This document shows positions 1-64,000 of a DNA stretch of 64,000 nucleotides, one piece after another. The stretch comes from Candidatus Hydrogenedentota bacterium. GTDB taxonomy: Bacteria > Hydrogenedentota > Hydrogenedentia > Hydrogenedentales > CAITNO01. Location of the stretch: assembly GCA_012730045.1 (NCBI GenBank), contig JAAYBR010000031.1, positions 1 through 64,000 of the forward strand, written 5' to 3'. Under the pieces are notes generated by a model. That model saw only the letters and a list, made by a program, of their open reading frames with translations. It was not told where the DNA came from and ran no database searches. A program made the translations under genes and the position numbers. Every line of letters starts with the position of its first letter. The stretch's first letter is position 1.

Positions 1-238
<238 letters not shown>

Positions 239-246
239 CCTCTCCC

Positions 247-3200
247 CTACTCCCTCTCATATATCCGGGTGGGGCGCTCGTCGCGGAGGTTGTCGTCCAC
301 CTCTTTCGGGTATACGGTGAAGGAGACGGACGCGGGGGTCGGGTCGCTGATGACGCGGGCCGGGAAGGCGGTCCCGTCGGGGCTGTAGGAATAGGTCTTG
401 AGCACGGTTTGGGCCGTGAGGACGTAGCGTTTCTCGCGCTTGCGGTCCTTCATGTCACCGAAAACGAGGCCGGTGGGGGTCGCCGGGCTCACGGGGAGGA
501 TGATGTCAACGAAGTCCACGCCCGGGCCCACCACGGCGGTGTTGTTCGCCACGGGGTTCCCGTCCTCGTAGAGCGTCCACTTGATCCACGCCTGGGCAAC
601 ATTGGTTTCCCCGTTGATCACGGCGCGGCGGATGGTCTCGGGCAGGCGCGCGGTCAGAGCGGCCCGGAGTTTCAGGTAATCATAGAGGGGTGGCACCCCC
701 TTCGGGGGAAGGGGAACGCGCGTCACACTGCCGTAGGGGCGGGTCTCGGAGTCGGTGTTGTTCGCCGTGTTCCGCCGCCATTCGGAAAGCGTGACCCGCG
801 CCTCCGTGTCCACGGACACGTTTTCCTGGCTCTGGCCGTTGTACCACCACGTGTACGAAATGCAGCTCGCGGTCAGGTCGGCCACCGTGACCGCGGCGCT
901 GTCCGCAAGCCCGGCGGGCTGGATGTTCCCCGCCTCATCCGCGCCGACCACCGTCAGCATGAGCGTGCGGCTCACAGTGGGATCGGGGTCGTTCTGGTTC
1001 GCCTGGAGCAGGACGGACAGGGGGGACCCGCCCATGTCGGTCTCGGGGGTGATGGGGCCGGAAATCCAGCCGCTCCAGCCGGTGACGGGCACCCACTGCA
1101 TGGTGCTGATTTCGCGGTCCGCCGCGGCGTCGGCGCCCCGCCACAGTTTGGCCTTCACATAGGGAACGATGGGCGCGACGTCGGCGGCATCGGGCCCCTT
1201 GATGTTTCGGCGGAGTTTCCAGTCGAAGCGCGGGCTCAGGGTCTGGGTGTCGCGCGGGCCGTTGGTGATCTCGGCCTGGGCGCGCCACATCCACCAGAGC
1301 ACCAGCGGGTTCGGCGCGGTGATCTCATTGCCCGCGCGGTCGCGCGCCGCAGGTTTCCCCTCGAAACGCCACGGGTCGGGAACGGACTGCGATGTCACGG
1401 CTTCAAAGCGCGCCGTGAGCCGCTTCACGGCGGCCGCCGGATCGGTGGAAAGGGTCACCGTTGTTGTGCCGCTGTCCGTCGGGCCGAGGGGCCCCTCCAG
1501 CCAGGCCCGGCCGTCGCCCTGCTCCGTGAAGTCGGTGCCGGTGTCGGACTCAAAGCCGCTCGTGGTGACGTGGGTCAGGGGCGCGGGCGGCCGGTCCTCG
1601 AACACGGCCTCAATGCCGAAACTGAGCGTGTCGCCCGCCGCCGTGTCCGCGCAGGTCCCGTTTCCGCCGGGGTTGAACAGGAAGTGGAGCGCGCGGTCCA
1701 CGATGGTGCCGCCGGACACGGGGATGGCGTGGGCTCCCTGCGGGCCGGGCACGCCGGTGCCCACAAGGCTGTCGTTGCCGTAGGCGCGGGGCTGGGCCGT
1801 CGCCGCATCGCCGTCGGCGGACGCGGAAAACAGCAGGGTCGGCGGCGTGGTGTCCACGAGGAAGGAGCAGTCGCCGGCGGTGTCCGTGATCCCGAACCCG
1901 TGGCCGTAGAGTGTGGGATTGGGCTCGGCGCCTGTGTAATCGTTCAGATAGACGAGGTTGATCCCCTCGGTGCACAGCGCCGTGTCATCGGCGGAACGGA
2001 AGTTGCACGGCTCGCTGAAAGTGACCGTGGCGGTGGCGGTGTTCTCACCGGTCGGCACCAGGTCAACCTCGTAGCATTGCCTGAGGATGGTGGGGTCCGC
2101 CGCCACGGTCATCCCCGGCAGGGGCTCCTCGGGCACCATGCGCAGTTTGGCATCGTTGAGGTTTATCCCCTGGGTGACTACGGTGATGGTGACGGGCTCG
2201 CCCCGGCCCACCACGGGGGGGTCCACGGAGCACGAAATCCAGATGGGCGTGCCGCTAAGGCCGCCGCCCTCCTGGTCCGCGCCCACCTGAAGCTCCTCGT
2301 TCAGCACGGCGCCGCGCGCGTCACCCTCAAAGTCAAAGGCGCGGTCCGCGCTCGCCACGAGGCCGGTCACCGGGTCGTCCACCTCGACAAAGTGGCCGGA
2401 AAGGACCGGGCTGCCCGTCTGGAGCTTCCCGGTCCACGGGCTGTCGGAATAATCCACCGTCGGGGCCGGATTTAGATTCTCAAAGCCGGCCTTCTCGTAG
2501 GGGGCGGGGGGGAAACTGCCGCGAATAACGTTGAGCCAGGTGTTCACCTCCCCCGTCACATTGCCGTCCTCGATGATGCTGGCGGCGAGGTTGATGGGGC
2601 CGCTGGTGGCGCGTATCCCGTCGCCGTTGCCCTTGGCGGTGCACTGGTACACCGTCACGAGGCCCGTGCTGTCCGAGAGGACCGCCGGGCCGGAGCAGCC
2701 GGTGAACACGGAATTGGACGCCGTGCCCGCGGCCTTTCCCGAGAAGCGCAGGCCGGGGCCGCTGATGTTCTTCGTGGCGCAGCGGATGAACTCCAGGACC
2801 GCCGTGTCATCGGTGGCCTGCACCCCCGCGCTGCCCGTGGACACGGTCAGGTTCTCCAGCCGCAGGTGCGCGTTGCTGACGCTGAGCACGGGGTCTGCGG
2901 GGGGCAGGCCGATGCACACGTCGTCTATGAGGAAGCTCGGCGGCGCCGCCCCGCCGGCGATTTCCGCGCGGAAGCGCAGGGTCTTGGTGGTGTCCCGCCA
3001 GGCGGCGGGATAGGGCAGGATGAACATGCGGTAGGAAGCGAGGGAGGCGTCGGCCGCGTGCTGTTCCAGGAGCACCGTCGCGTCCACCTCCACCTTGAAG
3101 GTGCTGTCGGCGCCGCCGGGCTGGCCGACCCGGAGGTTGAACCGGATTTCGCTGCCGGACGACGGGAAGGTGACGCTCTGCCGGAGGTCCACCGCCGACG

Positions 3201-4653
3201 GGGCGCCCACTTCACGGGTGAGCAGGAGCGCGCGGGCCGACGCGTTGCAGCCGGGCCCGGTGAAGTAGCTTGCGGGGAGCGGCGGGCCGAGAATGTCGCA
3301 GGGCGTGGCGGCGGACCATTGGCCGGCCGCCAGGCCGGCGTTCTCCATGTCGCCGTAAAGAATCTTGTCGCCGCTTTTCACCAGCGCGGACAGCCATCCG
3401 CCCAGGTTGGAGAGGCTGAGGTCGTCCAGTACGAACCGGGTGACCGGTCCGGAGACCGCGGCCGGCGGCTGGACGGTGGCGCGGAAGACGGGCATGACCG
3501 ATGACGGCGGGATCAGCGGCACCGAGACGGACTGGCAGTTGGCCCCGGCGAGGGATTCGGCCGCGGCGCTCCAGACAGCAGCCTCGCCCGGACGCGGCAG
3601 CAGCTCAATCTTGTCGCCGGGCCGCGGGGTGTCGGCGCGCACGCTGAAACGCAGGGCGGGCGGCACAAGCCCCCCCAGGCTCAGCACCTGCGCGGCGCCC
3701 GCGAAGGGGGCAACCAGTTCCACGAGGGACGCGCCGGGGCTGAGCAGGGCGAAGCCCAGATTGAGCGCGGCGGCCGTGGGAAGCGCCAGCGCGCCGACGC
3801 CGAACTCCGCGCCGCCGATGAGCGCGCAGGGCGGGTCCTCCGGGGCGCCAACGGCGAACTGGGACTCAATGGCGAGGGACTGGATTATCGCCGCCAGCGC
3901 CGGCGCGGGGGTGAACGTGTCCAGGGGCAGGGCCACGGGGGTCCAGTCGGCGGCGGCGGCCAGGTCCGTGTCCTGGATGAAGGCGGTTCCCGTGTTGCCG
4001 CCGGAGTCGGTCACCGTGACGACCAGCCGGTTGCCGGCAATGGGCGCATGCGCCTTGACCCAGACGGTGAGCGTGGCGCCGGGAACCACGGTGAAGGGCA
4101 GCGGCAGGGTCATCCATTCCAGACGCGCGGGGCCCCCGGGGGGGAGGTTGGGCACGGGCGTGGCGACGCCATAGCGCAATTCCACCTGGTCGGGCGTGAG
4201 GCCCGGCGTCGGCGTGGCGCAGGGGTCCAGCGTGAACTGGGCCAGCCACTCGCCGGAGGCGGCCCGGGCCGGATCCTTCACGATGACCGGCGGGGACGGC
4301 GGGTTGGGTATCCAGAGCGAGGTCTGGCCGGCCTCAAAATCGCCGTTGTCCACGACATTGCCGGGGCAGGGGCCGCCAACGCCGTTGCCCTCGATGACGC
4401 TTTCCGTCGGCAGCAGGCCCGGGTCGCCCAGGATTTCCAGGTCTTTGGTGACCGTCACGGGCGCGTCAAGCGGCCAGACGGCCTCGCTGCCCGAGGTGTT
4501 CTCCAACTGGATGGTGTCGCCCTCGGCGGCATCCGCGATGGCCTGGGCCAGGTCCTCGCCCTCGCTGACCGTAATCGTTGCGGCGGGGGCGCCCGCCGCG
4601 ATCATCACCGCCGCCGCAAAGGCGGCAAAAAAGACACACGACCTCCGCATCAT
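247..4653 (-). CDS. secreted right-handed beta-helix protein
   Basis: 1468-residue secreted protein. A Sec signal peptide covers about residues 1-24 (MMRRSC, a hydrophobic Ala/Val core, AGAPAA). Residues 25-92 look like the first turns of a parallel beta-helix (TITVSEGEDLAQAI, then GDTIQLEN). A long beta-sandwich/carbohydrate-binding-like stretch follows, and residues about 590-700 form a second right-handed beta-helix segment with repeated short strands (LRLENLTV, VLEFIRC, SNSVFTGC). The remainder resembles Ig-like extracellular modules; no catalytic motif is recognised. The start is supported by AGGAGG 9 bases upstream. It is the last gene of the pseudopilin operon, 35 bases after the giant GspK-like gene, so it may be a substrate or surface partner of that machine (inference). 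Confidence 0.8.
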   Translation of the reverse strand: MMRRSCVFFAAFAAAVMIAAGAPAATITVSEGEDLAQAIADAAEGDTIQLENTSGSEAVWPLDAPVTVTKDLEILGDPGLLPTESVIEGNGVGGPCPGNVVDNGDFEAGQTSLWIPNPPSPPVIVKDPARAASGEWLAQFTLDPCATPTPGLTPDQVELRYGVATPVPNLPPGGPARLEWMTLPLPFTVVPGATLTVWVKAHAPIAGNRLVVTVTDSGGNTGTAFIQDTDLAAAADWTPVALPLDTFTPAPALAAIIQSLAIESQFAVGAPEDPPCALIGGAEFGVGALALPTAAALNLGFALLSPGASLVELVAPFAGAAQVLSLGGLVPPALRFSVRADTPRPGDKIELLPRPGEAAVWSAAAESLAGANCQSVSVPLIPPSSVMPVFRATVQPPAAVSGPVTRFVLDDLSLSNLGGWLSALVKSGDKILYGDMENAGLAAGQWSAATPCDILGPPLPASYFTGPGCNASARALLLTREVGAPSAVDLRQSVTFPSSGSEIRFNLRVGQPGGADSTFKVEVDATVLLEQHAADASLASYRMFILPYPAAWRDTTKTLRFRAEIAGGAAPPSFLIDDVCIGLPPADPVLSVSNAHLRLENLTVSTGSAGVQATDDTAVLEFIRCATKNISGPGLRFSGKAAGTASNSVFTGCSGPAVLSDSTGLVTVYQCTAKGNGDGIRATSGPINLAASIIEDGNVTGEVNTWLNVIRGSFPPAPYEKAGFENLNPAPTVDYSDSPWTGKLQTGSPVLSGHFVEVDDPVTGLVASADRAFDFEGDARGAVLNEELQVGADQEGGGLSGTPIWISCSVDPPVVGRGEPVTITVVTQGINLNDAKLRMVPEEPLPGMTVAADPTILRQCYEVDLVPTGENTATATVTFSEPCNFRSADDTALCTEGINLVYLNDYTGAEPNPTLYGHGFGITDTAGDCSFLVDTTPPTLLFSASADGDAATAQPRAYGNDSLVGTGVPGPQGAHAIPVSGGTIVDRALHFLFNPGGNGTCADTAAGDTLSFGIEAVFEDRPPAPLTHVTTSGFESDTGTDFTEQGDGRAWLEGPLGPTDSGTTTVTLSTDPAAAVKRLTARFEAVTSQSVPDPWRFEGKPAARDRAGNEITAPNPLVLWWMWRAQAEITNGPRDTQTLSPRFDWKLRRNIKGPDAADVAPIVPYVKAKLWRGADAAADREISTMQWVPVTGWSGWISGPITPETDMGGSPLSVLLQANQNDPDPTVSRTLMLTVVGADEAGNIQPAGLADSAAVTVADLTASCISYTWWYNGQSQENVSVDTEARVTLSEWRRNTANNTDSETRPYGSVTRVPLPPKGVPPLYDYLKLRAALTARLPETIRRAVINGETNVAQAWIKWTLYEDGNPVANNTAVVGPGVDFVDIILPVSPATPTGLVFGDMKDRKREKRYVLTAQTVLKTYSYSPDGTAFPARVISDPTPASVSFTVYPKEVDDNLRDERPTRIYERE

Positions 4654-4688
4654 CCGTCCATCCTCCTAGTGTCCCGTACCCGCGCGGA

Positions 4689-7600
4689 TCAGCGAACCCC
4701 CCTCGCTTCTTCCGACGCATCTTTGCGGGCGCGGCGCTCGTAGATGGCGCGACCGGCGGATTCCGCAGTTTTCACAAACTCCTCGGAATTCATCCGGCCC
4801 CGGTAGTCCAGTCTGCCGTCTCCGTCCAGGTCGGAAAGATTTCCCTCCTGCACGGTCACGAGAATCTCGAACATGTCCGACCGGGTCTCCACCAGATTCG
4901 CCAGTCCCGCAAACCGTTGGTATACCTCGTTGTAGCGCTCTTCCGCGTGCCGGTAATTGCTCAGCGGCCGCACCGGAGGAAGCACGCCGTCTTCATTACC
5001 AAGTATACCATCCTCCCCCGCACCTGCGGCGACGGATGCGAGCAGGGTGAAATAGCGGCCGTCGGGGTGGTGCGGCCGCTGGGACACGAGCATGGACATC
5101 AGCCGCAGCGAGGCCAGGCCCTCGTAGTCCTTATCCCAAGCTTTGGGATTTGTTAGCGAGGGAATCAACGGGTAGGTGTCACTGGGGTAGAGCTGGTCCT
5201 GGAGCGGATTGCCCAGCACCGGGTTGGGCGTGAAGCCCAGGGGCGGCCCGACCGCAAGAAATTCGGGCAGCGAGGGCATGCCGAGGCTGTCCTCCCTCCT
5301 GGGGGCTAACCGTTGCCTTTTTGCCTGAATCACGCCCGCCAGGCTGTCGTAGGCCTTGACGATGCCGGGGAGGCCCAGGAGCGGGTTGAACAAATAGTCG
5401 GTGGGGGGACCACCGGTGCTGCTCTCCACCCGGTACTGGCCCGTTTCGGCGGTGTTGAGGTTGAGGCGGCCGACGGTGCGCGGGGCGGGGGTGAGGACAA
5501 CGCAGGTGACGCAGGCCACCTGGTCGGGGCGGCCGAGGTTGCGCACGCGCAGGGCGAGGAAGTTGTCGGTGACGCGGACGAGGCGGGGCCGCCAGGCCAT
5601 GGACGCATCGTGGCTGTAGAGGATCATGCCGTCGCCATCGGCGCGGTAGGCCACGCCGGAGGGCACGCCGCCGAGGGCGGGGTCGTCGTCGGGGGGGTAC
5701 CAGTCGGCGGGATGGGCCAGGGCGCGCGCCTGGAGGGCCGCGCGCGCCTCGGGGGTGACGGCCGCAGGCAGGGTGTCCAGGCGCGGGGCCACGCGGGAGG
5801 CCGTGGTGCGGTCGGTGACGAATTCCAGGGCGAGCAGCGGGTCAAAGCGGTCCGCCGTGCCCGCGTCCCGGTTCTTCTCCAACTGCATGAGCCCGGCCAG
5901 CCGGGGCTCCAGCACAGAGCCGGTGCTGTCGAGCGGCAGGGGCGGCTCGTCCAGGCGGTCGGCCAGTCCGAGGGCGGCGGCACCGTCGTCGGAGAGGCCG
6001 GTGACGACTTTCTGGAGATGGTCCAACTGGTCGGCCATGCCGGGCACGAAGGTGCCGACGTAGGCGATGTAGGTGCCGTTGACGAGGCCGTCCTCGGCGT
6101 CCCAGGTGAAGACGGCCTCGGGACGGTTGGCCTCGCCCGCCGCCGTGTCGTGTTTGCTGACAAACATGACGGCGCGGCGCGCCACAGGCCAGCGCCGCCC
6201 CGCCTCGGCCGGGAGCATGGCGCCGAAGACGGGCGCGGGGCGGGCGGTGTCGAGGAGGAAGTCCTGGTTGAGCACGACGGGCCAGTTCCACACGGCGGTC
6301 GAGGGCAGTGTGATCCGCTCCGGCGGGCCGGTGTACCGGGTGGCGCCGCCGTTCAGCTCGCCGAACACGGGGAAGGGGGCGTAGGGCTCCGCCACGGCGT
6401 TGCCGTCGGCGAAGAGGTAGACGGGACTCCAGTAGAAGGGCGGCACGTCGGGCGTGGCCGGACTATTATCGGGGTCGGTCCACTGGACAAAACGCTGGAA
6501 GAAATCATCGTACGACTCAGCGCGCTCGTCTATGTCACTTCGGGCGGGGTTGGGCCAGAGGGGGGCGAAGCCGGCCTGGCCGACGGTGAGGACGACGGGG
6601 TCGAGGGCGGAGAGCTCGGTGAGGTCGCCGAGGCCGGCCATGCGGGTGCGCATGGGCTGGGCCCGGTGGGGGTTCAGGGGGGCGGCGTTGGCCAGGACGG
6701 CCGCGCGCACGGAGAGGTCCTGCCGCCAGACGATGCCGGCCGTGTTGCCGGGGGGCCGGTTCTGGAGGGCCGCCTCGTAGGGGCTGAAATCATTGGGCTG
6801 GTAGCGCGTGTTGACATAGGCCGAGGGGATGCGGAAATCCGTGTCCAGGCTGTGCTCGAAGAGGGGCATGGGCACGCGCATGAGGTCGGCGAGGGTGGCA
6901 TAGGGCACATTGCCCGTGCCGGACCGGCGGAACGCGTGGGCGTGGTTCACATAGACCCCGTCGTCGCCGGGGAAGACCACCTCGTCGTTCTCCAGGAACT
7001 GGCGTAGTTTGCCGGGGGTGTTCTTGACCGTGGCGTCCCAGGTGCGCATGGCCAGCATGGGCGCCGTGTCCTCCGGCCCCGCCCCGCCAAAGAAGCCGGC
7101 GGCGAGGTCGGCCGGGTTCTCCCACAGGCGCTCGGTCAGGTTCATGCGCAGGGGCGACCCGGCCATGGCATGGCCGAACAGCCGCGCCACATGCTCCTTC
7201 GGCGTGGCGGTGTAGACCACATCCAGGCCGAAACGGGGCTCAATGCTCCCCCCGCCGCTGCTGGTATAGGCCTGCTCGTACCACGCCGGGCTGTCGGCCC
7301 AGTCGTCATAGGCGCCGTCCGTCGGCTCCCAGCGATTGCTCGTGCCGAAGCGGTCGCCCGCATAGAGCGGGTGTTTCCGCTCCAGCGCCCGGTAGAAGTC
7401 CAGCCCCATCTGGTCCGGAGGCCAGTAGCTCAGCCGGGTAAGGTCCAGGGCGACGCGGTTCTCAAGGGCGGTGCCGCCGGCCCCCTGCCAGGCCCCTGCG
7501 GTGTCGTAGTTGTTGTAGCCGTCCACATAGTAGGGCGACTCCACGATGTCGTCCACCGTGCGGTTGATGACGTCGTACTCGCGGTAGGTGGCCTGGTCGG

Positions 7601-10600
7601 CCACGCGGCCAAAGGCCGAATCGCCCACGTACAGCGTCACGATCACGTTGTCGCCGGGGTTCCACCGCCGCTCCACAAAGGCCGCCCACTCGGGGGAGTC
7701 GCCGGGGGTAACGCCGAAGGGGGTGACGCCGGGAAGTGCGTAATTGTCGTAGGCTCCCCCCAAGCTGAAGTCATACCCCTGTCTGACCACTTCACTCCCG
7801 GCATAGGCGGAGCCGTTCAACCAGTCGTTGATGTATGAACTCACAGCCGGCGTGTAGCCGATGCCGAAGGTGCCCGCCTCGAACGAGCCGGGGCCGTACA
7901 CGCGGGGGCGCTGCCCGAGGTAGGTGAGGGGCGCGTTGCCCTCGTCCACGCCCTCGCTGAGGAAGGCGTTGGCGTGGTACCACAGGGTGACGGCGGGGTC
8001 GGCATCTTCGTAGTCCGCGCCGTTCTCGTCCACATACCCGTTGAAGTCGTTGTCCACCATGTCCTTGTCGAGGGTGCCGCGAATGTAGCGGCGCAGGATG
8101 GCGCCGTCCGGCGTCAGGTCAAGCCCCGTGCTGTCCTTGGCGATGTAGCCGCCGTCGCCGTCGTTGTCGTAGCCGTCGCGCTCGGGGTAGTTGGGCAGCA
8201 CACCGCCGCGCAGGACCAACTGCGCCACCCGCTTGACGGAATTGATTTCCGTCAGGGGCACGGGCTTGGCCGCGTCGGTGTAGGGGGCGTCCTCCCACAG
8301 CCGCCGGTTGACCATCGGCACAATGCGGGCAAACGCGGGCACCACGCCCGCGGCGTTCCCATGCGTCCGGATTTCCTCCAGCGCGCCGTCCGTGTCGAGA
8401 ATGTCATTCGGTGTCGAGGGAGGGGGCGGCACGGGGGGGAAGTACCGCCGCTGCGACGACACGCCGTCGCCGTCGTTGTCCACGTAGTCCGTGGGCGGAA
8501 CAGGCGTCGGCGGATCTGTGCTTCCGTCATACGCAGGTGCCCGTCGAGAGAAGACGGAGCCTGTCCCTTCAACAAGGCCGCCCGGAAAACTGCCGCTTAT
8601 CCCTTGCACGCTGGAATCAGAAAGCGCCCCGTAATTGATGTCGGGGCTGGTGTCGCCAATAGGAGGCACGGTCACATAGGCGATTGGATTGTCTGTCGCC
8701 GTCATGGTCGCAGGGACCCCCTCAATGTCATATCGAGCCATGCCGATGCCATTGGCGCCGGGGGTGGCAAAATCGGGGTCGGGGGGAATGGTGTCGCGGT
8801 AGGTGTCGAGGGGGGGGGCCTTGGTTGCGCCCTGCTGGTCTGTGAAGGTGAGGAGCAGGCGGCCCTTGGCGGCGATGCGGGTCTGGGCGGGCACCTCCCA
8901 CACACTCTTGAAGGGATCGCGCATTTCGGGGTTCGTGTCGAGGCCCGCCGGGTTGGGAATCCCCACCTCCAGCGTCCACCCGGAAAGGTCCAGCTCCTGG
9001 TCCGTCGTGTTCGCAATCTCCACATACTCGTGGTCCGGCTCCTGCGAGAAGTCGAAGAAGTTGACGGAGAGATGGCGGGGGATCGGCTGGCCGCTGACCG
9101 GGTCCATAAGGGGCAGGCCCGTCGCAGGGTCGAGCAGGTAAAGATTCGCCTCGATGGGCTTGAGACGGACGGCGACGCACAGGGTGTCGTAGGCCGCCCC
9201 GGCAGGCGGCACGATGACCGTGAGCGTGCGGGTGGAGGGGGTGTCGGTCGCGACGACGGTGTCCAGGAAGGCCCCGTTGTGCTGGTCGCCGAGGAGATCG
9301 GTCAGCGTGGGGACCGTGGGGTCGGACCCGTAGAGAATCAGGAAATACTGCTCAATGGCCGCGTAGTCCGACGGATTCAGGGGGGCCGGGTCCTCCAGCG
9401 CCCGCGAGGGGAGGAAAACCCATCCGGGCGGGGTGCCCGCCCCCGTGGCGAGAAACTCCGGCTCGTCCACTGTCTGGAAATACTTCGCGCAGTAGTCGGC
9501 CAGCAGTTGCGCGCGCTCGACGGTCAGGTCGTCGTTGAGGCCGTCGCCGTCCACGTCGTAGGCGTCGGGGATGTTGACGATGCGCGCAATGTTGGAGGCG
9601 ACGCTCTCGGTCCCGGAAGCCATCGTGGTGTACCGGATGGAGTACTCAAGCTGGTTGGTGTTGTCCACCGTCACGGCGCCGGTGACGGGGTCCGTCACGT
9701 TGAGGGTCAGATAGTAGCGGCCGGCGGGCAGGCCGTCGGTGGCGCGGAAACGGAACTCCATCACGTCGGGATTGACATTGGCCGGGTCGTTCTCCAGGGG
9801 CGTCCAGACGGTTCCCGCAGGCACGGTGTAGCGGTAGCCCGTCTGCGAGCCGAGGATGGGCTGCTCCGAGACAATCGCGCCGGTGCCATCCACCTCCTGA
9901 TAGTAAGTCCGCAGTTTCCACTCGGGCGCGGCCATGGCCGTCATCCGGTCCATGTCAAAGGCGGGCATTTCGGCGTAGGGGGCGGGGTTGAGGTTGAAGA
10001 ACGGGATGTTGGCGGCGGTCCAGTTGACGGTGTCGGCGGAGGGCCTTTGCATGAGCAGGTCAATCTGGTAGGCGGCCTGGCCGGCGAGGGGGAGGATTTC
10101 GGCCTCGACGCGGCGGACGGGGCGGGGCATGATTTCGGTGATGCGGATGGCCTCGGCGCCTGCGGCGGCGTAGGAGAGGAGGCGGTTTTGCCCCTCGAAA
10201 ATGTCCGGATCGGGGTTGGAGTCGGTGATGGCGGCCCACCAGGGGTCCACGGCGGAGATGTCGTTGAACTCGGGGGTGATGCCGAAGGAGTCGGAGAAGT
10301 ATTCCTGGATGGAGCCCGCGGGGAAGAGGTCCTGCCGGCGGACGCGCTCGCGCTCGTTGAGGGGCTCGGCGGGCTCGTTGTCGAGATTGGCGGAGCCGCG
10401 CTTTTCCATGACGAGGAGGGAGCGGACGGCGTCGCGGTCGCGGTGGTCGGCGACGTTGACGGCGGTCTGGAGGGCCTGGAGCTGCGCGTCGGCGGGGAAG
10501 AGGCCCGGGGCGGCGTTGTTGCCGCCGAGGAGGGCGCCGCGCAGGGTCTTGTTGGACTGGCGCAGGCCGAAGGCGAAGCTGCGGACGGTGGCGTCCATGC

Positions 10601-13304
10601 CGGCCCCGTCCGCGGCGCGGGCGGCGTTGGGGAACTGGCCGCGCAGGAGCAGCGCGGCGGCAAGCTGGGGCGCGTCGGCGAAGTTGGGGTCGAGCTTGTT
10701 GACCGCGCGGTCGCCGTAGGGGGTGGAAATGTAGGCGACGTTGCGCGCCTCGCTGTGGGCCGTGATGAAGCGGTTGATGTCGGCCCACTCCTTGGGCTGG
10801 AAGGCCGGGGAGGCGCCCGCGTCGGCCATCTTCTGGAGTTCATAGTGGACGGCGAGGGTGCGGTCGCCCAGTTCGCCGACCTCGTCCGTGGCGCCGTTGT
10901 TGTTGTTGTCGTCGTTGTCAGATTCGGCGAAGGGGTTGCGCAGGGGGGCGCGCTGGAGGAACTCGGCGGGGTCGTCTATGCCCTCAAGCATGCCCAGGGC
11001 GCGGTAGTAGGCGGCGGTGCTGCTGTTGAGAACGTCGTCGGTCCACAGAACGGGCGCGGAGGCGGGCGGGGTGCCGGAGAGCTGCAGCTTTGACCACTCG
11101 CTGAGCCGGGGCAGGTAGAGGCCGGAGTCGGGGAGGCCGGAGGCGTTTTCGTCGCGCCGGGAGAAGGCGAGGAGGAAGCTGTTGACGTTGTCATCGGCGC
11201 GGCCGAGGCCGGGGGCGGTGACGTCGTAGTCGTAGGGCTGGGCCGTGAGGCTTCCGGCGGGGTTGACGGGCGCCTCAAAGTCCCACAGGTTTCTTTCAGG
11301 GAGGCCGACCCTGACGCCCGCGCCCATGAGCATGTTCCATGTCTCGGCGGCGCGCTGGACGCCCATTGCGGGGAGGATGCGTGTCTCGTATTCGGCGGGG
11401 GTGAGGGCCTGGCTCATGCCGCGGACCACGCGGGTGGCTGGGTTGGCCAGTGCGAGGGTGTCTTGGTGTCCGTAGGTGTGGAGGCCGCCTGCGTTGAGGT
11501 TGGCCTTTCCGGACTCGTCGGCGACGTGGACGGCCATGCGGCCGACGACCTCGCAGACGGACTCGGCGCTGACGCCGAGGACGTAGGCGGGGCAGGTGCA
11601 GGTGGCCCCGGTGGGGGTGCCGTCGGGGCGGCGCACGGGGATCTCGTGGTAGGTGGAAAAGGCGGTGTGTGACAGGGAGAAGGCCGCGGCCACGACGTCG
11701 AGGTTCAGGGGGCGGAAGCCCTTGTCGGTGAGGACGGGCACGGAGATGGGGGGGCAGTCGTAGGTGCCGTCGTCTTTCAGGGTGACAAATTCCGGCCCGG
11801 GGGCGGCGTAGGCGGTGAACCCGTTGACGTGGAGGTCGTAGTCGTTGTCCACCGTGTCCACGTTGCCGATGTTCAGGATGGCCGGCGCGGCGGGCAGGCC
11901 GTCCAGGTCCACGCGGGGCGCGCGGATTTGGTCGGGCAGGGTGAGGTAGACGTATTCCAGCGCGTTGCCGTTTGCCGCGTTGGGGCGGCGGTCGGCGGGC
12001 GTGATCTCGCCGTCGTTGTCCATGTCCACGGGCACGGAGAGGCCGGGCAGGGGCAGGGTGAGGCGGTAGGCGGCGACGGGGGTGGGATAGTCCGGGTCCT
12101 GTTCGCGGATGACGGCGCCGGAGCCGTCCACGGCGTAGACGAAGGCGCCGAGTTCGAAGTTGCGGCGGATTTCGCCCTCGTCGGTGGCGTCGAGCCCCTC
12201 GGAGGCGACGGTGGGGTCGTAGAACTTGCTGTCGGGGTAGCCGTCGAGGTCGTTGTCCACGCCGTCGCCGGAGAGGTCCGCGTCCTTGGGGAGGGGAATC
12301 CAGGCGCTGTCGCGCAGGCCGTCGCCGTCGCTGTCGAAGTCGGCCCAGAGGTCCACGAAATTGGCGGGGAAATACCCGTCGGTGCCGGACGGCGCGAAGG
12401 GGAGGAAGGTGGAGCCGTCATTCCGCTCGACGATGACCTGGCCGGCGAAGTCGGGGGTGACGAAGGGGAACCTGCGGTCCATTTCGGCGGTCATGGTGAA
12501 GCGGTCGAAGCGCTGGGAGAGGCCCGCGGCCGTGAGGGCGTTGTTGACGTCCGTGAGGGTGAGCCGGACGCCCGCGGCGTCCACCAGGCGCATGTCCTTT
12601 TCGGAGGCGAAGAGGAGGATGGTCTGGCCGCTCCATCGGGGCACGGCGAGCCAGGGGGCGGTGCGCGGGCCGCGGAAGAGGGGCTCGCGGACGCCGTCGG
12701 GGGTGGTGTCGGCGGGGTCGGCGGCGTCGCCGTCGCCCCGGTAGAACTGGGCGTAGAGGATGCCGCCGGAGAGGAGGCCGGCTTCGCGCAGGGCGCGCTC
12801 GACGGGCTCGAGGGTGAAGGCGGTGCGGCCGCCGTCCCAGGGGGCGATGCCGTCCACCCAGGTCCATTCCTTGCCCGCGAAGGCGGCGCCGTTGAACAGG
12901 GTGCGCCAGGCGTGGTCGGTGGAGGTGGCGTTGGGGTTGACCTGGAGGTCGCGGTTGAGGGTGTACTGCGCGACGGCGAAGCCGGCGTCCACGAGGTACT
13001 GGGCGCGGACGGTGTGGACGACATTGACGGCGGTGGTGGACTCGATGCGGGTGACGGCGAAGAAGGTGAGGCCGATGGCGAGCAGCACGGCCATGATCGA
13101 AAGGGCGACGATGAGGGCCGCGCCCGAGTTCCGGTGCAGTTTGCCGTGCCGCCGGGGTCCCGCCGGCCCTGTCTTGCCCCAGGCGGCGGCGGGGGCCCCG
13201 CCCGGGTTCCGGTGCAGTCTTCCGTACCGCCGGCGTCCCGCCGGCCTTGTCTTGCCCCAGGCGACGGCGTGGGCCCCGCCCGGGTTCCGGTGCAGTCTGC
13301 GCAT
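4689..13304 (-). CDS. giant GspK/PilX-like minor pseudopilin (2871 aa)
   Basis: Class III-like prepilin N-terminus: a Gly at residue 61 precedes AALIVALSIMAVLLAIG, the hydrophobic assembly helix. The residue at +5 is Val rather than Glu, as is usual for the GspK tip subunit. GspK-like landmarks are ADESGKANLNAG near residue 600 and GRLNLNTAE near 2615. Typical GspK is about 330 residues; here some 2000 residues separate these landmarks. The insert holds Ca-binding DxDxDG loops (near 320, 430 and again near 2828) and a lamin-tail-like domain around 1410-1500 (EYVEIANTTDQELDLSGW). The 61-residue leader contains three 26-residue repeats. It is preceded by GspJ-like and followed by beta-helix genes. 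Role as tip subunit or tip adhesin is inferred from the family; AGGA lies 10 bases before the ATG. Confidence 0.8.
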   Translation of the reverse strand: MRRLHRNPGGAHAVAWGKTRPAGRRRYGRLHRNPGGAPAAAWGKTGPAGPRRHGKLHRNSGAALIVALSIMAVLLAIGLTFFAVTRIESTTAVNVVHTVRAQYLVDAGFAVAQYTLNRDLQVNPNATSTDHAWRTLFNGAAFAGKEWTWVDGIAPWDGGRTAFTLEPVERALREAGLLSGGILYAQFYRGDGDAADPADTTPDGVREPLFRGPRTAPWLAVPRWSGQTILLFASEKDMRLVDAAGVRLTLTDVNNALTAAGLSQRFDRFTMTAEMDRRFPFVTPDFAGQVIVERNDGSTFLPFAPSGTDGYFPANFVDLWADFDSDGDGLRDSAWIPLPKDADLSGDGVDNDLDGYPDSKFYDPTVASEGLDATDEGEIRRNFELGAFVYAVDGSGAVIREQDPDYPTPVAAYRLTLPLPGLSVPVDMDNDGEITPADRRPNAANGNALEYVYLTLPDQIRAPRVDLDGLPAAPAILNIGNVDTVDNDYDLHVNGFTAYAAPGPEFVTLKDDGTYDCPPISVPVLTDKGFRPLNLDVVAAAFSLSHTAFSTYHEIPVRRPDGTPTGATCTCPAYVLGVSAESVCEVVGRMAVHVADESGKANLNAGGLHTYGHQDTLALANPATRVVRGMSQALTPAEYETRILPAMGVQRAAETWNMLMGAGVRVGLPERNLWDFEAPVNPAGSLTAQPYDYDVTAPGLGRADDNVNSFLLAFSRRDENASGLPDSGLYLPRLSEWSKLQLSGTPPASAPVLWTDDVLNSSTAAYYRALGMLEGIDDPAEFLQRAPLRNPFAESDNDDNNNNGATDEVGELGDRTLAVHYELQKMADAGASPAFQPKEWADINRFITAHSEARNVAYISTPYGDRAVNKLDPNFADAPQLAAALLLRGQFPNAARAADGAGMDATVRSFAFGLRQSNKTLRGALLGGNNAAPGLFPADAQLQALQTAVNVADHRDRDAVRSLLVMEKRGSANLDNEPAEPLNERERVRRQDLFPAGSIQEYFSDSFGITPEFNDISAVDPWWAAITDSNPDPDIFEGQNRLLSYAAAGAEAIRITEIMPRPVRRVEAEILPLAGQAAYQIDLLMQRPSADTVNWTAANIPFFNLNPAPYAEMPAFDMDRMTAMAAPEWKLRTYYQEVDGTGAIVSEQPILGSQTGYRYTVPAGTVWTPLENDPANVNPDVMEFRFRATDGLPAGRYYLTLNVTDPVTGAVTVDNTNQLEYSIRYTTMASGTESVASNIARIVNIPDAYDVDGDGLNDDLTVERAQLLADYCAKYFQTVDEPEFLATGAGTPPGWVFLPSRALEDPAPLNPSDYAAIEQYFLILYGSDPTVPTLTDLLGDQHNGAFLDTVVATDTPSTRTLTVIVPPAGAAYDTLCVAVRLKPIEANLYLLDPATGLPLMDPVSGQPIPRHLSVNFFDFSQEPDHEYVEIANTTDQELDLSGWTLEVGIPNPAGLDTNPEMRDPFKSVWEVPAQTRIAAKGRLLLTFTDQQGATKAPPLDTYRDTIPPDPDFATPGANGIGMARYDIEGVPATMTATDNPIAYVTVPPIGDTSPDINYGALSDSSVQGISGSFPGGLVEGTGSVFSRRAPAYDGSTDPPTPVPPTDYVDNDGDGVSSQRRYFPPVPPPPSTPNDILDTDGALEEIRTHGNAAGVVPAFARIVPMVNRRLWEDAPYTDAAKPVPLTEINSVKRVAQLVLRGGVLPNYPERDGYDNDGDGGYIAKDSTGLDLTPDGAILRRYIRGTLDKDMVDNDFNGYVDENGADYEDADPAVTLWYHANAFLSEGVDEGNAPLTYLGQRPRVYGPGSFEAGTFGIGYTPAVSSYINDWLNGSAYAGSEVVRQGYDFSLGGAYDNYALPGVTPFGVTPGDSPEWAAFVERRWNPGDNVIVTLYVGDSAFGRVADQATYREYDVINRTVDDIVESPYYVDGYNNYDTAGAWQGAGGTALENRVALDLTRLSYWPPDQMGLDFYRALERKHPLYAGDRFGTSNRWEPTDGAYDDWADSPAWYEQAYTSSGGGSIEPRFGLDVVYTATPKEHVARLFGHAMAGSPLRMNLTERLWENPADLAAGFFGGAGPEDTAPMLAMRTWDATVKNTPGKLRQFLENDEVVFPGDDGVYVNHAHAFRRSGTGNVPYATLADLMRVPMPLFEHSLDTDFRIPSAYVNTRYQPNDFSPYEAALQNRPPGNTAGIVWRQDLSVRAAVLANAAPLNPHRAQPMRTRMAGLGDLTELSALDPVVLTVGQAGFAPLWPNPARSDIDERAESYDDFFQRFVQWTDPDNSPATPDVPPFYWSPVYLFADGNAVAEPYAPFPVFGELNGGATRYTGPPERITLPSTAVWNWPVVLNQDFLLDTARPAPVFGAMLPAEAGRRWPVARRAVMFVSKHDTAAGEANRPEAVFTWDAEDGLVNGTYIAYVGTFVPGMADQLDHLQKVVTGLSDDGAAALGLADRLDEPPLPLDSTGSVLEPRLAGLMQLEKNRDAGTADRFDPLLALEFVTDRTTASRVAPRLDTLPAAVTPEARAALQARALAHPADWYPPDDDPALGGVPSGVAYRADGDGMILYSHDASMAWRPRLVRVTDNFLALRVRNLGRPDQVACVTCVVLTPAPRTVGRLNLNTAETGQYRVESSTGGPPTDYLFNPLLGLPGIVKAYDSLAGVIQAKRQRLAPRREDSLGMPSLPEFLAVGPPLGFTPNPVLGNPLQDQLYPSDTYPLIPSLTNPKAWDKDYEGLASLRLMSMLVSQRPHHPDGRYFTLLASVAAGAGEDGILGNEDGVLPPVRPLSNYRHAEERYNEVYQRFAGLANLVETRSDMFEILVTVQEGNLSDLDGDGRLDYRGRMNSEEFVKTAESAGRAIYERRARKDASEEARGVR
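13131..13296 (-). repeat. 78-bp in-frame tandem repeat in prepilin leader
   Basis: The decamer CCGGTGCAGT recurs at 13131, 13209 and 13287, exactly 78 bases apart, and the intervening sequence is repeated with few changes. In protein terms a 26-residue unit beginning LHRN(P/S)GGA is present twice before the final copy that leads into the pilin helix. Removing two units would leave a 9-residue leader ending in Gly, the usual length for a prepilin, so the array looks like a recent duplication of the leader. Confidence 0.93.
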
Positions 13305-13351
13305 GCGTTACATCCTGTCGTGTGGGCCGCGGCGCGGGCCGCGGGCCGGTG

Positions 13352-14647
13352 TCACCTGGAGCCGCGCATGTAGGCTGCGGGCAGGTCCACTTTCTGCTGG
13401 TACCACTGGGTCATGGGCGGCAAATCCGATCTGGCCGGGGCGGCGTAGAGCCAGAAGCCCGGCGCCAGCCACGCGGGCAGCCGCGACACCACGGGGTCGC
13501 CGGCCGTCTGCTCGGGGTCTGAAAGGTCGCCCGCCGCCTGGAAATCGGCCGCCAGGTCCTGCATCTCGTCGGGGCCGGGATTGACCGCCATGCCGAGCAG
13601 GAGCGCCCGCGACGCGGGATTGTTGTACAGCGTGTTGAACACGGGGCCGCTGGTGCCGTCCTCCATGCCGTAGAAGAAGAAGGAGGAGAGGTCGAGGGCG
13701 TTCACGGGCCGGAGCTGGCCCGAGACCGGGTCGGGCCGGTAGACGGGATTGCCCCCGTCGCACAGCACGGCCTCGATGATCAGGTTCTCCACCACCTCGT
13801 AGTCGGGCCAGCTGGGGTGGTTGGCCTGGCATTCCCCAACACAGTCAGAGTCTCCGCCGCACAGCGCCACGCAGTCCTCGGCCCAGAAATCCACGGGGGC
13901 CAGGGTGTGGTAGGCGATCCTGGGGAACCCGTACAGGGGCATGCCGCCGGTCATGCGGTGCATCATGTCGCGGTTGTTGAGCGCCTCGAGGAAAAAGGTC
14001 GCGTTGCGCAGGGGGGCGACGAGCTTGGCGAAGTCGGAGACGTAGCCCGAGCCGTCCACGGGGAGTTCCTGGCCGAAGGCGTTGAGGCTGGTGGCACCGG
14101 TGTGGTCCTCGTAGCGGAGCAGGGAGCCGAGGCGTATCTGCACGTTGAAGTCGTAGAAGCTGTCGGCGCCCATGACGGGCGGATAGACGCTCAGGAACAG
14201 GGCCTCCTCGGTGGGGGCCTGGCGCAGGAACAGCTCGCGGACCTCGCTCCACTTGAGGGGCATCTCGACGAGGAAGGTCTCCGCCCCGGGGCGGATGACG
14301 TAGGCCACGCGGCCGAAGGCGCCGTCCTCGAGCGCGCCGAGGTACATGAAGCCGTTGGGCTCGCCGTAGAAGCGGGTGAGGCCCCGCGTGTCGTCCGTCG
14401 TGAACGCCACCTTGATGTCCTGCTCGAGCACGGCCAGGGCGTTGCGCGCGCGCTCCATGTTGTTGAGCATGGCGTAGCCCTGGCGCACGGTCCGCGTGGT
14501 GCCGGAGATCAGCAGGGCGATGCTGCCCATGATGACCAGGAAAATGGCCATGGACACGAGCATCTCCACGAGCGTGAAGCCCGCCGTGCCGGTCCGCGCC
14601 TGTTTGTGCCCGTCCGCCGGGGCGCGCTGGTCAGCGCTCGGTGACAT
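13352..14647 (-). CDS. GspJ/PilW-like minor pseudopilin
   Basis: 431-residue protein with a prepilin leader ending in Gly followed by FTLVEMLVSMAIFLVIMGS (Glu at +5), matching GspJ/PilW-type minor pseudopilins. I chose the ATG at 14647 because it gives a 22-residue charged leader and overlaps the upstream gene by 17 bases; a longer reading frame exists but lacks support. It is about twice the usual GspJ length. The C-terminal half carries a Cys pattern CX3C-X5-CX3C around residues 257-271 not typical of the family. In the assembled machine it would sit in the tip complex with the GspI- and GspK-like products encoded on either side. Confidence 0.82.
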   Translation of the reverse strand: MSPSADQRAPADGHKQARTGTAGFTLVEMLVSMAIFLVIMGSIALLISGTTRTVRQGYAMLNNMERARNALAVLEQDIKVAFTTDDTRGLTRFYGEPNGFMYLGALEDGAFGRVAYVIRPGAETFLVEMPLKWSEVRELFLRQAPTEEALFLSVYPPVMGADSFYDFNVQIRLGSLLRYEDHTGATSLNAFGQELPVDGSGYVSDFAKLVAPLRNATFFLEALNNRDMMHRMTGGMPLYGFPRIAYHTLAPVDFWAEDCVALCGGDSDCVGECQANHPSWPDYEVVENLIIEAVLCDGGNPVYRPDPVSGQLRPVNALDLSSFFFYGMEDGTSGPVFNTLYNNPASRALLLGMAVNPGPDEMQDLAADFQAAGDLSDPEQTAGDPVVSRLPAWLAPGFWLYAAPARSDLPPMTQWYQQKVDLPAAYMRGSR

Positions 14648-15032
14648 AGGTGACAAACTCCTCCTCCCTGCCGCTGTTGAGCCGCACCGAGAAGACCACA
14701 CGGTAGAGGTCGTCGCCGGGGCCGCCGACGCGGGTGGCCGTGGCGCGCCAGGAGTCGTAGAGGGTGTAGGCGCGGGCCGACGCCTCCACGACGTGGTAGG
14801 TGTTGTTGTTCACCCAGCTGGACAGGGAGGCGCCCGCGCCGCCCGTGCGCACCTCGCTGAGCTGGGTGCGCGCCAGCGCCGCGATGACCGTCCGCTCCGA
14901 CGCCACGCGCTGCTGCGCCAAAGACGCCGGAAACAGCGACATGACCGCCATGATCCCCACGGCCAGGATCGTCAGGGCGATCACCACCTCGAGAAGCGTG
15001 AAGCCGGCGTTGTCGGGGCGGGTGTGTCTCAT
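14631..15032 (-). CDS. GspI/PilV-like minor pseudopilin
   Basis: 133-residue protein beginning with a 9-residue leader (MRHTRPDNAG) and the prepilin helix FTLLEVVIALTILAVGIMAVMSL, with Glu at +5 after the Gly cleavage point. Length and helix fit GspI/PilV. The ATG at 15032 overlaps the TGA of the GspH-like gene (ATGA), so translation is probably coupled; an upstream in-frame extension of 34 residues runs inside that gene and is rejected. The next gene downstream, GspJ-like, starts within its last codons. Part of the minor pseudopilin tip set. Confidence 0.85.
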   Translation of the reverse strand: MRHTRPDNAGFTLLEVVIALTILAVGIMAVMSLFPASLAQQRVASERTVIAALARTQLSEVRTGGAGASLSSWVNNNTYHVVEASARAYTLYDSWRATATRVGGPGDDLYRVVFSVRLNSGREEEFVTYVTER

Positions 15033-15913
15033 GGCGCTTGCAGGCTCCCCGTCTTGATGCGGCCCGTGGACCGGTAAATGGTCACCTCCTGACCCTGGTA
15101 CCCCATCGTGCCCTGCTCGGTCCCGCTTTTCCATAGGTTCAGGTCCAGATCGTCAAAGGTCTTGGAGGTCCACATCCGCTCCTCGCGCGGCTCGTCGGGC
15201 ATGGGCGCGAAGAGGATGCGGAAACGCTGCTTGTCCTCATCGGAAAGCAGTGAACCCTTTCCGTCGAAGATATGGCCCAGATATATCTCCACATCGGCGG
15301 CGGCAAACTCCGCCTCTCGCACCGCAAGCTGGGGGTCTATGTAGCTCCGGTAGACGCGCACCGGCGCCATGCCCAATTCCTTGGTGCCCGCATCGGCCGC
15401 CTGAAAAAAGAACGGCTTATAATCCGGCCCGTCTGGCGGCGGATCGCCCGTGACGTTGTACTTCAGTCCGCTGGGGGGCTGGTCGTAGCTGTCGGGCGGC
15501 TTCTGGAGGAGAACGCAGTAGCCGGAAATGAAGGGCTGGAAGTCGGCGCCGTGCTGCGGCGTGGGCACGTAGAGGCCCGCGTAGGAGGTTCCGGCGTCCT
15601 TCGGGAGCTGGTAGACGACCATGGCCCCGGAGAGGACCCGCACGGTCTGGCCGAGGATGGTGTCGTCCACCGGGAAGGGCGCGATCTCGTAGATGACCGC
15701 CGTGTTCACATTGTACGTGGCGGCATAGACCCGCGCCGCGCGCAGCATGGAGGTGAGGGGCCGCACGCCGCGCTGGAGGTCGTTCTGCGAGAACATCCGC
15801 ACCACGGGGATGGAAATCGCCGTGAGGATGCCGATGACCGCCAGCACGACGATCAGCTCGACGAGGCTGAACCCCGCCGCGCCGCCGCCGCTATGTCGCG
15901 CTTCCCGCCGCAT
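15029..15913 (-). CDS. GspH/FimT-like pseudopilin
   Basis: 294-residue protein with leader MRREARHSGGGAAG and helix FSLVELIVVLAVIGILTAISIP, the class III prepilin signature with Glu at +5. The following LTSMLRAARVYAATYN segment is the conserved alpha1-C region of GspH/FimT. GGGAG lies 8 bases before the ATG. At 294 residues it is longer than classical GspH (about 170), the extra part being a soluble globular domain with no recognised motif. It is 130 bases after the major pseudopilin gene, with a GC hairpin in the gap, and overlaps the GspI-like gene by four bases. Confidence 0.82.
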   Translation of the reverse strand: MRREARHSGGGAAGFSLVELIVVLAVIGILTAISIPVVRMFSQNDLQRGVRPLTSMLRAARVYAATYNVNTAVIYEIAPFPVDDTILGQTVRVLSGAMVVYQLPKDAGTSYAGLYVPTPQHGADFQPFISGYCVLLQKPPDSYDQPPSGLKYNVTGDPPPDGPDYKPFFFQAADAGTKELGMAPVRVYRSYIDPQLAVREAEFAAADVEIYLGHIFDGKGSLLSDEDKQRFRILFAPMPDEPREERMWTSKTFDDLDLNLWKSGTEQGTMGYQGQEVTIYRSTGRIKTGSLQAP

Positions 15914-16000
15914 GGCCGCTCCCGGAAAGGGGCTCCGCGCCCCGTTTCCCCGCAGGGGCGGGCCGGCACGCCGCCGTCCCGCCCCCCGGAATTTTCGCCG

Positions 16001-16030
16001 CCGGGGCGGGAGGAAAACCCCCCGCCCCGG
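16001..16030 (-). other. GC-rich hairpin between gspG-like and gspH-like genes
   Basis: Perfect 10-bp stem (CCGGGGCGGG pairing with CCCGCCCCGG, loop 10) lying 14 bases downstream of the major pseudopilin stop codon in the transcription direction. No U-tract follows it on the minus strand, so it is not a good intrinsic terminator. A stable hairpin just after the most abundant subunit could block 3' exonucleases or cause partial attenuation. Confidence 0.5.
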
Positions 16031-16043
16031 AAATCACACAAAA

Positions 16044-16946
16044 TCAGTTGTAGAACCGCTGCCAGGTGGCCGCCGGATCCCAGTTGTTGATGTCGTCGCC
16101 GCCGCCGATGTCCCCGGAGTCCTGGATGTTGAACCAGGAATACACATCATCGGCCTGGTAGGCAACCTGATAGATCATCTGGCCGCTGTTCATGTTCTCG
16201 CCGTAGGACCACACGTAGGCCGACTTGCCCGGATCGGCCGGGTAACCGACGCGGGTGGGCCAGGTGTCAAGATCCGGGATGACATCCGTCATGTTTATAA
16301 GAAGGTCCAAGCCGGTGCCGTCGTCAAGTATGTTGCGGAGGATGAAATTGTCGCGCCGGGCGGCCGCGTTCCCGGCGCTTGATCCGGATTCAACGCTGAA
16401 CTTGCGGAACGGGATGGGCGCGTTCACTGTCGTTCCGGGGAGTTTCGCGAACTTCCACGGACCCGGGAATATCTTGTACTGGTTGCCCCAGGGGTCAAGT
16501 CCGAGGTCCATGTAGTTGGTCCCAAGCTTGGCAATGATGTCCTTCTTGATCAAGTTGTTGCCCAAAGTCCCAAGCGCGGACCCGGTTTCCGGAAGCAACA
16601 CGTTGCGCCCGTAACGGAGCAAATCGTAGACCAGATTGCTGTACATCTCCACCACGGCAGGGAAATTGCCAACGATCCACCCTTCCCAGGTGGCAGGGCT
16701 TCCATCCCATCCCGCAAAGCGGGGCACGGCGCCGGGGGTGAAGAGCTGGTTGAGGTTTCCCTTGCCGGCGTCCGTGAGCATGGCGGTGAGGGCGAGCTCG
16801 ACGCCGTTGATTTCGGCGATGGCCCTGGTGACGCGGGCGCGGACGATGTATCGCTGGACGTTGGGGACGACGATGGCCGCGAGGATGGCGATGATGGCCA
16901 TGACCACGAGGAGCTCGACGAGGGTGAAACCTTGCTTTCTTTTCAT
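16044..16946 (-). CDS. GspG-like major pseudopilin
   Basis: 300-residue protein. A five-residue leader (MKRKQG, cleavage after Gly) precedes FTLVELLVVMAIIAILAAIVVPN, a textbook type II major pseudopilin helix with Glu at +5. The ATG at 16946 has GGAGGA 6 bases upstream and replaces a longer reading frame start. The next segment (RARVTRAIAEINGVELAL) and a DPWGNQYK motif are GspG hallmarks; the DPWG region is part of the Ca-stabilised loop. It is twice the length of classical GspG (about 145 residues), with inserted sequence before DPWG and an Asp/Gly-rich tail. First of four prepilin-type genes downstream of GspF; likely the most highly expressed subunit. Confidence 0.88.
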   Translation of the reverse strand: MKRKQGFTLVELLVVMAIIAILAAIVVPNVQRYIVRARVTRAIAEINGVELALTAMLTDAGKGNLNQLFTPGAVPRFAGWDGSPATWEGWIVGNFPAVVEMYSNLVYDLLRYGRNVLLPETGSALGTLGNNLIKKDIIAKLGTNYMDLGLDPWGNQYKIFPGPWKFAKLPGTTVNAPIPFRKFSVESGSSAGNAAARRDNFILRNILDDGTGLDLLINMTDVIPDLDTWPTRVGYPADPGKSAYVWSYGENMNSGQMIYQVAYQADDVYSWFNIQDSGDIGGGDDINNWDPAATWQRFYN

Positions 16947-17048
16947 TGCGGGTCCTCCTTGCGCCCCTGCGGGGCGGTTGTATTCCTTGGCTGCTGCGGA
17001 TGAAGCTCCTGCTTTCATAATACCCGGTTCCTTGTGGTTTGGGGGTTC

Positions 17049-18287
17049 CTACTGGTTGTTGATCTGGTCGCCCAGGGTGAAAATGGGGAGGTAGAGCGCG
17101 ACGACGATGAATCCGATGATTCCGCCGAGGACGATGATGATGAGGGGCTCGAGGAGGGAGAGCATGGCGTCCACGGCGTTTTCGACCTCGGCGTCGTAGA
17201 TGTCGGCGACCTTGACGAGCATGGCGTCGAGGGAGCCGGTCTCCTCGCCGACGTCAATCATGTTGACGACCATGGGGGGGAAGACCTTGCTCTTGTCGAG
17301 GGGGGCGGCGATGGTGTCGCCCTCCTTGACGCTCTCGTGGACCGTGTCCACGGCGTTCTGGATGACCTCGTTGCCGATGGTCTCGCGGGTGATCTTGAGG
17401 GCCTGGAGGATGGGCACGCCGGAGGTGATGAGGGTGCCGAGGGTGCGGGCGAAGCGGGCGACGGCGACCTTGGTGACGAGGTCGCCGATGAGGGGGACCT
17501 TGAGGATGATGCGGTCGAAGACGCGCTTGACCTGCTTGGACCGCATGGCGAGCTTGAGGCCGATGATGGTCCAGCAGATGGCGGTGAGGAGGATCCACCA
17601 CTTGTAGATCATGAAGTCCCCGGCGGCGATGAGCACCTTGGTGGGCGCGGGGAGGTCGCCGCCGAACTCGGTGAAGATGTCGGCGAAGACGGGGACGACC
17701 TTGAGGAGGAGGAAGCTGACAATGCCGCCGGCGATGAGGATGACGGCGATGGGGTAGATGAGGGCGCCCTTGACGCGGCGCTTGAGGGCCTCGCGGCGCT
17801 CCATGAAGATGGCCAGGCGCTGGAGGACGGTCTCGAGAAGGCCGCCGACCTCGCCGGCGCGGACCATGTTGACGTAGAGGCGGTCGAACTGCTTGGGGTG
17901 CTTGGCGAGGGCCTCGGCGAAGGTGGAGCCGGACTGGACGTCGGAGGCGACCTCGCGGAGGATGTCGCGGAGCTTGCAGGGCTTGAGCTGGGCGATGAGC
18001 ACGTTGACGCTGCGCAGGAGGGGGAGGCCGGCGTCAATCAGGGTGGAGAGCTGGCGGGTCATGACGACCAGCTCCTTGGTCTTGACGCCGCCGAAGTAGA
18101 GCTCGTCGAGGCCCTTCTTCTTGCGGGCGGCGCGGCGCTCGTCGCCCTTGGTGGCCTCGCGCACGTTGGTGGGGAAGAGGCCCAGGGAGCGGATGTCGTT
18201 GAGGGCGAGGGCCTGGTTGTCGGCGGCGATGACGCCGAAAATCTGCTTGCCCTCCCGGTTCAGGGCGTAGTAGGCGTATTTTTGCAT
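17049..18287 (-). CDS. GspF/PilC inner-membrane platform protein
   Basis: 412-residue polytopic protein with two GspF domains. The N-terminal part (YAYYALNREGKQIFGVI, then LVVMTRQLSTLIDAGLPLLRSV) and the repeat copy (VARFARTLGTLITSGVPILQAL) are the family signatures, and there are three hydrophobic segments: about 165-190, 215-235 and a C-terminal one (LEPLIIIVLGGIIGFIVVALYLP). The platform couples the ATPase to pseudopilus growth. AAGGAG sits 9 bases before the ATG; the gene follows the second GspE-type ATPase by 18 bases, so ATPase and platform are co-translated from one message. Confidence 0.93.
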   Translation of the reverse strand: MQKYAYYALNREGKQIFGVIAADNQALALNDIRSLGLFPTNVREATKGDERRAARKKKGLDELYFGGVKTKELVVMTRQLSTLIDAGLPLLRSVNVLIAQLKPCKLRDILREVASDVQSGSTFAEALAKHPKQFDRLYVNMVRAGEVGGLLETVLQRLAIFMERREALKRRVKGALIYPIAVILIAGGIVSFLLLKVVPVFADIFTEFGGDLPAPTKVLIAAGDFMIYKWWILLTAICWTIIGLKLAMRSKQVKRVFDRIILKVPLIGDLVTKVAVARFARTLGTLITSGVPILQALKITRETIGNEVIQNAVDTVHESVKEGDTIAAPLDKSKVFPPMVVNMIDVGEETGSLDAMLVKVADIYDAEVENAVDAMLSLLEPLIIIVLGGIIGFIVVALYLPIFTLGDQINNQ

Positions 18288-18305
18288 GGTGTCCCGCTCC
18301 TTTCC

Positions 18306-20054
18306 CTAGTCGTCGTATTTGTCGGTGTGGTCGGCCACCTCGGGCACGCCCGTGATCCCCTTGGCGCACTTGAGAATGCCGTCCTCGCGCAGGGTCATCA
18401 TGCCCTGGTGCCTCCGGGAGTGCCTGCGCAGGTCAATGGCCATGGCGCGGTCGAGGATCAGCTCGCGGATGGTCTCGTCCACCTGCATGAACTCGTAGAG
18501 GCCGATGCGGCCCATGTAGCCGACGTAGTCGCAGGCGGCGCAGCCCTTGGCCCGGAAAAAGCCGAGCTTGGGGTCGGACCGCCAGCTGGCCGGGAGCCCG
18601 AGCAGCTCCATCTCCTCCTCGTCGGGCCGGTAGCGCTCGCGGCAGTGGCGGCACAGGGTGCGCACGAGGCGCTGGGCCAGCACGGCCTCGAGGGCGGCGG
18701 TGATGAGGAAGGGCTCGACGTCCATGTCGAGCAGGCGGGTGATGGTCTCGGGGGCGCTGTTGGTGTGCAGGGTGCTGAGCACGAGGTGGCCCGTGAGGGA
18801 GGCCTCGACGGCGATCGTGGCGGTCTCAAGGTCGCGGATCTCGCCGACCATCACGATGTCGGGGTCCTGGCGCAGGATGGAGCGCAGGCAGGCGGCGAAG
18901 GTGAGCCCGATCTCCTCCTGCACCTGGCACTGGATGAGACCGGGAATCTGGAGCTCGACGGGGTCCTCGGTGGTGATGATCTTGGACTCGGGGTTGTTGA
19001 GCACGTTGAGGCAGGCGTAGAGGGTGGTGGTCTTGCCGGAGCCGGTGGGGCCGGTGACCAGGATGATGCCGTTGGGCTTCTTGATGACGTTGTGGACCTG
19101 CTTGAGCACGGCGGGGCTGAGCCCGAGCAGGTTGAGGTCTATGCGGACCGCGGTGCGGTCGAGGATGCGCATGACGATGCACTCGCCGTAGAGCGTGGGC
19201 AGGGTGGCCACGCGGATGTCAATGATGCTGTCGCCGATCTTGAGCTCGATGCGGGCGTCCTGCGGGAGGCGGCGCTCGCCGATGTCCATGTTGCAGATGA
19301 CCTTGATGCGCGAGGTGACGGCGATGCAGGCGGCCTTGGGCGGCTGCACGATCTCGTGGAGGACGCCGTCCACGCGGATGCGGACGCGGAAGTCGTCCTC
19401 GTAGACCTCGAAGTGGATGTCGGAGGCGCGGCGCTGGACGGCGGTGAGGAAGATCAGGTTGACGATCTTGATGACCTCGGGCTGCTGCGCGAGCTCGATG
19501 AGGTTGTCGGGGTCGGCGACGACCTCCTGGACCCCCAGCTCCTCCAGCGAGAGCTCAAGCTCGCCGACGCGGTCCTTGATCTCCTCGAGCATCTTGTGGA
19601 TGGACTCGGCCTCGAACGCGTAGTTCTTCTTCCACGCGGCGGCCACGTCCTCCGGGTTGCTGATGGCGCCGCGCACCTCCATGCCCGTGATGGACTGGAG
19701 GTCGTCAAGGGTCTGGAGGTTGAGCGGGTCGGCCATGGCGACGAGGAGGGCGCCGTCGGTGACGCGCATGGGGATGACGTTGTAGAACCGTGCCACGTCG
19801 CCGGTGACCACGCGCAGGATGTCGTCGGCGACGGCGAACTTGGAGAGGTCCACCTTCTCCATGCCGAGCTGCATGCCGAGGGCGTCAATGATGTCCTGCT
19901 CCTCGCCGTAGCCGAGGGAGACCAGGGTGCGGCCCAGCATCTCGCCCGTCAGGCGCTGGCGCTGCAGGGCCTCGTCGAGCTGGATGGGCGTGATGATTCC
20001 CTGCTCCACCAGGATGTCGCCGAGCCGCCTCTTTCTGTGCGTCGCCAATGGCAT
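18306..20054 (-). CDS. GspE/PilB-type assembly ATPase (second copy)
   Basis: 582-residue secretion ATPase. An MshEN-type N-domain (RRLGDILVEQGIITPIQLDEAL, a c-di-GMP-binding fold in some relatives) covers about 1-150. The catalytic half has Walker A GPTGSGKTT near 336, the Asp box ITTEDPVE, Walker B DPDIVMVGEIRD, and the His box GHLVLSTLHTN. A tetra-Cys zinc motif (CRHC ... CAAC) lies near 465-510. The ATG at 20054 is preferred over a longer frame because the upstream part lies inside pilT. With the 620-residue paralogue encoded two genes upstream, the operon has two assembly-type ATPases, which suggests alternative motors or a hetero-oligomer (inference). Confidence 0.92.
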   Translation of the reverse strand: MPLATHRKRRLGDILVEQGIITPIQLDEALQRQRLTGEMLGRTLVSLGYGEEQDIIDALGMQLGMEKVDLSKFAVADDILRVVTGDVARFYNVIPMRVTDGALLVAMADPLNLQTLDDLQSITGMEVRGAISNPEDVAAAWKKNYAFEAESIHKMLEEIKDRVGELELSLEELGVQEVVADPDNLIELAQQPEVIKIVNLIFLTAVQRRASDIHFEVYEDDFRVRIRVDGVLHEIVQPPKAACIAVTSRIKVICNMDIGERRLPQDARIELKIGDSIIDIRVATLPTLYGECIVMRILDRTAVRIDLNLLGLSPAVLKQVHNVIKKPNGIILVTGPTGSGKTTTLYACLNVLNNPESKIITTEDPVELQIPGLIQCQVQEEIGLTFAACLRSILRQDPDIVMVGEIRDLETATIAVEASLTGHLVLSTLHTNSAPETITRLLDMDVEPFLITAALEAVLAQRLVRTLCRHCRERYRPDEEEMELLGLPASWRSDPKLGFFRAKGCAACDYVGYMGRIGLYEFMQVDETIRELILDRAMAIDLRRHSRRHQGMMTLREDGILKCAKGITGVPEVADHTDKYDD

Positions 20055-20076
20055 TCCGTTGTTCCCGTGTGTCCGG

Positions 20077-21180
20077 CTAGAAGTCGCCCGCGCTGGTCGT
20101 GGTGATCTCCTCGATGCCCAGGGCCTTGGCCGCGGCGATGAACTCGTCGCCGACCTGGGCGCGGGACAGGCAGTCCTTGAAGGAGCAGATGCCCTTGCGG
20201 TAGAGCGCGAGCAGGTGCTCGTCAAGGAGGTTCATGCCGTACTTGTGCCCGGTCTGGATGGAGGAGGAGATGCGGTACGACTTGTTCTCGCGGATGAGGT
20301 TCTGGATGGCCGAGGTGCAGATCATGACCTCGTAGGCCGCGATGCGGCCGAAGCCGCTCTTGCGGGGCACGAGGGCCTGGGAGATCACGCTCTTGAGGTT
20401 GCCGGCGAGCTGCGTGCGGATCTGCTCCTGCTGGTTCGTGGGGAAGGCGTCCACGATGCGGTCAATCGTGCGCACGGCGCCGGTGGTGTGCAGGGTTCCG
20501 AACACGAGGTGGCCGGTCTCGGCGGCGGTCACGGCGGCCTCGATGGTCTCGAGGTCGCGCATCTCGCCGACGAGGATCACGTCGGGGTCCTGCCGCAGGG
20601 CGCGGCGCAGGGCCTCGGCGAAGGTGGGCACGTCCACGCCCACCTCGCGCTGCATGATCAGGCTCTTCTTGTGGTTGTGGTAGTACTCGATGGGGTCCTC
20701 GATGGTGATGATGTGGTGGTCTAAGTTGTCGTTGATCCAGTCAATCATGGTGGCCAGGGAGGTGGACTTGCCGGAGCCCGTGGGGCCCGTCACGAGCACC
20801 AGCCCGCGGGGCTGCTGGATCACCTTCTTCACCACGGGGGGCAGGCCCAGCTCGTCGAAGGAGAAGATTTTGCGGGGGATCAGGCGGAGCACCAGCCCCA
20901 CATAGCCGCGCTGCTTGAAGATGGACACACGGAACCGGGCCACGTCCTCGAAGGCGAACCCGAAGTCGGCCCCGCCGACCTCCTGGAGCTCCTGCTGGTT
21001 GTCCACCGACGCGATGCTCTTCATGAGCCGCTCGGTGTCCTCCGCCGTAAGCGGGTTGTCGCCGAAATACTGCAGGTGGCCGTGGACCCGGCCGACGGGC
21101 GGGTTGTCCACCGTGAGGTGCAGGTCCGACCCGTCGCGGTCAATCAGCATCCGCAGCAGGCTCACCATCTCATACGCCAT
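20077..21180 (-). CDS. pilT: PilT-type retraction ATPase
   Basis: 367-residue twitching-motility ATPase. It has the PilT N-domain ([13 protein letters not shown]), Walker [10 protein letters not shown] near residue 136, [11 protein letters not shown] (Asp box), Walker [14 protein letters not shown], His box [11 protein letters not shown] and a close match to the C-terminal AIRNLIRE signature ([11 protein letters not shown]). It depolymerises type IV pili by driving retraction. AAGGAG is 7-8 bases before the ATG. Flanked on both sides by GspE-type ATPases at 18- and 22-base gaps. A retraction ATPase argues for a dynamic pilus rather than a pure type II secretion pseudopilus. Confidence 0.94.
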
Positions 21181-21198
21181 GAAAACGCTCCTTGTCCG

Positions 21199-23061
21199 CT
21201 ATTTTTCCGCGGCCGCGGGGGCCTCGTCCGCGCGCAGCGGCTCGTCCACCCGGGTCCGGCGGTTGACTTCCTCGAGTGTGGTCACGCCCTTGAGAGCCTT
21301 CTGCCAGGCGTCGTCGCGCATCGTGATCATGCCGCTCAGGCGGGCGGCGCGGCGGATGGCCGTGGCGCTGCCGCCGCCCATGACCAGGCGGCGGATCTCG
21401 TCGTTGTTCAGCAGGAGCTCGTAGGCCCCGAGGCGGCCCTGGTACCCCGTCTTGTTGCAGTTGTCGCAGCCGGCCCCGTGCACCAGGCGCACCTGCGACC
21501 AGTCCACATGGAGGCCCAGGCGCTCCTTCTCGTCCTCCGGCGGGTCGTGGGGGGCCTTGCAGGAGGTGCAGATGGTGCGCACGAGGCGCTGCGCCAGGAT
21601 GGCGCGCACGCCCGAGGCGACCAGGAAGGGCTTGATGCCGATGTCTATGAGGCGGCTGAAGGTGCTGGAGGTGTCGTTGGTGTGCAGGGTGGAGAAGACC
21701 AGGTGGCCCGTGAGCGCCGCCTTGATGGCGATCTCGGCGGTCTCCTGGTCGCGGATCTCGCCCACCATCACGATGTCCGGGTCCTGGCGGAAAATGGCGC
21801 GCAGCGCCCGGGCGAAGTTCCACCCGATGTCGTGGTTGATCTGCACCTGGTTGATCCCGGCGAGCTGGTACTCCACCGGGTCCTCCACCGTGATGATCTT
21901 GCGCTCCACCGTGTTCAGGTTGTGCAGCGACGCGTAGAGCGTCGTGGTCTTGCCCGAGCCCGTGGGGCCCGTCACCAGCACCACGCCCGTCGCGTTGTGC
22001 AGCAGGGTCTCCCAGTCCTTCTGGTGCTGGGCGCAGAAGCCCAGCTGGCCCAGGCCGAGCATGAGCCCGCTCTTGTCCAGGATGCGCATGACCACGCTCT
22101 CGCCGTAGACGGCGGGCAGCGCGCTCACGCGCAGGTCCACCATCTTGCCGCCCAGGGTGATCTTGATGCGCCCGTCCTGCGGCACCCGCCGCTCGGTGAT
22201 GTCCATGCCCGACATGATCTTCAGGCGGGAGATGATGGCCGCCTGCGCCCGCTTGGGCGGCGGCGGCATCTCCCGCATCTCGCCGTCTATGCGGTAGCGG
22301 ATGATGATGGAGGTCTTGGCGGGCTCCACGTGGATGTCGCTCGCCCGCAGGCGGAACGCCTCCATGATCATCTGGTGGACGTACTTCACCACCGGGCTGT
22401 TGTCGTCGCCCTCGTCCTCCGAGCCCGAAGCCCCCGCCGCGCTGCTCACCTCGCGCGCCGCCGTGGCGGCGTCCATGCTGATGCTTTCCATGCTCATGGA
22501 GTCGCCGCTGAGGGACCCCAGGCTGGCCAGCGAGCCGCCGCTCAGGTTGGACATGGTGCTGAGGGTGCTCATGCTGCTCGCGCTGCTCGCGGAGGACAGC
22601 ATGCTTTCCACCGACTCCTGGCGGTGGCCGTAGTAGCGGTTCAGCGCCTCGGTGATCTCCTCCGGCGTGCTGAGCGCCGGCTCCACCGGACGGTCCAGCA
22701 GGCGCGCCAGGTTGTCCAGGGCGTTGATGTTCGTCGGGTCCGCCGTTGCCACCACCAGCACGGCGCCCCGCTCCTCGATGGGAACCACCCGGTACACCGT
22801 GGCGATTTCGCCGGGCACCGTCGAGCGCACCTTCTGCGAAATGTCGCGCTCGGACAGCTTGATGATCGGGATGCCGAGCTGGTCCGCAAGCCCCTCCGTG
22901 ATGTGGCTCTTGCTGATGTAGCCGAGCCGCACCAGGATCTCTCCCAGCTTGCGCGTGCCCATGGTCGTCTGCTGGCGGCGGATGGCCTCATCCAGCTGTT
23001 CCTGGGTGATGATGCCCCGCTCAACGAGCCGCTGACCGAAGAAATTATAGGTCGTCTGCAT
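21199..23061 (-). CDS. GspE/PilB-type assembly ATPase (first copy)
   Basis: 620-residue ATPase. MshEN-type N-domain (RLVERGIITQEQLDEAI, then KLGEILVRLGYI) covers about 1-150. Residues 160-215 form a striking low-complexity Ser/Met/Leu linker absent from the second copy. The motor has Walker A GPTGSGKTT near 365, TVEDPVEYQ, Walker B QDPDIVMVGEIRD, His box GHLVFSTLHTND and a tetra-Cys zinc site (CTSC ... CDNC) near 501-540. First gene of the ten-gene minus-strand unit, directly behind a strong promoter with a short leader; no good Shine-Dalgarno precedes its ATG. Confidence 0.92.
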   Translation of the reverse strand: MQTTYNFFGQRLVERGIITQEQLDEAIRRQQTTMGTRKLGEILVRLGYISKSHITEGLADQLGIPIIKLSERDISQKVRSTVPGEIATVYRVVPIEERGAVLVVATADPTNINALDNLARLLDRPVEPALSTPEEITEALNRYYGHRQESVESMLSSASSASSMSTLSTMSNLSGGSLASLGSLSGDSMSMESISMDAATAAREVSSAAGASGSEDEGDDNSPVVKYVHQMIMEAFRLRASDIHVEPAKTSIIIRYRIDGEMREMPPPPKRAQAAIISRLKIMSGMDITERRVPQDGRIKITLGGKMVDLRVSALPAVYGESVVMRILDKSGLMLGLGQLGFCAQHQKDWETLLHNATGVVLVTGPTGSGKTTTLYASLHNLNTVERKIITVEDPVEYQLAGINQVQINHDIGWNFARALRAIFRQDPDIVMVGEIRDQETAEIAIKAALTGHLVFSTLHTNDTSSTFSRLIDIGIKPFLVASGVRAILAQRLVRTICTSCKAPHDPPEDEKERLGLHVDWSQVRLVHGAGCDNCNKTGYQGRLGAYELLLNNDEIRRLVMGGGSATAIRRAARLSGMITMRDDAWQKALKGVTTLEEVNRRTRVDEPLRADEAPAAAEK

Positions 23062-23093
23062 CCAAAATCGCCTTCGTGTCCAAGGATACCATT

Positions 23094-23122
23094 ACTGTAC
23101 CAGAGCGCGCGCGAATTGTCAA
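23094..23122 (-). promoter_or_regulatory. sigma-70 promoter of the pilus operon
   Basis: On the minus strand: TTGACA (23117-23122), a 17-base spacer, then TACAGT (23094-23099) preceded by the extended element TGG. All six -35 bases match consensus. The predicted start of transcription near 23087 leaves a leader of about 26 bases before the first ATPase gene. Confidence 0.72.
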
Positions 23123-23238
23123 TGTAAATAGTGCGAACCGATAATGCCACACTTGGATTTAGCCTCTATTTTGTCAACTGTTTTCCCCTCTGCGGGGCAA
23201 AATCCCGCTTCGGGCAAACAAGACACACCCGCCCCGGC

Positions 23239-23265
23239 AACGCCCTCCCCGCAAAGGGCGGCGTT
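23239..23265 (-). terminator. possible terminator after Mrr-related gene
   Basis: Imperfect hairpin AACGCC ... GGCGTT with inner CCC/GGG pairs, located 46 bases downstream of the stop at 23311. A T-rich run (TGTGTCTTGTTT on the minus strand) begins about 10 bases further on. It would separate this unit from the pilus operon promoter. Confidence 0.4.
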
Positions 23266-23310
23266 CCGGAAGCGGTTCTTCGTCTTTTCTGACGCGCGGC
23301 GCCGGCGCTC

Positions 23311-24555
23311 CTAGGCCCCGTGGAAAACGCCCCCGAGGCTCTCGAAGCACTCCACCAGGTCCATTTTTTCCAGGGAGAGGGCCTGAAAGGCCGCCTTGGT
23401 TGTCTCGATGGAAAGCAGGCACACCGGCGGCACGCCGGGCGCGGGGTGCTCGTCCAGAAAGACGTAGCCGACAAACCGGACCACATCGAGGGCGCCGGCG
23501 ATGTCCGTGGAAAACAGCTCGTGAAGCGTGCGCAGGGGAAGGGCGTAGAGGAGGCCCGCGTAGGCGGCGGTCCGCTCCTCCTCCGTGTACAGGGTGTCGT
23601 GGAAGGTGTCGCTCCGCTCGTCGTAGGAAACGGACTTCAGCCAGGGCAGCACCCGCAGCGGCGGCACGAGATAGTCCACCGACAGCCCCCGGGCCTGGGG
23701 GTAGTAGTCCATGTCGAAGGCCTGGGGGAAAAAGTCGGGATAGGGCGAGATGGACAGCGCGTACTCGCAGTAGTCGAGGACGGCGTAGGGCTCGCCCAGA
23801 AGGTAGGCCTGGTATTTGGCGTCTATGAGGGGCAGGCACTGCTGGCGCTCGGCCCGGTAGCGGTCGCGGGCCTCCTCCCACCGGGCGACGGCGGCCTCGT
23901 AGACGGTTTTCATCTCCTGGACGGCCGCAGACCACCTGCGGAGCTGTTCCCGGTGCACGCCGGCGATGCGGTCGCTGATTTCGCGCCATTTGGTGTGGGC
24001 AAAGGTGTAGCGCGCCCGCGCGGACTGCTCTTTCTCCTCGCGGCGCGCCTTGACGAGCTTGTCCATGGGCTCCAGCGCGGGAAGATAGGCCTCGTCGGTG
24101 ACCTGGGGCTCCCGGGGCAGGGCGGGCAGGACGGGGCGCTCGGGCCACTGCGGGGCCTCCGGCGGCGGCAGAATATAGTCGGGGTACTTCTTGAGGGCCT
24201 CCCAGTCCACCCGCAGGGGGTTCTGGAGGGCCTGCGGAAAGACGCCGGTGACGCCCGCCATCTCCTCCTGGGCGAGCTGGGTGCGCCCCTCGGCGATCTT
24301 GCGCTTCTGCTTGACGCTGAGGTCCTTGCGCTTGGCGTTCATCTCCAGGCCCAGCCGGCGCCGCTTGAGCTCGCTGCGGTGCTCCCACAGCCGTCCCCAC
24401 TGCTCCGCCTGAATCGCGGCCTTGTGCACCACGAACAGGGGCATGTCGCTGGTGACCACGCGGAACTTGGAAAGCGGGGGGAACCGCACCGGCAGCCGGT
24501 AGCGTTCCAGCCCCGAATCGCCCCGAAAGGCCTCTAGCCTGCTTTCGTCGTACAT
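23311..24555 (-). CDS. protein related to the non-nuclease part of Mrr-type restriction proteins
   Basis: 414-residue, cytoplasmic-looking protein with a long charged helical middle (about 80-240, probable coiled coil) followed by a conserved-looking C-terminal module: PWLKSVSYDERSDTF, LRTLHELFSTDIAGALDVVRFVGYVF, then CLLSIETTKAAFQAL and ECFESLGGV. From memory this module precedes the catalytic domain in a family of Mrr-like restriction endonucleases (there typically LRTLHEIFEAD..LDAVVFNGWV); here the protein stops just where that domain would begin. No PD-(D/E)XK motif is present and only 150 non-coding bases follow. Function unknown; could be a sensor or regulatory subunit. It follows thiD by 55 bases. 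Confidence 0.55.
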   Translation of the reverse strand: MYDESRLEAFRGDSGLERYRLPVRFPPLSKFRVVTSDMPLFVVHKAAIQAEQWGRLWEHRSELKRRRLGLEMNAKRKDLSVKQKRKIAEGRTQLAQEEMAGVTGVFPQALQNPLRVDWEALKKYPDYILPPPEAPQWPERPVLPALPREPQVTDEAYLPALEPMDKLVKARREEKEQSARARYTFAHTKWREISDRIAGVHREQLRRWSAAVQEMKTVYEAAVARWEEARDRYRAERQQCLPLIDAKYQAYLLGEPYAVLDYCEYALSISPYPDFFPQAFDMDYYPQARGLSVDYLVPPLRVLPWLKSVSYDERSDTFHDTLYTEEERTAAYAGLLYALPLRTLHELFSTDIAGALDVVRFVGYVFLDEHPAPGVPPVCLLSIETTKAAFQALSLEKMDLVECFESLGGVFHGA

Positions 24556-24610
24556 GGCCGTCCCCGTACAACAGTCCGCCGCGTCCTGTGCGCGGCGCAG
24601 TCAGTCTACA

Positions 24611-25441
24611 TTATTTTCCGCCGCCGTGCCACTGGAGGCATTCCTCCAGCTGCCAGCCGTGGTGCAGGGGGCCGCAGCCCCCGCCGACGCCCAGGCGGTC
24701 GCTGTGGAGAATGGCGCCGGTGAGATAGTCTTTGGCCAGGCGGACCGCCTCGGGAACCGCAAGCCCCCGGGCGAGAAACACGGCCAGGGCCGCCGAATAG
24801 GTGCACCCCGTGCCGTGGGTGTTCTTCGTGGGAATGCGCCGGGTCACGTAGTGGTGGGCACGCTCCCCGTCGTACAGGCAGTCGCGGGCCTCGTCCCCCG
24901 GCAGGTGCCCCCCCTTCAGCAGCACCCAGCGCGGGCCGAGGGCGTGCAGCGCCCGCAACAGGGGCAGGAGGTCGGCGGGGTCGGCGGTGAGCCCTGTCAG
25001 CGCCTCCGCCTCGGGAATGTTCGGCGTGACCACCAGCGCCAGGGGCAGCAGCAGCTCCGTCAGCGCGCGCCGGGCGTCCTCGCGCAGGAGCGCGTCGCCG
25101 CTCTTGGCCACCATCACGGGGTCCACCACCAGGGACGGCGGCCCAAAGCGCCGCAGGGAGGACGCCACGGCCCCGATGATGCCCGCGTTGGAGAGCATGC
25201 CCGTCTTGACGGCGTCGGCGCCGATGTCGCCGAGCACGGCGTCCATCTGCGCGGCCACCGCCTCCGGCGCCATGTCGTAGATGCCGGTGACGCCCAGCGT
25301 GTTCTGCGCCGTGACGGAGGTGACCGCCGCCGCGGCGTAGCCGCCGAGCACGGTGACGGTCTTGATGTCCGCCTCAATGCCCGCGCCGCCGCCGCTGTCG
25401 CTGCCGGCGACGGTGAGCACCCGGGGGATGCGCGTGTTCAT
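24611..25441 (-). CDS. thiD: hydroxymethylpyrimidine (phosphate) kinase ThiD
   Basis: 276-residue ribokinase-fold enzyme that phosphorylates HMP and HMP-P for thiamine biosynthesis. Signatures: [21 protein letters not shown] at the N-terminus (substrate loop), [42 protein letters not shown], and the C-terminal anion hole/catalytic GTGC ([12 protein letters not shown], near 215). Length is normal. It lies 22 bases after the secreted DUF6807 gene; no other thiamine gene and no TPP riboswitch is visible nearby, so it is detached from its pathway. CGGAG precedes the ATG. Confidence 0.94.
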
Positions 25442-25463
25442 GCGCCGCTCCGGCCGGCCGCGG

Positions 25464-26705
25464 TCACTTCCACGAGGCCTCGGGCGGGGTGGCGTAGTCG
25501 GCGTAGCGGCCGGCGACCGCGGCCTCCTTCACGTTCCCTTTGTGCACGTAGACGCGGTAGTTGAAGGTGACGGGCGCGTCCTTCTTGATGAGCAGGTCGC
25601 CGTTCTCCGGAATCAGCCCCTTGTTGTGCTCCTCCTTGATGAAGTGGCTGTAGCCGAAGGCGTTGGCGCCCATGAGGCCGTAGTTGCGCACGTGCCAGCT
25701 CGACGGGTGGCGCAGGTTGCCCGGGTGGTCGAAGACCGCCAGGCCGAGCCAGCCGGCCTCCGGGCTGTCGCCCGAGAAGTCGCACCAGCGCGACGGCTTG
25801 CCCCACGCCGTCTTCTCCCCCTCGTCGCCGTCGGCGTTGGTGATGACCGCCTTCGCGTTGCAGATGTCCGGGCGCATGCGCACCGCCACAATGCCGCCCT
25901 CCTTCGTGTCCTTGAACTCCGCGTCCCCGAACTCGGCGGTGAAGGTCACCTTCACGTCAATGAGCCGGCCCTTTTCGGGCACGGCGTAGAAGCGGTACTC
26001 GCGCGTCTCGCGGATGAGCGGGGCGCCCGCGGCGGTCTCCCACACGTTGTCCGATTTGATCCAGCCGTAGGCGTCGCCGGAGCCCCAGGTCACGTCTTTC
26101 GCGCGCTGGTTGCCCGAGCCGTCGCCCTCGGCCCACAGGTCATGCGTCGTTTCGGGCGGCCCGTCCACCAGCCGCACCTCGCCGTAGGCCGTCCACAGGG
26201 ACTTGTGGTGCAGGTGGTCCTGGGCGAGTTTCGGCGCGCCCTCGGGGTCCATCGGGTAGTCGCGCGTCACCGTGACGCCGCCCTCGGTGTTCACGGGCCA
26301 CAGGAAGGGCTTCTTCCACTGCGCGCCGTAATGGTAGCGCGTGAACAGCTTCCCGTCCACCACCACGTCCACGATCTCCTCGGCCCCGGCCTTCTCCACC
26401 GCCACGCGCGGCGCCGCGGCCGCGGCGTCCGTCTTCACCGTGTACACCTTCTCCTCCCCCGCCGCCAGCCGGTCCACCACAAAGGCCAGCTTCCCGTCCG
26501 CCAGGGTCGCGGGCAGGGGCGCGCCGCTGTCACTGTCCAGCACGGTGACCGGCCCGGCTGCCGCGTCCGGGCAGTCGAGGGAGACCGGGACCGCAACGCG
26601 GTCCGCGCCGCCAGCCTTGACCACAATGTTCTTTCCGTTCAGGTCGGCGCGCGCGGAAAAGGCGAGCACTGCGGCGGCGAGTGCGAGAATCCACATGTTC
26701 TTCAT
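25464..26705 (-). CDS. secreted PmoA-family (DUF6807) protein
   Basis: 413-residue protein with a signal peptide (MKNMWILALAAAVLAFSARA) and a beta-sandwich body. The segments RYHYGAQWKKPFLWPVNTEGGVTV, DHLHHKSLW and FDHPGNLRHPSSWHVRNYGLMGANAF (each partly quoted) match my recollection of the family annotated as methane oxygenase PmoA/DUF6807, common in Planctomycetota and Bacteroidota polysaccharide loci. It has nothing to do with particulate methane monooxygenase subunit A; a role in carbohydrate processing is presumed for the family. AAGGAG precedes the ATG; first gene of a unit with thiD. Confidence 0.75.
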   Translation of the reverse strand: MKNMWILALAAAVLAFSARADLNGKNIVVKAGGADRVAVPVSLDCPDAAAGPVTVLDSDSGAPLPATLADGKLAFVVDRLAAGEEKVYTVKTDAAAAAPRVAVEKAGAEEIVDVVVDGKLFTRYHYGAQWKKPFLWPVNTEGGVTVTRDYPMDPEGAPKLAQDHLHHKSLWTAYGEVRLVDGPPETTHDLWAEGDGSGNQRAKDVTWGSGDAYGWIKSDNVWETAAGAPLIRETREYRFYAVPEKGRLIDVKVTFTAEFGDAEFKDTKEGGIVAVRMRPDICNAKAVITNADGDEGEKTAWGKPSRWCDFSGDSPEAGWLGLAVFDHPGNLRHPSSWHVRNYGLMGANAFGYSHFIKEEHNKGLIPENGDLLIKKDAPVTFNYRVYVHKGNVKEAAVAGRYADYATPPEASWK

Positions 26706-26747
26706 GGGAGGGCTCCTTCACAGGTTGGCTTGGGCAACACGGGGGAG

Positions 26748-26756
26748 ACTGTAGCA
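26748..26756 (-). promoter_or_regulatory. extended -10 promoter of DUF6807-thiD unit
   Basis: Minus-strand TGCTACAGT: extended TG element, one base, then TACAGT. It would start transcription near 26741, giving a leader of about 35 bases. No clear -35 box is visible. It lies back to back with the NAD kinase promoter. Confidence 0.45.
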
Positions 26757-26816
26757 CACGCCGCCGCCCGGGGAAAAATCGGGCACCGCGCACTGGGCGG
26801 GGCGCCGGCGGGGTCA

Positions 26817-26825
26817 TGGTATACT
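26817..26825 (+). promoter_or_regulatory. extended -10 promoter of NAD kinase unit
   Basis: TGGTATACT: TG-N-TATACT. Predicted start near 26832, about 53 bases before the NAD kinase ATG. No convincing -35 box. Confidence 0.5.
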
Positions 26826-26884
26826 AGCCCGGCAGGGGCCCCGGAAAGGGAGGGGCGCGCGACGGCAAACGATTTGGACGCGAA

Positions 26885-27661
26885 ATGACGCAAGACGCCG
26901 GCAAGACAGACAACCGTCCGCTGAGGGTGGTGCTTTTCGGGGCCGAGTCCAGGGAACTGCGCCCCGTCTTCGAACCCCATCCGCAGCTGCGCCTGGTGGA
27001 CCACGCGCCCGACGTGGTGGTCTCCTACGGCGGCGACGGCACGCTGCTGGCCGCGGAGCTGCGCTGGCCGGGGCTGCCCAAGGTGCCCGTGCTCAACAGC
27101 CGCCTCGGCCACCGGTGCATCCCCCACCCCGCCCCGGAGGTCATCGGCGCGCTCGCCGCGGGCACCCTCACCCGCTGCGAGTACACCAAGCTGGAGTGCG
27201 AGGTCAACCCGCCGGAGCCGGGGCGGCCCGGATCGGACTTCACCCTGACCTGCCTCAACGAGGTCAACGCGCACATGGGCCGCATCAACAGCGCGGTCCG
27301 GTTCCGGCTGTGGCTGGACGGCCACCCCTTCGACGGGGGCGCGGAGATCATCGGCGACGGCTTCGTCGCCTGCACCCCCTTCGGAAGCACGGCCTATTTC
27401 AACGCCATCACCAAGGGCGTCTTCAGCCGGGGGATCGGGATCGCCTTCAAGGCGACGTCGCACCGGACAAGCCACCTGGTGGTGCCCGAGGACGTGACGG
27501 CCCGCTTCGTCATCACGCGGGGGCCCGCCCTGCTCGCCTTTGACAACGCCCCGGAATACGTTTCACTCAACGCGGACGACGAGCTGGTGGTGCGCAGGCA
27601 CCCCCAGAACGCCGTCCTCCTCACCTGCGGGCCCGTGACACCGCTGCACGAGCCGTTCTAG
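26885..27661 (+). CDS. nadK: NAD kinase
   Basis: 258-residue NAD(+)/NADH kinase producing NADP. Hallmarks: the SYGGDGTLL motif (GGDGT at about 49-53) that binds phosphate donor, the substrate-binding LNEVNAH near 123, and DGFVACTPFGSTAYFNAI (the family D-G-x4-TP-x-GSTAY motif) near 158-175. It is slightly short because the N-terminal domain is trimmed. A PpnK-related divergent branch is possible (substitution FVAC for the usual LIVS). First of a three-gene unit with dCMP deaminase (18-base gap) and a metallophosphoesterase. Confidence 0.88.
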   Translation: MTQDAGKTDNRPLRVVLFGAESRELRPVFEPHPQLRLVDHAPDVVVSYGGDGTLLAAELRWPGLPKVPVLNSRLGHRCIPHPAPEVIGALAAGTLTRCEYTKLECEVNPPEPGRPGSDFTLTCLNEVNAHMGRINSAVRFRLWLDGHPFDGGAEIIGDGFVACTPFGSTAYFNAITKGVFSRGIGIAFKATSHRTSHLVVPEDVTARFVITRGPALLAFDNAPEYVSLNADDELVVRRHPQNAVLLTCGPVTPLHEPF

Positions 27662-27679
27662 AAGGAGCCCACCGACCCC

Positions 27680-28162
27680 ATGGAACAGCCCTACCGCCGG
27701 CCCACCTGGGACGAGTATTTTATGGAGGTCGCGAACGCCATCGCCAAGCGTGCGACCTGCAACCGGGGGCGCAGTGGCTGCGTCATCGCGCGCGACCGCA
27801 CGCTGCTCGTCACGGGCTATGTCGGCTCTCCCAAGGGATTCCCCCACTGCGACGACGTGGGCCACCAGATGAAGCAGGTGGTCCACGAGGACGGGGCGGT
27901 CACCGAGCACTGCGTGCGCACGGTCCACGCCGAGCAGAACGCCATTTGCCAGGCCGCCCGCCTCGGCATCGGCATCGAGGGCGCCACCCTCTACTGCCGC
28001 ATGACCCCCTGCCGCGTCTGCGCCATGCTCATCATCAACTGCGGGATCAAGCGCGTGGTCTGCGAGCGCCGGTACCACGCCGGGGCCGAGTCGGAGGAGA
28101 TGTTCCGCGTGGCCGGCGTCCAGCTCGAATACATGCACGATGAGCTCCAGCAGTACGAGTGA
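27680..28162 (+). CDS. deoxycytidylate (dCMP) deaminase
   Basis: 160-residue zinc deaminase converting dCMP to dUMP for thymidylate synthesis. It carries the zinc/catalytic motif HAEQN at 83-87 and PCRVC at 110-114, plus the N-terminal RPTWDEYFMEVA and the GYVGSPKGFPHC substrate loop of ComEB-type enzymes. Length is normal for the family. GAAGGAG lies upstream of the ATG. Its last 23 bases overlap the metallophosphoesterase reading frame. Confidence 0.93.
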   Translation: MEQPYRRPTWDEYFMEVANAIAKRATCNRGRSGCVIARDRTLLVTGYVGSPKGFPHCDDVGHQMKQVVHEDGAVTEHCVRTVHAEQNAICQAARLGIGIEGATLYCRMTPCRVCAMLIINCGIKRVVCERRYHAGAESEEMFRVAGVQLEYMHDELQQYE

Positions 28163-29129
28163 CCCCGGGAAGAACTCCCCCGTCCCCCTGCCCCCGCTGT
28201 CGGCGCGACGGCCGGAAACCGCCCGCCGCCGCCGCAGGATGGAGGCCCGCTGGCGGATGCCGGGGGCGGACAACGAGCTCAGCCACAGCTCCTGGTTCCG
28301 CGCCCTGCAGATGTGGGGGCTCGAGGCCGCCCTCCGGGCGGCGGGGCTCTACCACCGCGGCCGGCGGAACGCCCTCGACATGCGGCTCGCCGAAATGGAC
28401 CTGGCGCCGCCGCGCCTGCCCACCGCCCTCGACGGGCTGCGCGTCCTGCACGTGTCGGACCTCCACCTCGGCCGGTCGCTGCCCGGTTTCGCCGAAAACG
28501 CCCGGCGCCTGCTGGGCGGCGTGGAGACGGACCTATGCCTCCTCACGGGGGATTTCCGCTACGGGCACTTCGGGCCTTCGGACCGCGCGGCGGAGGACGT
28601 CTGCCGGGTCCTGTCCGGCGTGTGCGCGGCGGCCGGCTTCCATGCCGTCCTCGGAAACCACGACACACTCATCATTGGGGAAATGCTTGAGGCGCGGGGA
28701 ATCCGCGTCCTGATGAACGAGGGTGCCCGTGTGGAAATGCGGGGAGAATCCGTCTGGCTCGCCGGCGTGGACGACCCCCACCTCCACCGGGCCGCAGATC
28801 TGACCGCAGCGCTGGAGGGGCGGCCCCCGGGCCTGTTCACCATCCTCCTCGCCCATTCGCCGGAATGCGTGGCCGGGGCCGCCCGCGCCGGGGTGGACCT
28901 CTACCTCTGCGGCCACACCCACGGCGGGCAGATCCGCCTGCCGTTCCTCGGCGGGGTCCACATCAACGTGCGCGAGGGCCGGCGGCAGGCCCTCGGCGTC
29001 TGGAGCGAGGGGGACATGTGCGGCCACACCAGCCCCGGGCTCGGCACCACGGACATGCCCGTGCGCTTCCGCTGCCCGCCCGAGGCAACCCTCATCACCC
29101 TGCGCGCCCGGCCCGGCACCGGAGGATAA
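28140..29129 (+). CDS. YaeI/YkuE-like metallophosphoesterase
   Basis: 329-residue calcineurin-like phosphoesterase. All dimetal motifs are present: HVSDLHLGR (about 104), LTGDF, LGNHD (about 172), AHSPE and CGHTHGGQIR (about 257). The DLHLGR and GHTHGGQIRLP spacing fits the YaeI/YkuE/LpxH-like group. Unlike many YkuE relatives no N-terminal signal or transmembrane helix is seen; residues 1-40 are Arg/Pro-rich and the real start might be the ATG at 28239. The quoted start overlaps the dCMP deaminase gene. Substrate unknown; a lipid or nucleotide phosphodiester is typical of relatives. Confidence 0.82.
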   Translation: MSSSSTSDPGKNSPVPLPPLSARRPETARRRRRMEARWRMPGADNELSHSSWFRALQMWGLEAALRAAGLYHRGRRNALDMRLAEMDLAPPRLPTALDGLRVLHVSDLHLGRSLPGFAENARRLLGGVETDLCLLTGDFRYGHFGPSDRAAEDVCRVLSGVCAAAGFHAVLGNHDTLIIGEMLEARGIRVLMNEGARVEMRGESVWLAGVDDPHLHRAADLTAALEGRPPGLFTILLAHSPECVAGAARAGVDLYLCGHTHGGQIRLPFLGGVHINVREGRRQALGVWSEGDMCGHTSPGLGTTDMPVRFRCPPEATLITLRARPGTGG

Positions 29130-29149
29130 ACCGCCCCGCCCCCGCCGCA

Positions 29150-29158
29150 TGGCATAAT
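29150..29158 (+). promoter_or_regulatory. extended -10 promoter of cobW-like gene
   Basis: TGGCATAAT: TG-N-CATAAT, 26 bases before the ATG at 29185. The same nine bases occur upstream of the symporter gene on the other strand. No -35 box is evident. Confidence 0.42.
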
Positions 29159-29184
29159 GGGGGCGTCCACCGGAGCGGCCGTCC

Positions 29185-30159
29185 ATGCCTGAAACCCGTC
29201 CCCAGCGCGTGCCCGTCGCCGTCGTCACCGGATTCCTCGGCGCCGGCAAGTCAACCTTCCTCCTGCACCTCGCGCGCCGCCACCGCGGCCGCCGCATCGC
29301 CTGGGTCGTGAACGAGTTCTCCCGACTCGACGTGGACGGACCGTGGCTGCGGGGCGAGGGGCTGGAGGTCACCCCCGCGCCGGGGGGCAGCCTCTTCTGC
29401 GCCTGCCTGGCCTCCACCTTCCGGCGGGTCATGGGCGATCTGGCCGACCGCGCGGCGGAGGGTGCCCTCGATGGCATTGTGGTGGAGACCAGCGGGCTCA
29501 CCCGCCCCGGCCCCGTGGACACCATGCTGGACGAGTTCGGCCTGGGGGACCGGCTGGCCGTCAGCTCCCTCACCACCATCGCCGACGCGGCCGCGCTTCC
29601 CCAAGTCTGCAAGGCGCTTGAGGCCGCCGCCCTGCAGATCGCCGCCAGCGACCACATCGTGCTGAACAAATGTGACACGGCCTCGGAAGAGCAGATTGCG
29701 CGCGCCCGCGCGCTGATCGCCCGCCTCGCCCCCGGCCGCCCCGTCCATCTCACCGCGCGCGCCGCCGCGGACTTGGACCCCCTGGTGCCGGTGCGCGGAG
29801 GCCGCGGCGCCCCGGGCGCCTGGGCCGCCGCCGCTGATGCGGGGGTCTCCGTGGTCTGCCTGGAGCGGACGGGAACGGTGGACGCCCACGCCCTGCTGTC
29901 CGCGCTGGAGACGGCGGGCCCCACCCTGCTGCGCGCCAAGGGCGTTGTGAACACCCTGGAGGGCGCTCTGAAAGTGGACTGGGACGGCGCGCGAATCGCC
30001 TGCCAGCCTCTGGACGTATTGCCCGAAACCCCGGGTCTGGTGCTGTTTCCCCGGCCTGGCCGGGAGGGCCCCGCACAGAACCTGCTCCGGCGGCTGCACC
30101 GGGGGGAGTTTGACCCGGCGGCGGGGGGGGGCACCACGGAACGTCCTGCGAACCGGTAA
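29185..30159 (+). CDS. CobW/COG0523-family GTPase
   Basis: 324-residue G3E-family metallochaperone GTPase. Walker A GFLGAGKST at about 16-24, Walker B-like GIVVETSGL near 104-112, and base-recognition NKCD near 158 are intact. The C-terminal CobW_C-like domain covers about 195-300. The family metal-binding motif CXCC normally after GG is here GGSLFCACLAS, i.e. CXC with the third Cys lost, which may change metal affinity or specificity. No zur box, cobalamin or zinc-protein gene is adjacent, so the client is unknown. Confidence 0.85.
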   Translation: MPETRPQRVPVAVVTGFLGAGKSTFLLHLARRHRGRRIAWVVNEFSRLDVDGPWLRGEGLEVTPAPGGSLFCACLASTFRRVMGDLADRAAEGALDGIVVETSGLTRPGPVDTMLDEFGLGDRLAVSSLTTIADAAALPQVCKALEAAALQIAASDHIVLNKCDTASEEQIARARALIARLAPGRPVHLTARAAADLDPLVPVRGGRGAPGAWAAAADAGVSVVCLERTGTVDAHALLSALETAGPTLLRAKGVVNTLEGALKVDWDGARIACQPLDVLPETPGLVLFPRPGREGPAQNLLRRLHRGEFDPAAGGGTTERPANR

Positions 30160-30809
<650 letters not shown>

Positions 30810-30823
30810 GGCAAGAGCGGGGC

Positions 30824-30861
30824 GGCGCGGCAGTTCCGCGCCCCACCGATAGGGCGTTTTT
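30824..30861 (+). terminator. attenuator-like hairpins between glnB and glnA
   Basis: Two overlapping hairpins occur. The first is GGCGCGG-loop 5-CCGCGCC (30824-30842). The second uses part of the same arm, CGCCC-loop 8-GGGCG (30839-30856), and is followed by five T (30857-30861). They cannot form together, so partial termination after glnB is plausible. The second stem is short, so readthrough is expected. Confidence 0.45.
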
Positions 30862-30887
30862 CTGTCAAGGAAGCAAAGGAAAAGACC

Positions 30888-32312
<1,425 letters not shown>

Positions 32313-32333
32313 GTCTTCCTTCCCCCTTGCCTT

Positions 32334-32372
32334 GGGCGGGAACGTTCCCCGGGACCGTTCCCGCCCCTCTTT
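32334..32372 (+). terminator. intrinsic terminator of glnB-glnA
   Basis: Perfect 11-bp stem GGGCGGGAACG / CGTTCCCGCCC (32334-32344 and 32356-32366) with an 11-base loop, followed by CTCTTT. It lies 22 bases beyond the glnA stop codon. Confidence 0.85.
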
Positions 32373-32418
32373 GCGGGGGGAAGACCGTCTTCAAGCGCAA
32401 CGAAACCCCGCACGGCGC

Positions 32419-32448
32419 TTGCGCGCCGCCGGGCGGCCATGCTACTAT
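32419..32448 (+). promoter_or_regulatory. promoter of tRNA-Ser
   Basis: TTGCGC (32419-32424), an 18-base gap, then extended TGC-TACTAT (32440-32448). Transcription would start about 15 bases before the mature tRNA 5' end. Confidence 0.55.
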
Positions 32449-32470
32449 GCTGACGCGCCCAGCGCACTGC

Positions 32471-32561
32471 GGAGAGGTGACCGAGTGGCCGAAGGTGGCG
32501 CCCTGCTAAGGCGTTGTACCCCAAAAGGGTACCGTGGGTTCAAATCCCACCCTCTCCGCCA
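32471..32561 (+). tRNA. tRNA-Ser (GCT anticodon)
   Basis: Class II tRNA. Acceptor stem GGAGAGG (32471-32477) pairs with CCTCTCC (32551-32557), discriminator G, and encoded CCA (32559-32561). The anticodon GCT at 32505-32507 sits in CCCTGCTAAGG, and the long variable arm has stem GTACCC/GGGTAC. The T-loop is GTTCAAATC. It reads AGC/AGU codons. It is a single-gene unit followed by a T-rich stretch. Confidence 0.97.
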
Positions 32562-32582
32562 GTTTTCCTTTCCCCTACCCCC

Positions 32583-33191
32583 CTACCCGCCCGGACCGGC
32601 GCCTTCCTGCAACCGCCGGCGGCGGTCCACCAGCGCGTTCAGCACCGACTGCCTGACCTGGCCCCCGCAGGGGTTCCCCGTGTAGGCGTCCATCAGTTTG
32701 ACGCCCACCCGGCCGCCGGAAGCCCGGTGGTAGTAGACCCAGTACGGCGCATGGAAGAGAAGCACCTGCGACGTTTCGCGGATGTGCGGCTTCGCCAGCT
32801 GGCCGCGCCGGCGCATGATCATCTGGAAAAGCCCCTTGCGGGCAAGCTCCTCCGCCTGCTCCTCCATAATCAGGGGGGGAAAGCTGTCGCCCGGGGGGGC
32901 CTCCGCCCGCAGGGCCTCCTTGCGCTCGCTGAGAACGAGAAACCCGGTCCACGCGTCCACGCACACCCCCACCATGCCGGTTTCCCCGCGCAGTTCGGTG
33001 ACAAACTCCACCATCCAGCAGGGCATCCACAGGCATTCGAGGCGGGGAAGGGTTCTGGTGCCGGGAACGGGCGAGGCCGCGGGGGGCTTGGCGCGGCCCA
33101 GCAGGCCGAACAGACGGTACCACCGGGGCCGGGTGAAATGGCGGACGGCGTCTTCCCGGAAATACCGCGGCGGTAGGTGGAAGCCGGTCAC
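32583..33191 (-). CDS. uncharacterised protein of the symporter operon
   Basis: 202-residue soluble protein beginning with GTG at 33191; the GTG overlaps the stop codon of the 92-residue gene (GTGA), indicating translational coupling. No family is recognised. Visible features are an aromatic/basic N-terminus (FTRPRWYRLFGLLG), a Trp/Cys pair (CLWMPCWMVEF), two similar beta-rich stretches (VGVCVDAWTG and VGVKLMDAYTG) and a basic tail. The two V-D-A-x-T-G stretches suggest an internal duplication, possibly PepSY-like, but I cannot confirm this. Last gene of the four-gene unit. Confidence 0.55.
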   Translation of the reverse strand: MTGFHLPPRYFREDAVRHFTRPRWYRLFGLLGRAKPPAASPVPGTRTLPRLECLWMPCWMVEFVTELRGETGMVGVCVDAWTGFLVLSERKEALRAEAPPGDSFPPLIMEEQAEELARKGLFQMIMRRRGQLAKPHIRETSQVLLFHAPYWVYYHRASGGRVGVKLMDAYTGNPCGGQVRQSVLNALVDRRRRLQEGAGPGG

Positions 33192-33466
33192 GGGCGTTTC
33201 AGCAGCCCCTTCTGGATGGCCAGCCCGTAGAAGATGGAGCCCGCCCCCATGCCGACTAGGCTCAGCCCCGCGATCATGTTCACCAGCGCCGCGCGCATGA
33301 GTCCCCCGTGGACGGCATACCAGGTGCCGAAGATGACCGGCAGGCCGAGGAGCACCAGGAATGCCCCCAGCAGGACGTACAGCTCCGCGTCCCGGCGCTT
33401 GAGGTTGTCGCCCGTGTTCTTGGTGCTGTCAATCCGGTGCATGTCACCGTGTTTTTCGTCGCTCAT
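33188..33466 (-). CDS. small two-helix membrane protein
   Basis: 92-residue protein with a charged N-terminus (MSDEKHGDMHR) and two hydrophobic helices, about residues 27-50 (YVLLGAFLVLLGLPVIFGTW) and 58-82 (LVNMIAGLSLVGMGAGSIFYG). The ATG at 33466 has GGGAG upstream and is preferred over a 13-residue longer frame. No family recognised. It lies 56 bases after the 138-residue gene, and its stop overlaps the start of the 202-residue gene. Position suggests an accessory subunit of the symporter, as small helical partners exist for other Na+ symporters. Confidence 0.6.
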   Translation of the reverse strand: MSDEKHGDMHRIDSTKNTGDNLKRRDAELYVLLGAFLVLLGLPVIFGTWYAVHGGLMRAALVNMIAGLSLVGMGAGSIFYGLAIQKGLLKRP

Positions 33467-33522
33467 GTCTCGAAAACTCCCGAAGGCGTCCGCGGGGCGC
33501 GCCATGCGCGGTCAGGACGGTT

Positions 33523-33939
33523 TCACATGAAGTAAATGTACACGAACAGGTGGGGCAGCATGGAGGCGATGGTCCACAGCCGGAGATCGGTCCAGAGGGC
33601 CTTGTTCTCGCGGCCGCTGTTGAGCATCTCCGGCTTGATGAGGAAGCACACCCACACCATGGTGCCGACAAACAGCGCCAGGGCGAAAATCTGCGCCCAC
33701 GGCTGGTAAACCGTGGCGAGAAACCGGTTGACCGGCAGGAACACCGGCTTGACCACGGGCTCGAAAACGCCCCCGAACCAGTCCAGAAAGGCCAGCCAGC
33801 CCTCCACGATGGCGTTGGACACGGCGACCACTGTCCCTAAGAATCCGCCCTTCTCCGCCGCCTCCGTCAGCACCGATGTGTCGCCCTTGGCCTGGGCCGC
33901 CACCGATGAGAGGACCGCTGTCACGTCCAGTGTGGTCAT
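33523..33939 (-). CDS. small membrane protein coupled to the symporter
   Basis: 138-residue protein. Its ATG overlaps the symporter stop codon (ATGA at 33936-33939), so its synthesis is coupled to the transporter. The first 90 residues are amphipathic and hydrophobic (LGTVVAVSNAIVEGWLAFLDWF), and two clear transmembrane helices follow: about 88-108 (IFALALFVGTMVWVCFLI) and 121-138 (IASMLPHLFVYIYFM). No family recognised. Could stabilise or regulate the transporter. Confidence 0.62.
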   Translation of the reverse strand: MTTLDVTAVLSSVAAQAKGDTSVLTEAAEKGGFLGTVVAVSNAIVEGWLAFLDWFGGVFEPVVKPVFLPVNRFLATVYQPWAQIFALALFVGTMVWVCFLIKPEMLNSGRENKALWTDLRLWTIASMLPHLFVYIYFM

Positions 33940-35567
33940 TGCGACACCCTTTCTTCCAGCGCGGCCTGGGTTTCCGTGTCCTTCAGGACGGAACCCCACA
34001 CCAGCCCGCGTATCTTGTCCTCAGGCTCCGGAGGCGTCAGCAGGCTGACCACCACCGTGACCACCATGGCAAAAACGAAGGAGAACATGGCGACGTACAG
34101 GAAGGGGTCCTCCGAGGGGAAGAGCCCCGGAACGCACCAGAGAATGAAGCAGAAGAACACGCCGGTGATGAGGCCCGTGAGCGCCCCCCAGCGGTTTGCC
34201 CGCTTCCACAGGATGCCGAGCAGCAGGATGGCCAGGGTCGGCCCCTGGAACAGCGACAGGATGGTCTGGATGAAGTTGTAGAGGCCGCCCACGCGGGCGA
34301 ACTGCGGGGCGAGCACCGCGCTCGCGATGATGAGGAACGCGGTGAAGCCGCGGCCCCAGTTGAGCGCCTGCCGCTCGTTGAGCGGCTTGCCGCCCAGCAG
34401 CACCTTGGACCGGTTGAAGATGTCCGTCACAAAGATGGTGGACGCGGAGCTCAGGGTGCCCGAGATGCTGGACATGAGCGCCGCGAAGAGCCCCGCGAAC
34501 ATCAGGCCCTGAAGGCCCGGCGGCAGCATGAGCCGCATCATCGTCGGCACCACCTTGTCCTGCTCCTTCAGCATGGGCATCACGCCCGCCGCCGTCTCAA
34601 TGTGCTCCACCATCTCGGCGGGCACCACCGACGGGTCGGCCTTGATCACGTTGGGCAGGTAAATCAGGGCGCACAGCCCCGGCAGCGCCACCATCAGGGG
34701 GATGAAGGACTTCAGGAAGCCGCCCAGCAGCATGCCGGCCTTGGCGTCCCACTCGGTCCGCGCGCCGAGCGTGCGGTGGACGATGGCCTGGTTTCCGCTC
34801 ATGTAGGCGACGGCCATCACCACGCCCAGCCCGAACACGATGCCGGACCAGGGGAAGGCCGAGTGGTCGTTGGGAAGCAGGATGGTGAAGTGGTTGGCGA
34901 ACTGGTCGCCCATGGCCGCGACGCCCTCGCGCAGGCTGCCCCAGCCGCCGACCTCCCACAGGCTCAGGGCCAGCAGCGACAGGCCGCCCACATACATGAC
35001 CACCAGCTGCACCACGTCGGTCATCACCACCGCCGACAGGCCGCCGGAGAAGGTGTAGAAGCCCGTGATGAGGGCCATGGCCCACACGGTCACCATCGGG
35101 TCGTAGCCCAGCACAGTCCGCACCAAGTCGTCCGCCGTGGTCCACAGCATCATGACCAGCGAGATCAGCATGACCATGATCCAGATGCCCGCGTTGATGA
35201 GCTGCACGCCCGCGTTGTAGCGCCGCCCCAGGAACTCCGGGATTGTGAACACGCCGGAGCGCCAGAAATAGGGCACGAAGATGAACGCGGCGAAGACCAT
35301 CGCGGGCATGGAGCCCAGCCAGTCGAAATTGGCCGCCGAAATGCCGTAGGTGTACGCGTTGCCCGCCACCCCCACGAAGTCCGTCGCCCCGATGTCGCTC
35401 ACCACGATGGAGAAGCCGATGGCCCAGAAGGGAAGCGCCTTCCCCGCGAGGAAGAAGTCCCCGGCGTTGTCAATGTACTTGGTGGTGTACAGGCCGATGA
35501 CGAAGCAGCCCACCATGTACACGGCGATGATGGTGAAGTCTATCCAGTGGAGGTGTACAAATTGCAT
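33936..35567 (-). CDS. sodium:solute symporter (SSS family)
   Basis: 543-residue polytopic transporter with 13-14 hydrophobic segments. SSS signatures include LGRRYNAGVQL, FYTFSGGLSAVVMTDVVQ (partly quoted; the family sodium-site region), and GLFAALMSSISGTLSSASTIF in the TM8-type helix. The start at 35567 (MQFVHLHWID) follows AGGGAG; a longer frame that extends upstream only covers the antisense of the glycosyltransferase gene. Substrate cannot be read from sequence; sugars, proline or carboxylates are possible. First gene of a four-gene unit with three small coupled genes. Confidence 0.9.
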   Translation of the reverse strand: MQFVHLHWIDFTIIAVYMVGCFVIGLYTTKYIDNAGDFFLAGKALPFWAIGFSIVVSDIGATDFVGVAGNAYTYGISAANFDWLGSMPAMVFAAFIFVPYFWRSGVFTIPEFLGRRYNAGVQLINAGIWIMVMLISLVMMLWTTADDLVRTVLGYDPMVTVWAMALITGFYTFSGGLSAVVMTDVVQLVVMYVGGLSLLALSLWEVGGWGSLREGVAAMGDQFANHFTILLPNDHSAFPWSGIVFGLGVVMAVAYMSGNQAIVHRTLGARTEWDAKAGMLLGGFLKSFIPLMVALPGLCALIYLPNVIKADPSVVPAEMVEHIETAAGVMPMLKEQDKVVPTMMRLMLPPGLQGLMFAGLFAALMSSISGTLSSASTIFVTDIFNRSKVLLGGKPLNERQALNWGRGFTAFLIIASAVLAPQFARVGGLYNFIQTILSLFQGPTLAILLLGILWKRANRWGALTGLITGVFFCFILWCVPGLFPSEDPFLYVAMFSFVFAMVVTVVVSLLTPPEPEDKIRGLVWGSVLKDTETQAALEERVSQ

Positions 35568-35630
35568 CCGTCTCTCCCTGTAAAAGGCCGGAAAACGCCC
35601 CGCGCGCGCCGGAGTTGCGCTGAGTGCGCC

Positions 35631-35659
35631 ATTATGCCAGAATCTGGGGACCGGCACAA
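35631..35659 (-). promoter_or_regulatory. promoter of the symporter unit
   Basis: On the minus strand: TTGTGC (35654-35659), 17 bases, CATAAT (35631-35636) preceded by TGG. Start of transcription near 35624, about 57 bases before the ATG. It occupies the 129-bp gap shared with the divergent glycosyltransferase gene. Confidence 0.5.
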
Positions 35660-35696
35660 CCTGACCCCGCCGGACACCAGGAAAGCCGCACAGGAC

Positions 35697-36995
35697 ATGA
35701 TCGTCTCGCTCGCCCCCGAAACGCTGGACCTGAGCGTGGTCCTCCCCTGCCTCAACGAGGCCGAAAACCTGCGCGTCCTCCTGCCGGACCTGCGCCGCGC
35801 GCTCGACAGTCTCGGCGTGTCCTGGGAAATCCTCGTGGTGGACGGCGACTCCGCCGACGACACACCCGAAGTCGCGCGCGCGGAGGGCGTCCGGTATGTC
35901 CGCGAGGAAACCAAAGGCTACGGCGCGGCCATCATGCGCGGCTTTCACGAGGCCGGGGGCCTCCATGTGCTCACCATGGACGCGGACCTCTCCCACCCCG
36001 CGCGGTTCATCTCGGACCTCTGGGCCGCCCGCGACACCGCCGACCTGGTCATCGCGTCGCGCTATGTCCCCGGCGGCGGCGCGGACCAGCCCGCGTTCCG
36101 CCTCTTCCTCAGCCGCGTGATCAACGCCTTCTTCGGGAGGGGACTCTCCCTGCCCGCCCGGGACCTCTCCAGCGGCTTCCGCATCTACCGCAGGGCCGTC
36201 CTGCGCGGCATGGCGGTGGAGCACGCGAACTTCGCCGTGCTCATGGAGATCCTGCTCAAAATCCTCGCGGGCGGCGGAAGCGCGGCCGAGATCCCCTTCC
36301 ACTACGAGCCGCGCGTGCAGGGGCAGTCCCACGCCCGCGTGTTCGCCTTCGGCCTGGAGTACCTGCGCCTCTTCCGCCGCATGTGGCGGCTCCGCAACAG
36401 CATTGACTTCCCCGACTACGACTGGCGCGCCCACGACAGCCGCATCTGGTTCCAGCGCTACTGGCAGCGCAAACGCCACGAAATCATCCTGCGCTTCGCG
36501 CCAAAAGAGGGCCGCGTCGCCGACATCGGCTGCGGCAGCAGCCGCATCCTCGCCGACCTCCCCCACGCCATAGGCGTGGACCTCCGCCGCGACAAGCTCC
36601 GCTTCATGCGACGCGTCCACGGCCCCCTGGTCCAGGGCGACGGCATGCGCCTGCCCTTCGCCGGTGCCTCCCTCGACGGCGTCATCTCCTCCGAAATCAT
36701 CGAGCACATCCCCGACGAGGGCGGACGCCACATTGACGAGCTCCTGCGCGTGCTGCGGCCCGGCGGCATCCTCGTCCTCGGCACCCCCGACTACGGCGGA
36801 TGGCAGTGGCCCCTCATCGAGTGGTTCTACGGGAAGGCCGCCCCCGGCGCCTACGCCCACGAGCACGTCACCCGCTACACCCGCGAGCGCCTCCGCGAGG
36901 CCCTCAAAGAGCGCGGCTGCGAACTCCTCGACGAGGACGCCATCTGCCGCGCCGAACTCATCCTGAAGGCCAGAAAGGCCGGCGGCCACGACTGA
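35697..36995 (+). CDS. fused GT2 glycosyltransferase and SAM methyltransferase
   Basis: 432-residue two-domain enzyme. Residues 1-235 are a GT-A fold dolichyl-phosphate mannosyltransferase-type domain: LSVVLPCLNEAENL, VVDGDSADDT (the nucleotide-sugar Asp), TMDADLSHP (DxD), RDLSSGFRIYR. Residues 255-432 are a class I methyltransferase: VADIGCGSSRIL (motif I), VDLRRDKL, SLDGVISSEIIEHI, and LRVLRPGGILVLGTPDY. Probable role is to add and modify a polyprenyl-linked or surface sugar. No transmembrane helices. The ATG at 35697 begins just before the GT fold; upstream start codons in frame exist but lack homology. Divergent from the symporter unit. Confidence 0.87.
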   Translation: MIVSLAPETLDLSVVLPCLNEAENLRVLLPDLRRALDSLGVSWEILVVDGDSADDTPEVARAEGVRYVREETKGYGAAIMRGFHEAGGLHVLTMDADLSHPARFISDLWAARDTADLVIASRYVPGGGADQPAFRLFLSRVINAFFGRGLSLPARDLSSGFRIYRRAVLRGMAVEHANFAVLMEILLKILAGGGSAAEIPFHYEPRVQGQSHARVFAFGLEYLRLFRRMWRLRNSIDFPDYDWRAHDSRIWFQRYWQRKRHEIILRFAPKEGRVADIGCGSSRILADLPHAIGVDLRRDKLRFMRRVHGPLVQGDGMRLPFAGASLDGVISSEIIEHIPDEGGRHIDELLRVLRPGGILVLGTPDYGGWQWPLIEWFYGKAAPGAYAHEHVTRYTRERLREALKERGCELLDEDAICRAELILKARKAGGHD

Positions 36996-37045
36996 CCCCC
37001 GCCTTGACACCCATCAAGCGCCCCCCACGGAAAAAGCCTTCTCTC

Positions 37046-37121
37046 ATCGGTGTTCATCCCTGTTCATCGGTGGTTGCCTCTCCGAAATGGGAACCACCGA
37101 TGAACAGGGATGAACACCGAT
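37046..37121. repeat. 76-bp palindromic element, copy 1
   Basis: Two perfect 30-base inverted arms (37046-37075 and 37092-37121; ATCGGTGTTCAT... paired with ...ATGAACACCGAT) around a 16-base loop. It follows the glycosyltransferase-methyltransferase gene by 50 bases. Copies 1 and 2 also share about 40 bases of left flank (CCCACGG... GCCT), so the mobile unit may be larger. No transposase is linked. Confidence 0.93.
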
Positions 37122-37168
37122 AGCATGAGGCCATTCCAAGGCTCAGGCACGGCTGCCGCGCAGAGAGT

Positions 37169-37459
37169 TCAAACGGAAACCATCTCCCGTTCGATGTGGG
37201 GGCGCAACTCAGACCGGAGGGCCTTCTCTGTGACCAGGTCCACCGAACACCCCAGCAGATCCTCGAGATAGAACTGGACCCCGAAATACCGGCCGGACGT
37301 GGCGGGGCCGTCAAAGGCCACCAGAACATCCACATCACTCCCGGGACCCGCCGAATCCCGCACCGTGGAGCCGAACAGGGCCAGCCGGATGACACCAAAA
37401 CGGGCCGCAAGCGCGGGCTTGCTGCGGGAAAGCAATTCCAATGTCTCTTCTCGCCTCAT
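37169..37459 (-). CDS. orphan MNT-type nucleotidyltransferase domain protein
   Basis: 96-residue minimal nucleotidyltransferase. RLALFGSTVRDSAGPGSDVDVLV contains the GS-x8-SDxD core of the MNT/MntA family (Gly-Ser near 30 and two Asp of the metal site); the usual Gly after Arg (GSxxRG) is replaced by Asp. The start at 37459 (MRREETLEL) is chosen as it begins at the conserved helix; longer frames are spurious. In MNT-HEPN systems the partner is a HEPN toxin that MntA adenylylates; no HEPN (Rx4-6H) gene is next to it, so this is an orphan antitoxin-like gene. It sits between two palindromic elements. Confidence 0.8.
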   Translation of the reverse strand: MRREETLELLSRSKPALAARFGVIRLALFGSTVRDSAGPGSDVDVLVAFDGPATSGRYFGVQFYLEDLLGCSVDLVTEKALRSELRPHIEREMVSV

Positions 37460-37585
37460 GGCCGTATCCAGTTCCTTTCGCCGCTGCGGGACGTGACAAC
37501 CTTGCCCCGCACTACGGAACCACGCCCATGAGACTAAACAACGGCCGAGGCGAAAATCAACGCCCCACGGGAATAGCCTCTTCTT

Positions 37586-37661
37586 ATCGGTGCTCATTTC
37601 TGTTCATCGGTGGTTGCTATTCCGGAAAAGGAACCACCGATGAACGGGGATGAACACCGAT
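37586..37661. repeat. 76-bp palindromic element, copy 2
   Basis: Arms 37586-37615 and 37632-37661 with loop 37616-37631 (GCTATTCCGG...). Same orientation as copy 1. The left arm differs from copy 1 at a few positions, so arms here mismatch at about three places. It lies between the TlpA-LRR stop (37730) and the nucleotidyltransferase start. Confidence 0.92.
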
Positions 37662-37729
37662 GGGGGCGGATCGGACCCCGACAGGCCAAACCGTTATTTC
37701 GAAGCGTCACTCCTTTCGTTTCCGACCCG

Positions 37730-39961
37730 CTAGAATTGGCTGTCAACAAGCACCACTTTCTCCCGCAAGCGCGCGAGCCCTTCCGGGCTGATGGCCGGAC
37801 TTTCGAGAAAGTACAGCTTCTCCAGGGCGGGCATGGCAAAAAAGAGGGGCACGGCGCTGTCTGTCAGTTTCCCGGCGCGCACGGACAGGAACTTCAGCTT
37901 TGGAAGCGTGGCAAGCAGTTTCAACTCCTCGTCCGTGACAGGCCTGAGATTGTGTATCCTGAGAATCTCCAGTTGTGGAAACTTGGCCAGCGCCTCAATT
38001 CCCGCATTTGAAAGCCGGCCATAACCGAAGGAAAGGCGGCGCATGCGCTGGAGGCGGGCCAGCAACGGAATAAGCCTGTCCAAGTCTGCAGAGGGGCTGG
38101 CATTGAAGCTGGCAAAGGAGAATGCCAAAGAGACGATCTGGGGAAACCGCGCGAGATATTCGACATCGTCGCGCGTGAAGCTTTCGCGGAGAAACATGAT
38201 GCGGAGGGTTATGTCCGGGCGGTCCAGAAAGGGGGCCAGCATCTCCACCTTCCCCTCTTGATACCTGCGGTCGCTCATGACAATCTCCACCTCCTTCAAT
38301 CCGGGAATGCCGGGCAGGGAAGCAAGGTTGTTCGGAGGAGAGTTGAGGGAAACGAATTCCAGCGAGGGCGGCCAGGAGCAAAGGGACAGTTCCTCTTCGG
38401 ACACGCGCCAGTCAACATACAGCTCTCGCAGTGTCTTCAGGCCGCTGAGCCCCTGCGCCAGGGTCTGCCGGAGGAATGCGGTGTGCACCGCCCTCAGATT
38501 CGGCATTCGTTGTGCCATGGCCACCGTCTCCGCCGACCAGCTGTCAGGATCGCCGCTGCTTCCCACGCGGTGCTCCAGTCTGTCTATTCTGGAAAAGAGC
38601 CGCCGGACGCCGGGGTCTTCCGGGTCATAAACCGGATGAAGGGCCGGCTGAAGCACCAGTTCGATATCCGGGGGGATTTCAATCTCCCCTTTCGCCACGC
38701 CCAACCTGCTGGGCTCGCGATACGGCAGTCCCCAGTCAAGGGCATTTCGGCCGGGTGTCCAGGCTTCCAGCAGGCCAATGGAGGTGTCCATGGGCAGCGA
38801 GATGATCTCCCCCGGCGGCGTGTGGCCGCTCTCCCACGGGGCGCTCTCCGCATCCCCCTCGGCGATCGCCGCCCGGCAGTCATCCACCAGCCCGGCCCCC
38901 CTTAGGTTCCGTGTCTGAATGTTTCCATCAGGACGAACCACCGTGGTGGAGGGAAGCGTGTTTATGTGGTAGAGATTTTTCGCAAACTGGGAGTCCGGTT
39001 TCTCCGCCAGGACCACGGGCCACGGAAAGTCCTCCCCCCCCATGAAGGCGCTGATCTCCTCCGCCGTATCCCCCAGGTTTACCGAGATGACTTGAGGCGT
39101 CCCGCCCTCCGGAGCGCCGGTGATCCACTCCTTGAGGGCGCACATCTCCCCAAAGGACGCCGGGCACGACGCGGACCAGAAATGCAGCACCACCCATTGT
39201 CCCCTGTGCCGGGAGAGCCGGAAGACACCCCCTTCCAGCGTTGAAAAGGAAAAACCGCCTGCGGAAAACTTCCTGGAGAATGTCGCCCGATGGGGCAGGA
39301 TGTCCCCCAAATCAATCGTCTCCCCAGACGCCCCCTCCGGAACAGAAACCTTGAACAACATCTGTCCCGCGCCATACCTCGAGTCTGAGGTGCCGACGTA
39401 AAGGTCAATATGGGCGGAATATTCTCCGGGAAGCACGTCGGGTATTCGGAATGTTCGGTCCTTTTCGAAAGGAACCAGATAACACCCCCGCTGAGCTCCG
39501 CCGCCGATGGAATCAAGGTCGAACTCCGCGGCATGCCAGGCCGGAGGACAACACTCAGGAACCACGATGCGGCCCCTGACCACAGCACCGCCTCCCAAGG
39601 TGACCGTGGCGGTCTCCCCTTCCCGAAGCTCAACGAATGCCATCGGAGCCGTGACGGGGCCGACCTTTCCGCATTCCACGCCGCGGCGCGGCGGACGCAG
39701 CACACGGCCCAGCCGGTACTTGCCCGGGGGAAGGTCCGAAAACAGGAAGCGTCCGTCGGCGTCCGTGACCACCTCACGCTCGAACAATCCCCTTCCAAAC
39801 CCGTTAAGACCCATCTTGCCCCCGGCAAAAGGACGGCCCTCCAGGGTGATCGTGCCTTCAATGCGCCCCACCGCCCCTCCGGGATCGGAAACAACGGGCT
39901 GCGCCACGACGGCAAGGCCCCAGGCAACGCACACTCCAACGATCGCCAGAAGCCTTGTCAT
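37730..39961 (-). CDS. exported TlpA-like/leucine-rich repeat protein
   Basis: 743-residue protein with a signal peptide (MTRLLAIVGVCVAWGLAVVA). Residues about 30-85 resemble a carboxypeptidase regulatory-like beta-sandwich (IEGTITLEGRPFAGG ... LFSDLPPGKYRLG). Residues about 280-400 are a TlpA/AhpC-type thioredoxin fold (VVLHFWSASCPASFGEM ... LPSTTVVRPDG). The redox motif is CPAS, not CxxC, so it lacks the resolving Cys. Residues about 530-740 are degenerate leucine-rich repeats (LKTLRELYVD, LQRMRRLSFGYGRLSNAGIEAL, FPQLEILRIHN, LPKLKFLSVRAG). AGGAGGGAGG precedes the ATG at 39961. Flanked by two palindromic elements. Function not known. Confidence 0.75.
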   Translation of the reverse strand: MTRLLAIVGVCVAWGLAVVAQPVVSDPGGAVGRIEGTITLEGRPFAGGKMGLNGFGRGLFEREVVTDADGRFLFSDLPPGKYRLGRVLRPPRRGVECGKVGPVTAPMAFVELREGETATVTLGGGAVVRGRIVVPECCPPAWHAAEFDLDSIGGGAQRGCYLVPFEKDRTFRIPDVLPGEYSAHIDLYVGTSDSRYGAGQMLFKVSVPEGASGETIDLGDILPHRATFSRKFSAGGFSFSTLEGGVFRLSRHRGQWVVLHFWSASCPASFGEMCALKEWITGAPEGGTPQVISVNLGDTAEEISAFMGGEDFPWPVVLAEKPDSQFAKNLYHINTLPSTTVVRPDGNIQTRNLRGAGLVDDCRAAIAEGDAESAPWESGHTPPGEIISLPMDTSIGLLEAWTPGRNALDWGLPYREPSRLGVAKGEIEIPPDIELVLQPALHPVYDPEDPGVRRLFSRIDRLEHRVGSSGDPDSWSAETVAMAQRMPNLRAVHTAFLRQTLAQGLSGLKTLRELYVDWRVSEEELSLCSWPPSLEFVSLNSPPNNLASLPGIPGLKEVEIVMSDRRYQEGKVEMLAPFLDRPDITLRIMFLRESFTRDDVEYLARFPQIVSLAFSFASFNASPSADLDRLIPLLARLQRMRRLSFGYGRLSNAGIEALAKFPQLEILRIHNLRPVTDEELKLLATLPKLKFLSVRAGKLTDSAVPLFFAMPALEKLYFLESPAISPEGLARLREKVVLVDSQF

Positions 39962-40037
39962 GTGCCTCCCTCCTGTGGCGGGACCGGCCTCGCCCCATCC
40001 CGAGCCTTCCGGGACTGAGGCTGCGGATCCTGTTTTC

Positions 40038-40046
40038 AGTGTAGCA
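40038..40046 (-). promoter_or_regulatory. extended -10 promoter of TlpA-LRR gene
   Basis: Minus-strand TGCTACACT: TG-N-TACACT. Start of transcription near 40031, about 70 bases ahead of the ATG. No clear -35 box. Confidence 0.42.
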
Positions 40047-40120
40047 GACTCCCCCACCGCGACACAGGGTTTCGCCGGAGGACGCGATCCTGCGGCCAAG
40101 ATTCAACCGCCCTCTCCCCT

Positions 40121-40196
40121 ATCGGTGTTCATCCCCGTTCATCGGTGGTTGCTATTCCGGAGAAGGAACCACCGATGAACGGGGATGAACACCGGT
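40121..40196. repeat. 76-bp palindromic element, copy 3
   Basis: Arms 40121-40150 and 40167-40196 with loop 40151-40166; loop almost identical to copy 2. The terminal pair differs (GGT), so the arms mismatch once. It lies between the TlpA-LRR and GH2 promoters, within the 395-bp gap 39962-40356, which otherwise holds only the promoters listed here. Confidence 0.92.
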
Positions 40197-40267
40197 GGGG
40201 AAGACAAAGAAAGGGGCGCAGACAGGCCGCGCCCGCCCCCCGGCCCCTGCCTCCGCGTCCCCGTTTC

Positions 40268-40297
40268 TTGCATCGTGAACCGGGGGCATATTACACT
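40268..40297 (+). promoter_or_regulatory. possible promoter of GH2-like gene
   Basis: TTGCAT (40268-40273), 18 bases, TACACT (40292-40297); four of six bases match at each box. Start would be near 40304, about 53 bases before the ATG. Confidence 0.35.
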
Positions 40298-40356
40298 CTT
40301 GTCCGGTGCATTTGGGGGCCGGAGCCGGCCCCGCCCAACCAGGGAACCCCTCCCCC

Positions 40357-43300
40357 ATGAACAAGTTGAATATCGCGCTGTCGCTTAACGGCAAATGGAT
40401 GCTGGCCGCGGACCCCGATGACCGGGGCGTCCGGGACCGGTGGTTTCAGGAAGGGCCGCCGGACGGCGCGATGGAGGCGGAGGTCCCGTCGGTGTGGGAC
40501 CGGTGGCTGCCGGATTACGGCGGGGTTGCGTGGTATTTCACGTCCTTTTCCCTTGACGACACCTGGACGGGGCGGCGTGTCTCCCTGCGTTTTGAGGCGG
40601 TGGACGCCGCGGCGGGGGTGTGGGTGAACAGCGCGCACGCGGGGGACCATGAATGCGCTTTCTCCCCCTTCTTCTTGGACGTCACGGGCCAGGTCCTCCC
40701 CGGGGAAAACCGGGTGGCGGTGCGGGTTGCGGCGGGCGCGGGGCGCGCCGGGGGGCTCTGGGGCGGGGTGGCGCTGGAGGGCACCGCGCATGCGTGTCTC
40801 TCCGATGTGTTCGTCCTGCCGGACCCGCAGCGCGGGTGTGTCCATGTGCTGACGGAGGCCGTGGCGGAGCCCGGCATGGAGGTGCGGCTGTCCATCGAGG
40901 GCACGCCCGGCGCCGCCGTGGGCAGGCCCGGCACGATGCGGCTGGACTTCCCGGATTTCAAACCCTGGTCGCCGGAGCATCCGCGGCTGCACCGCCTGCG
41001 CGCGGAGCTGCTGGGGCCGGACGGCCCGGTCCATGCGAAAACCGTGCGCTTCGGCATGCGCGACTTCACGGTGAAGGAAAACCGCTTCTTCCTGAACAAC
41101 CGCCCGGTCCATGTCAAGGCCGTGCTGCATCAGCCTGACTCCCTGCGGCTGCCCGCGGGGCCGGAGGGCCGGGAACGCGCCCGCCGGGACATCCACCTGG
41201 CGAAGGAGGCGGGGTTCAACCTGCTGCGCCTGCGCCAATGGCCCGCGCCGACGGTGCTGCTGGAGATGGCGGACGAGATGGGCATCCTTATTTGCGAGGA
41301 CATCCCCCTGGGCGCGGAGACGGTGCGCGGAACGGTCCTGCGCGACCGCAACCACCCGTCGGTCGTCGTCTGGGGCGTTTCCAGCGGCGCGGAGGACGGG
41401 GACGACCTGTGCCTGCTGGCACGGGAGCTGGACCCGACGCGCCTGATCCTGTCGGGAGCGGGCGCGGCGCGGATACTGCGGCCCCGGTCGGGGGACTTTC
41501 AGGAGGTGGACGCCCCCCGCATTTCCCAGCGCGGCCCCGTGGACCTGGACATTGAGAACTATTTTCGCCACATCGGCGACCCGGCCCTGCCGGTTTTCGT
41601 GTCAGAGTTCGGCTTTGGCGGGTGCGAGGACCTTCCCGACACGCTCCGCCAGTATGGGGAGCACCCCGGGTACTTTCACGACGCCCGCCTCCTCACCGAA
41701 GTGCTGGAGGCCGTCACCCCGGGGTTCAACGAGCGCGGGCTGGACCATCTTTTCGGGGATTTCTCCGGCCTCGCCCGGGCGATGCAGGAGCTTCAGTGCG
41801 ATGCGGCGCGGCTGCAGCTGGACGCCCTGCGCGCCAACCCGAAGGTCGCGGGCTACTGCTTTGAGCGGCTTGCCGACGGGGGTGACGGATTCTGCGCGGG
41901 CATCGCGGACCGCTGGCGGCGGGAGAAGCCGGCGCTGCGCGCGCTGGCGGAGGCGCAGCAGCCGCTCCGCCCGATCATCCAGATTCCCGAGACCAACCTG
42001 TCCCCCCGCCAGGAGGTGCCGGTGACGGTGCTGCTGGCGAACGAGGACCGCGTCGAGGGTCCCGGGGAGCTTTCGCTCCAGCTCACCGGTCCGACCGGGC
42101 AGATGCTCTGGAAGAAGCGGCGCACCCTGCCGAAAATCCCGAAGCACGGGCGCGACCTCTGGGAGGGGGCCATCTCGGCGTCGGGCTCCCCCGGCCCGCA
42201 CCGGTTCACCGTGCGCCTGCTGCGCAACGGCCAGATCGCCGCGTCGGCGGACGCGGACCTCTACGTCGTGGAACCCGCCCCGCCGCGCGAACAGACCATC
42301 CACCTGCTCGACCCGCACGACGAGTGGACCGGCCGCTTTTCCGGACTGGCCGCCGAGGGCAACCTGCTGGCCCCCGTCCACATCGTCCCCCCGCTGGCGA
42401 ACACGATCCGGGCCTACCCGGACAACGACCTGGCCCAGGTGCTCGCGCAGGTGCGCGGCGGCGCCGTGGCCGTCTTCTTTGGCCCGCCGGACGACTGGAA
42501 CGACCTGGCCGCCCAAATTCCCGGCGGCGCGGACCTGACGGCCACGCCCGGGGACGCCACGGGGGGGGCCTTCCCCGCCGTCCATTACGCCAAGGTGCAC
42601 CCCGCCTTTGACAAGCTCCCCTCGCGCGGGCTCCTGCGCCAGCCCTACCGGAACCTTGTCCCCCAGAAGACCTTCGCCGAGGCCGGGGAGGAGGACATCT
42701 GCGGCAGCTTCAACACCCGGCCCGCCGGGGACGCGTGGTGGGGCACCGGCATCCTCGTGCGGCGCTACGGCGCGGGGCGCCTGGTTTTCACCCATCTCCG
42801 GGTGCTGGAGCATCTGGGGGCGGACCCGGCGGCGGACCGCCTCTTCTCGAACCTGATCGCCCATTTCACGCGGCGGTCCGTGCCGCCGCAGCAGCCGCTT
42901 CCCCCGGAGCAGCGGCTGGTGGAGTGGATGCGCCGGGAGCGCCTGAACACGCTGCGGCGCTGGATGGTCATCGGCGAATTCCCCAACTGGAACCGGAACG
43001 CGGGCCTTCACACCGCCTATCCCCCCGAAACGGCGCAGGACTTCGACGCTGTCTACCCCGGCTGGTACCGGGCCGTCCGCTGGGCGCGGTGGCACTCCTC
43101 CGCCACTGCGGGCCATCTGGTGGATTTCCAGACCGCGTTCTCGCCGGTCTTCTCCCGGTCCCCCAAGGACGACCGGGCCGTCGGCTACGCCTTCGCGGAG
43201 TTCGTTGGCGAGCGCCGCCAGGGCGCGCGCATGGTGCTGGGCATCCGGAACGCCATGAAGGTGTGGCTCAACGGGGAGCTGGTCTTCGAAACGGACCGGC

Positions 43301-43464
43301 AGGTTCCCGGCGGAGAGACGGACACCGAGACGGTGGAGGTGCGGGTGCGCCAGGGCAAGAACACCCTGCTGGTGAAGTGCGCCAAGGTCCCGGGCCCCTT
43401 CGGGTTCTCCCTGGACCTGGAGCGCTCAGGCACGGCCCCCCTAGCCATCCAGTGGTGGCGGTAG
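40357..43464 (+). CDS. glycoside hydrolase family 2-like protein
   Basis: 1035-residue protein without a signal peptide. Order of modules: N-terminal jelly-roll (about 1-150, with WYFTSFSLDDTWTGRRVSLRFE and VWVNSAHAG), an Ig-like domain, and a TIM barrel (about 230-520: RPVHVKAVLHQPDSLRLP, AGFNLLRLRQWP, MGILICEDIP, HPSVVVWGVSSGAEDG). The nucleophile region PVFVSEFGFGG keeps its Glu at about 417. The acid/base Asn-Glu of GH2 (WSxGNE) is replaced: here WGVSSGAE. The C-terminal 500 residues are beta-rich; the last 60 look like a jelly-roll (VWLNGELVFETDRQVPGG). Specificity and activity are open; the ATG at 40357 is preferred over one 17 codons upstream. Confidence 0.75.
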   Translation: MNKLNIALSLNGKWMLAADPDDRGVRDRWFQEGPPDGAMEAEVPSVWDRWLPDYGGVAWYFTSFSLDDTWTGRRVSLRFEAVDAAAGVWVNSAHAGDHECAFSPFFLDVTGQVLPGENRVAVRVAAGAGRAGGLWGGVALEGTAHACLSDVFVLPDPQRGCVHVLTEAVAEPGMEVRLSIEGTPGAAVGRPGTMRLDFPDFKPWSPEHPRLHRLRAELLGPDGPVHAKTVRFGMRDFTVKENRFFLNNRPVHVKAVLHQPDSLRLPAGPEGRERARRDIHLAKEAGFNLLRLRQWPAPTVLLEMADEMGILICEDIPLGAETVRGTVLRDRNHPSVVVWGVSSGAEDGDDLCLLARELDPTRLILSGAGAARILRPRSGDFQEVDAPRISQRGPVDLDIENYFRHIGDPALPVFVSEFGFGGCEDLPDTLRQYGEHPGYFHDARLLTEVLEAVTPGFNERGLDHLFGDFSGLARAMQELQCDAARLQLDALRANPKVAGYCFERLADGGDGFCAGIADRWRREKPALRALAEAQQPLRPIIQIPETNLSPRQEVPVTVLLANEDRVEGPGELSLQLTGPTGQMLWKKRRTLPKIPKHGRDLWEGAISASGSPGPHRFTVRLLRNGQIAASADADLYVVEPAPPREQTIHLLDPHDEWTGRFSGLAAEGNLLAPVHIVPPLANTIRAYPDNDLAQVLAQVRGGAVAVFFGPPDDWNDLAAQIPGGADLTATPGDATGGAFPAVHYAKVHPAFDKLPSRGLLRQPYRNLVPQKTFAEAGEEDICGSFNTRPAGDAWWGTGILVRRYGAGRLVFTHLRVLEHLGADPAADRLFSNLIAHFTRRSVPPQQPLPPEQRLVEWMRRERLNTLRRWMVIGEFPNWNRNAGLHTAYPPETAQDFDAVYPGWYRAVRWARWHSSATAGHLVDFQTAFSPVFSRSPKDDRAVGYAFAEFVGERRQGARMVLGIRNAMKVWLNGELVFETDRQVPGGETDTETVEVRVRQGKNTLLVKCAKVPGPFGFSLDLERSGTAPLAIQWWR

Positions 43465-43491
43465 GCCCCGAAGCCCCGCACTGGTTGGCCG

Positions 43492-43527
43492 GGTCCACCA
43501 AGTCCACAGCGTCCACCCCGTCCACTT
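43492..43527. repeat. short 9-bp GTCCAC repeat
   Basis: Four 9-base units with the core GTCCAC (GGTCCACCA, AGTCCACAG, CGTCCACCC, CGTCCACTT) between two convergent genes. The period equals that of the array at the left window edge, but the core is different. Confidence 0.75.
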
Positions 43528-43546
43528 TCTTCTTATAGACCGGAGG

Positions 43547-46500
43547 TCAGGAACGCGCCGCCCGCGAACGGACCCCCGCGCGCCTGCGGCGCCACAGCAC
43601 CGCCAGCGCCAGCAGGACCGCCCCCAGCACCGCGGCGGAGGGGACGTGGAACGCCAGCAGCAGCCGTCCCGCGACAATCACGGGGGCCAGCGCCAGCCGC
43701 ACACACGCCGCCAGGGCGGGGTGCGCCGCCACCATGTCCGCCACTGCGGGACTCGTGTGGTAGTAGAGGTCCACGAAAGCGGTGCCCACGGGGTTGTCAA
43801 GCAGGTACACGTCACGCACCGTGCGCAGGGTGTCCACCTGGGCCGCCATGGGGGTGCCGTAGGCCGCCGTGGCGATGAAGCAGGGGCCGCCCAGGCCCCA
43901 GCCGCCCGCGTCGGTGCCCGCCGAGATGCCGACCACCGCCACGGCCATCCCCAGAAGGGCCAGGACCGCGAAGGTGGCGTCCACGGTGGTGGCGCGGTAC
44001 TCAAAGGCCCGGGGGACCACCGCGGCCGGCACGGTGGGATTGGACTTGAGGTACACCACCACATCCACGATGCCCGTCTTCTTGCTCTTGGGCGTCCGGA
44101 ACTCGAAATAGTGCTCGCGGTCGCCGGGCTCCCCGATGAACAGGGAGGCGTCGGCGGTGCCGCCCGCGCCGTCTTCGTCGGCCCCGCTGTCGCGCAGCTC
44201 CACGCGGTCCACATAGCCCAGCCCGCCCTGCGGCGAATGCAGGGTCAGGACGTTTCCCCCTTTCCGGGAGCCCTTTCCCGTGACGGCGGACGCGCCGTCC
44301 ACACGGACCAGGGAGACGGCGGCGGCGGCCTCCGCGGGCAGTGCCGCGCCCCTGCGCAGACTGAAGGCGTTGCCGCCGTAGAGCCGCGCCGCGGCGCTTT
44401 CGGGGGCCTGCGTGTCCGCCGTGGCCGGGCTGAGCGCAGGAGTCACCTCCGCCGCAAGCAGCTGTGACTGAAAAGCAACGTCGAGGGGCTGGGCGCTGGT
44501 CTCGGCGCCGGTGACGTAGTTCAGGGTGCTGGAAATCCCCCAGAGGGCCAGCCCGGACCGCACGTCGGCGTAGGTGATGCCGGTGTCGGCAAGGGACAGG
44601 GCCGCACGGAGCGATGTTCCGGCGGGGACCCCTGCTGCGTCGGTGGCGCGGGGGAACCGCAGCAGGCTGCCGGTGACCTCGGTGTAGTAATTGCCGCCCG
44701 CGCCGGGCGGGGGTATGGTGGCCGAGGCGTCCGGGTCGGCGTAGAGATGGACGCTGAAGTCATGGGACCCCCCGACCGCCACGCCCGCGGCAACCCCGCC
44801 GATGAGGGCCGAGGCCAGCTGCCCCGCCGGAATAGAGGGGTCGGCCGCTTTGGCGGCGGCCGCAATCTTTCGGGTCAGGCCGAGCCCGTAGAGGGGGGCT
44901 TTCGGCGCCGCAAGGGGGGGCAGCGTGAGCACCACCTTCTCGAGGCTGCCGCCGCCCGCCGTCAGTTTCACCGTGTTCTCCGCCGCCGGGTCCGAGAGGA
45001 TGAAGGCGGTGAGATTGCGCCCCGACGCGTCGGTCACATGGCGCCTGTACAGGAAGGACACCGGCGTCGGCGCGGAAACCGCCCCGTCCCGCGCCGTGAC
45101 CGCCGCAGTCACCGCCGCGTTGGCCGAACGGTCGGCGGACGGCGGCACCAGCACTTCGACCGAGGTGCCGTCGGGGGAAAGGTTCACCGCGCGCACCGCC
45201 TGGCCTCCGATGCTGAAGGTGGTGGTGGGGGTGAACTTGACGCCCTCAATCCGGGCGGTCACTCCACCGAACAGCCAGGCTTCGGACGGGGTGATGGAGA
45301 CGATGTCCAGCGTGCGCACGTCTTCGAAGAGCGCCCCCACCGTCTTGTCGCCATCCATCAGGAGCGTGGCGGGGTTGTCCTGCACGCCGTCCAGGTCGCC
45401 GGTCCATCCGGCAAACTGAAACCCTGTGTCGGCCGTGGCGGCCAGCGTGACCTCCGTGCCGTGGACATGGCCCCCCTCCGGGGCCTCGGGAAGCGCCGAC
45501 ACGCGCCCGCCGGAGGCGGGGGAAACAGTCAACACATAGCGCGGCGCCTCGACGGGCACAAACACCGAGAAGCGGCTCAGGTCAGCCCGCAGGGCGCCCG
45601 TGGCACCGTCCACGGTGGGCGTGCCGGGCGCCATGGCGGGATCCGACTCCGCCACGTCCTGAAAACGCCCGTTCGCGAGCGAAACAGAAAGTTCGCCGAT
45701 GCGCAACGCGTCCAGGTCCAACTCCTCCGGATACTCCCCGGCGAGCCAGGTTACGGTCACAGCCAGGGGCGAGATGTCGTCGAGCACGCGGATCTCCGCG
45801 CCGGACCGGGCCAGAAGGGTGATGCCGACCGCCGGGAAGGAAAGCGGCGCGCCGCCCAGCACGGCGAGCTGCGCCTCCGCCCAGGCGATGCGGGCGTCGG
45901 CGCCGGCGTCGCCCCCGGCCTCATCCAGCAGGCCGGCGGGATCATCACAAGCCGCCACCACCGCAAGCACCTCCTCCCCCTCCTCCACCACATCCGCGGC
46001 AGCCAGCCGCGCCGCGGTGGGCAGCTCCACCAGAAGGTCCGGACGCGGCGCCACCAGGAAGGTGCTGCCTGCGGTGTCGGGGTCCGTGAGGTCCAAACGG
46101 ACCACGGCCGCATCCCGCAGCAGGGCGAACCCCTCTGTGTCCTGCATGCCGGTTTCGCTGCCGGAATGCCACAGTTCCCCCGGGCCGACCGCGTCATAGA
46201 GATCATCCGGGAGGGCGTTGTCATCCGCGTCCACCGTTCCGCCCTGCACGGACACGGTGAAGAAGAGCTGCGTTTCCAGGGTGTTCTTCAGGTCGTAGAA
46301 CACGTTCACGCCGCCCGCTGTCTCAGCCAGTCCGTAGACACTCCGGGACACGGCGAGCGTGTCCAGCGCCCAATTCGTCACCCCCTCGGCGGCTGTGTTC
46401 ACAAAACCCCGCAAGTCAAGAAAGGCGCAGTAGTCCGGCGGAAGGAGGAAGGAGACACCCTGGGGCTGGCGGGGCCCCGCCCCGTCGGGATCCTCGTACA

Positions 46501-46930
46501 CCGGAAGGCCGTCGTCGTCGAGGAGCACCCCGGCGACCCGCTCAAGCGCGCCCTCCCAGTAGGGCGTGCTGGTCTCATCAAAACGGTAGGGAGACCCGCC
46601 GGAGAGGGGATAGGCCACATGGAACAGGTGGTCGTTAAGGGGAATCCCGGCAGTGGACGCACGGAACGGAACCGGCAGCGCCGAAGCGACGCTGTCCACA
46701 GGGGTTTTCAACGTGAAGACGCCCTCCGCCATGGGGGAAACGGGGGAGACCTCCGTCAGGGCCTTGTCCCGGGGGACCAACGCGTCAAGGACTGCGGCGA
46801 ACGGGTCCGTCGGGGGGGCCTGGTCCGCGGCGGGGCCGGCCTGTGTCTTTGCGGGGGGAAGGGCCGCAACCGCCACGATCATCGCGGCGACCACAGCAAC
46901 GGCCAGCGCCCGAAATGGTTTTTTCATCAT
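43547..46930 (-). CDS. giant surface protein with InlB-like and IPT domains and CFI-box C-terminus
   Basis: 1127 residues. Signal peptide MMKKPFRALAVAVVAAMIVA; AGGAGAG precedes the first ATG. Residues 460-535 match a divergent InlB B-repeat (RYVLTVSPASGG ... FAGWTGDLDGVQDNPATLLM). Residues 540-625 are an IPT/TIG fold (DIVSITPSEAWLFGGVTARI). A conserved block (RHVTDASGRNLTAF ... TGKGSRKGGNVLTL ... FRTPKSKKTGIVDVVVYL, each partly quoted) follows. Near 1016 the motif GGPCFIATAAYGTPM is the CFI-box, with its helical tail, a final transmembrane helix and an Arg-rich end (WRRRRAG). Established knowledge: CFI-box proteins carry a C-terminal sorting/anchor-like region of unknown processing. Full-length paralogue of the gene upstream. 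Confidence 0.8.
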   Translation of the reverse strand: MMKKPFRALAVAVVAAMIVAVAALPPAKTQAGPAADQAPPTDPFAAVLDALVPRDKALTEVSPVSPMAEGVFTLKTPVDSVASALPVPFRASTAGIPLNDHLFHVAYPLSGGSPYRFDETSTPYWEGALERVAGVLLDDDGLPVYEDPDGAGPRQPQGVSFLLPPDYCAFLDLRGFVNTAAEGVTNWALDTLAVSRSVYGLAETAGGVNVFYDLKNTLETQLFFTVSVQGGTVDADDNALPDDLYDAVGPGELWHSGSETGMQDTEGFALLRDAAVVRLDLTDPDTAGSTFLVAPRPDLLVELPTAARLAAADVVEEGEEVLAVVAACDDPAGLLDEAGGDAGADARIAWAEAQLAVLGGAPLSFPAVGITLLARSGAEIRVLDDISPLAVTVTWLAGEYPEELDLDALRIGELSVSLANGRFQDVAESDPAMAPGTPTVDGATGALRADLSRFSVFVPVEAPRYVLTVSPASGGRVSALPEAPEGGHVHGTEVTLAATADTGFQFAGWTGDLDGVQDNPATLLMDGDKTVGALFEDVRTLDIVSITPSEAWLFGGVTARIEGVKFTPTTTFSIGGQAVRAVNLSPDGTSVEVLVPPSADRSANAAVTAAVTARDGAVSAPTPVSFLYRRHVTDASGRNLTAFILSDPAAENTVKLTAGGGSLEKVVLTLPPLAAPKAPLYGLGLTRKIAAAAKAADPSIPAGQLASALIGGVAAGVAVGGSHDFSVHLYADPDASATIPPPGAGGNYYTEVTGSLLRFPRATDAAGVPAGTSLRAALSLADTGITYADVRSGLALWGISSTLNYVTGAETSAQPLDVAFQSQLLAAEVTPALSPATADTQAPESAAARLYGGNAFSLRRGAALPAEAAAAVSLVRVDGASAVTGKGSRKGGNVLTLHSPQGGLGYVDRVELRDSGADEDGAGGTADASLFIGEPGDREHYFEFRTPKSKKTGIVDVVVYLKSNPTVPAAVVPRAFEYRATTVDATFAVLALLGMAVAVVGISAGTDAGGWGLGGPCFIATAAYGTPMAAQVDTLRTVRDVYLLDNPVGTAFVDLYYHTSPAVADMVAAHPALAACVRLALAPVIVAGRLLLAFHVPSAAVLGAVLLALAVLWRRRRAGVRSRAARS

Positions 46931-47044
46931 TCCGCTCTCCTGCAAAAAGTGCCTGTGAAGGACAGCCGCCCGCCGCCATGGCCCGCAATATGTATACCGT
47001 GCGGGGACGGAACGGTTCCAAGCCGCCTCATACGGTGCCACGGC

Positions 47045-47053
47045 AGTGTAGCA
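47045..47053 (-). promoter_or_regulatory. extended -10 promoter of CFI-box giant
   Basis: Minus-strand TGCTACACT: TG-N-TACACT; start near 47038, leaving a leader of about 108 bases. Identical to the element ahead of the TlpA-LRR gene. Confidence 0.42.
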
Positions 47054-47327
47054 TATTGCCGCCCGTACGCGCCCCGCAGGGCGGTCGCGCCGGGTGCAGG
47101 CCCGGCCGGTCCTGGGCCGCCAAACCAAGCCCCCGCCTGCCCCGAGGGGCGGCCGGACGGGGACCACCGCCCAAAGACGAGGCCAACGGCACGGAGAGCA
47201 AACGGGTATGCATGCCCCGCCTGGCGTGAGGCGGACACTCCTGTGCGCCCTTTAGGCGGGCGCGGCATCGCCCCTATTCATCACCGAGCCCCCCGGCACT
47301 GGGCGGTCCCAGCGTGCCAAACAACAA

Positions 47328-47359
47328 CGCGGGCGGGAGGCGTTTGCCTCCCGCCCGCG
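47328..47359 (-). terminator. intrinsic terminator of the 1570-residue giant
   Basis: Perfect 14-bp stem (CGCGGGCGGGAGGC / GCCTCCCGCCCGCG) with a GTTT tetraloop (AAAC on the minus strand), followed on the minus strand by TTGTTGTTT. It lies 33 bases beyond the stop at 47392. Confidence 0.9.
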
Positions 47360-47391
47360 AACTTGGTTCGTGGGGGGCTGTCAGGCCCTCA

Positions 47392-50300
47392 TCATGCGGT
47401 CGCTGCGATGACCCCGCCGGCCGCCGCGGCAACGCCGAGGATGATCAGGATGATCAGCAGCCAGTTGGTCTTCGGCTTCTCGTACTCGAAGACGTCTTCC
47501 AGGGTGGCCGCCGGCGTGGTCGGGTCCGCCTTCAGGTAGATCACCATGTCCACGACGCCGGTCTTCTTGCTCTTGGGCGTCTTGAAGTCGAAGACGTACT
47601 CGCTGTCGCCCTGCTTGCTGATGAACAGTTCCTCGGTGGCGGTGCCGCCGACGGTCCTGTTGAAGCACTTGGCCGACGGCTTCAGCACGACGCGGTCCAC
47701 ATAGCCCAGACCGCCGCCCGGAGACACCAGCGTGAGCTGGGTGCCGCCCTTGCGGGTGCCCTTGCCGGTGCCGTTGACCGCCTTGCCGTCCACCTTCGCC
47801 AGGCGGATCTGCGCGGCAACCTCGTCCGGAAGCAGCGCGCCCTTGCGCAGGCTGAAGCCGTTGAGGCTGTACAGGCGGTTCTTCAGCACCTGGTCCGGCC
47901 GCGCCACATCGGCGGTGTCGGGCGTCATGGCCGCGTCCACCTCATTGGCGAGGACCTCGGACTGATAGGCCACGACCAGCGGGTCGGTGTAGGACTCGTC
48001 GTTGCTGACGTAGTTGAACTGGCTTTCGACGCCGAACCACTTGAGGCCTGTGCGGACATCGCCGTAGTTGAGCTGCGCCAGCGGCAGCGGGAACGTGAGC
48101 AGCATGCCTGACGTCGTCGGAACGCCGTCCGGATTCACGGCCGGGCCGAAGGCGATCAGGGCGTTGGCGTCCTGCAGCCAGGGGACCTGCGCCTCCACCG
48201 GCGGCGTGGTGGCCTTGCCGGCCGGGTCGGTGTACAGGTGGACGCTGAAGTCGTAACCGCCGCCGATCGTGCCCTCGCTGTCGCCGGGGGCGTCAATCAG
48301 GGCGCCGGCCAGCGAACCCGCCGGGACTGCGGCCGTGGTGGCCTTGGCCGCCGCCAGCTCCAGGCGCTGGTTGAGCACGATGCCGTACACCCGGCCCTGG
48401 GCGTCCAGCGGCGGGATGGTCAGCTCGGCCTGCGTCAGGTTGTCCACACCGACGGTCAGTCCGACGGTGTTGCCCGCAGCCGGGTTGTTCAGGATGAAGG
48501 CCGTCAGATTACGGCCCTCGGCGTCCGTGACGTAGCGCTTGTAGGTGAACGGCAGGGCGGCCGTCTCGGCGCCCTTCACGGCCACAACCTGCACCGGCAC
48601 GAGGGCGGCGGTGCTGTTGTCATCGGACGCCGGAATGAGCACGTCCACCGAGGTGCCGTCCGCAGCCGCATTCCAGGTCACGGCGGGCTTGCCGCCGACG
48701 GTGACCTGGGTGCCCAGCGTCAGGCCGGAACCGGTGAGCTTGGCCGTCACGCCGCCGAAAATCCACGCCTCGGAGGCGGAGATGCCGGACAGCGTCAGCG
48801 GCACCACCGCGATGGGCGTGAACACGGCACCAACGACCTTGTCGGCGTCCATCGTGAGGGCGGCGGGGTTCGCCGTCCCGGCGAGGTCCTCGGTCCATCC
48901 GGTGAACACGTAGCCGGTGTTGGCCGTCGCGGTGACGTTCACCACCGTGCCGGGCAGGTAGCCGTCGGCCGGGGCGACCAAGTCAACGGAGAGCGTGCCG
49001 CCGACCACCGTCAGCAGGCGCAGAGAGTGGCGGATCTCGCCGCCGCCCACGGCCTGGAAGGTGACGCCGATGGTCTTGTCCGACGTCATCTTGATGGTCG
49101 CGGCCAGGAACGCGGCGGCGTCCACCACGAAGTCCGGGGCCTGCGTGTTGCCGGTCCAGCCGGAGATCGCATAGCCGGCGTCCGGCGCGGCGGTGAGGCT
49201 CACCACGGAATTGACCGTGTAGGTGGCCTGCACCGGCGCGGCGGCCAGCGTGCCGTTGGACGGCGGAACCAGGGTCAGCGTGTACTGCTGGTTGGCGTCG
49301 TCATACTTCGTGTCGAGGTCGGCGGGGCCGCCCTGGACGGTGAAGGTGCTGCCGCTGACGGGGTTGCCCGCGTAGGTCAGGGAGGCGAACACGGACCCGG
49401 CGTCCGGCGCCACAAGGGCGGTCACCAGCGTGCCGGGGGCAAAGGTGCCCGCAGGCAGCACGAAGGGGTTACCGCCGATGATGAGCGTGGTGGAGGCCGG
49501 CACAAGGGTCGTCGTGCCCGTGCCCGAGCCGGAGTAGGTCAGGGTGACCACGCCGTACTGAACCGCCGTCACGATGTTGGTGAAGGTCTGTGTGTTGCTC
49601 GGGTCGGTGAGGTCCCTGATCTCAACCGTGACCGGGGCCTTGTCCGCGATTTCGAAGACCGGCGAGGTGATGTACATCTCGTTGGTCTGCGCAGGATCGT
49701 TGTCGTCAATCGCGGTCACGGAGAAGTCGCCGGTTCCGAAGCCGTAGTCAACCGCCACCTCGCGGAAATTCGCCAGCGTGTTGTTGATGTAGACCTCATA
49801 GCGGGCCTCGGCCTCAACCCTGGTCAGACCTTGGTACGCGCCCACGAGGCCGGACTTGCCGGTCGGGAACACGCCCTTGAGGATCATCGGCACCGGGGAG
49901 TTCGACGGGATCTCTGTGGGGTCGCTCTCGGTCAGGACCGTGTTGCGCAGGAAGGCCGCGCCGATGGTCTTGTTGCCGTCCATCACGAGGGCGGCCGGGT
50001 TCGGCTGGCCCGCCAGGGCGCCGGTCCATTCGTCAAACCGGAAACCCGCATTCCCCGTCGCGGTGACGGTGACGGTCGTGTTCTCAACGTAGCCGCCCGC
50101 AGGCTGCACCGGATCAAGGGCAATCGCGCCGTTGACCAGCGGGTCAACCGCCACGGTATACCTCACCACCGGTGCGAAGACCGCGCCGATGGACTTGTTG
50201 GCATCCACAAGCAGGGAGGCCGGATTGTCAGTCACGCCGGCCAGGTCGCCGGTCCAGCCGACAAAGTCATAGTCCGCATCCGGGGTGGCCGTCACGGTGA

Positions 50301-52104
50301 CCGTGGTGCCCTCGGGATACTGCGCGAGGTTCGGGTCCAGGGCGACGGTGCCGCCGATGGACGGATTCACGGTGACGGTGTAGTTCACGACCGAGATCGG
50401 GCTGAAGTTGGCGACGACCGCCTTGTCGGCGTCCATCACGACATTGACCGGATTGACCGTGCCCGACGCGGCGCCGGACCAGAAGTCAAACTTGCTGCCG
50501 ACGCCAGGCGTGGCGGTCAGTTCCACGGTCGTGCCCGCCAGATACCCCAGCGGATCCGGAGTCGGGGCAATCGAGCCGTCCCCCACCACCGAGGTGGCCA
50601 GCTGATAGCGCGGGGTCAGCAGAACAAACGCGGAGAACTGGTTTACGGTGGCGGTATACATGGCCGCGCCGGTGTCCACCACCGGGGCCGCATCGGCCAC
50701 ATGCCAGTCGGCCGGGTCGCCATTGGTCAGCACGCCGCCGGCGAGCACCGTGGGCACGCCCGCAACAATAAGATTCGGAACTGCCGAAGGGCTGATGTCG
50801 CCCGTCATGACCGAGATGGTGGCCGCCAGCGGCGCGATGTTCGTAAGGAGACTGTAGTTCTCGCCGGCCTTAACCGGCACGACGCCGTTGTCGACCAGCA
50901 GGACGATGTCCACCACGGGGGCGTCTTCGGGGTCGCCCTTGGCCGCAAGCTCGGCCCACGCCGTCCGCGCCGCCTCGCTGTCATCACCGTCCACGCTGTC
51001 CACGACGGCGGCAAGGCTGTCGGCCACCGACACCATCGCCAGCACCTGGACGGCCCCGGGATCCACCACGCCGGCAGTCTTCAGGGCGTCTGTGGTCGGC
51101 AGGGTGACGACCACGCCGCCCCCGGGATTCAGGACCACTGTGTCGGAAAGACCCTTGGCCGCATCGGCCAGGTCCAGGCTGGCAACCAGCACGTCGCGGA
51201 CGCCGCCGCCAATGCCCGTGCTGTTGTTGGCCAGCCACAGGGTGCGGCTGCCAACGATGCCCAGATCGTCGGGGATGGCGTTAAAGTCGGCGTCGGCGTC
51301 GTCGCGGACGTCAATGGTCAGTTCGAGCGCATCCGCCTCTTCACTGCGTGCGTCGAAAAAGAGATGCGCGTCCTCAGAACCCGGCACGCCGCCGATGACC
51401 AAGTCCGGATAGCGGGAATCAAAGGGCTGCACCGGGTACTGGGGGGCCGCATCAGCGTACAGGCCGTAGATGCTCTCGGACACCGCCAAGGCGTTCAGTG
51501 TGTAGACAGCGGTCGCCGCAACCGCAGGATTCTCAACCCGCGCGTAGAGGTCAAGGGACTCGTTGTATGCGGGGGGGGCAAGCACCGACGCCCCTTGAGG
51601 GTAACGGTTGTAGCCGTCCACCGGTGCCGGACCGTCAGGATCCGTGATCTCAGGATCACCGCCCGAAAGCAGCCTTACCCCCAGGACATCCGCGAGAGGA
51701 CCTGTCCAGAAAGGATAGACTGTCGTGATGTCCGGAACATCGTCCGAAGGGGCGCTTGGATCGCACTCCCCGAAGGCTCCATCCAGGACGTAGAAGACGT
51801 TGTCCTCAACGGTACCGCCGGGAGCCAAGGCGGAAATATTGGCCACCGGGATCTGCGGGGGCACCGCATTCGTGGTGGTCGTGACGATTTGAACCCCATC
51901 CAGATCGGACTGCGGCGTGATCGTCGTGATGGCCTTCTCGCCGCCGACAATCATGTCGAGCAGTCCGGCCATGTCCACCCTCCCCTCGCTGTCCGCGGCG
52001 CGGGAAGTGGCCGCGTCATGCGCGGGCACAAACCCGACCATGAACGCGAACGCGACCAGCACGGCGACGCCAGCCGTCAACGTCAGTTTTTTCGCGGTCC
52101 CCAT
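47392..52104 (-). CDS. giant surface protein with InlB-like repeats and IPT domain
   Basis: 1570 residues; signal peptide MGTAKKLTLTAGVAVLVAFAF. The ATG at 52104 is 7 bases from AAGGAG; the ATG two codons upstream is too close. InlB-like repeats occur near 498-570, 575-645, 645-720, 938-1025 and 1028-1105 (core FxGWTGxLAG ... NPAxLxMDADK). An IPT domain follows at about 1105-1190 (ISASEAWIFGGVTAKLTG). The C-terminal block RYVTDAEGRNLTAF, GKGTRKGGTQLTL, DFKTPKSKKTGVVDMVI matches the next gene downstream. It ends in a transmembrane helix (NWLLIILIILGVAAAAGGVI) and lacks the CFI-box. Likely anchored cell-surface protein. Driven by a consensus promoter with a 200-base leader. Confidence 0.82.
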   Translation of the reverse strand: MGTAKKLTLTAGVAVLVAFAFMVGFVPAHDAATSRAADSEGRVDMAGLLDMIVGGEKAITTITPQSDLDGVQIVTTTTNAVPPQIPVANISALAPGGTVEDNVFYVLDGAFGECDPSAPSDDVPDITTVYPFWTGPLADVLGVRLLSGGDPEITDPDGPAPVDGYNRYPQGASVLAPPAYNESLDLYARVENPAVAATAVYTLNALAVSESIYGLYADAAPQYPVQPFDSRYPDLVIGGVPGSEDAHLFFDARSEEADALELTIDVRDDADADFNAIPDDLGIVGSRTLWLANNSTGIGGGVRDVLVASLDLADAAKGLSDTVVLNPGGGVVVTLPTTDALKTAGVVDPGAVQVLAMVSVADSLAAVVDSVDGDDSEAARTAWAELAAKGDPEDAPVVDIVLLVDNGVVPVKAGENYSLLTNIAPLAATISVMTGDISPSAVPNLIVAGVPTVLAGGVLTNGDPADWHVADAAPVVDTGAAMYTATVNQFSAFVLLTPRYQLATSVVGDGSIAPTPDPLGYLAGTTVELTATPGVGSKFDFWSGAASGTVNPVNVVMDADKAVVANFSPISVVNYTVTVNPSIGGTVALDPNLAQYPEGTTVTVTATPDADYDFVGWTGDLAGVTDNPASLLVDANKSIGAVFAPVVRYTVAVDPLVNGAIALDPVQPAGGYVENTTVTVTATGNAGFRFDEWTGALAGQPNPAALVMDGNKTIGAAFLRNTVLTESDPTEIPSNSPVPMILKGVFPTGKSGLVGAYQGLTRVEAEARYEVYINNTLANFREVAVDYGFGTGDFSVTAIDDNDPAQTNEMYITSPVFEIADKAPVTVEIRDLTDPSNTQTFTNIVTAVQYGVVTLTYSGSGTGTTTLVPASTTLIIGGNPFVLPAGTFAPGTLVTALVAPDAGSVFASLTYAGNPVSGSTFTVQGGPADLDTKYDDANQQYTLTLVPPSNGTLAAAPVQATYTVNSVVSLTAAPDAGYAISGWTGNTQAPDFVVDAAAFLAATIKMTSDKTIGVTFQAVGGGEIRHSLRLLTVVGGTLSVDLVAPADGYLPGTVVNVTATANTGYVFTGWTEDLAGTANPAALTMDADKVVGAVFTPIAVVPLTLSGISASEAWIFGGVTAKLTGSGLTLGTQVTVGGKPAVTWNAAADGTSVDVLIPASDDNSTAALVPVQVVAVKGAETAALPFTYKRYVTDAEGRNLTAFILNNPAAGNTVGLTVGVDNLTQAELTIPPLDAQGRVYGIVLNQRLELAAAKATTAAVPAGSLAGALIDAPGDSEGTIGGGYDFSVHLYTDPAGKATTPPVEAQVPWLQDANALIAFGPAVNPDGVPTTSGMLLTFPLPLAQLNYGDVRTGLKWFGVESQFNYVSNDESYTDPLVVAYQSEVLANEVDAAMTPDTADVARPDQVLKNRLYSLNGFSLRKGALLPDEVAAQIRLAKVDGKAVNGTGKGTRKGGTQLTLVSPGGGLGYVDRVVLKPSAKCFNRTVGGTATEELFISKQGDSEYVFDFKTPKSKKTGVVDMVIYLKADPTTPAATLEDVFEYEKPKTNWLLIILIILGVAAAAGGVIAATA

Positions 52105-52420
52105 GTGCATTCTCCTTTTCTTCGTGTGTTGCTCGGCAACAAGATACTGCCTCTGCCCAAGTGTTTTACACCAAGGCTTATTTCCTGCCGAAAGCCTCTC
52201 CGTTCCTGTCCAGAAAAACCAAACCGTCCACTTCCCGGCGGCGGCACTGGGATACGCCCACTGCCGCGACCACCGGAAAAAACATCGTCTTCAGAGTACG
52301 GCGTATGGGTTCATTATACCTGTCCACCCCCTCCATGTCAAGACATTTCCCCCGCCCTTTTTCGCGGCGCGGAGGCCGCCAGAACCCCCTGAAAAACGCG
52401 GGGATTGAGCTGCTTGGCGC
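52105..52420. other. leader and intergenic region upstream of the giant gene
   Basis: The 5' leader of about 200 bases (52105-52306, minus strand) is AT-richer than its surroundings and contains a 6-bp stem AGGCTT/AAGCCT and a GTTGC-TCG-GCAAC dyad (52129-52141). I recognise no riboswitch class. The remaining part (52342-52420) shows nothing further. Confidence 0.5.
52313..52341 (-). promoter_or_regulatory. perfect-consensus sigma-70 promoter
   Basis: Minus strand: TTGACA (52336-52341), exactly 17 bases, TATAAT (52313-52318). All 12 consensus bases match. Transcription would start near 52306, about 200 bases ahead of the giant surface-protein ATG. Confidence 0.85.
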
Positions 52421-53239
52421 TCATTGCTTCGCTCCTGATTCACCGGGCGCCGCCGTTTCCAGCGGCGCGCGGGGTTCCGCAGTATTCGCGGTATCCGGCC
52501 GCGGCGCGACGCGCAGCCGCAGCAGCCCCGCCAGACCAACCGCCAGCATCGCGGCCGCCACAGCCTGCGAGGCAGTCAGCCCCAGCAGGGGGTGCCCGCT
52601 GTCGCCCCGGAAGAACTCCGTCACAAACCGGAGCGCGCCGTATCCCGCCAGATAGCCCAGCACCACCGTGCCCGTGCGGGGGCCGCGGCGATAGACCAGG
52701 CGCAGCACGGCGAAGACCACGAGCAGGCCGAGGGTCTCGTACAACTGCACCGGATGAACGGGCAGGGAGGATGCCGGCAGGCTTTTCGGGTAATAGACTG
52801 CGCACGGCAGGGTCGTGTGGCGTCCATAGCAGCAGCCGTTGAGAAAACAGCCTATCCGCGCGATGCCGTGGGCCAGGGCCACATAGGGCAGCGCGAGGTC
52901 GCTCACGGGGATCACGGGCGCGCCGGCGCGCCGCAGGTACAGCACCACCGCCGCCACGCCGCCGACCAGCCCGCCGAAGAACACCAGCCCGCCCTCAACC
53001 AGAAACCAGCCCCACTTCAGGTCGGCCCATTCGCCGTACTGCGCCCACCACCATGTCTTCGCGCCGAGAATCCCGCCGACAAAGGCCCACACGCCCGCCA
53101 GGGTCGTGATGGGAAAGGGGCGCTCGCGGCGGAGATTCGCCCGCACCGCCAGAATCGTGCCGACCAGAAAGGCCAGCGACATCATGACCGTGTAGGAGTG
53201 AAAAGACATGCCGCCAATATGAAACAGCACGGGGCGCAT
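52421..53239 (-). CDS. lgt: prolipoprotein diacylglyceryl transferase
   Basis: 272-residue polytopic membrane enzyme that transfers diacylglyceryl from phosphatidylglycerol to the lipobox Cys of prolipoproteins. Family signatures: GGLVFFGGLVGG, HGIARIGCFLNGCCYG (with the essential His-Gly and Arg/Asn region), HPVQLYE and RFVTEFFRGD. Six to seven hydrophobic segments are visible; the C-terminal 40 residues are a Pro/Ala-rich cytoplasmic or flexible tail. It begins 6 bases after the cohesin-like gene, so the two are co-transcribed. Confidence 0.95.
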   Translation of the reverse strand: MRPVLFHIGGMSFHSYTVMMSLAFLVGTILAVRANLRRERPFPITTLAGVWAFVGGILGAKTWWWAQYGEWADLKWGWFLVEGGLVFFGGLVGGVAAVVLYLRRAGAPVIPVSDLALPYVALAHGIARIGCFLNGCCYGRHTTLPCAVYYPKSLPASSLPVHPVQLYETLGLLVVFAVLRLVYRRGPRTGTVVLGYLAGYGALRFVTEFFRGDSGHPLLGLTASQAVAAAMLAVGLAGLLRLRVAPRPDTANTAEPRAPLETAAPGESGAKQ

Positions 53240-53245
53240 GCGGGG

Positions 53246-54286
53246 TTACTCCCCCGCCGTCGTCGGAACTCCGAAGAGTCCGAGCAGCGCCTTGGCGGCC
53301 TCCGCCACGGAACGCCGGGAGGCGCGGTAGCCTTCCACGCCGGGGGAAAGCTCGCTTTCACAGCCGCCCCCGACCGGCCGGGCCTTCACCCGGTACACCC
53401 TCGTTCCGGGGACAAACCGCCCGTTGCAGAAAAGAATCGGCCCCCGGGTCACCTCCGGGGCGGGGGCGGTGATGTCCACAAACAACGCGGCCTCCGTCCA
53501 CCCCCCGCCCAGGGCGGTCATCGTGTCCGGCGCGGCCGGATCGGCCCGCAGCACGCGGTACTCCATGCCGGACACGCCCGTCCAGGAAAGCTCAACCTCG
53601 TCCTCCCGGTCGCTGCTCGCCGTCAGGCCCTCCGGGGCGGCGCCCCGCGCACAGCCCAGGGCAATAACCCCTCCGGCGGCGTCGGTGTCCAGCGCCGTCC
53701 CGTCGGCCGAGGAGGCGGAGGACCGGAGCAGGCGCCCCGAGTGGGGCAGCGGGTCCGCCGCGTCCAGGGCGCGCAGGGCAATCGTGTCGTTCAGGAAATT
53801 GGCCTCCAGCACGCGGAAGCCCAGGGTGAACACCCGCCCCTCCGGGAGCGGCGCGTCATTAAGGCCGGTGACGACAACGCCCGCGGCGGCCAGGCCGGGG
53901 GCGTCCGACAACTCCGGAAAATGCTCCACCTCCACCACCTTCCCCGCCGCGAGCACGGCCTCCGCCGGGAGCGCGCTGGAAGACGCCGCAATGACCTCCC
54001 CCTTCTCGTCGCGGACGGGCTCGCCGTCCGCCCCGCGCTGAATTACCTCGAAGCACGCCTCCGCCGGCGCCAGCCGGGCCATGTCATAAGCGACAAAAAA
54101 CACCACGGTCGCCGGCGCCGTGTCGCCGTATTCCAGGTCCACGCCAACCTCGACGAGGTCCCCCACGTTGGCATCCAGGTTCGCGGGCAGCCGCAGAACC
54201 ACCTGGGCCTCCGCGGAGAAGGCCCCAAAAACCGCCGCCAACACCGCCAGCGCGGCGGCCGCCCAACCCTTTCCCTGCGTGATCAT
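53246..54286 (-). CDS. secreted cohesin-like domain protein
   Basis: 346 residues. Signal peptide MITQGKGWAAAALAVLAAVFGAFSAEA (partly quoted). Residues 28-200 resemble a cohesin-type beta-sandwich: VVLRLPANLDANVGDLVEVGV, then FFVAYDMARLAP and VFTLGFRVL. Residues about 225-320 look like a fibronectin type III-like repeat (GLTASSDREDEVELSWTGV ... YRVKARP). No transmembrane anchor or lipobox. GGAGGA precedes the ATG. It is the first gene of a unit with lgt and is transcribed divergently from the kinase gene. Cohesins bind dockerin partners in some systems; function here is not known. Confidence 0.62.
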   Translation of the reverse strand: MITQGKGWAAAALAVLAAVFGAFSAEAQVVLRLPANLDANVGDLVEVGVDLEYGDTAPATVVFFVAYDMARLAPAEACFEVIQRGADGEPVRDEKGEVIAASSSALPAEAVLAAGKVVEVEHFPELSDAPGLAAAGVVVTGLNDAPLPEGRVFTLGFRVLEANFLNDTIALRALDAADPLPHSGRLLRSSASSADGTALDTDAAGGVIALGCARGAAPEGLTASSDREDEVELSWTGVSGMEYRVLRADPAAPDTMTALGGGWTEAALFVDITAPAPEVTRGPILFCNGRFVPGTRVYRVKARPVGGGCESELSPGVEGYRASRRSVAEAAKALLGLFGVPTTAGE

Positions 54287-54325
54287 CCGTGTCCTCCGTG
54301 GGTTGCGGGCGCAATGCCCCGCGCC

Positions 54326-54354
54326 ACTATATCGGCGCGCCGCGCGGGAATCAA
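54326..54354 (-). promoter_or_regulatory. promoter of cohesin-like/lgt unit
   Basis: Minus strand: TTGATT (54349-54354), 17 bases, TATAGT (54326-54331). Start near 54319, leaving a leader of about 33 bases. It lies in the 110-bp gap shared with the divergent kinase gene. Confidence 0.62.
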
Positions 54355-54396
54355 GCGGGTTGTTTCCCGGCCCGCGCCCGCGCTACGCTCTTGCCC

Positions 54397-56112
54397 ATGA
54401 TTCCCGTCACCTGTCCGGCCTGCGGCCTCCAAATCCTTGTTCCAACCAAAGTACAGGGGAGGACCGGGGTTTGTTTCAACTGCGGCCAGGCGCTCACCGT
54501 TCCGGCGCCGCCGGACAAGGCCGCGCCGGCCCCCCCGCCCGCCGCCAACGGGGGCCGGAAGGACCTTGTTTTTCAGCCCGGGGACCGGCTGGCGGACCGC
54601 TATGTCATCCGCAGCCTCATCGGCCGGGGCGGCATGGGGGCGGTCTACGCCGCCCGCGACACCCTGCTGGGCGAGGATGTCGCCCTGAAATGCCTGCTGC
54701 CCGGGCTGCTGCGCACGGAGAAAGCCCGGCGCATGTTCCTGCAGGAGGCGCAGGTGACCCGCAAGCTGCGGCATGAGAACATCGTGGCCGTGCATGATGT
54801 GAGCGCCACGCCCGAGGGCATCCTGTATATCAGCATGGAGCTGGCCGCCGGTGAGCCGCTCCGGGGCTTTCTGCGGCGGCAGCGCGCCGAACGGCGGCTG
54901 GTGGAGGTCCGCTTCGCCGTCTCCGTCGTGTCCCAGATGCTCGCCGGACTGGAATACGCCCACCGCTTCGTCATCCACCGGGACATCAAGCCCGAAAACG
55001 TCATCCTCCTCGCCAACGAGCGGGTCAAGCTGCTGGACTTCGGCCTCGCCCGCGCCGTGGAGGAGGAGCTTGCCCTGGAAACCGACGGGCCGAAGAAAAA
55101 GAAACGCCTTGTCGGCACCATGGGCTACGCCGCCCCGGAACAGGTGAAGTTCCAGCCCCTCGACCCCCGCGCCGACCTCTACGCCGTCGGGCTGGTCCTT
55201 CAGGAGCTCCTCACCCTGCGCACACCCCTGGACCCGCCCCGCCCGCTGGACCAGGTCCGCCGGGACGTGTCCCCCTCCCTCGCGCGCGTGCTGGAGAAGG
55301 CGCTGGAGGAGGACCGCGACCACCGCTGGCCCGACGCCCGCGCATTCCGCGCCGCCCTTGAGGCCGCCTATGAGACCTCCTACCGCCCCCCGGCGGCGGC
55401 CGTGCCCGCAACCGGCGCCGCCGGGCCCGCCTCCACGGAGGGCATGGTGTGGTTTCCCGGCGGACGCTTCCTCATGGGGTCCAACGCCCTGCGCGAGTCC
55501 TCCCCCGAGGCCGAGGTCGCCGTGGCCCCCTTCTGGATGGACGCGCACCCCGTCACGGTGGCCGAGTACCGCCGCTATCTCGGGGAAACCGGCGCGCCAT
55601 CGCCGCGCTACTGGAACGACCCCGACTGCCGCGGCGACGAGCAGCCCGTCGTCGGCGTGTCCTGGCAGGAGGCCCTGGCCTACGCCGCCTGGGCGGGCAA
55701 GACCCTGCCCACGGAGGCCCAGTGGGAGTTCGCCGCGCGGGGCCGCGAAAACCGCCCCTACCCCTGGGGCGCCCTGCCGCCCGACGCCACCCGCTGCAAC
55801 TTCGGCGAGCACATCGGCGGCACCACCATGGTCACCCTCTACGACGACGGCTGCACCCCCGACGGCATCCACGACCTGGCGGGGAATGTCTTCGAGTGGA
55901 CCCTTGACCCCTTCGCCCCCTACGGCACGATCCGCAACCGCCCCGAAGAGGCCGCGCAGATTCCCCGCCGGGCCGTCCGCGGCGGCTGCTTCCAGTCCCC
56001 CCCCGAAGAACTCACCACCGCGGCCCGCCGCGGCGTCTTCCCCGAGACCCAGGCCCGCACCATCGGCTTCCGCTGCGTGGTCCCCGCCCCGCAGACCGAC
56101 GAAAGCGCCTGA
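54397..56112 (+). CDS. Ser/Thr protein kinase fused to FGE-sulfatase-type domain
   Basis: 571 residues in three parts. Residues 1-30 are a zinc ribbon (CPACGLQI ... CFNCGQ). Residues about 65-345 are a Hanks-type kinase: [11 protein letters not shown] (P-loop), VALK (Lys), [11 protein letters not shown] (catalytic), DFGLARA and [10 protein letters not shown]. Residues about 350-570 are an FGE/SUMF1-like domain: [38 protein letters not shown] (partly quoted), GNVFEWT, GFRCVV. The FGE fold installs formylglycine in sulfatases, but such bacterial fusions are often substrate-binding modules. No transmembrane helix. The ATG at 54397 starts exactly at the zinc ribbon; a TACGCT box 7 bases before it could give a nearly leaderless message. 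Confidence 0.88.
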
Positions 56113-56153
56113 GCATCCCGCCACAGCGCAGGCGTCACGGTGTCCCGGTTTCC

Positions 56154-56162
56154 TGCTATGAT
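56154..56162 (+). promoter_or_regulatory. extended -10 promoter of cysC
   Basis: TGCTATGAT: TG-N-TATGAT; start near 56169, about 39 bases before the ATG. A weak GTCACG at -35 distance. Confidence 0.45.
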
Positions 56163-56207
56163 TGCGCCTTTGATTCCCCCAAACACCTGAAAGGAGCCTG
56201 GCATCCC

Positions 56208-56822
56208 ATGGCGGACAATGTGAAAGCAACGAATATCACGTGGCACCACAACCTGGTCACGCTGGAGGACCGCGAGAAGAAAAACGGCCACAAGGGGGCG
56301 GTGCTGTGGTTCACCGGCCTGTCGGCGTCGGGCAAGTCCACGCTGGCGCAGGCGGTGCAGTGCGTGCTCTTTGAACGCGGCTGCCAGGCCTATGTCCTCG
56401 ACGGCGACAATGTGCGCCACGGGCTGAACAAGGACCTGGGTTTCTCGCCCGCGGACCGGGAGGAGAACATCCGCCGGATCGGCGAGGTGGCCAAGCTTTT
56501 CCAGGAGGCGGGGTTCATCGCCATGACAGCGTTCATCTCGCCCTACCGCGCGGACCGCGACAGGGCGCGGGCCATCAGCGGCGACGCCTTCATCGAGGTG
56601 TATGTGAATGCCTCGCTGGAGGCCTGCGAGGCCCGCGACCCGAAGGGCCTGTACCAGAAGGCCCGCGCGGGCGTCATCCCGGAGTTCACGGGCATCAGCG
56701 CCCCCTACGAGGCCCCGGAGAACCCGGAGCTCACAGTGGACACCGCGAAACTGTCGCTGGAAGAGAGTGTGGCCCAAGTCATCGCCTGTCTGGAAGCGCG
56801 GGGCGTGCTGCTAACGAAGTAG
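56208..56822 (+). CDS. cysC: adenylyl-sulfate (APS) kinase
   Basis: 204-residue APS kinase phosphorylating adenosine 5'-phosphosulfate to PAPS, for sulfate assimilation or sulfonation. P-loop [57 protein letters not shown] and FTGISAPYE are all present, and length is normal. AAAGGAG is upstream of the ATG. No cysDN/sat gene is adjacent, so PAPS use may be for sulfotransfer; the neighbouring FGE-type domain could relate to sulfatases only speculatively. Confidence 0.96.
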
Positions 56823-56871
56823 CCCCGGAGCGTTCTAACAGCCGGATGGACAAAGCCCCCGTATCCGCCCC

Positions 56872-57087
56872 AGGGCGCGGCAAGCAGCGCCCCTACGGAC
56901 ATGTGCCGCAGGTCCGCGCAGGTAGGGCGCGGCAAGCAGCGCCCCTACGGACATGTGACCCAAGTCAGCGCAGGTAGGGCGCGGCGAGCAGCGCCCCTAC
57001 GGACGTGTGACCCAGGTCAGCGCAGGTAGGGCGCGGCAAGCAGCGCCCCTACGGACATGTGACCCAGGTCAGCGCAGGTAGGGGCGC
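56872..57087. repeat. 52-bp tandem repeats, four units plus a partial
   Basis: The phrase AGGGCGCGGCAAGCAGCG (one G for A variant) recurs every 52 bases, starting at 56872, 56924, 56976 and 57028. Each unit contains a near-palindrome (GTAGGGCGC ... GCGCCCCTAC) able to form a hairpin, followed by ACGGACATGTGACCCAGGTC-type sequence. Units are near-identical, with no unique spacers, so it is not CRISPR. Confidence 0.93.
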
Positions 57088-57110
57088 CGCCTGCTGCGCC
57101 CTCTTTATTT
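57082..57110 (+). terminator. terminator-like hairpin at the end of the 52-bp array
   Basis: GGGCGC-loop 8-GCGCCC (57082-57101) followed by TCTTTATTT. It lies 260 bases after cysC and formed from the last repeat unit, so it may terminate the cysC transcript. Confidence 0.55.
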
Positions 57111-57226
57111 GGCATGACCCTCTCCCCCGAAGGGGGGCCGACGTTACATCCATGACGGCGCGCATCCATCGCGCGCGGACACGGCGTGCCTGATCCCGTT
57201 GGTCGCTTTGTCCGAAAACTCGGCGG

Positions 57227-58612
57227 TCAGGCGTCCCCCGCAGCTTGCGAGAGGCCGTACTCCCGCATTTTCCGCCAGAGGGTGGAGCGGGAGATGCCCA
57301 GCCGCCTCGCCGCCACCGTCTGGTTGCCCAGGCATTCCACGAGGGTCCCGCGGATGTGCCGCGCCTCCATGTCCGCCAGACTGAGTCCGGCGGCGGCGGG
57401 CGCCTCATAGCCCAGGGCCAGCCGGCCCGGGGGCGCCTGGCGCACCGCATCGGGCAGGTCCCCGGGCCGGATCAGTTCGCCCTCCGCCATGATCACCCCG
57501 TGCGTGACAATCCCCTCCAGCTCGCGGACGTTCCCCGGAAAGGCATAGCCGCGCAGGTACTGGACTGCGGCGTCGTCCAGCCCGCGCACCCGCCGGCCGT
57601 GGCGCGTGTTGGCCAGGCGGATGAAATGCGCCGTCAGCGCGGGCAGGGCGTCCAGCCGCTCGCGCAGCGGGGGAATGCGTATCTGCACCACGTTGAGCCG
57701 GAAGTACAGGTCCTCGCGGAAGGCCCGCGCGCGCACGGCCTCATGCAGGTCGCGGTTCGTGGCGGCGATCACCCGCACGTTCACGCGCCGCGATGTGTTG
57801 GAGCCGACGGGGCGGAGCTCGCCGTTCTGCAGCACCCGCAGCAGCTTGGCCTGCGTGATGAGCGCCATGTCGCCGATCTCGTCGAGGAAGAGCGTGCCCC
57901 CGTCGGCCTCGGCGAAGAGCCCCTGCTTGTCGCGGTCAGCGCCGGTGAAGGCCCCCCGGACATGGCCGAAGAGCTCGCTCTCGAGCAGGGCCTCGGGCAG
58001 GGCCGCGCAGTTCACCGCCACAAAAACCCGGTCGCGCCGCGCGCTCAGGCGGTGCAGGGTGTGGGCCACCACCTCCTTGCCCGTGCCGCTCTCCCCCAGC
58101 AGCAGGACCGTGCTGTCCGTGGGGGCCACCTTGCGGATCAGCTCCAGCACCCGCTGCATGCCCCCCGAACGCCCGGCCAGCTCCTCGAACAGGTTCTGCT
58201 CGTATTCGTCCATCGTCCCCGAGACCGAAAGGTCCTGGAGCGCCTTCTCCACCAGCCGCGCCACATCGGACGGGGGACAGCTCAGGGGAAGGTAGAAAAA
58301 CGCGCCCTGCCGGATGCCCTCCAGCGCCCGCTCCACCTGGTCCGGGCCAAAGAGGAGAATCTGGCGGGTGCCGGGACTCTTGGCCCGCACAAAGGACACC
58401 AAGTCCACCGTGCCCGGGTTCTCCAGGCCCAGATCCAGCACCACCACATCGAAGGGGCGGCGGGAAACCAGACGCAGGAGGCCGGCCGCCTCATGGCAGC
58501 GCTCCATCCGGATGTTGGGCTGTTGAAGGAAGGACTCCAGCGTGCGGCCGAGCGCGACATCGGCGCAGGCCAGCAACACCCGGGGCCCCTCTACGGGCGC
58601 GACGCTCCGCAT
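57227..58612 (-). CDS. NtrC-family sigma-54-dependent response regulator
   Basis: 461 residues. Residues 10-125 are a receiver domain with the phosphoacceptor-position Asp60 in VVVLDLGL, but the acidic pair is only ACAD and the conserved Lys-Pro is replaced by SCP. Residues about 140-370 are the AAA+ domain: GESGTGKE (Walker A), GAFTGA loop (sigma-54 contact), FLDEIGDM (Walker B) and the FREDLYFRLNVVQIRIPPL arginine-finger region (partly quoted). The C-terminus is a Fis-type helix-turn-helix (NQTVAARRLGISRSTLWRKM). GGAGGT precedes the ATG. It activates sigma-54 promoters; targets are unknown, though one such promoter is at glnB in this window. Followed by the repeat array; no histidine kinase nearby. 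Confidence 0.93.
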   Translation of the reverse strand: MRSVAPVEGPRVLLACADVALGRTLESFLQQPNIRMERCHEAAGLLRLVSRRPFDVVVLDLGLENPGTVDLVSFVRAKSPGTRQILLFGPDQVERALEGIRQGAFFYLPLSCPPSDVARLVEKALQDLSVSGTMDEYEQNLFEELAGRSGGMQRVLELIRKVAPTDSTVLLLGESGTGKEVVAHTLHRLSARRDRVFVAVNCAALPEALLESELFGHVRGAFTGADRDKQGLFAEADGGTLFLDEIGDMALITQAKLLRVLQNGELRPVGSNTSRRVNVRVIAATNRDLHEAVRARAFREDLYFRLNVVQIRIPPLRERLDALPALTAHFIRLANTRHGRRVRGLDDAAVQYLRGYAFPGNVRELEGIVTHGVIMAEGELIRPGDLPDAVRQAPPGRLALGYEAPAAAGLSLADMEARHIRGTLVECLGNQTVAARRLGISRSTLWRKMREYGLSQAAGDA

Positions 58613-58641
58613 TGCGACACCTCCGCTTGTCCACCGGTGCC

Positions 58642-58650
58642 ATTGTAGCA
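58642..58650 (-). promoter_or_regulatory. extended -10 promoter of NtrC-family gene
   Basis: Minus-strand TGCTACAAT: TG-N-TACAAT; start near 58635, about 23 bases before the ATG. No -35 box found. Confidence 0.5.
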
Positions 58651-58669
58651 AAAACGGACGGCGGGGAGG

Positions 58670-60358
58670 CTATGCGCCGGGGGCGGCGGAAAGAAGCTCG
58701 CCAAAGAAAAGCCCGTCGTTTTCCCGGATGACTATTTTGCGGTGGCAGACCTTGCAGTCCACCTCGGAACCGGCCCCCTGCCCCTCGGGCAGGCGGACAA
58801 AGGTGCTGCAGAAGGGGCAGGCGATGCTGTGGGCCTCATTCTTGAAGTAATCTTGGAGAATCTCGTCAATCCTGCCGTTTTCAACGGCGGACACGAGGGC
58901 GTCCACCATGGCGGTGTCAAACTGCACGTTGACGGCCTCACGGATGCGCCTGAGGGCCTCCTCCTTGGCCATGCCCTTCCGGTAGGGGCGGTTGCTGGTC
59001 ATGGCGTCAAAGGCGTCGGCCGCGGCGATGAGCCTTCCCTCGACGGGAATCTGCTCGCCCCTGAGGCCGAAGGGATACCCCGAGCCGTCCCAGCGTTCGT
59101 GGTGGTAGAGGCAGTAGGGGATGAGGGGCTGGAGGAACTTCACGTCGCGCAGGAGGTCTGCGCCCCGCTCGGGATGGACCTTCATCTTCGCAAACTCCTC
59201 CTCCGTGAGGGCGGAGGGTTTTCCGAGGATGGCGTTGTCCACGGCGATCTTGCCCACGTCGTGGAGCACGCCGCCCATGTGGACCTCCCGGAGCTTCTCC
59301 TCGTCCCAGCCCAGCTCCCGGGCGATGGCCTCGGCGAAGTTGGTCACCCGCCAGGTGTGGCCCACGGTGTAGTGGTCCCGCAATTCGATGGCGTTCGCCA
59401 GAACGACCAGGGTGTCCTGGTAGGACTGCTCCAGCTGCCGGACGTACTGGGCGTTTCGTATGGCGGAGGCGGAGGCGCCGGCCAGGGCGACCAGCAGTTC
59501 CAGGTCGCCGTTGGTGAAGGCGTCGAAGACGCCGTGGTTGTCCACGTAGATGACGCCCAGGCGCTCGTCCTGGTAGATGAGGGGGGCGCACATGGCCGAC
59601 GCGATGTTCTCGGCGATGATGCTCGCGCCCGCCTTGAACCGCGAGTCGTCCATGGCGTTGCAGGTGATGACGGCCACCCCCTTCTCATAAGCCTGGCGGA
59701 CGATGGTGTTGCTGATGTGCAGGTCGGCACCGGGCATGCCGGAGCGGGAGTAGGCGGCCTCCAGCGCGCCGTCGGCCCCGGAGGCGAGGAGGATGACCCC
59801 GTTGTGCGCGGGGACCAGCGCGAAGACCTGGTCCATGACGCGGTCGAAGACCCGGGAGAGGTGCTGCTCGCTGGCGATGGCCTGGTTGGCGGCGTACACC
59901 GCGGCCAGGCGCCGCTGCATCTCGCGCAGGTCATGCTCCGAGGCCGCGCCCTGGGGGGCGCTGAAGAAGGTCTGGTAGATGTTGCGCGCGTCGGCGGACT
60001 CGAAAGACTCCTCCCGGTCGGTGTGGATGATCTTCGAGGCGTTGTTCTTCGCCGACTGCGTCGTCTCGCTGCCCTCGCGGAACTGGAACTGCTGGCGGCC
60101 CATCATGAAAATTTCGCCGTCCTGGAGCAGGTGCTCCAGCACGCGCTGCCCGTTCACAAAGGTGCCGTTGCCGCTGCCCAGGTCGCGCAGGAGAACCCCG
60201 TCGCCCGAGGGCACCACCACGGCGTGCCGGCGGGATATCTGCATGTCGTCCACCTGGATCGTGTTGTCGGGGCTGCGCCCGAAGGAAATCTCCCGGTCAA
60301 GCGGATGGACTTCCCCCTTGCGGGACCCCGTGAGGACCACGATGCTGTCGTTAGCCAT
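58670..60358 (-). CDS. FHA-GAF-HD-GYP phosphodiesterase-type protein
   Basis: 562 residues. FHA domain at about 1-95 (ISFGRSPDN, ISRRHAVV, LGSGNGTFVNG), which binds phosphothreonine; a GAF domain at about 150-300; an HD-GYP domain at about 310-470 (GGVLHDVGKIAVDN, HHERWDGSGYP, DAFDAMTSNRPYR); and a C-terminal four-Cys zinc ribbon (CPFC ... CKVC) near 507-540. HD-GYP domains hydrolyse c-di-GMP or cGAMP, and the metal-binding HD, HHE and GYP triads are intact. The FHA domain could receive a phospho-signal from a Hanks-type kinase such as the one at 54397 (inference). Start at 60358; an upstream TAAAAT box (60472-60477, minus) could be its promoter. Confidence 0.9.
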   Translation of the reverse strand: MANDSIVVLTGSRKGEVHPLDREISFGRSPDNTIQVDDMQISRRHAVVVPSGDGVLLRDLGSGNGTFVNGQRVLEHLLQDGEIFMMGRQQFQFREGSETTQSAKNNASKIIHTDREESFESADARNIYQTFFSAPQGAASEHDLREMQRRLAAVYAANQAIASEQHLSRVFDRVMDQVFALVPAHNGVILLASGADGALEAAYSRSGMPGADLHISNTIVRQAYEKGVAVITCNAMDDSRFKAGASIIAENIASAMCAPLIYQDERLGVIYVDNHGVFDAFTNGDLELLVALAGASASAIRNAQYVRQLEQSYQDTLVVLANAIELRDHYTVGHTWRVTNFAEAIARELGWDEEKLREVHMGGVLHDVGKIAVDNAILGKPSALTEEEFAKMKVHPERGADLLRDVKFLQPLIPYCLYHHERWDGSGYPFGLRGEQIPVEGRLIAAADAFDAMTSNRPYRKGMAKEEALRRIREAVNVQFDTAMVDALVSAVENGRIDEILQDYFKNEAHSIACPFCSTFVRLPEGQGAGSEVDCKVCHRKIVIRENDGLFFGELLSAAPGA

Positions 60359-60521
60359 AAGCCCGCTCTTCTCTAAGGCGCCCCCGCCGGGGCCTTCCCC
60401 CGGGTTCCGGCGCCGGTTTGGCCCCCCGAAGGCGCCCGCGCGCCGCCGGACGGCCCCTGCCGCCACACACCATTTTACACCACGCGCGCCCCGTCCGCCG
60501 GGAGCGCGCCCTGCGCGGCCC

Positions 60522-62027
60522 TCAGCCGCCCTTGATGGAGTCCAGCCGGGGCACGGAGTAGGTGCCCATGACCAGCTGGTCGAAAATGCTCGCGTCCGTG
60601 CAGAACTCCCGGGCGCGCTCCAGCTCGACGCGGCTGTCCTTGTACAGCCGGTGGAGGTACTGCTCGAAAAGGATCGAATGGGACACGGTCTGCTGCATCC
60701 CAATGCGGATGAGGTCGCTGTCCCCCTTGAGGATGCCGTCGCCCACGGGTTTGATGTCGTTGAACATGAACTCAAGGGCGGGGATGCGGCCGCCGCCGGG
60801 CTTGGCCACAAGCCGCTGGCACATGACGCACTTCATGCAGTCGCGCAGCTGCAGGCGCACCAGGTCGCGCTCGACGGGGTCAAAGAAGCTCACCACGCGG
60901 TTGACCACCTCGTAGGCCGTGTTCGCGTGGAGCGTGCTGATGACCAGGTGCCCCGTGGCCGCCGCGTTGATGGCGGCCCGGATCGTGTCCGGGTCGCGCA
61001 TCTCGCCGATGAGGATCACGTCGGGGTCGTGGCGCAGCGCGCCCGTGATCGCCTCGCCGAAAGACCCGATGTCCAGCCCGAGGCTCCGCTGGGAGACGAT
61101 CGCCTTCTTGTTGCTGTGCACATACTCCACGGGGTTCTCGATGGTGAGGATGTGGATGGCACGGTTGGTGTTGATCCAGTCCAGCAGCGCTGCCACCGTG
61201 GTGGTCTTGCCGCTGCCCGTCATGCCCGTCACCAGGATCAGGCCCCGGTGCGTGGCCGCAAGGCTGCGCATCTGCTCGGCCGGAATGTTCAGCTCCTCAA
61301 ACGACGGGATCTTCTCGGGAAGAAAGCGGAAGGTGCAGTGGGGGGATCCGTTCTTGATGAAGGCCGAGACGCGCGCGTAGCCCACCCCCGCCTGATGGTA
61401 GCTGAAACTGGTCTGCTTGTACTGCTCAAACTCCTCGTAGAAGCCCGGGGGCGCGATCTGCCGGATCAGGTGCCTGATCTGCACGCCCGAAAGGGGCGAC
61501 ATGATCTCCGAGTGGCGCGCGTCGTTGTCAATGCGGAAGACGGGGCGCAGGCCCGAAGTCAGGTGCAGGTCGCTCGCCTTGTACTGCACCATGGCGTGGA
61601 AGAGCATCTCAACACTGATCGGCTCGACGCGGAAATCCGCCCCCTCGATATGCCAGACTTCCGGCAGTTTCACGGCCAGGCTGAGCTTGTTCAGCAGCTC
61701 GAACACCTTCGGCGAGAAGGGCGCCCCCTCGCGGGGGCACTCAAACACCAGCTCCTCGCCGTCCTTCTCCACCGTGCAAAGGTCGGGATACTCCTCCGCG
61801 ATCTTCTCCACCGCCTCGGCCTCCTCAAAGCCCCCCAGGCGGAAGACAAAGCGGAAATCCTCATAGTCTCCCGTGTAATCCGGGCGGCGCGCGGTGACCC
61901 GGACGTCCTCCGTCCACAGGCGCATCTCGCGGGGGGGGCCCTCCGTGCGCACCACCAGCGCCTCGGTCAGGCGCAGGATGTTGCGCAGGGTCTGCTTCTG
62001 CCCGGTTCCCAGGACATGTTCCGACAT
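60522..62027 (-). CDS. PilT/PilU-like ATPase with N-terminal extension
   Basis: 501-residue ATPase of the PilT/VirB11 family. The motor core (about 140-500) has SDLHLTSG, Walker A GMTGSGKTTT near 270, the Asp box LTIENPVEY (Asn for Asp in the usual EDP), Walker B DPDVILIGEMRD and His box GHLVISTLHAN. The first 135 residues are unlike PilT: an acidic segment including LGGFEEAEAVEKI and LLNKLSLAVKLPE. The AIRNLIRE end motif of PilT is absent; the C-terminus is a distinct helical tail (RVELERAREFCTDASIFDQL partly quoted). AGAGAGG lies before the ATG. It neighbours the HD-GYP and lytic transglycosylase genes, away from the main pilus operon. Likely retraction accessory ATPase. Confidence 0.88.
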   Translation of the reverse strand: MSEHVLGTGQKQTLRNILRLTEALVVRTEGPPREMRLWTEDVRVTARRPDYTGDYEDFRFVFRLGGFEEAEAVEKIAEEYPDLCTVEKDGEELVFECPREGAPFSPKVFELLNKLSLAVKLPEVWHIEGADFRVEPISVEMLFHAMVQYKASDLHLTSGLRPVFRIDNDARHSEIMSPLSGVQIRHLIRQIAPPGFYEEFEQYKQTSFSYHQAGVGYARVSAFIKNGSPHCTFRFLPEKIPSFEELNIPAEQMRSLAATHRGLILVTGMTGSGKTTTVAALLDWINTNRAIHILTIENPVEYVHSNKKAIVSQRSLGLDIGSFGEAITGALRHDPDVILIGEMRDPDTIRAAINAAATGHLVISTLHANTAYEVVNRVVSFFDPVERDLVRLQLRDCMKCVMCQRLVAKPGGGRIPALEFMFNDIKPVGDGILKGDSDLIRIGMQQTVSHSILFEQYLHRLYKDSRVELERAREFCTDASIFDQLVMGTYSVPRLDSIKGG

Positions 62028-62143
62028 GGCAACCTCTCTTTCCTCCGGCGGCGGGCGCCGGGGGCACGAACCTCATATTGGCAGACATGATACACAGAAA
62101 GTGCGCATTCTGCAAAGTGCCCGCAGGGGCGGAAACGGCGCGG

Positions 62144-64000
62144 TCAGCCGCCCCGCGCGGCGTCCGGGTAAAACCCCCGGTAGGCCGCGTAGTTTGCCAG
62201 CACCCTCCTCACATAGTCCCGCGTCTCGGCGAAGTCCATGCTCTCGATGAATCCGTCCATGTCGCCCCCCGGAAACCGCGCGCGCCACTTGTCGCAGTTG
62301 CCGGGGCCGCCGTTGTATGAGGCCAGCGCGTAGACCAGGTTGCCGCCCGACCGGTCCAGCATCCTCCGCAGATAGTGCGCCCCCAGGCGCAGCGAATTCT
62401 CCGGCGCGCTGAGGTGCTCTCCTGTCTCTTTGGCCAGCCGGGGCTCCTTGCCCGCGAGCCATTTCGCCGTGGACGGCATCAGCTGCATCACGCCGACCGC
62501 GCCCGACCGGGACACGATGGCGGAGCGGAAGGTGCTCTCCTGGCGGCTGATGGCGAGCAACAGCAGCGGATCCACCCCCGCCTCGCGCGCGGCGCGCTCC
62601 GCGATGTCCCAGTAGGCCAGCGGATACTCCACCCGCCGCCGCAGGGGCGAGGGGGCCTCGTCGCCCGTCTCCCACTTTCCCCCGCCCGCCGTCTGCTGCA
62701 CCGTGTACATGAACCCCGCCCGCGCCACGGCATCGTACCAGGCCGCCTCCTGGCCCGCCTCCGAAGGGGGCGACAGGATCAGCGCGAGGGCCTCCCACTC
62801 CCCCTCCTCCAGTCCGTGGCTGCCGAAGAAACGCAGGCGATCCAGCTCCCGACCCCGGGCCGGGGGCAGCGCCGCGGGTGCCGCCAGCGCGGTGCCGGGC
62901 AGCACCGCCACAAGCAGCGAGCCCGGGTCTCCGCCGGGGAGGGACAGCCCCCCGCCCTCCTTCCCCAGGCGCGCCAGGGACCGGTGGGCATAATAGCTGC
63001 CGGGGCCTGCGGCCACCGCACGGGTGAGATACCGTTTCCGGCCTGCGACATCCCCGCAGTGTCCCGCGATTTCCGCGCAGAGATGCCACGCCTCCGCCCG
63101 CAGCGCGGCCGACTTGAAAAGGCCGGCCGCCTCCGTGAGAAGAAGGAGCGCGTCCTGCCAGGACTTTTCGCCCATGCGGATCCGGCCCGCGGCAAACAGG
63201 GCGTCGGAGGCGCGCGCGTGGCCGGGGTGCCGCTCCGCGAGTTTCCTGTACAGCGCCACCGCCTCCGCAGAGCGCTTGGCCGACTGGGCATGCCCGGCGT
63301 ACCAGTAGAGCGCGTCGCCCCCGTCGCGCCGGTCCCCGTACTCCGAGGAGAGGGTGTCGGCGAACAGGTCGGCCGCCGCCCAGGCCTTCCGCGCCGCGGA
63401 AAGCCGCAGGGCGTACAGCAGCCACACCCGCATCCAGGGATTCCCTGTGTTCTGCCGCGCCAGCACCCGCACTTGCGCGGGGACCTGGTCCGGGGCGGTG
63501 GCGGCCGGCACAGCGAGCGCGGTCAACACTTGCAGGGTGATCTCGCCGCCCGACTCATCGCCAAACATGACGGGCTCCGCCTCGAGCACCGGCCGGGCCT
63601 CGTCCATGGCGCCCGAGCGCAGCAGCCCCCACACGCCCAGCGCGCGGTCTGCGGGGTCGGAGAATTGGAGCAGCAGACGGGCCGCCTTCTTCCTGGGCTC
63701 GAGCAGAATGATCGTCTCCACGGTCTCCCGCAGGAAGGGAAGCGCGCCGGCGCGGGTCGCAGTGTCCGCCAGCAGATTCTCCGCCGCCGCCCACGCCCAT
63801 TCGTCCAGAAACCACGGCCGGGGGGACACCTTCAGCGCCCGGTCAAACAGCGCCGCCGCCTCGGCGCGGCGGCCGCGCCCCGCCAGAAACTCCGCATACC
63901 GGCACTGGGCCAGACGGGTCCACGGCCCTTCGGGGAACCCCTCCAGAACGGCGCGCCACTGGGTGGCGGCCCCCTCCACGTCCCCCGAACGCGCGCGCAC
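62144..64000 (-). CDS. Slt-type lytic transglycosylase (5' end outside window)
   Basis: At least 618 residues; the N-terminus lies beyond the right window edge. The visible N-part is a long helical repeat region of TPR/Slt70 U-domain type (AEAVALYRKLAERHPGHARASDALFAAG and similar, each partly quoted). The C-terminal 170 residues are the SLT domain: ISRQESTF with the catalytic Glu, SGAVGVMQLMPSTA, ASYNGGPGN, and a YVRRVLANY region. It cleaves peptidoglycan with 1,6-anhydro-muramic acid formation in the periplasm, often to help insert large envelope machines such as pili. Neighbour to the PilT-like ATPase, consistent with that. Confidence 0.92.
   Translation of the reverse strand: MRARSGDVEGAATQWRAVLEGFPEGPWTRLAQCRYAEFLAGRGRRAEAAALFDRALKVSPRPWFLDEWAWAAAENLLADTATRAGALPFLRETVETIILLEPRKKAARLLLQFSDPADRALGVWGLLRSGAMDEARPVLEAEPVMFGDESGGEITLQVLTALAVPAATAPDQVPAQVRVLARQNTGNPWMRVWLLYALRLSAARKAWAAADLFADTLSSEYGDRRDGGDALYWYAGHAQSAKRSAEAVALYRKLAERHPGHARASDALFAAGRIRMGEKSWQDALLLLTEAAGLFKSAALRAEAWHLCAEIAGHCGDVAGRKRYLTRAVAAGPGSYYAHRSLARLGKEGGGLSLPGGDPGSLLVAVLPGTALAAPAALPPARGRELDRLRFFGSHGLEEGEWEALALILSPPSEAGQEAAWYDAVARAGFMYTVQQTAGGGKWETGDEAPSPLRRRVEYPLAYWDIAERAAREAGVDPLLLLAISRQESTFRSAIVSRSGAVGVMQLMPSTAKWLAGKEPRLAKETGEHLSAPENSLRLGAHYLRRMLDRSGGNLVYALASYNGGPGNCDKWRARFPGGDMDGFIESMDFAETRDYVRRVLANYAAYRGFYPDAARGG

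Follow-up and report, generated by a model that had tools for sequence, protein, structure and literature searches.

A GspK-like minor pilin of 2871 residues at the end of a type IV pilus-like operon in Hydrogenedentota

The locus and its gene order

The window analysed here is a stretch of 64,000 nucleotides from a Candidatus Hydrogenedentota bacterium, a member of a little-known phylum for which most knowledge is derived from metagenomes. Its minus strand carries a pilus operon that opens with a PilB/GspE-type assembly ATPase (21199–23061), a PilT retraction ATPase (20077–21180; TIGR01420, 468.9 bits, above cut-off), a second copy of the PilB/GspE-type ATPase (18306–20225) and a PilC/GspF platform protein (17049–18287; Pfam T2SSF, E 7e-65). 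The pilin genes follow: a 324-aa major pilin of GspG/PilA type (16044–17018) and minor pilins of GspH type (15029–15913) and GspI/PilV type (14631–15134), all three assigned from domain and family profile matches and gene order, then a GspJ-type minor pilin with Glu5 (13352–14701), assigned from its N_methyl match, its order and the Glu5 check. The last gene of this G-H-I-J-K order, in the GspK slot, is a single unbroken open-reading frame with an ATG start (4689–13304, minus strand) encoding 2871 residues, as the initial annotation had read it, and we assign it as a giant K-type (GspK/PilX-class) minor pilin from the single frame, 17 homologues in the same slot and collinearity with a GspK profile. 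Frames overlapping it on the plus strand or in other frames (for example 7974–11093, plus, 1039 aa) were discarded as GC-rich antisense frames, having no protein features by eye.

Directly downstream of the giant lies a gene for a large secreted beta-helix protein of 1468 aa (247–4653, minus strand; Pfam Beta_helix). Among relatives with enough sequence, a large open-reading frame, mostly with a signal peptide by eye, follows the giant in most cases. In T4aP operons pilY1 follows pilX, and by analogy the large secreted protein sits where pilY1 would sit, making the beta-helix protein a possible tip partner or substrate. The contig end itself (window 1–258) is repetitive: 22 copies of a 9-bp satellite (AGTCAGACC) give way to telomere-like CCTAAAC repeats. 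Elsewhere in the window (43547–52110, minus strand), neighbouring genes encode two very large, probable surface proteins of 1206 and 1572 aa that carry InlB B-repeat-like domains.

Architecture of the giant protein

The first 61 residues (13122–13304) form a leader that ends at the predicted prepilin cleavage site after G61. A tandem repeat with a 78-bp unit (2.5 copies, window 13104–13300) extends it to ~60 residues, and in some relatives a Met lies ~10 residues or fewer from the cleavage site. The hydrophobic alpha-1 helix (aa 62–115; 12960–13121), identified by hhalign to GspK, lacks Glu5, which is carried by pilins G, H, I and J and is absent from the giant and from all 16 relatives in which the motif was read. 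The ESGKANLN landmark region (aa 585–610; 11475–11552), collinear with GspK in hhalign, contains DESGKANLN at aa 596–604 and leads into an alpha-domain region that is enlarged and bears acidic loops (aa 611–1045; 10170–11474), assigned by profile alignment as far as aa ~727. Then come a lamin-tail domain (LTD) with two large insertions (aa 1048–2057; 7134–10163), recognised by Pfam LTD and by a profile of mid-size LTD-bearing K proteins, and the helix-hairpin-helix landmark GRLNLNTA (aa 2612–2619; 5448–5471), recognised by hhalign to GspK and through the mid-size K proteins. By profile comparison, a C-terminal region, ETRSDMFEI...YER (aa 2806–2860; 4725–4889), is the counterpart of the GspK C-terminal segment.

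The initial annotation had placed ESGKANLN near residue 600 and LNLNTAE near 2615, with ~2000 extra residues between them. Both landmarks were found (ESGKANLN at aa 597, LNLNTA at aa 2614), and their spacing of ~2015 residues compares with ~85 in the 317-aa GspK of the same genome. The expansion sits in two places, however, as ~2000 residues beyond ESGK are accompanied by a further ~460 ahead of it that the annotation had not counted. By sequence, these extra ~2500 residues comprise acidic loops of calcium type, the lamin-tail domain in its split form and further modules rich in beta structure. Ten DxDxDG loops are present, against a mean of 0.35 and a maximum of 3 in 300 shuffles, and Asp makes up 8.6% of the protein. 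The calcium loops and lamin-tail-like domain proposed at the outset are thus both upheld, the latter in 18 of 18 homologues and below threshold in the giant itself.

In the giant, Pfam LTD (PF00932) matches aa 1423–1484 with an E-value of 8.3e-5 and 23.4 bits, under the 34.3-bit gathering cut-off; across the 18 family members the best E-value is 2.2e-14. In the mid-size proteins IRINE(I/V)M opens the domain, E(W/Y)VELxN follows, and a GSP or STP motif closes it. The corresponding pieces in the giant are IRITEIM at aa 1053, a counterpart of E(W/Y)VELxN at aa 1426 and GSPLRMN at aa 2057, and from these positions we conclude that its lamin-tail domain is split by two insertions of several hundred residues, with the core at aa 1414–1490, the last strands at aa ~1885–1912 and a tail to aa 2057. 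In a Foldseek search with a low-confidence model of aa 1040–2080, the seven best PDB matches were lamin Ig folds, none with E < 0.001, which may serve as corroboration only of the LTD assignment. One paper contains both terms, lamin tail domain and pilin; to go by its title, it is a proteomic study of an archaeal biofilm.

At such a size, incorporation into a filament is hard to imagine, and the protein could instead be a membrane-anchored scaffold of the periplasm or envelope that has lost polymerisation. We regard this as very improbable, as the prepilin motif and the linkage to H, I and J are strictly conserved.

Relationship to GspK

We compared the giant by hhalign with a reference profile of twelve normal GspKs, using 20 column-permuted controls as the null. 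The N-terminal helix matched at 97.5% over 78 columns, the ESGK region at 72–88%, the NTA region at 61% and the C-terminal segment at 22% probability. The four landmarks are collinear with GspK in this direct comparison, in which the best permuted control reached 3.3%; the direct matches are short, except for that of the N-terminal helix. Against the T2SS GspK equivalog NF037980 the giant matches at its N-terminus with an E-value of 3.6e-5 and 23.4 bits, below the curated cut-off of 130 bits. A sequence search of the PDB with the giant and three profiles gave no relevant match. AlphaFold models of aa 56–1045, a segment that lacks the C-terminal half of the core, and of aa 1040–2080 reached pLDDT values of 29 and 30, respectively, and are uninformative because each was built from an input of three sequences only. 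By its place in the conserved gene order and its lack of Glu5, the giant occupies the GspK slot and bears the GspK signature.

Firmer matches were obtained through K-slot proteins of 1026–1572 aa, which occur in three other family-level lineages. The profile of these mid-size proteins aligns with GspK at both ends (N-end 96.6%, 106 columns; C-end 96.3%, 83 columns), and with the giant in its N-terminal part (97.5% and 97.8%, the latter for the ESGK block together with aa 611 to ~727), in its middle (99.6% over aa 1048–1520, 253 columns; 88.1% over aa 1889–2002, 51 columns) and in its C-terminal block (aa 2576–2857, 99.0%, 145 columns). For example, one mid-size chain of 1441 aa carries LTD and HHH_3 above the Pfam cut-offs, plus a T2SSK match. 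A fourth lineage has a 2275-aa member with an identical order of landmarks, and expanded proteins of 724–1012 aa match the N- and C-terminal profile parts only. A graded size series is therefore found on one scaffold (317, 724–1012, 1026–1572 and 2206–3081 aa), and because the mid-size K proteins bridge GspK and the giant, the insertion probably grew stepwise into one scaffold, the direction of change being our reading of the series. The proposal of a GspK-like pseudopilin is accordingly backed by the sequence profiles, the mid-size bridging family and the position at the end of G-H-I-J-K.

Distribution in the phylum

Matches to the giant are present in 58 of 68 Hydrogenedentota genomes, and in 35 of 38 when good genomes are considered, whilst its middle block alone was matched in 48 (two weakly). 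The initial annotation had allowed for a long frame fused by assembly error; this is ruled out by 17 complete homologues of 2296–3081 aa from different Hydrogenedentota genomes, which retain conserved synteny. The order PilB-PilT-PilB-PilC-G-H-I-J-[giant] recurs in relatives wherever upstream sequence was fetched and recognised, the exception being one locus (L034) with neighbours that were not recognised. In one relative (L052) the giant is spread over a pair of overlapping frames of 2277 and 492 aa, a break that probably reflects a frameshift or sequencing error. Near-universally in Hydrogenedentota, therefore, a small protein of ~320 residues that ordinarily sits at the tip of a secretion or grappling filament is enlarged to 2,300–3,100 residues by inserted calcium-loop and lamin-tail-like modules. 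This phylum-wide occurrence, the coexistence of near-normal GspKs and the smaller LTD-bearing K proteins of other lineages all extend beyond the initial annotation.

Associated pilus and secretion machinery

On the giant's contig, 48 kb beyond its operon, lies a gene for a secretin of 1008 aa whose N-terminal part is a TPR region (L163:9550–12576, minus strand), and two genes from it that of a PilM-like protein of 685 aa. The same genome has two further G-H-I-J-K loci (contigs 123 and 108; L155 and L156), with GspKs of 317 and ~460 aa and a secretin on each contig. Given these two separate loci with near-normal GspKs, we assign the giant to a retractile, T4P-like system of its own, with PilT, PilM and secretin.

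The same gene order can be read differently. G-H-I-J-K is the order of a T2SS, and in several Hydrogenedentota (L153, L154) a T2SS-like G-to-K operon with a normal GspK adjoins the giant operon. GspK and its partners are known to contact secreted effectors (PMC10191384), and a large protein, mostly with a signal peptide, is encoded directly downstream in most relatives. The giant might then cap a pseudopilus like that of type II secretion, and its large head, never displayed outside, would recognise very large proteins such as the neighbouring beta-helix protein in the periplasm and expel them. PilT and PilM point instead to a retractile pilus, and the genome already has near-normal GspKs in two further GspG-K loci; we consider this reading unlikely, though more probable than the other alternatives.

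A competence pilus is a further alternative, with the giant as a receptor at its tip that would contact DNA through its lamin-tail or beta modules. It would resemble the pilin ComZ of Thermus, which is thought to bind DNA and has a large insertion at roughly the corresponding position (PMC8179133). PilT is present, and the genome encodes a ComEA-like helix-hairpin-helix protein (L054:1477–2340, minus strand), in itself a hint of natural competence. The giant is, however, Asp-rich, which disfavours DNA binding unless calcium bridges the contact, and its helix-hairpin-helix landmark is common to all GspKs, so we judge this explanation improbable.

The usual tip adhesin of T4P is PilY1. Its beta-propeller domain (PF05567) was detected in none of the 68 Hydrogenedentota genomes, against 49 of 318 other sampled genomes in the same search, a non-detection that does not prove replacement by the giant.

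Proposed function

Our preferred reading, which we hold to be rather likely, is that the giant is the K-type minor pilin of a retractile T4P-like filament, whose head acts outside the cell as an adhesin and takes the place of PilY1. Type IV filaments begin from a tip complex of minor pilins, capped by a K subunit without Glu5 (PMC10191384). Prepilin peptidase would cut the giant after G61, and with H, I and J it would nucleate the filament, at whose tip it would remain because it is without Glu5. The growing filament would drive a head of ~300 kDa through the secretin. Calcium may rigidify the head, which could bind a surface, a polysaccharide or a partner cell, or hold the downstream beta-helix protein, and PilT retraction would tug on the bond so made. 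As a tip head on a retractile filament, the giant would thus be a one-piece substitute for a separate PilY1 tip adhesin. With its inserted modules the giant probably forms a very large head, built into the pilin, for gripping or binding, and a role in adhesion or contact is plausible from the retractile-pilus gene context, the lack of a detected PilY1 and the binding-type modules. More tentatively, and with less confidence than in the preferred reading, we suggest a phylum-wide fusion of tip priming with tip adhesion, in which ~2000 nested residues form a ~300-kDa retractable head that replaces the non-covalent PilY1.

Measured against ordinary GspK, the giant raises the size known for K-type tip pilins ~ninefold; it also gives Hydrogenedentota a testable surface-contact or secretion machine, and poses the physical question of whether a folded 300-kDa tip could fit through a secretin.

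Comparison with known systems

Among the closest known counterparts is GspK/XcpX, the T2SS minor pseudopilin (NF037980, PF03934), which shares with the giant an N-terminal helix without Glu5, the ESGKxNxN and NxNTA landmarks, the C-terminal segment, the place after G-H-I-J and the calcium loops; GspK itself binds calcium (PMC6211770). It differs in its size of 317–460 aa and in having no lamin-tail domain, whilst the giant falls far short of the equivalog cut-off and shares its genome with GspKs of near-normal size. Another oversized K-like protein is Verru_Chthon cassette protein A (TIGR02600, a model of 1296 positions), whose pilin-like partners B, C and D are comparable to those of the giant. 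The giants and their mid-size kin match model positions 1–63 and 226–265, the giant scoring 11.5 bits against a cut-off of 332.3, and across 386 sampled genomes TIGR02600 gave partial matches only, with none over cut-off. Among the papers searched, none was found to name Verru_Chthon cassettes.

The T4aP systems with a PilX/PilK-class tip pilin and PilY1 resemble the giant system in PilB, PilT, PilC, PilM, secretin and the H-I-J-K set, and in the gene for a large secreted protein immediately after K, but in the phylum no PilY1 domain was detected and the bulk lies inside the pilin itself. The grafting of binding modules onto tip pilins is an established, adhesion-mediating theme, and in GspK and ComZ the modules are inserted within the pilin sheet (PMC8179133). 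By profile comparison and Pfam, the giant likewise combines a pilin module with a non-pilin domain, as do PilB and PilC of S. sanguinis, CofB of ETEC and ComZ of Thermus, in which modules are grafted or inserted for presentation at the tip. Those proteins are far smaller and carry one or two modules, whereas the giant nests more than 2000 residues inside a GspK scaffold.
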